Shown: in pieces, positions 1 to 18,115 of the stretch
How the letters are laid out: every line of letters begins with the position of its first letter
How positions within the stretch are numbered: the stretch's first letter is position 1
Assembly: GCA_946887385.1 (NCBI GenBank)
Contig: CAMPKU010000066.1
Coordinates: 1-18,115, forward strand
Direction: 5' to 3'
DNA from: an uncultured Gammaproteobacteria bacterium
Lineage (GTDB): Bacteria > Pseudomonadota > Gammaproteobacteria > Rariloculales > Rariloculaceae
Length of the DNA: 18,115 nt
Program-made: the position numbers and the translations under genes
The notes under the pieces: model-generated
Told to the model about the DNA's origin: nothing
What the model saw: the letters and a program-made list of their open reading frames with translations, nothing else
Database searches by the model: none

Positions 1-25
1 TCCACGCTCAGCACACGGTGAGGCG

Positions 26-232
26 GCGCGGTCGCGGCTCACTTTGACCCTAATTGGCGTTCTTGCCAGGCGACGGCCGCGCCTCGAAGGCCCCTCCCGA
101 GACACGCCGGAAGACCATCCCTGGGGCTCGTCGGCGCACGTCCTAAGTGCGCCGACGGTCTCGGGAGGGGCCTTCGAGACGCGTCCGCCGCCCTCATGCA
201 GTGTCGAGGGTCAAAGTGAGCCGTGACCGCGC
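26..232. repeat. 207-base nested imperfect palindrome, MITE-like
   Basis: Seen: the outer arms 26-51 and 207-232 are inverted repeats matching at 25 of 26 bases (core CTCACTTTGACCCT). A second pair, 71-103 with 158-190, matches at about 30 of 33. The centre holds a perfect 10-bp hairpin (130-139 with 147-156, 7-base loop). The stretches 52-70, 104-129 and 191-206 do not pair. The right end lies three bases past the stop codon of the minus-strand methyltransferase, so transcripts of that gene run into it and it may also end them. No convincing target-site duplication is visible at the ends. A non-autonomous mobile element or a large REP-type repeat fits best; only one copy is in this window. 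Confidence 0.7.
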
Positions 233-235
233 TTT

Positions 236-1600
236 CTAATACGTGGTGCCGCGGTGCGCGTCGTCGTGCATTTTGATGAAGAAGGAGCGCAGCGCGGGCT
301 CGGCTTCGGCTGCGGTCATGAGCCGTTGCTCGACGATGAGGGTTGCCATGTCCTTGATCGAGCGGCGGCCGTCGATCAGTGACATCAGGAAGGCGTGGAT
401 GCGCGTCGCGGCGGCTTGGCTGCGGAACGCGTCGCTGAGCGGCACGGGATCGGTGCCGCGTACGAGCCATTCCGGTAGCGCTTGATAGCGGGGCACTTTT
501 TTCGTCTCGCGCTGTTTGCTGGCCGACCAGCTCACGATGTGCTCGCGGCGCGCGTGCCGGCTCGCCGGCGAGCTCAAGTACGGAATCTCGTGCTCTTCGA
601 TCACGACGTCGTCGAAGCCGCTCTCGGCCAAGGCGGCGCGGCATTCGTCGACACCGTAGCGCGCGGCGGGGTCCGGGTCGTGGAAGCTCAGCGAGCCGAA
701 GTTGAGCCAGCGGCCGCCGTCGGCGAGCAATGTGTTGATGCGGGCGCAGAGCACGTCGAAGTGCTCGGGTAGGATGTCGACGAGCCAGGGCGTGACCACG
801 GTGTCGAACGCGCCGCGGCGAAATGGGGGGCGGAGGGCATCGCCCAGCACATGAACGAGGCCGGGCCGCGCCGCAGCCGGCGCGGCGAGCGTACGCAACA
901 AAGCCGGCTCGGCGCGCGGTGCGAGGGGAAATTCGTACAGCTCGAGCGTCGAGCCGCGGCTTACGGTGTCCGCGACGATCGCGAGCAGAGGGTTGAAGTC
1001 GAGCGCGACGGTTGTCGCCGCGTTCGTTCGCATGTGCAGGTCGTAGGCGAGGCGGCCGGCGCCGGCGCCGAGCACGAGCGTGCGGTTCGGCGGGGCAGCG
1101 CGCAGCGCGGCTTCGAGGGCGGTGAACGAGGCGTCGTTCTCCGCAGCGCCCCAGCACCAGTCGCGATGGATGTTGGCGTGATAGGTCGTCAGGCCTTGAT
1201 CCGCAGGCAGCCGCGTTCGAAGCGCGAGATAAGTTTCGTAGCTCGACGCGCGTTGCTCGAGCTCGAGCGGCGCGAGCAATGCACGCAGGCGCGCGGCGTG
1301 GTCGCGCGTCGCGTGCTCGAGGCTCTCGAGCCGAGCGCGCGTGGCCGCACGCAGCGTCGAGCTCGTGAGCGCCGCAGCCAGTTGTTGTCGGTCGCGTTCG
1401 AGCTTTTGCAGCGAGAAATGCAGGCGGCCGCGCCATTCGCCGAGCGCTGCATTCGGCTCCGCGAACAGCCATGGGAGACCGGCCACGTGCGGGAAGTCGA
1501 CGCGGCAGCCCGCGCACCGCCAAGCGCCGTCGCCGTCGGCGAGCGGCGCGTCGCAGCGCGGGCAGGCGAGCAGATCGTGGAAGTCTGACGGTGCGCTCAT
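236..1600 (-). CDS. SAM-dependent methyltransferase with N-terminal zinc ribbon (Trm112/N2227-like)
   Basis: A 454-residue protein. Residues 8-32 form a Trm112-like zinc ribbon with Cys13, Cys16, Cys29 and Cys32. A helical, Arg/Leu-rich stretch follows (60-130). The Rossmann methyltransferase domain starts near residue 173 with SAM motif I (VLGAGAGRL). An acidic end to the next strand (ALDFNP) and the HVLGDALRPPF segment fit later SAM motifs. The spacing and the WGAAENDASF stretch before motif I recall N2227/carnosine N-methyltransferase-like proteins, but the substrate cannot be read from sequence. Residues 400-445 look like a small PqqD-like or winged-helix tail (LIDGRRSIKDMATLI). The start at 1600 has no good Shine-Dalgarno, but the zinc ribbon begins normally from it. 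The gene is transcribed on its own, since a terminator at 1699-1748 isolates it from the operon upstream. Confidence 0.8.
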   Translation of the reverse strand: MSAPSDFHDLLACPRCDAPLADGDGAWRCAGCRVDFPHVAGLPWLFAEPNAALGEWRGRLHFSLQKLERDRQQLAAALTSSTLRAATRARLESLEHATRDHAARLRALLAPLELEQRASSYETYLALRTRLPADQGLTTYHANIHRDWCWGAAENDASFTALEAALRAAPPNRTLVLGAGAGRLAYDLHMRTNAATTVALDFNPLLAIVADTVSRGSTLELYEFPLAPRAEPALLRTLAAPAAARPGLVHVLGDALRPPFRRGAFDTVVTPWLVDILPEHFDVLCARINTLLADGGRWLNFGSLSFHDPDPAARYGVDECRAALAESGFDDVVIEEHEIPYLSSPASRHARREHIVSWSASKQRETKKVPRYQALPEWLVRGTDPVPLSDAFRSQAAATRIHAFLMSLIDGRRSIKDMATLIVEQRLMTAAEAEPALRSFFIKMHDDAHRGTTY

Positions 1601-1698
1601 CGCGTGTCGTTGCGTGTCTTCGGTCTCGGGCTTGGATCGTGGCTGCGCTCGATGCGCAAAACCCGTGCATCGCTCACCTTATGTGAAAGCGGCCTGGC

Positions 1699-1748
1699 AA
1701 AAAAGAACAACGGTTACCCGGTCCGTCCGTGGCCGAGTAACCGTTGTT
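1699..1748 (-). terminator. Rho-independent terminator of the cytochrome/DUF1501 operon
   Basis: Seen: AACAACGGTTAC at 1706-1717 pairs perfectly with 1737-1748 (12 bp, 19-base loop). On the minus strand the stem is followed by C and then six T residues (1699-1704). It lies 48 bases past the stop codon of the DUF1501 gene, which is the expected place. The T-run is only on the minus-strand side, so it should act in that direction. Confidence 0.88.
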
Positions 1749-1796
1749 GGAGAACGTCTAGAAAGAGCCGAAAACTCCGTTGTTGCACCGATCCCG

Positions 1797-3461
1797 CTAA
1801 GCGATCGGAGCGAACGCCACGTACCGCTCGAGTAACGAAGCGTCGCCGAGGCCGTGGTTCGGGAACCGCGACTCGAACAGGCCTAGATCCCCGTTCAGCG
1901 CCATGTAGTTCAAGAGCAGCATGTGGACGAGCAGGTTCACGTTGTTCGCGCCCGGCGTGCCGGAGCGTACGACGTTGCCGTCTGCGGAGAAGGCGCCGAG
2001 CTGCTGGTGTTGCGCGGCCGTGAGATTGGCGCTCGTGAGCAGCTGCGGGCGCCCACCCAGCGCGGGCGGGTTGTAGACCAGGAAGAACGGCGCCGCCGTG
2101 TCCTGGTTGTCACTGGTCCATTCGCCCTTGCCGCGGCCGGCCTGCGAGTTGTCGATGACGCCGTTGCTCGAGAGCGAGCCGTCGCTGAACACGTAAAGCA
2201 TCACGGGCCTATCCATGCGCGCGGCATACTCGAGGATCGCGCCCATGCAGCGGCCCGCACGGAAGTCCTTCGTCTCGCCTTCTTGGCGCATGCCGCCGTG
2301 GTAGTCGTACCCGCCCATCGTGATGCAGCCGGCGCCCGCGTAGCCGTCGATCACCATCTTCATGACCGACGCCGTCTTGCGGAACTCGTTGCCGTCCGTG
2401 CCGCCCGCCGTGAACTCCGCATCGGTGAAGATGCCCGTCGGGCCGACGATGTTCGGGTCCGTGGCCGGGTTCAGCACCACATTGCCGAATTTTTCCTTCG
2501 TGTAAGCGGCGTCGAGATAGCCGCACTTGACGAGCTCTTCGACCACCTGGTCGCGCGTGATCGGCGCTTTCACCGGGTCCACGAAGTTCAATCCCGTCGA
2601 GACGTTGTTGTCCATCCGCTCCTTGCTGAGCCGATAGATCGCCTCCATCACGGCAACCTCATCCTGGTGGCTCAGCCGCTTGGGCCGATCGCTCGTGCCG
2701 ACGAGCCCCGTCACATCGCTCGGCCGGTCGACCTTCGTGGGCCGGAACTCGGCGTTGAGCATCATGGCCGGCGCCATCGAATTGCCGCCCGAATCCGTGT
2801 TCTGCGAGCCGATCAACGTGAGGATGGAGCCCTCGGCGCCCGCGCGCTGAATGCCGTAGAGCGGATTATGCGGGTTGTTGCTCGTGTCGTTTTCGGAGCG
2901 CGCGGGAATCACCGCGCCGTTGACGTTTGCCGCGATGCCGGCGGTCTTGAAGCTCTGGTACATGCCGCGCAGGAATGCGCTGTCGCTGTGAAACGCAAGC
3001 CCAAGGCTCGTGTCCGTGTGGTCGCCGTTGCTCGTGCCCGTAGCGCTCGCGGCCGCTTCCACGACGCCGGGCACCTGATCGCCCGGCAAGCCGAGCTTGC
3101 GATAGCCGGCCGTCGACAGCGTGTCGAGCTGGCCGAGCTCGCCGCCCCGGCCGACGAGCACGTTCGAGCCCGCAATGTTGGCACCGCCCGCGAGGTCGAT
3201 GCAGATGAACGGGATCTTGGTGCCTGATCGGTCGATGCCGCAGCCGAGCGCGCTCGCGTCCAGCGCCAAATCCTCCGCGAGCTGGGCCAGGGCCGTACGC
3301 GGATTCGCGAACAGACTGAACAATCCGGTGGACAGCACCGCCGCGCCGCCGGTCATGAAGCCTTGCGCGATGAGCTCGCGTCGAGTCATCGGACGGCGAT
3401 GGTTGTCGTGCCGTTGGGGCGCGTCGGGGTTGCGCAGCTTGCGTTTGACTCTGATGAGCAT
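1797..3461 (-). CDS. DUF1501-family protein with Tat signal
   Basis: A 554-residue protein. Residues 26-60 form a twin-arginine signal (MTRREL at 25-30, Arg27-Arg28, then a hydrophobic stretch to about 50 and an AxA-type site near 58-60), so it is probably exported folded. The mature part starts with the segment FICIDLAGGAN at about 85 followed by SNVLVG, then TAGYRKLGLPG, FRAGRCMGAILEYAARMDRP and YVFSDGSLSSNG. I recognise these as the DUF1501 family, related to the alkaline-phosphatase/sulfatase superfamily and sometimes wrongly labelled GspF. In planctomycetes DUF1501 proteins are encoded beside cytochrome-domain proteins, and here too the two upstream genes encode c-type heme proteins. Start 3461 is supported by GAGG 8 bases upstream; the internal Met25 lacks a ribosome site. 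It lies 28 bases after the LamG cytochrome gene and is the last gene of the operon. Its reaction is unknown. Confidence 0.85.
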   Translation of the reverse strand: MLIRVKRKLRNPDAPQRHDNHRRPMTRRELIAQGFMTGGAAVLSTGLFSLFANPRTALAQLAEDLALDASALGCGIDRSGTKIPFICIDLAGGANIAGSNVLVGRGGELGQLDTLSTAGYRKLGLPGDQVPGVVEAAASATGTSNGDHTDTSLGLAFHSDSAFLRGMYQSFKTAGIAANVNGAVIPARSENDTSNNPHNPLYGIQRAGAEGSILTLIGSQNTDSGGNSMAPAMMLNAEFRPTKVDRPSDVTGLVGTSDRPKRLSHQDEVAVMEAIYRLSKERMDNNVSTGLNFVDPVKAPITRDQVVEELVKCGYLDAAYTKEKFGNVVLNPATDPNIVGPTGIFTDAEFTAGGTDGNEFRKTASVMKMVIDGYAGAGCITMGGYDYHGGMRQEGETKDFRAGRCMGAILEYAARMDRPVMLYVFSDGSLSSNGVIDNSQAGRGKGEWTSDNQDTAAPFFLVYNPPALGGRPQLLTSANLTAAQHQQLGAFSADGNVVRSGTPGANNVNLLVHMLLLNYMALNGDLGLFESRFPNHGLGDASLLERYVAFAPIA

Positions 3462-3489
3462 GATCGTTACCTCAATTCCGAAGCGCGAA

Positions 3490-6090
3490 TCACTGGATCA
3501 GCATCGCGGCGCTGCCGAACACGGCTGCGCAGGCGGCCTTTGCGATGTTGCGCGTGCGAGCCGCGTCATTCGCCTCTCCCGCGGGGACGGCGTTCAGCAG
3601 GCCGGGGCGCGCCGCATCGGTCGGATGGCCGTGGATCAGCTGGCTGAGCTCCGCACGAGCCACGTTCTTGTCGGGCTGATGTGCAAGCTGGGTTACGCCG
3701 AGCGCGCGATCGAGCAGCGGATCGAACAGCGCATTCTCGTTGGCGAACGCCGCTGCCGGCGGAACGCTGAAGTCGAAGCCCTGGAACGTGGCAGTGCGCA
3801 GCGTCGGGTTCTCCATGAGCGCGTGGCAGTACTCGACCGCGAGCTGGCCGATCGCGGCCTGGTGCGACGACACGTAGGCCTCGATGGACGGGGTGGCCGG
3901 CAGCGATTGCCGCACCTCGTCCACGGCCGCGCGCACGCCCGGCTCGTTCTGGCTCACGCCCGTGAGCTCGGCGATCGTGGCGCTGATCTCATCGAACGTG
4001 CGTACGCCGATCGCGGATGCCGGCGGCAACACTTGCGGCGGCGACGCCGATGGTGTGATCGGCGCCGGCCGATTGAAGGTGTTGGCACCCAGTGCGTCGA
4101 ACGTCAGGAAGAACTCGTCCTCCTCGGGGCCTTTCTCGAGCGGCAAGACCGTGCCCAGATTGAGCAGCGTCTGCCCCGTCTCGGGGGTATACGCAGCGCT
4201 CGTGATCTCGGTGTCGAGGTACGCGAACGCTTGGCCGACGCGCGCCTCGGCGCCGTTCAACCCTACGCGCATGCCGCGCACGTCGATGCCGTCGGGCAGA
4301 GCCGTGCCGTCCAAGCTGATGAAGAACGGCTTGCGGAACAAGTAGCCGTAGCTGTCGAACTGCGCGGCCTCGATCACGATGAAGCTGTCGTTGACGTTCG
4401 TGAGCTCTTCTACGCCGAACATCAGGAAGAACTTCTCACCGACGCCGGCTTCGAAGTTCTGCACGATCTGCTCGGTGGTCAGCTCCCGGTTGTGAATGGC
4501 GACGAGACGAATCACGCCGTTCCACATGCGGTTGCCCGACACTTCGTTGCCGAGCACGAACGCATACGAGTTGTCCCAGTTCGTCACGGTGCCGCCCGGT
4601 ACGGGATCGAGCGACGCGGCGAGCACGCCGTTCACGTAGATCTTGCGGCCCGTGACGGGATGGAACGTGGCCACGACGTGCTGCAGCGTGGCTTGTAGCA
4701 CCTCGGCGGCGTCGGGCGTCGACAGCTGCGGATCGCCGTTCGCGCTGGTGAGATCGGTGCGGTTGAAGAAGTCGTAGTTGTACATCGTCTGGCCGAGATT
4801 GAAGTTGCGGTTCGTCAAGCTCGCCGAATAGCTGACGATGCGCATGTCCTCTTGCACCACGTTGCCGGGCGTGACCCACGCCTCGATGGAATACTCGCCC
4901 GTTTGCAGCACGAGCTCCTTGAGCTTCGCACTCGAGCCCGTCGAGGCTTGTGCCTTGCCGCCGGCGAAGTTGAGGCCCCAGCCGCCGAACCATTGCACGT
5001 TGCCCGACAGCGTCAGGTCCATCGCCGGGTTCACGCCGCTAGTGTCGTACGCGATCGAGCATGCGCCCGTGATCGACGTGCCGCAGTCTTGGCCCGTCTT
5101 GAATTCATAGAGCGCGATGACGCTCGCCTCGTGGCGATTGCCGCCCGACGCAATCGTACCTTCGTAAAGCGTGGTCGCCTTGCTGGTGATCAAGCTCGGA
5201 TCGACGGACGTCGGCGTCACGCCGGCGCTGAACTGCTGAATCGCAGCCTGCATCATGTTCGCGTCGTTGGTGCAGCTGGCGGTCCAGCAGTTGTGCGACT
5301 CGTTACGCAAGCGCACCACGAAGCGCGAGATCGCGGGATCGTCGAGATTGATCTTCGACTTCGCGGCTTCGTAGGCGAGCTCGATCGCCTCGAGGTCGCC
5401 CAGCGGGCCTTCGGCAAAAAACGGCTGCTGCTTGACGGCCGTCGTCGAGGCATGACAGTTGGAGCAGTGCTCCTCGAGCAGCGGATACACCGTCGACGAG
5501 AACAACGCGCCTTGATCGGCGGGGAAGTTCTTGCTTTGACCGGGATCGCGGAGCACGGGCGGCTCGAGCTCGATTTTGCGCGCGGCAGTGGAAGCCAGTC
5601 CGCCGGCCCAGTTCGTGATCCAGGTGGTCAAGATGTCGCCGCACGCCGCACCGCTGGCGAGCCAGCAGTTGTGCCCGCCGCCCACCTTCGTGACCATCAT
5701 CGAATCTTGCGGGGTCGTGAGCGTCACGACGCCGTTGGCGGCCGAGTACGCCAAGTTGATGTCGTCGCTGCGAGCGAACATCGGCGTTTGCCCGCCTGCT
5801 TCGCTGTGGCACGAGCCGCAGCGATTGTTCGCCTGGATGTTGTCCCAGAGGTTGAGCTTGAACTGCTGCACGTCCTGCGTCGAAGGCGCCGGGCCGTTGT
5901 AGTTCGACGTGGGGCCGCCGCCCGGCAATCCCGGGTTCTGTAGAACGTCTGCGCCGCTGCCGCCGCTGCACGCGGCGAGCGCGAAAGCGGCCAGCGTTAC
6001 GCCGGCGCCGAGCAGGCGCTTGCGGAGCGCCGAGCTCTGCGCGGCGGCCGGAGCCGGCGACTCGAGCGAAACTTTGGTTGCGTACGGCAT
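3490..6090 (-). CDS. Diheme c-type lipoprotein with LamG/ConA-like domain
   Basis: An 866-residue protein. Residues 1-41 form a lipoprotein signal (lipobox LAAC, Cys41). There are two heme sites, CGSCH (91-95) and CSNCH (209-213). Each is followed some 40-60 residues later by the same HNCW motif and another cysteine, so the N-terminal half looks like a duplicated heme module. Residues of about 300-555 form a LamG/concanavalin-like jelly roll: YEF, YSIEAWV, KIYVNG, the WNGVIRLVAIHNREL strand, and the closing EQIVQNFEAGVG. The C-terminal 300 residues are unassigned. Start 6090 is preferred to the in-frame ATG at 6111 because AGGGAG lies 8 bases before it and the signal is compact; the longer form adds 7 residues. 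It begins 25 bases after the monoheme cytochrome gene. Likely role: an outer-membrane or periplasmic electron carrier with a carbohydrate- or protein-binding module (inference). Confidence 0.87.
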   Translation of the reverse strand: MPYATKVSLESPAPAAAQSSALRKRLLGAGVTLAAFALAACSGGSGADVLQNPGLPGGGPTSNYNGPAPSTQDVQQFKLNLWDNIQANNRCGSCHSEAGGQTPMFARSDDINLAYSAANGVVTLTTPQDSMMVTKVGGGHNCWLASGAACGDILTTWITNWAGGLASTAARKIELEPPVLRDPGQSKNFPADQGALFSSTVYPLLEEHCSNCHASTTAVKQQPFFAEGPLGDLEAIELAYEAAKSKINLDDPAISRFVVRLRNESHNCWTASCTNDANMMQAAIQQFSAGVTPTSVDPSLITSKATTLYEGTIASGGNRHEASVIALYEFKTGQDCGTSITGACSIAYDTSGVNPAMDLTLSGNVQWFGGWGLNFAGGKAQASTGSSAKLKELVLQTGEYSIEAWVTPGNVVQEDMRIVSYSASLTNRNFNLGQTMYNYDFFNRTDLTSANGDPQLSTPDAAEVLQATLQHVVATFHPVTGRKIYVNGVLAASLDPVPGGTVTNWDNSYAFVLGNEVSGNRMWNGVIRLVAIHNRELTTEQIVQNFEAGVGEKFFLMFGVEELTNVNDSFIVIEAAQFDSYGYLFRKPFFISLDGTALPDGIDVRGMRVGLNGAEARVGQAFAYLDTEITSAAYTPETGQTLLNLGTVLPLEKGPEEDEFFLTFDALGANTFNRPAPITPSASPPQVLPPASAIGVRTFDEISATIAELTGVSQNEPGVRAAVDEVRQSLPATPSIEAYVSSHQAAIGQLAVEYCHALMENPTLRTATFQGFDFSVPPAAAFANENALFDPLLDRALGVTQLAHQPDKNVARAELSQLIHGHPTDAARPGLLNAVPAGEANDAARTRNIAKAACAAVFGSAAMLIQ

Positions 6091-6115
6091 CGTCCTCACT
6101 CCCTGGTGCATGGGC

Positions 6116-7318
6116 CTATTGGCCCATGCAATACCCTGCGGCGTTGGCGAACACCTGCTTCAAGTCGTAGGCGCCGCGAAACGCATTGGTCATCGTCTCG
6201 ATCTGGCTGTGATCGTTCGCGTCGACGGGGTCGCGCAGGCACACGGCCTTGAACACCTTCTTTACCTGGCATTGCGCGAAGGCGTCCGTGGCCGCGAGCT
6301 CCGCGCCCATGGATTTGGCTCCCGTGCCTTCGCCCGGCAGCGTTTGACTCCAGCCGATCACGGCGTTCTGGCCTTCGCGCCAGTGGTTGTGCCAAGAGTC
6401 ATCCGGCGTTACGAAGCCGTCGGCAAACGTGGCGTCGTTGTTGAAGTACTTCGAATGCACCGACGTCGAGTCGTAGACCATGCGGTTCGACGTGGTGTCG
6501 AAGTTGTAGTAGGCGAAGGCCTGGGCCAGCGGATCCATGCCCGCATGGCAGCCGATGCAGTTGTTGTTGAACACGCGGCTGTCGCCGCCCGGGCTGCGCG
6601 ACACGTCTTGTCGGATGCGATCGGGCGCGATGCTCGTATCGAGCACCTGCTCCAAGTCCATGCACATGTGATTGATCAGCGTGAAGCGAAACATCGCGCG
6701 GTTCGTGCCGGCCACGAAGAACGCCTCCGCCGCGGCACGCGTGGTCATCGCGCCCGCAGTGGCCGCAGGAGGCGTGCCGTAGACCGCCGTCTGCGTCGTC
6801 TGCACGAGCTCGTTCTGATTGAAGCTCGGCTCGCGCATGCGCTCCTCGAGCGCCTCGTAGTGCGCGTTGCTCGTTGCCGACGGCGCGGGCGTCACGCTAC
6901 CGGGCCCCGTGTACAGCAGGTCGGTGGTCAAGATCTCATTGAACGGTACGTTGTCGCGCACCATGCCCATGACGAGCGTCACATAGTCGTTGAGCGGCAC
7001 GAACGGGTTCTGATCGCGGTTCGTCCACGGCGCCGCGAAATTCTTCAGCGTGACGGCGTAGAAATTCGGGTTGCTCATCGCAATGCTGGCTGCCGCCGTC
7101 GGATTGGCGGGCAGCGACGCTTGCATCGCGTTCAACGTGGCTTCGTCGGCGGGCACGCCGGCAAGGCGATCGTGAATACGGGCGGCTTGCTCGCGCGGTC
7201 CGGCCAGTGCGATCGACACGCTGCAAAGGAGCAGCGCAAGCGCAACGAAGATGCGCCACAACCAAACATGGCTATCGATAAGCGCGAACGTCGGCGGAAA
7301 GTGCATCCTGCTAATCAT
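6116..7318 (-). CDS. Monoheme cytochrome c-like protein, DUF1588-like
   Basis: A 400-residue protein. Residues 18-39 form a hydrophobic Sec signal (cleavage near ALAG). The single heme site CIGCH (254-258) is followed by AGMDPLAQAFAYYNFD. This closely resembles the CxxCHxxxDPxGfalexfD pattern of DUF1588-type cytochrome modules in planctomycetes (known family). Upstream, FRFTLINHMCMDLEQ and RDDVS-type segments recall the DUF1592 region that precedes DUF1588. Cysteines at 350, 360 and 397 may form disulfides. It is the first gene of the minus operon. ATG 7318 has only a weak GGGA element about 8 bases upstream, and ATG 7306 is a possible alternative. It probably passes electrons to or from the diheme LamG lipoprotein encoded 25 bases downstream (inference). 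Confidence 0.82.
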   Translation of the reverse strand: MISRMHFPPTFALIDSHVWLWRIFVALALLLCSVSIALAGPREQAARIHDRLAGVPADEATLNAMQASLPANPTAAASIAMSNPNFYAVTLKNFAAPWTNRDQNPFVPLNDYVTLVMGMVRDNVPFNEILTTDLLYTGPGSVTPAPSATSNAHYEALEERMREPSFNQNELVQTTQTAVYGTPPAATAGAMTTRAAAEAFFVAGTNRAMFRFTLINHMCMDLEQVLDTSIAPDRIRQDVSRSPGGDSRVFNNNCIGCHAGMDPLAQAFAYYNFDTTSNRMVYDSTSVHSKYFNNDATFADGFVTPDDSWHNHWREGQNAVIGWSQTLPGEGTGAKSMGAELAATDAFAQCQVKKVFKAVCLRDPVDANDHSQIETMTNAFRGAYDLKQVFANAAGYCMGQ

Positions 7319-7375
7319 CGCGATCGTCCCGTTGAGTGATGGCCAGAAGTACGAGATCGGGGCGCACTAAAACAC

Positions 7376-7428
7376 AAAAAAAATCGTCGCGTAATGTGGG
7401 AAATCACAGACGTCTGGGTTTAGCGACG
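7376..7428 (-). terminator. Terminator- or attenuator-like hairpin in the leader of the minus operon
   Basis: Seen: CGTCGC at 7385-7390 pairs with GCGACG at 7423-7428, extended by TA/TA across a bulged G at 7391 (8 bp, 27-base loop). On the minus strand the stem is followed by A and then eight T residues (7376-7383). The loop carries the perfect palindrome CAGACGTCTG (7407-7416). It sits 58 bases before the start of the monoheme cytochrome gene, so it could be an attenuator if transcription starts upstream of it. The long loop makes it weaker than the terminator at 1699-1748. Confidence 0.35.
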
Positions 7429-7469
7429 GTTTCGGAAGGAGCGTAGTCGACGTGTAAGCTCGTCGCGGT

Positions 7470-7500
7470 GATCGAGAGCAACGTTCGAACGTGCTCGATC
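7470..7500. promoter_or_regulatory. 31-base dyad, candidate operator
   Basis: Seen: GATCGAG (7470-7476) and CTCGATC (7494-7500) are inverted, and they flank the perfect 12-base palindrome ACGTTCGAACGT (7481-7492). The arms are offset by a few bases relative to the inner palindrome. The site lies inside the divergent region, about 150 bases from the minus start and 320 from the plus start. A dimeric regulator site is plausible, but no regulator gene is in the window. Confidence 0.4.
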
Positions 7501-7525
7501 GCCAAGTAGTGCGATTAGGTGAAAT

Positions 7526-7545
7526 CTCGCGCGACGCCGCGCGAG
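7526..7545. repeat. GC-rich hairpin in the divergent region
   Basis: Seen: CTCGCGCG (7526-7533) pairs with CGCGCGAG (7538-7545) around a 4-base loop. There is no T-run on either side, so it is not a clear terminator. It may be a structure in a leader transcript or a DNA site. Confidence 0.45.
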
Positions 7546-7711
7546 TGAAGGGTGACGAGTAGGGACGTCCGTCACACTTCTCGCGGCGAGGTGATCCGGG
7601 CAAGTTCTGTGATCACGTTAACGGACGGCGTACATCTCGATGCTCATGATTGTCGGGCGCCGAGATTACGTCGCATCGCGACGCGAGCCGTCGCGAGATT
7701 ATGCAAGCACG

Positions 7712-7732
7712 GCGAGCAGGAAAACTGCTCGC
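7712..7732. repeat. Hairpin upstream of the HzsA-like gene
   Basis: Seen: GCGAGCAG (7712-7719) pairs with CTGCTCGC (7725-7732) around the loop GAAAA. It lies 85 bases before the start codon of the plus operon and is probably in its 5' leader. No T-run follows. Confidence 0.45.
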
Positions 7733-7817
7733 AGCGCTGCGTTCGGAGTAACCGTTGACGTATCGACTTCAGCTCGGATCGGCCCTCACCGCGCCACTTG
7801 ATGGAGAGGGACCTTCC

Positions 7818-10517
7818 ATGAGCAACGAAACAGCGAACGTTTGGCGAGCCTGGCTGCGACACGGCCGCGTGGCCGCGCTCGCATTGACGATGGCCGCTGT
7901 GGCCGCGTGCAGCGGCGACGGCGACGGCAGCGTGGGCATCGGCACGGGCCAGGATCCCGATCCGGTAGCGCCGGATTTTCCGATCGCCTACACGAAGGGC
8001 CCTCTGCTTGACGAGGACGAAGAGCTGCAGATCAACACCGACTTGCGCGACATTCAGCGCTTCGCGGTGGGTACCGATCTTTACGTGCGCGACCGCGCTT
8101 CGCCGACGGCGCCCGAGCGCAACGTCACCGAGCGCTTCACGGAAGGCTCCGGCGACGTGATGGGCGTGGAGATCTCGACCGACGGCACCAAAGTGTTGTT
8201 TGCGATGCGCGGCCCGGTGGACGAGAACCTGGCGCTCGACGACGAAGATCAACCCAAGTGGAACATCTGGGAATACGAGCTCGCCACGGACACGCTGCGG
8301 CGGCTCATCGTGTCGGATCTCACGGCGCAGCAAGGCCACGACATCTGGCCGCACTACTTGCCGGACGATCGCATCATTTTTGCGTCAACGCGGCAACAGA
8401 CGGCGAAAGCCATTCTCTTGAACGACGGGAAGCCGCAGTTCGACGCACGCGACGAAGATCGTCAGGAGCCGGCGTTCGTGCTGCACGTGATGGCCGATGA
8501 CGGCCGCGATGAGTTCAAGCAAGTTTCGTTCAACCAGAGCAGCGACTACGACCCCACTGTGCTCGACAACGGCAAGGTGCTGTTCAGTCGTTGGGATCAC
8601 GCGGGCAACGTCAACGGCATTCATTTATATCAGATGAATCCCGACGGCACGGAGCTCGAGCTGCTGTACGGCGCCGAGAGCCATTTGACGGGCACGAACA
8701 ACGGCGCCGTGCAGTTCGTGAGCGCACGCCAGATGCAAGACGGCCGCATCATGGCAATCTTGCGGCCGTTCGATCATCCGGAGCTCGGCGGCGCAATTAC
8801 GATCATCGACACGCCCACCTACGTCGAGAACACGCAGCCCGTGGCGAGCTCTGCGGGCATGGGCGGGCCGGCACAGACGGCAGCAACGCCGAACGTCGTG
8901 CGTACCGACCTGGTGCCGTCGCAGGGCGGCCGGTTCAGCTCCGCGTTCCCGCTGTGGGACGGCACGGGGCGCGTGTTGACCACGTGGTCCATTTGCCGGC
9001 TCGAGGAGCCGGATCCTGACGATCCCGCGGCCGTGATCTACGTGCCTTGCACGGAGGAGCGCCTTGCGGCCACGGATCCGGCGCCTGTCGTTGCGCCGCC
9101 GCTCTACGGCGTTTGGATGTACGACCCCACCACGCAGACGCAGCAACCGATCGTGATCGGCGAAGAGGGCGTCATCGTGGCGGACGTCGTGGCCGCGCAG
9201 CCGCGCCGCGCGCCCATGAGCATTCCGGACAAGCTGCCCGGCGTCGACTTCGACGCCGACCTTGCGGCCGAGGGAGCCGGCATCATCAACATTCGCAGCG
9301 TTTACGACTTGGACGGGGTGGCGAGCGTCGATATCGCCGCCGTGGCCGATCCGGTGCAAACGCCGCCCGCGAATCGCTCCGCGCGCTTCTTGCGAATCGA
9401 GAAAGCGGTGGCCATTCCCGACGAAGACACCGTGGATCTCGAGAACACGGCGTTCGGCCCGAACATCCAGCAAGGGATGCGCGAGGTGATCGGCTATGCG
9501 CCGATCGAGCCAGACGGCTCGGTGCGCGTGAAAGTGCCCGCAAACGTAGCCCTTGCGATCAGCGTGCTCGACGCGAACGCGCGGCGCACATCCGCGCGGC
9601 ATCAGAATTGGCTGCAAGTGGTGCCCGGACAAGAGCTCACCTGCAACGGCTGTCACGCGCCGGCGAGCAATCTGTCGCACGGCCGCAGTACGGCGTTCAA
9701 TGCCGCGTATGCGGGCGCGGCGAGCACGGGCGTTTCGTTCCCGAACAGCGTGAGCACGTTTTCGCCAAATGCCGGCGACACGATGGCCCAAACGCGCATT
9801 CGCGCGATTTGTGGTAACGCGACCGATTGTGCGGCGCTCGAGCCCAGCGTCGACGTGATCTACCGTGACGTTTGGACGGACTCGGCGGTTGCGACGCCCG
9901 GTGCGGATATCGATTTTCTGTATGGCAGCCTGACGACGACGGCGCCGACGAATGCCAACTGCATGAGCGCCTGGACGCCGGCCTGCCGCGTGATCATCAA
10001 TTACGAGATGAACATTCACCCATTGTGGAATACGCCGCGGCTCGTGCTCGATGGCCTGGGTAACCAGATCGGCGACAACACATGCACGCGCTGCCACGCG
10101 CCGGTCGATGTCGCAAATGCGAACGTGCCGATGGTGCCGGCGGGTCAGCTCGATCTCACCGACGGACCGTCGGAGGACGAGCCCGATCAGCTCAAGGCCT
10201 ACCGCGAGCTTCTGTTTGCCGACAACCGCCAGATCTTGAGCGGCGGCATGCTGACCGACGAGCAAGTATCGATCGGTACGGACGAGATGGGGAACCCGAT
10301 CCTCGCTCCGGTTTCGGTTGGGCCCTACATGAGCTCGGCGGGCGCCAATTTCGGCCAATCGCGGCGCTTCTTCGATTGCTTCGAAGGCGAAAACGGCGTC
10401 TGCGCCGCGACGCCGCACATCGGCAACCTGTCGCTGCACGAGTTGCGCCTGATCGCCGAGTGGCTCGACATCGGCGCGCAGTACTACAACAACCCGTTCG
10501 ACGTGCCGGTGATGTAG
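7818..10517 (+). CDS. HzsA-related diheme lipoprotein (beta-propeller plus cytochrome c)
   Basis: An 899-residue protein. Residues 1-31 form a lipoprotein signal (AVAAC, Cys31). The N-terminal part has TolB/PD40-like propeller blades: ISTDGTKVLFAMR, WNIWEYELATDTLRRL, HDIWPHYLPDDRIIFAS, IHLYQMNPDGTELELL. The C-terminal part holds two heme sites, CNGCH at 609-613 and CTRCH at 756-760. This order matches proteins named HzsA-related after the hydrazine synthase alpha subunit. No HzsB/HzsC partners are present, so hydrazine synthesis is not implied. ATG 7818 is chosen because GGAGAGGG lies 7 bases before it and it starts the signal peptide directly; an in-frame TTG at 7755 is less likely. It is the first gene of the plus operon and its stop abuts the next ATG. 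Confidence 0.87.
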   Translation: MSNETANVWRAWLRHGRVAALALTMAAVAACSGDGDGSVGIGTGQDPDPVAPDFPIAYTKGPLLDEDEELQINTDLRDIQRFAVGTDLYVRDRASPTAPERNVTERFTEGSGDVMGVEISTDGTKVLFAMRGPVDENLALDDEDQPKWNIWEYELATDTLRRLIVSDLTAQQGHDIWPHYLPDDRIIFASTRQQTAKAILLNDGKPQFDARDEDRQEPAFVLHVMADDGRDEFKQVSFNQSSDYDPTVLDNGKVLFSRWDHAGNVNGIHLYQMNPDGTELELLYGAESHLTGTNNGAVQFVSARQMQDGRIMAILRPFDHPELGGAITIIDTPTYVENTQPVASSAGMGGPAQTAATPNVVRTDLVPSQGGRFSSAFPLWDGTGRVLTTWSICRLEEPDPDDPAAVIYVPCTEERLAATDPAPVVAPPLYGVWMYDPTTQTQQPIVIGEEGVIVADVVAAQPRRAPMSIPDKLPGVDFDADLAAEGAGIINIRSVYDLDGVASVDIAAVADPVQTPPANRSARFLRIEKAVAIPDEDTVDLENTAFGPNIQQGMREVIGYAPIEPDGSVRVKVPANVALAISVLDANARRTSARHQNWLQVVPGQELTCNGCHAPASNLSHGRSTAFNAAYAGAASTGVSFPNSVSTFSPNAGDTMAQTRIRAICGNATDCAALEPSVDVIYRDVWTDSAVATPGADIDFLYGSLTTTAPTNANCMSAWTPACRVIINYEMNIHPLWNTPRLVLDGLGNQIGDNTCTRCHAPVDVANANVPMVPAGQLDLTDGPSEDEPDQLKAYRELLFADNRQILSGGMLTDEQVSIGTDEMGNPILAPVSVGPYMSSAGANFGQSRRFFDCFEGENGVCAATPHIGNLSLHELRLIAEWLDIGAQYYNNPFDVPVM

Positions 10518-11261
10518 ATGCGGTGGGTGCTGCTCGTTCTGTCGCTAAGCCAGCTCGCCATCGCAACTGAAGCGACAGGCGCGGAACGGCAGTCGCGCGA
10601 GGTAACGATTGCAGATCCGTACATCGAGCTGCACACGGGGCCGGGGCGCGGCTACCCGATTTTCTTCGTAGCTGAACGCGGCGAGGCGATCGCGCTCTTG
10701 AGGCGGCGCACGGAGTGGTTCCAGGTGCGCGTGGCGCGGGGTCAGGAAGGCTGGGTGCACTTCGAGCAGCTCACCACCACGTTGAATCCCGACGGCGAGC
10801 CGTTCGATTTGCCGGCGCTCGGTTTCAGCGACTACGCGGCGCGACGCTGGGAGGTGGGCGCGTTGTACGGCGACTTCGGCGGCGCCAATGTCATCGGCGC
10901 GTATGGCTCGCGCAGCTTCACGCCCAATCTGTCGGGCGAGATGTGGGTATCGCAGGCGCTGGGGCGTTTTTCCGACAGCACGATGGCCACCGTGAACATC
11001 GTGCATCTCATGTATCCGGACTGGCGTGCGTCGCCGTATTTCACGCTCGGCGCGGGCGTCATCAAAACCGAGCCCAAGGCCACGCTCGTGGCGACCACGG
11101 ATCGCACGGATTCCATGGCGCTGGCGGGCGCCGGCGTGCGTGTGTATCTGACTCGCCGTTTCGTGTTCCGCGCCGAGTACAAGGCTCACGTGGTGTTCAC
11201 GAGCCGCGACGACAACGAGGAAGTAAGTGAATGGAAAGCAGGCTTCTCGTTCTTTTTCTAG
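10518..11261 (+). CDS. SH3-domain protein with C-terminal outer-membrane beta-barrel
   Basis: A 247-residue protein with a signal peptide (1-22). A bacterial SH3 domain spans about 28-90 (YIELHTGPGRGYPIFFVAERGE, then WFQVRVARGQEGWVH). From about 108 to the end there are alternating amphipathic strands finishing in FSFFF, typical of an outer-membrane barrel of about eight strands. The ATG directly follows the stop of the HzsA-like gene with no strong ribosome site, which suggests translational coupling. The barrel part resembles the next protein (WEVGALYGDFG against FEVGIFAGQIS; both end in FFF). The SH3 part may bind peptidoglycan or a partner lipoprotein (inference). Confidence 0.82.
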   Translation: MRWVLLVLSLSQLAIATEATGAERQSREVTIADPYIELHTGPGRGYPIFFVAERGEAIALLRRRTEWFQVRVARGQEGWVHFEQLTTTLNPDGEPFDLPALGFSDYAARRWEVGALYGDFGGANVIGAYGSRSFTPNLSGEMWVSQALGRFSDSTMATVNIVHLMYPDWRASPYFTLGAGVIKTEPKATLVATTDRTDSMALAGAGVRVYLTRRFVFRAEYKAHVVFTSRDDNEEVSEWKAGFSFFF

Positions 11262-11890
11262 CTCTCACGCTCGGCGTCGGGAGCTTGACGGGCTGCGGCC
11301 GCGATCGGCTGGTGCGCGCGGACGACTCGGGCCAGCCGCCCGTGATCGAGCCCGACGTGGAGCGGCGTGAGATCGAGCCGGCGAGGATCGATACCGAGGA
11401 CTTCGAGGTAGGCATCTTCGCGGGCCAGATCAGCGTCGAGGACTTCGGCGTGAACACGGTTGCCGGCGCCCGGTTTGCGTACCACGTGACGGAAGGGTTT
11501 TTCGTGGAGCTTGCCGCGGGCAAGGCGGATACGGAGCTCACGAGCTTCGAACGTTTGAGCGGCGCTGCGCAGTTGCTCACAGACTCCGAGCGCGAGTATT
11601 CCTACTATAACGTGTCGCTGGGCTACAACATTTTCCCCGGCGAGCACTTCATCGGTCGACGGCGGGCGATGAACACGGCTACCTACGTCATCGGCGGCGT
11701 CGGCAAGACCTCGTTCGCGGGCGACGATCGGTTCACCGTGAACTTCGGCTTGGGGATGCGGCTCATGCCGCTCGACTGGCTCGCGGTTCATGCCGACATC
11801 CGCGACCACGTATTCGACATCGATTTGTTGGGGCAGGAGAAGACGTCACACAACCTCGAGGCGCATCTAGGCGTCACGTTCTTCTTCTAA
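11231..11890 (+). CDS. Outer-membrane beta-barrel protein with lipobox
   Basis: A 219-residue protein. The N-terminus reads as a lipoprotein signal (LTGC, Cys22), which is unusual for a barrel. An acidic/Pro linker follows to about 55, and then amphipathic strands such as FEVGIFAG, GARFAYHVTEGFFVELAAG, YYNVSLGYNIF and WLAVHADIRDHVF, ending in GVTFFF. It overlaps the previous gene by 31 bases. GAGGAAG about 8 bases before the ATG supports this start. It is probably paralogous to the barrel half of the SH3 protein. It may instead be a short periplasmic beta-sandwich, but the terminal FFF and strand pattern favour the outer membrane. Confidence 0.8.
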   Translation: MESRLLVLFLALTLGVGSLTGCGRDRLVRADDSGQPPVIEPDVERREIEPARIDTEDFEVGIFAGQISVEDFGVNTVAGARFAYHVTEGFFVELAAGKADTELTSFERLSGAAQLLTDSEREYSYYNVSLGYNIFPGEHFIGRRRAMNTATYVIGGVGKTSFAGDDRFTVNFGLGMRLMPLDWLAVHADIRDHVFDIDLLGQEKTSHNLEAHLGVTFFF

Positions 11891-11912
11891 GGCAAGACTC
11901 GGGAGGTAACCA

Positions 11913-12404
11913 ATGTTGCGCGCATTCTCGGTTCTGGCGTTGACCACTCTCGTCGCATCCCTCGCGTGGGCCGCCGCGGTGTCGGGCCCGGCGCCCGGCT
12001 TTACGCTTCAGTCGCGCGACGGAGCGCAGGTGTCGCTTGCCTCGCAGAAGGGCAACGTCGTGATGATCAACTTCTGGGCCACCTGGTGTGTGCCCTGCCG
12101 CCAAGAGATGCCGCACCTGCAAGCGCTCTACGAGCGTTACAGCAGCCTCGGGTTCGAGCTGCTCGCCGTCAACGTCGAGAAGAACAATGCCGAAGGCGCT
12201 CGCAAGTGGCTCGAAGAAACACCCGTGACGTTTCCCGTGCTGTTCGATCCGAACAACGAGGTCACCAAGCTATACAAAGTGCAGACCATGCCCACTACGG
12301 TGCTGATCGGGCGGGACGGCACGATGCGGTTCATTCATCACGGCTACAAGCCGGGATACGAGAACGACTACCAGACGCAAGTGCGCGCGCTGCTGCGGGA
12401 GTAA
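11913..12404 (+). CDS. TlpA-like thioredoxin-fold thiol oxidoreductase
   Basis: A 163-residue protein with a signal peptide (1-21) and a thioredoxin fold. The active site is WCVPC (Cys59, Cys62) inside MINFWATWC, with the usual RQEMPHL helix after it. The cis-proline segment is TMPTTVLIG, followed by GTMRFIHHGY. The family acts in the periplasm and usually keeps cysteines reduced, for example for heme attachment or metal-site assembly. GGGAGG about 6 bases before the ATG supports the start. It lies 22 bases after the barrel gene and 4 bases before the DUF4266 gene. In this operon its substrate could be the CXXCH sites or the cysteine tail of DUF4266 (inference). Confidence 0.92.
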   Translation: MLRAFSVLALTTLVASLAWAAAVSGPAPGFTLQSRDGAQVSLASQKGNVVMINFWATWCVPCRQEMPHLQALYERYSSLGFELLAVNVEKNNAEGARKWLEETPVTFPVLFDPNNEVTKLYKVQTMPTTVLIGRDGTMRFIHHGYKPGYENDYQTQVRALLRE

Positions 12405-12408
12405 CGGC

Positions 12409-12651
12409 ATGGCTGCAACGAAGGCATCTTCGATTTTGCGCGCCGCCGCGGCGGCGGGAGCAGTGCTCGCGCTCTGCGCATGCAGTATCGAGCCGTGGGT
12501 GAAGCCTTACGAGCGCGACAACCTCGCCGACCCGATCATGTCGTTCGACCGCGATCCGGTCTCGACGTCGTATACCGGGCACGTGCACGAAGCGCGCGAA
12601 GGCGCGCGGGGTGCCACGGGCGGGGCAGGCGGCGGCTGCGGCTGCAACTAA
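12409..12651 (+). CDS. DUF4266 mini-lipoprotein with C-terminal CGC tail
   Basis: An 80-residue protein. The lipoprotein signal ends at LCAC (Cys25), followed directly by the DUF4266 signature: SIEPWVKPYERDNLADPIM, with SFDRDP after it. The rest is a flexible Gly/Ala-rich stretch ending in GGGCGCN, with Cys77 and Cys79 at the very C-terminus. The mature protein is only about 56 residues. GGGAG inside the end of the tlpA gene serves as ribosome site, with a 4-base gap. From memory, this family is encoded next to DUF3570, a thioredoxin-like protein and often ApbE. The Cys-Gly-Cys end could bind a metal, heme or a disulfide partner; the neighbouring TlpA would suit that. The function is unknown. 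Confidence 0.9.
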   Translation: MAATKASSILRAAAAAGAVLALCACSIEPWVKPYERDNLADPIMSFDRDPVSTSYTGHVHEAREGARGATGGAGGGCGCN

Positions 12652-12664
12652 CGTTTAAGCTCGA

Positions 12665-13798
12665 ATGAAGCGCCGTCTCGCAATCGCTCTACTGTGTATG
12701 GCCGCCGTGCGCGCCGGCCACGCGGGCGTGTTGCCCGAGGATCGCGCCGACGTTTTGCTGCACTCGTACGACGGCGGCGGCGTCACGATTCAGGGCCCGT
12801 CCGTGCTGGTGCGCAAGCAGTTCGCGCAGAAGTTCTCGGTGTCCGCCAACCACTACATCGACCGCGTCAGCAGCGCGTCGATCGACGTGGTAACGACGGC
12901 GAGCCCATACAAAGAAGAGCGGACGCAGAACTCCGTCGGTCTCGACTATCTCCACGACCGGTGGATGATGAATATCGGGTTGACGAAGAGCGAGGAGAAC
13001 GACTACACGGCCGAAACGTTCAGCTTCGGCTTGAGCCAAGACCTCTTCGGCGATTTGACCACGGTCTCGCTCGGCTACTCGCTCGGCGACGACACGGTGA
13101 GCCGGCGCGGTGACGCCACGTTCAGCGACGCCGTCGAGCGGCAGCAGTACCGGCTCGGTCTATCGCAGATCCTGACGCGGAATCTGCTGCTCGGGCTGTC
13201 GTTCGAGTCGATTACGGACGAAGGCTTCTTGAACAATCCGTATCGGCAAGTGCGCTTCATCGACACGACCACACCGGCCGGTTATAGCTACGAGCATGAA
13301 ACATATCCGCGCACGCGCACGAGCGACGCTGCTTCCATTCGGATGCGCTATTACCTGCCGTATCGCGCAGCCCTGCACGCGGAGTATCGCCAGTACGCCG
13401 ACACCTGGGACATCCAGGCGGACACCTTCGAGCTCGGCTACACGCATCCAATCGAATCCGGCTGGACGATCGAAGGCAAGCTGCGGTCGTACGCGCAGAC
13501 CAAGGCCGATTTCTACAGCGACTTGTTCTCGCGCTCGCAGTTTCAGAATTTCATGGCGCGCGACAAAGAGCTCAGCACGTTCTCGAGCACTACGGTGCGC
13601 TTGGCCGCAAGCTACGACATCGTGCGCGGCGGTTGGAAGTTCGTGGAGCGCGGCACCCTCAACGTGATCCTCGACCACATGATGTTCGACTACGAAAACT
13701 TCCGCGACTTACGCGGCACCGGCGCCGTGCCCGGCAGCGAGCCGCTGTACAGCTTCGACGCCAACGTCGTCCAAGTCTTCGTCTCCTTCTGGTTCTAA
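12665..13798 (+). CDS. DUF3570 outer-membrane beta-barrel protein
   Basis: A 377-residue protein with a signal peptide (1-20). It matches the DUF3570 family along its length: LHSYDGGGVTIQGPSVLVRK, SANHYIDRVSSASIDVVTT, ASPYKEERTQNSVGLDY, FGDLTTVSLGYSLG, SQILTRNLLL, DEGFLNNPYRQVRF and ARDKELSTFSS. Many aromatic amphipathic strands and the final FVSFWF indicate an outer-membrane barrel. It is the last gene of the plus operon, 13 bases after DUF4266, with a weak ribosome site. Its likely partner is the DUF4266 lipoprotein. The stop codon TAA is the first part of a repeat copy (13797-13815). No strong terminator is visible in the 22 bases before the convergent moeA. Confidence 0.92.
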   Translation: MKRRLAIALLCMAAVRAGHAGVLPEDRADVLLHSYDGGGVTIQGPSVLVRKQFAQKFSVSANHYIDRVSSASIDVVTTASPYKEERTQNSVGLDYLHDRWMMNIGLTKSEENDYTAETFSFGLSQDLFGDLTTVSLGYSLGDDTVSRRGDATFSDAVERQQYRLGLSQILTRNLLLGLSFESITDEGFLNNPYRQVRFIDTTTPAGYSYEHETYPRTRTSDAASIRMRYYLPYRAALHAEYRQYADTWDIQADTFELGYTHPIESGWTIEGKLRSYAQTKADFYSDLFSRSQFQNFMARDKELSTFSSTTVRLAASYDIVRGGWKFVERGTLNVILDHMMFDYENFRDLRGTGAVPGSEPLYSFDANVVQVFVSFWF

Positions 13799-13819
13799 AA
13801 GGGGACGGATCTTTTTCTC
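13797..13819 (+). repeat. AAAAGGGGACGGAT repeat, copy 1
   Basis: Seen: AAAAGGGGACGGAT begins inside the TAA stop of the DUF3570 gene, followed by a T-rich stretch. It shares 14 bases exactly with the minus strand at 16374-16361 (copy 2), in opposite orientation. From memory, similar AAAAGGGGAC motifs are common in environmental Gammaproteobacteria and are sometimes linked to REP-type repeats. No inverted partner lies in the short gap, so it looks like a half element. Confidence 0.6.
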
Positions 13820-13820
13820 T

Positions 13821-15020
13821 TCACCACCGAAACAACCGCACCACAGTCCCCGCAGCATACGACCCACGCCTAGCGCCAAGCTCGACGAACCCGTCGGTCC
13901 CCGCGAGCGCCACGAAGTCGCCCGAGGTGTTCGTCGGGCGCGGGTCGGCGAGCAGTGTGCCGTGCTCCGATGACGACACCGTGACCGGGGTGAACAGCGC
14001 CATCGCCGGCAGCGCCTCGATCGGCGCCGTGATCTGAACCTGCTCCGGCCGCGATGCCGGCAGCCCGGAGGCGTGCCGTAACGCGGGTAGGACATAGCGC
14101 GTGGCGCAGACCAGCGTAGACACCGGATTGCCGGGCAGCGCGAAGATGGGCTTACCGCGCGCGCTCAAGCCGAACCACATAGGGCGGCCCGGCCGTTGCT
14201 CCACCTTGTGGAGCACGAGCTTCGCGCCGAGCTCCGCGAGCACGGACGGCACGAAGTCGAATTTGCCCATCGAGATGCCGCCGCTCAGAACGAGCACGTC
14301 GAGCTCAGTGTCGAGCCGATCGATGGCGACTGCGAGCGCCTTCGCGTCGTCGCGCAGCCGCGCTCGGGTCACCAATCCCAGCTGGTGCTGCGTGAGGCTC
14401 GCTTCGATCGCGCGATCGTTCGTCGAACGAATTTGCTGCGGCCCGATCGGCTTCCCGGCCTCGACGAGCTCGTCGCCGGTCGAGATCACGGCCACGCGCG
14501 GCAAATCCGCCACGAGCGCAGTCGTGCGGCCGGCGCCGGCGAGCACCGCCATTTCCGGCGGGCCGAGCCGCATGCCGACGCGCAGCACGACGCTGCCCGC
14601 GCTGCGATCGCTGCCGCGGCGGTGAACGAATTGCTCTGCCCTGACGGCGGCGTCGGCCGCGACGATCGCCGCCGTGCCGCTGCGCTGCACGCGCTCGACG
14701 GGCACCACCGTGTCCGTGCCTTGCGGCAAGGCCGAGCCCGTCATCACTTCCACGCATTGCGCCGGCGCCGTCGCGACGAACGGCTCTGCGCCGGCACCCT
14801 GCGTGCCGAGCACGGTGAACGAGCGCACGCCGGCTGCGAAGTCGCGGAACGCGATTGCGATGCCGTCCATGGTTACGCGATGGAACGGCGGCTGGTCGCG
14901 CTCGGTCTCGATGTCCTCGGCGAGCACGCGGCCGGTGCAGGCGCCGAGCGGCTCTTGCCGGGCGGGGAACCGCGGCATGTGAGCCAAGATCAACGCCTCT
15001 GCGGCAGCAACGTCCGTCAT
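13821..15020 (-). CDS. moeA: Molybdopterin molybdenumtransferase MoeA
   Basis: A 399-residue protein, normal for MoeA. It inserts molybdate into adenylated molybdopterin in the cytoplasm. Visible signatures: DQPPFHRVTMDGIA (usually DGYA), VMTGSALPQGTDTVVPVE, VAVISTGDELVEAG, IRSTNDRAIEASL, LVLSGGISMGKFDFVP, VEQRPGRPMWFG and FALPGNPVSTLV, in the family order, then the C-terminal beta domain. The acidic residues of TGDEL and of the GGISMGKFD loop are kept. The N-terminal DGIAI and the MGKF loop differ from the E. coli form but occur in homologues. No other molybdenum cofactor gene is nearby. The start at 15020 has no clear Shine-Dalgarno but matches the family start. It is convergent with DUF3570 and divergent from the TPR gene. 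Confidence 0.93.
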   Translation of the reverse strand: MTDVAAAEALILAHMPRFPARQEPLGACTGRVLAEDIETERDQPPFHRVTMDGIAIAFRDFAAGVRSFTVLGTQGAGAEPFVATAPAQCVEVMTGSALPQGTDTVVPVERVQRSGTAAIVAADAAVRAEQFVHRRGSDRSAGSVVLRVGMRLGPPEMAVLAGAGRTTALVADLPRVAVISTGDELVEAGKPIGPQQIRSTNDRAIEASLTQHQLGLVTRARLRDDAKALAVAIDRLDTELDVLVLSGGISMGKFDFVPSVLAELGAKLVLHKVEQRPGRPMWFGLSARGKPIFALPGNPVSTLVCATRYVLPALRHASGLPASRPEQVQITAPIEALPAMALFTPVTVSSSEHGTLLADPRPTNTSGDFVALAGTDGFVELGARRGSYAAGTVVRLFRW

Positions 15021-15076
15021 AGGGTGCAGCTTCTCTCCCGCGCCGGCGCGGCTGTTCCGGCCGTCGGCGACGGGAC

Positions 15077-15082
15077 TATACT
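15077..15082 (+). promoter_or_regulatory. Candidate -10 box for the TPR/TonB_C pair
   Basis: TATACT matches the -10 consensus at five of six bases within the 81-base gap to divergent moeA. No good -35 lies upstream (TTCCGG at 15055-15060 is poor). The predicted start site would fall on the ribosome site GGGAGGG (15088-15094), so the real promoter may be elsewhere. Confidence 0.3.
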
Positions 15083-15101
15083 AATCCGGGAGGGCTCCAG
15101 C

Positions 15102-15617
15102 ATGGCCCGCATTCTGTTTTGTAGCATCGTAAGTTGTTTGCTCCTGAGCCCAGCGCTCGGCCAGCGCTCTAGTACCCCTGCGCTCACGCAAGAGCAAGCG
15201 GACAGCCGCACGGTGCTTGGTGTTGCGAACGAATATCTCGCCGCCGGTTCCGAGGCGATGCGCAACAAAGACTACGTTGAGGGCATCCGGCTCACGAAAT
15301 TGGGGCTCCAGCGCCCCACGTCGCCGCGCGATCGCGCGGCCGCATTGTCCAACCTTTGCGCGGCGCACGCCGCACGCAACGAGCCGGACGTCGCCATCGG
15401 CTATTGCACCGAGTCGCTCGGCATCAACGACGCGAACTGGCGCGCGTACAGCAACCGCGCCTACGCCTACTATTTGAAGCGCATGTTCGCTGAAGCCGAT
15501 ACGGATCTCGACGTCGCGCTGTCGCTGAATCCGAGCGCGAGGCAGATGCCGCAGATTCGCGGCATGATGAACGAACGCAGGTTGCGCGGCCGCGTGACGA
15601 TGGAGGAACACCAGTAG
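15102..15617 (+). CDS. Secreted TPR-repeat protein
   Basis: A 171-residue protein with a signal peptide (1-20, SPALG-Q). Residues 43-150 hold about three tetratricopeptide units: NKDYVEGIRLTKLGLQRP, then RAAALSNLCAAHAARNEPDVAIGYC, then WRAYSNRAYAYYLKRMFAEA with DTDLDVALSLNP. Such proteins are adaptors in the periplasm. ATG 15102 has GGGAGGG 7 bases upstream; the open frame extends far upstream but only as the antisense of moeA. Its TAG stop overlaps the GTG start of the next gene by one base, so the two are co-translated. Function unknown. Confidence 0.85.
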   Translation: MARILFCSIVSCLLLSPALGQRSSTPALTQEQADSRTVLGVANEYLAAGSEAMRNKDYVEGIRLTKLGLQRPTSPRDRAAALSNLCAAHAARNEPDVAIGYCTESLGINDANWRAYSNRAYAYYLKRMFAEADTDLDVALSLNPSARQMPQIRGMMNERRLRGRVTMEEHQ

Positions 15618-16327
15618 TGACGGCTATGCGCACTGGGGTGCTGGCGGCTGTCATAGCATGCCTCACGATCGCCAGCGAGAACGCAAGGGCGGCACGTGCC
15701 GAGGTCGACCCTGTCGGCACCTGGAGCTGCGTCGTGTGGGGCCACCCCGACTTCGGCGACGAGCGAGTGCTGCTCAGTTTCGACGAAGGCGGCGTAGCGC
15801 GCTTGGCGCGCATCGAGAACGAGATCGTGCCGGCCTGGAGCGGTCTCACCCCGTGGAGCGCCGAAGGGCGCGAGCTGCGGTTCGGCGACCCACGCACGGG
15901 ACGGCAGTTCACGGCCGACCTGCGGCGCGATAATCTCGGCGGCACCTGGCGCACGCTTACGGCCACCGGCGGCTGGTGGTGTGCGGTATCGGATGTAGAT
16001 GTTGTGCCCGAGACCGTGGAGCAGCGCATGGCCGCGTTGCCGCCCGTGTTGCCGCTCGTCACGGCCACGCCGCGGTATCCGCTCGAAGCGATCCGCGAAG
16101 CCAAGCAAGGGCGTGTCGTCACGTGCTTTCTCGTGGATGCGGCCGGCGCGATCGTCGAGCCGGAAATCATCGAGCTTTCCGACGAGATCTTCCGCGAGCC
16201 GACGCTCGTGGCCCTCAGCCGCTCGCGCTACGAGGCGCGCGCCTCGGACAGCGTGCTACGGCCGAGCTGCCGCAGCTACACCTTCAGCCTCGACCGCCTC
16301 GCGCAGCACGAAATCGAATTCGACTAA
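15617..16327 (+). CDS. Secreted protein with TonB C-terminal domain
   Basis: A 236-residue protein with a signal peptide (1-28). Residues 33-125 form an unassigned Trp-rich beta domain (GTWSCVVWG, LGGTW, GGWWCA; Cys38 and Cys122 could pair). Residues 150-230 fit the TonB C-terminal fold: PRYPLEAIREAKQGRVVTC, FLVDAAGAIVEPEI, and EPTLVALSRSRYEA. It lacks the N-terminal membrane anchor plus Pro-rich spacer of a true TonB, so it is unlikely to energise transport itself. GTG 15617 is chosen because GGAGGA lies 9 bases before it and it overlaps the TPR stop; ATG 15626 is too far away. It is cotranscribed with the TPR gene and convergent with the M48 gene. Confidence 0.8.
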   Translation: MTAMRTGVLAAVIACLTIASENARAARAEVDPVGTWSCVVWGHPDFGDERVLLSFDEGGVARLARIENEIVPAWSGLTPWSAEGRELRFGDPRTGRQFTADLRRDNLGGTWRTLTATGGWWCAVSDVDVVPETVEQRMAALPPVLPLVTATPRYPLEAIREAKQGRVVTCFLVDAAGAIVEPEIIELSDEIFREPTLVALSRSRYEARASDSVLRPSCRSYTFSLDRLAQHEIEFD

Positions 16328-16330
16328 GAG

Positions 16331-16374
16331 AAAAGGGGACATCTGGTCCCCATAAATAAATCCGTCCCCTTTTT
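16331..16374. terminator. Shared convergent terminator carrying repeat copy 2
   Basis: Seen: AAAAGGGGAC (16331-16340) pairs perfectly with GTCCCCTTTT (16364-16373), with A and T flanks that give T-runs on both strands, so it can end transcription both ways. A competing inner stem GGGGAC/GTCCCC (16335-16340 with 16346-16351) lies inside. Read on the minus strand it begins AAAAGGGGACGGATTTATTT, sharing 14 bases with copy 1 at 13797. The minus-strand M48 stop codon (16373-16375) lies at the stem end. Confidence 0.75.
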
Positions 16375-17920
16375 ACTCTGCGATGCGCGCGCTGGTTACG
16401 CCGACCTGGAATTGCTCGGCAGACCTGAACGGCCCGAGGCCGGTCGCGAATCGTGTGGCCTGGCCGGGCGGTAGCTGGTCGATGCGCCGGCCGACTTCGC
16501 GGATGGCGCCTTGCGCGTCGGCGTATCGAACGGCGACGACCACGTCTCTGACCGCCACGCGCGTGGGGTTTGCCACTTCGACGACGAGCTGCCCGGAATT
16601 GTCGAGGCCGCCACGCGCTTGAATGTAGTTGCCGGGATTCTGCGGCAGATCGAGCCGCACTGTGGCCTCTTGTGCTGCTTCGCCGGCAGGGCTCGACGAG
16701 GATCCGGCCTGCGCGTAGAGCTCGAGTGCCGCTTGGCGGTCGCCGCGCTGCTCGGCCAAAGTGCCGAGCGCGTAATACGCGTCGGCTGTCGGCAAGAGCT
16801 GCACGCTCGTTTCGAGCGCCACGCGCGACTCTTCCCATTGGCGCAACTGCCGGTGCGCAAGGCCTTTCTGTAAGTGATAGTAGAAGAAGTTGTCGTTGCG
16901 GCCGATGGCATCGCCGTAGTGACGAATCGCATCGGCGTACCTGCGCTCGCTCAAGTCAATGTCGCCAAGCAGAGCGTGAACGTGCGCCTCGCCGGGCAGC
17001 AATCGCAGCGCTTCCTGGGCGGAGCGCTCGGCGTCGGCGGGTCGATCTTCGGCGAGCGCGGAACGGCCTTCGTCGTACGCCGCGTACGCGGGTTGCCGCT
17101 GCCGCAAGCGCGCCGTAGCCGCTTGATAGCGTTCCTGGCCGAGCTCGCCGCCGGCGGGCAGCGTCGCGGCTGTTTCGCGATTCTGCTGCACGCGCTCCGT
17201 GGACGGCGGATGGCTTGCAAACAGCGTGGCGAGCCGGCCTCCGCCGCCGCCGCTTTGCTCGGATAGGCGCACGAACGTCTCCTGCAGCGCGATCGCAGCG
17301 CTCGGATCGTAGCCCGCCGCGGCCATGTAGCGCATACCGTACAGATCCGACTCGAGCTCCGCGCTGCGGCTGTTGCGCAGCGAGAGCAGCTGCGCGCCGA
17401 GGCTCGCGGCGCCTACGGCAAGACCGCCGTAGTCGTTTCGCTGCGCGGCCACTTGCGTAGCGATCAGTGCGCCTTGCAGCAGCAGGCCGCGCTGCATCGC
17501 GAGCGCGCCGTGCCGAGCGGCTGCGTGCACGATCTCGTGCCCGAGCACGGCGGCCAGCTCGGCCTCGGAACCCAGCTCCGTCAGCAGCCCGCGGTTCACG
17601 GCGATCTTGCCGCCCGGCAGTGCCCACGCGTTGGGCACCGAGCTGTTGAGCACAACGAATTCGTACGGCAGGTCTCGGTCGCTGACGGCCGCCAGCCGTT
17701 GACCGACGCCGGCCACATACGACGTAAGCTCGGGATCGAGCGCGTATTCACCGCCTTGCATCTGCTGCGACGGCGCGTACTGCTGCTCGCCGATCGCGAT
17801 CTCCTGATCGGCCGATACGAGAGCAAGCTCGCGGTCGCCGGTGACGGGGTTGATCACACATCCGCCCAGCAGCGCGAACGCGAGGGCGGCTGAAAAAACA
17901 ATGCGCTGACGCTGGCTCAT
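16373..17920 (-). CDS. M48 metalloprotease lipoprotein with TPR repeats (BepA-like)
   Basis: A 515-residue protein. The lipoprotein signal ends at LGGC (Cys21), followed by VINPVTGDREL. The zinc protease motif is HEIVH (128-132) in VLGHEIVHAAARHG. A third ligand is probably Glu188 in AELESDLYGM, and a fourth His237 in SHPPSTERV, as in BepA. Residues of about 290-430 hold TPR-like repeats (AEDRPADAERSAQEALRLLP, RYADAIRHYGDAIGRN, WEESRVALETSVQLLP). The C-terminal domain (430-515) carries beta strands and a DQLPPG-type region (RIDQLPPGQATRF). The family acts in periplasmic quality control of outer-membrane proteins such as LptD. Start 17920 fits the signal; the ribosome site is weak. Its stop lies in the shared terminator. 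All metal ligands seem present. Confidence 0.92.
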   Translation of the reverse strand: MSQRQRIVFSAALAFALLGGCVINPVTGDRELALVSADQEIAIGEQQYAPSQQMQGGEYALDPELTSYVAGVGQRLAAVSDRDLPYEFVVLNSSVPNAWALPGGKIAVNRGLLTELGSEAELAAVLGHEIVHAAARHGALAMQRGLLLQGALIATQVAAQRNDYGGLAVGAASLGAQLLSLRNSRSAELESDLYGMRYMAAAGYDPSAAIALQETFVRLSEQSGGGGGRLATLFASHPPSTERVQQNRETAATLPAGGELGQERYQAATARLRQRQPAYAAYDEGRSALAEDRPADAERSAQEALRLLPGEAHVHALLGDIDLSERRYADAIRHYGDAIGRNDNFFYYHLQKGLAHRQLRQWEESRVALETSVQLLPTADAYYALGTLAEQRGDRQAALELYAQAGSSSSPAGEAAQEATVRLDLPQNPGNYIQARGGLDNSGQLVVEVANPTRVAVRDVVVAVRYADAQGAIREVGRRIDQLPPGQATRFATGLGPFRSAEQFQVGVTSARIAE

Positions 17921-17966
17921 GGCTTGCAGCTACTCGAGGCCCCGATAGTCGATTCTATTCGCTTGG

Positions 17967-17982
17967 GTCGGCAAAAGCCGAC
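17967..17982. repeat. Hairpin upstream of the M48 gene
   Basis: Seen: GTCGGC (17967-17972) and GCCGAC (17977-17982) pair around the loop AAAA. It lies about 50 bases before the M48 start. On the minus strand TAGAAT (17957-17952) is a possible -10 box, but no good -35 was found at the right distance. Confidence 0.35.
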
Positions 17983-18054
17983 AGCCTATGGTCTTGTGCC
18001 GGTGCACGTTCGAGGCGAGCATTCACTCAAGTTCTCAAAACCTTCGCATGCAAT

Positions 18055-18115
18055 ATGGCTTCGAACCGTGCGGGTCCGCTGTCGTTCGTCATCCTGTCAT
18101 TGACGCTGCTAGAAG
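18055..18115 (+). CDS. Possible 5' end of a gene cut by the window edge
   Basis: An open frame from ATG 18055 gives a short basic start and then a hydrophobic stretch (MASNRAGPLSFVILSLTLLE) up to the window edge. This could be a signal peptide or membrane segment. No ribosome site is visible, and another frame from ATG 18048 is also open. The support is weak. Confidence 0.2.
   Translation, partial: MASNRAGPLSFVILSLTLLE

What the first reader, a model, noticed from the sequence alone, without database searches (positions are those of the whole stretch)
1797..13798. Nine-gene divergent envelope redox locus joining DUF1501/cytochrome genes with the TlpA-DUF4266-DUF3570 set
Two operons share one control region. 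One encodes a monoheme DUF1588-like cytochrome, a diheme LamG lipoprotein and a Tat-exported DUF1501 protein. The other encodes a diheme HzsA-like lipoprotein, two small barrels, TlpA, DUF4266 and DUF3570. Nearly every product is predicted to be exported, most to the outer membrane. All CXXCH motifs in the window (five) fall here. The arrangement suggests one complex or pathway for outer-membrane or surface redox chemistry. The reaction is not known to me.
Basis: partly seen in the sequence, partly recalled or inferred. Interest (0 to 1): 0.75.

Follow-up and report, generated by a model that had tools for sequence, protein, structure and literature searches.

The report
Conserved redox locus partnering envelope motor
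A block of nine genes for heme-, thiol- and possibly flavin-carrying cell-surface proteins is kept together in many environmental bacteria and goes with genes for a proton-driven envelope machine resembling the myxobacterial gliding motor, which suggests a testable role for that machine outside gliding bacteria.

Summary
In detail: nine genes (1797-13798), two divergent operons, five CXXCH motifs. A scan seeded with the HzsA-like gene found 53 related loci; 31 hold all nine genes, in the same order and strands in 31 of 31. The locus goes with something larger. Of 24 host genomes tested, 24 carry ApbE and 24 a GltC-like TPR gene. That gene lies in a cassette X2-GltC-GltD-GltE-s108-ExbB-ExbD-ExbD-TonB, complete in 20 of 25 genomes read, with the make-up of the Agl-Glt 'core complex', of unknown role in Gammaproteobacteria. 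In 12 genomes it follows DUF3570. DUF3570 here is a subfamily whose first ApbE site reads Dxx[S/T]xA[S/T], usually with Ser for Gly. Best reading: a surface electron-transfer module of an Agl-Glt-like, proton-driven envelope machine. The genetic unit and the Glt association are shown; flavin, electron flow and physical coupling are inferred. The DUF1501 label is supported by fold only.

The parts
236..1600 (-). SAM methyltransferase-like protein (CARME-like, possibly a Trm112-like zinc ribbon at the N-terminus); probable tenth gene of the lower operon
   Evidence: Pfam CARME 5.4e-9, Trm112p 0.029; homologue left of the DUF1501-like gene in 16 of 54 loci, window included and beside the unlinked triplet in G068 (L112)
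1797..3461 (-). DUF1501-like exported protein, twin-arginine signal, alkaline-phosphatase superfamily fold
3490..6111 (-). diheme LamG lipoprotein
   Evidence: PF13385 1.4e-21; lipobox-like in 42 of 42, two CXXCH in 41 of 42
6116..7318 (-). monoheme exported protein, weakly PSCyt3/PSD2-like
   Evidence: one CXXCH in 44 of 44 full-length relatives; at E up to 0.5, PSD2 in 14 of 17 and PSCyt3 in 11 of 17
7319..7817 (.). divergent intergenic region (499 bp) shared by the two operons
   Evidence: gap of 141-1111 bp, by the start codons chosen in the script, between the same two divergent genes in 50 loci
7818..10517 (+). HzsA-like diheme lipoprotein with N-terminal beta-propeller
   Evidence: PF18582 in 17 of 17 relatives; top fold match hydrazine synthase alpha 5c2v, E 2.6e-24; two heme motifs in 46 of 46 counting CX3CH/CX4CH, lipobox-like in 43 of 46
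10518..11261 (+). SH3 domain plus small beta-barrel
   Evidence: SH3_3 7.9e-7 and OMP_b-brl 3.5e-6, the latter just under its cut-off
11231..11890 (+). outer-membrane beta-barrel, OMP_myx_plus (overlaps the gene before it by 31 bp)
   Evidence: TIGR04565 163.4 bits, cut-off 60
11913..12404 (+). TlpA/ResA-type thioredoxin-like protein (WCVPC)
   Evidence: PF00578 3.3e-30
12409..12651 (+). DUF4266 small lipoprotein with C-terminal CxC
   Evidence: PF14086 2.2e-23; C-terminal CxC in 38 of 39; GGGCGCN invariant in 17
12665..13798 (+). DUF3570 outer-membrane protein, short subfamily; degenerate ApbE sites at residues 69-72 (SSAS) and 77-80 (TTAS)
   Evidence: PF12094 4.7e-46; motif columns in 50 proteins of this type against 14 aligned canonical DUF3570

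Best explanation
The locus encodes the outer-membrane and surface redox module of a proton-driven trans-envelope machine of the Agl-Glt kind. Shown: the nine genes form a conserved divergent unit; each of 24 host genomes tested also has an ApbE flavin transferase and a GltC-like gene, and where the region of that gene was read it nearly always begins a TPR-ExbB-ExbD-ExbD-TonB cassette, which in 12 genomes follows the DUF3570 operon. Inferred: TlpA passes electrons to the CxC of DUF4266 and on to FMN placed by ApbE on the DUF3570 barrel, then to the hemes of the HzsA-like and LamG lipoproteins at the outer membrane (or in reverse), while the ExbB/ExbD/TonB motor and TPR proteins couple the proton-motive force to assembly, positioning or opening of that platform. 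The cytochrome/DUF1501 triplet is an optional partner of the platform.
For: 31 of 31 complete loci identical in order and strand. 274-genome table, Fisher p 2e-20 to 2e-31, not corrected for kinship: HzsA-like 39, DUF3570 71 (38 shared), GltC-like 50 at E<1e-20 (36 shared). 24 of 24 host genomes with ApbE and with a GltC-like hit. Cassette complete and in order in 20 of 25 genomes read; of the 12 of those 24 hosts that are among the 25, 10 complete and 2 cut by a contig end. Domains tested on one or two cassettes: MotA_ExbB 1.1e-29, ExbD 1.3e-16 twice, TonB_C 5.6e-4 but under its cut-off, AgmX/PglI C-terminal domain (PglI is GltG and AgmX is GltJ in the table) 61.5 and 61.9 bits over a cut-off of 40. 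In two TlpA-less loci whose Glt clusters I read (L005, L017), a close TlpA sits in the Glt cluster (E 4e-60 and 2e-59). First DUF3570 site: Asp kept in 48 of 50, Ala-Ser in 48 of 50, at the columns of the canonical site; a Gly-to-Ala change in such a site was reported to leave about 50% flavinylation (PMC12052999, passages). Heme alphaII ligand His772 of HZS aligns with an invariant His. Pairwise distances of HzsA-like and DUF3570 correlate at 0.82, LamG and DUF3570 at 0.75 (shared ancestry not removed).
Against: No ApbE and no Glt gene lies in the window; in the window's nearest host genomes (G001, G002) ApbE is on contigs other than the Glt cluster and the barrel genes. The window's flavin sites read SSAS and TTAS, not [S/T]GA[S/T], so flavinylation may be lost; the first site is gone in 2 of 50 and the second is looser (first letter Ser/Thr in 33 of 50). 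An inner-membrane electron donor (DsbD, NapH-like) was not searched for. In G152 and G080 the motor genes do not follow the TPR genes in the stretches read. 7 of 39 genomes show no DUF1501-like gene. Distances of the DUF1501-like protein barely correlate with those of SH3-barrel, OMP_myx and TlpA (0.20, 0.11, 0.09). G043 has a complete cassette but none of the nine genes in the stretch read and was a miss for HzsA-like, DUF1501-like and DUF3570; 14 of 50 genomes with GltC-like lack an HzsA-like gene, so the motor does not require the module. ApbE is common (7 of 14 unrelated control genomes) and its rate in the 274-genome sample was not measured.
Confidence: 0.5

Rival explanations
1. The machine is a Tol-Pal- or Nfs-like envelope or surface-polymer transporter, and the hemes, thiols and alkaline-phosphatase-fold protein are enzymes acting on the transported surface material rather than an electron chain.
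For: The best NCBIfam match of the one AglR-like protein tested is TolQ; a GltD-like protein passes the tol_pal_ybgF cut-off in Hahella (137.5 over 90.1 bits) though not in G013 (70 bits); the HzsA-like model also matches TolB, from rank 7; LamG is lectin-like; Nfs with the Agl motor moves a polymer on the Myxococcus spore surface (PMC3858216, passages).
Against: Does not by itself explain ApbE, DUF4266 and TlpA; the TolQ match is far under its cut-off (66 against 221 bits).
Confidence: 0.27
2. Surface locomotion or adhesion: a gliding-type machine with heme proteins as accessory parts.
For: Cassette resembles the Agl-Glt core; OMP_myx_plus barrel.
Against: The 2011 study found the core not sufficient for motility and gliding undocumented in most hosts (PMC3169522, passages). 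Adhesin or polarity genes were not searched for.
Confidence: 0.1
3. The two halves and the Glt cassette are neighbours or co-occur only through shared ancestry.
For: Co-occurrence p-values ignore kinship; the halves separate in some genomes; some distance correlations across the halves are near zero.
Against: 31 of 31 order conservation although the DUF1501-like proteins are down to 38% identical to the window's; the association with GltC-like genes survives physical separation; a close TlpA is found in the Glt cluster where the locus lacks it.
Confidence: 0.06
4. The HzsA-like protein performs hydrazine-synthase-like nitrogen chemistry.
For: Whole-length fold match to HZS alpha.
Against: NCBIfam HZS alpha model 36.8 bits against a cut-off of 800, and no other HZS subunit named among the NCBIfam matches of the nine; no Tyr at the Tyr591 position in 17 of 17.
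Confidence: 0.02

Closest known systems
Agl-Glt core complex of Gammaproteobacteria (Luciano et al. 2011, PMC3169522)
   Same: The linked cassette has the same make-up: TolQ/ExbB-type motor, two ExbD, TonB-like GltG, three TPR proteins, extra genes, in one cluster
   Different: The word cytochrome does not occur in that paper's main text, and it places gltA/gltB-type genes only in Myxococcales and Bdellovibrionales; here a barrel pair and redox genes go with the cassette
ApbE-DUF3570-thioredoxin-DUF4266 clusters (Meheust et al. 2021, PMC8238504)
   Same: DUF3570, DUF4266 with C-terminal CxC, and a thioredoxin-like protein side by side; ApbE in each of 24 host genomes tested
   Different: Short DUF3570 subfamily, Gly of the flavin site mostly Ser, added HzsA-like/SH3-barrel/OMP genes, divergent cytochrome operon, Glt linkage; 16 canonical regions read in the same class carry TlpA in 15, DUF4266 in 12, ApbE in 15
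Hydrazine synthase alpha subunit and its HZS_alpha homologues (PMC12758564)
   Same: Propeller, middle heme domain, C-terminal heme domain; His772 equivalent kept
   Different: No Tyr591; lipoprotein; gene partners differ; that paper's main text has no occurrence of Gammaproteobacteria or Pseudomonadota
Tol-Pal system
   Same: TolQ-like motor, ExbD/TolR, TonB-like transducer, YbgF-like TPR, TolB-like propeller on an envelope protein
   Different: Hemes, thiols, possible flavin; matches mostly below family cut-offs
Planctomycete-type PSCyt/PSD cytochrome plus DUF1501 gene pairs (recalled)
   Same: A PSCyt3/PSD2-like cytochrome near a Tat-exported protein of alkaline-phosphatase fold
   Different: Profile matches weak or absent; three-gene form with a LamG lipoprotein

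Membership tests
Agl-Glt core complex | ExbB-type motor, two ExbD, TonB-like transducer and TPR proteins in one cluster | tested here: met
   For the linked cassette, not the window: complete in 20 of 25 genomes read; 3 cut by region or contig end, 2 without motor genes beside it; Pfam/NCBIfam on one or two cassettes
Agl-Glt core complex | present in the window itself | tested here: not met
   No Glt, Agl or ApbE match in the window
Agl-Glt core complex | sequence orthology to M. xanthus GltC/D/E/G and AglR/Q/S; SH3-barrel and OMP_myx proteins as GltB/GltA | not testable with these tools
   I found no way to fetch M. xanthus sequences; only NCBIfam hints (AgmX/PglI domain, TIGR04565)
ApbE-DUF3570 flavinylation module | DUF3570, DUF4266 with CxC, thioredoxin-like protein clustered | tested here: met
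ApbE-DUF3570 flavinylation module | [S/T]GA[S/T] sites in DUF3570 | tested here: not met
   Window SSAS and TTAS; among 50 of this type the first site reads SSAS in 31, SGAS in 13, TSAS in 2, SAAS and TAAS in 1 each, lost in 2. Lowers the claim of membership, not of working alike
ApbE-DUF3570 flavinylation module | ApbE in the gene cluster | tested here: inconclusive
   Not in the window; in the flank of 8 of 54 loci; in 24 of 24 host genomes, in G001 and G002 on other contigs
Hydrazine synthase alpha | equivalog model score | tested here: not met
   36.8 bits, cut-off 800
Hydrazine synthase alpha | Tyr591 ligand of heme alphaI | tested here: not met
   Ser in 12 of 17, no Tyr in 17
Hydrazine synthase alpha | His772 distal ligand of heme alphaII | tested here: met
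   Invariant His in 17 of 17 aligned to chain position 745, i.e. 772 with the offset fixed by His587
DUF1501 (PF07394) | Pfam profile match | tested here: not met
   No DUF1501 match in 17 members
Alkaline-phosphatase superfamily (clan of DUF1501, recalled) | superfamily fold | tested here: met
PSCyt3/PSD2 cytochromes | profile match | tested here: inconclusive
   Window protein E 0.07 and 0.11; PSD2 in 14 of 17 at E up to 0.5, best 1.6e-5

The most novel reading that the evidence does not exclude
The ancestral, non-gliding job of Agl-Glt machines in Gammaproteobacteria is redox at the cell surface: a proton-driven ExbB/ExbD/TonB-TPR complex works with a heme- and flavin-bearing outer-membrane platform (HzsA-like, LamG, DUF3570), a kind of energised extracellular electron-transfer device not yet described.
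Probability: 0.3. Interest if true: 0.87.

Novelty: new variant of a known kind. Interest (0 to 1): 0.72.

Why it matters
The Agl-Glt core was reported in 2011 as a conserved Gammaproteobacterial complex of unknown function (PMC3169522, passages), and DUF3570 in 2021 as a flavinylated protein whose electron transfer is of uncertain function (PMC8238504, passages). The linkage found here joins the two and adds heme lipoproteins. It gives a concrete, testable hypothesis for both open questions; three of the loci are in records not marked as MAGs (Hahella sp. HN01, Marinobacter xestospongiae JCM 17469, Pleionea sp. CnH1-48). In the library searched, one paper mentions DUF3570 or DUF4266; in the listings I saw of searches on Agl-Glt, HZS_alpha, DUF1501 and related terms no title or abstract start joins these parts. 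Supplementary files could not be read.

Tried and rejected
Hydrazine synthase membership rejected on the family score and the missing Tyr591. 'Neighbours only' rejected on order conservation and co-occurrence. PDB sequence searches with the DUF1501-like, GltC-like, OMP_myx, DUF3570 and monoheme proteins gave no usable relative. The window's own genome is not held. The HzsA-like model is only moderate (pLDDT 66.5, pTM 0.50), so its lower-ranked matches are hints; the DUF1501-like model has pLDDT 73.3. Foldseek gave no E below 0.001 for the DUF1501-like model; the fold claim rests on VIA, a second look at Foldseek's own list. A first regex for the two flavin sites failed on 49 of 50 sequences and was replaced by counting alignment columns. 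A regex for two nearby [S/T]GA[S/T] sites in canonical DUF3570 found one of 16 regions. One of three protein database searches and one paper search were left unused.

Rows dropped before counts: three weak HzsA hits (G090, G225, G253) of 42 genomes and 14 weaker GltC hits (E>1e-20) of 64 genomes; two of 16 canonical DUF3570 had gaps at the motif; L069 was dropped as a duplicate of L039; partial proteins were left out of the motif counts. The class sample asked for 300 genomes and got 274, of unstated completeness, so 'absent' may mean missing from a draft. The hosts of only 24 of the 53 loci were searched for ApbE, TIGR04565 and GltC. HzsA was the seed of the locus scan, so loci of the other half alone could not be found by it; the 274-genome searches were run to balance this. 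The 25 genomes were picked by hand and all had GltC hits.
Full report

IT IS A CONSERVED UNIT. A genome scan with a 13-row HzsA-like alignment gave 53 loci. Most are MAGs labelled Gammaproteobacteria or groups within it, some only Pseudomonadota or Proteobacteria, three Rhodospirillaceae, Rhodospirillales and Burkholderiales; three records (Hahella, Marinobacter xestospongiae, Pleionea) are not marked as MAGs. All nine genes are found in 31 loci, with identical order and strands in 31 of 31; of the other 22, three (L005, L011, L017) lack TlpA although the contig goes on (L011 also starts inside the HzsA gene), and the other 19 are cut by contig ends. Lipoprotein signals, heme motifs, the twin-arginine motif and the C-terminal CxC of DUF4266 are conserved. 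The HzsA-like protein has two heme motifs in 46 of 46 full-length cases if CX3CH/CX4CH is allowed.

In 274 Gammaproteobacteria drawn from the class of the Hahella genome, HzsA-like occurs in 39 (after dropping three weak hits), DUF1501-like in 35, both in 32; DUF3570 occurs in 71 and covers 38 of the 39. Among the 39, DUF1501 is divergent at 4.0-4.8 kb in 23, adjacent on the same strand in 1, far away on the same contig in 3, on another contig in 5, not found in 7. Of the three genomes with DUF1501 but no HzsA hit, G059 (L110) has the rest of both operons and only the HzsA-like gene is undetected; G025 is a short contig-end match. In five stretches where DUF1501 is not beside an HzsA-like gene (L111-L115), monoheme-LamG-DUF1501 travels as a triplet, 5 of 5. 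So the halves co-occur strongly and yet are separate modules. Fisher values (2e-20 to 2e-31) do not correct for kinship.

THE LARGER PARTNER. Clustering of flanking ORFs over 54 loci (window included) showed recurrent neighbours: a TPR protein of about 640 aa (22 loci), a protein of about 200-250 aa here called X2 (22), a TPR lipoprotein of about 960 aa (19), a second TlpA (15), the methyltransferase also seen in the window (16), and ApbE (8). Reading on, these belong to a cassette X2-GltC-GltD-GltE-s108-AglR(ExbB)-ExbD-ExbD-GltG(TonB), complete and in order in 20 of 25 genomes read; three are cut by region or contig ends, and in G152 and G080 the motor genes do not follow. The names Glt/Agl are given by make-up: the 2011 study describes a core complex of AglR, AglQ, AglS, GltC, GltD, GltE, GltG plus an additional gene in Gammaproteobacteria, function unknown (PMC3169522, passages). 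Sequence support on the one or two cassettes tested: MotA_ExbB, ExbD twice, TonB_C under its cut-off and the AgmX/PglI C-terminal domain above its cut-off. Of 24 host genomes of the nine-gene locus, 24 have a GltC-like hit and 24 have ApbE; 12 of these hosts are among the 25 read, 10 with the whole cassette and 2 cut by a contig end (G003, G023). In 12 genomes DUF3570 is followed by the X2-GltC genes (G018, G019, G023, G068, G080, G104, G117, G150, G163, G181, G268, G292; in G104 ApbE lies between). In the closest relatives of the window (G001, G002) the cassette is on another contig, preceded by TlpA, with no ApbE in the stretch read. In G003 and G006, whose nine-gene loci lack TlpA, a close TlpA lies in the Glt cluster. 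GltC-like genes without HzsA also exist (14 of 50 genomes), so the motor does not require this module.

FLAVIN SITE. ApbE modifies DUF3570 at two [S/T]GA[S/T] motifs (PMC8238504, passages). Canonical DUF3570 regions from the same class (16 read) carry ApbE in 15, TlpA in 15 and DUF4266 in 12. In an alignment of 50 DUF3570 of the present type with 14 canonical ones, the first site falls in the same columns: 31 SSAS, 13 SGAS, 2 TSAS, 1 SAAS, 1 TAAS, 2 lost; the Asp three residues before is kept in 48. The second site is looser: 23 TTAS, the rest varied, with Ser/Thr at the first place in 33. The two losses are G041 and G080; in the stretches read, G080 shows no TlpA, DUF4266 or ApbE beside it and G041 no DUF4266 or ApbE, which fits coupling, though n is 2. 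A review reports that Gly-to-Ala in the site lowers flavinylation to about 50% while loss of the acceptor abolishes it (PMC12052999, passages). Flavinylation here is therefore plausible, not shown.

HZSA-LIKE PROTEIN. Its model matches hydrazine synthase alpha over its length (E 2.6e-24). The heme-alphaI motif aligns, but Tyr591 is absent in 17 of 17; the His772 ligand of heme alphaII aligns with an invariant His. Homologues reported earlier in other phyla lacked His772 (PMC12758564, passages). The propeller also resembles TolB.

INTERPRETATION. The cofactor motifs (five heme sites, TlpA, CxC, possible flavin), lipoprotein anchors and barrels point to an outer-membrane redox platform; the linked cassette points to a proton-driven machine spanning the envelope. 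I give 0.5 to the reading that the first is the surface module of the second and that electrons run through it. A transporter of surface material with redox enzymes is the main rival (0.27). Distances between loci fit a bond between HzsA-like, LamG and DUF3570 (0.63-0.82) but not between DUF1501-like and the small barrels or TlpA (0.09-0.20). No experiment or expression data were available.

NOVELTY. New variant of a known kind: each part has a known relative; the combination was not seen in the listings and passages of the papers I could search (most subscription papers are not held).

Noticed in passing
window 236-1600 (-): Methyltransferase-like protein with a weak Trm112-like match; a PqqD-like C-terminus was recalled by eye, not tested. 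Recurrent neighbour of the DUF1501 triplet.
   Followed up: partly
window 13821-15020 (-): MoeA, adjacent to DUF3570; its cluster in the flank comparison holds only the window, L001, L003 and L051, so probably not part of the locus.
   Followed up: partly
window 15617-16327 (+) and 16373-17920 (-): A TonB_C-domain protein and an M48 peptidase with TPRs and, by eye, a lipobox.
   Followed up: no
L001, L003, L013, L024, L045 and others (HzsA-like second heme): The second heme motif is CX4CH instead of CXXCH in many relatives (19 of 53); the window has CXXCH.
   Followed up: partly
L103 (Hahella genome G018, contig C47): A second, complete Glt cassette about 25 kb from the first, which lacks motor genes beside it.
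   Followed up: partly
L012, L013, L014, L016, L020, L022, L024, L031, L045, L047, L048, right of DUF3570: A SYLF/Ysc84-like protein (named by eye) follows DUF3570 in these 11 loci.
   Followed up: no
L004, L009, L051: MAGs labelled Rhodospirillaceae, Burkholderiales and Rhodospirillales carry parts of the locus; mis-binning or transfer not tested.
   Followed up: no
G038, G060, G067, G125, G208 (DUF1501-like matches): One stop is reported inside the DUF1501-like match in five places; possibly match ends running past the gene's own stop, not checked.
   Followed up: no
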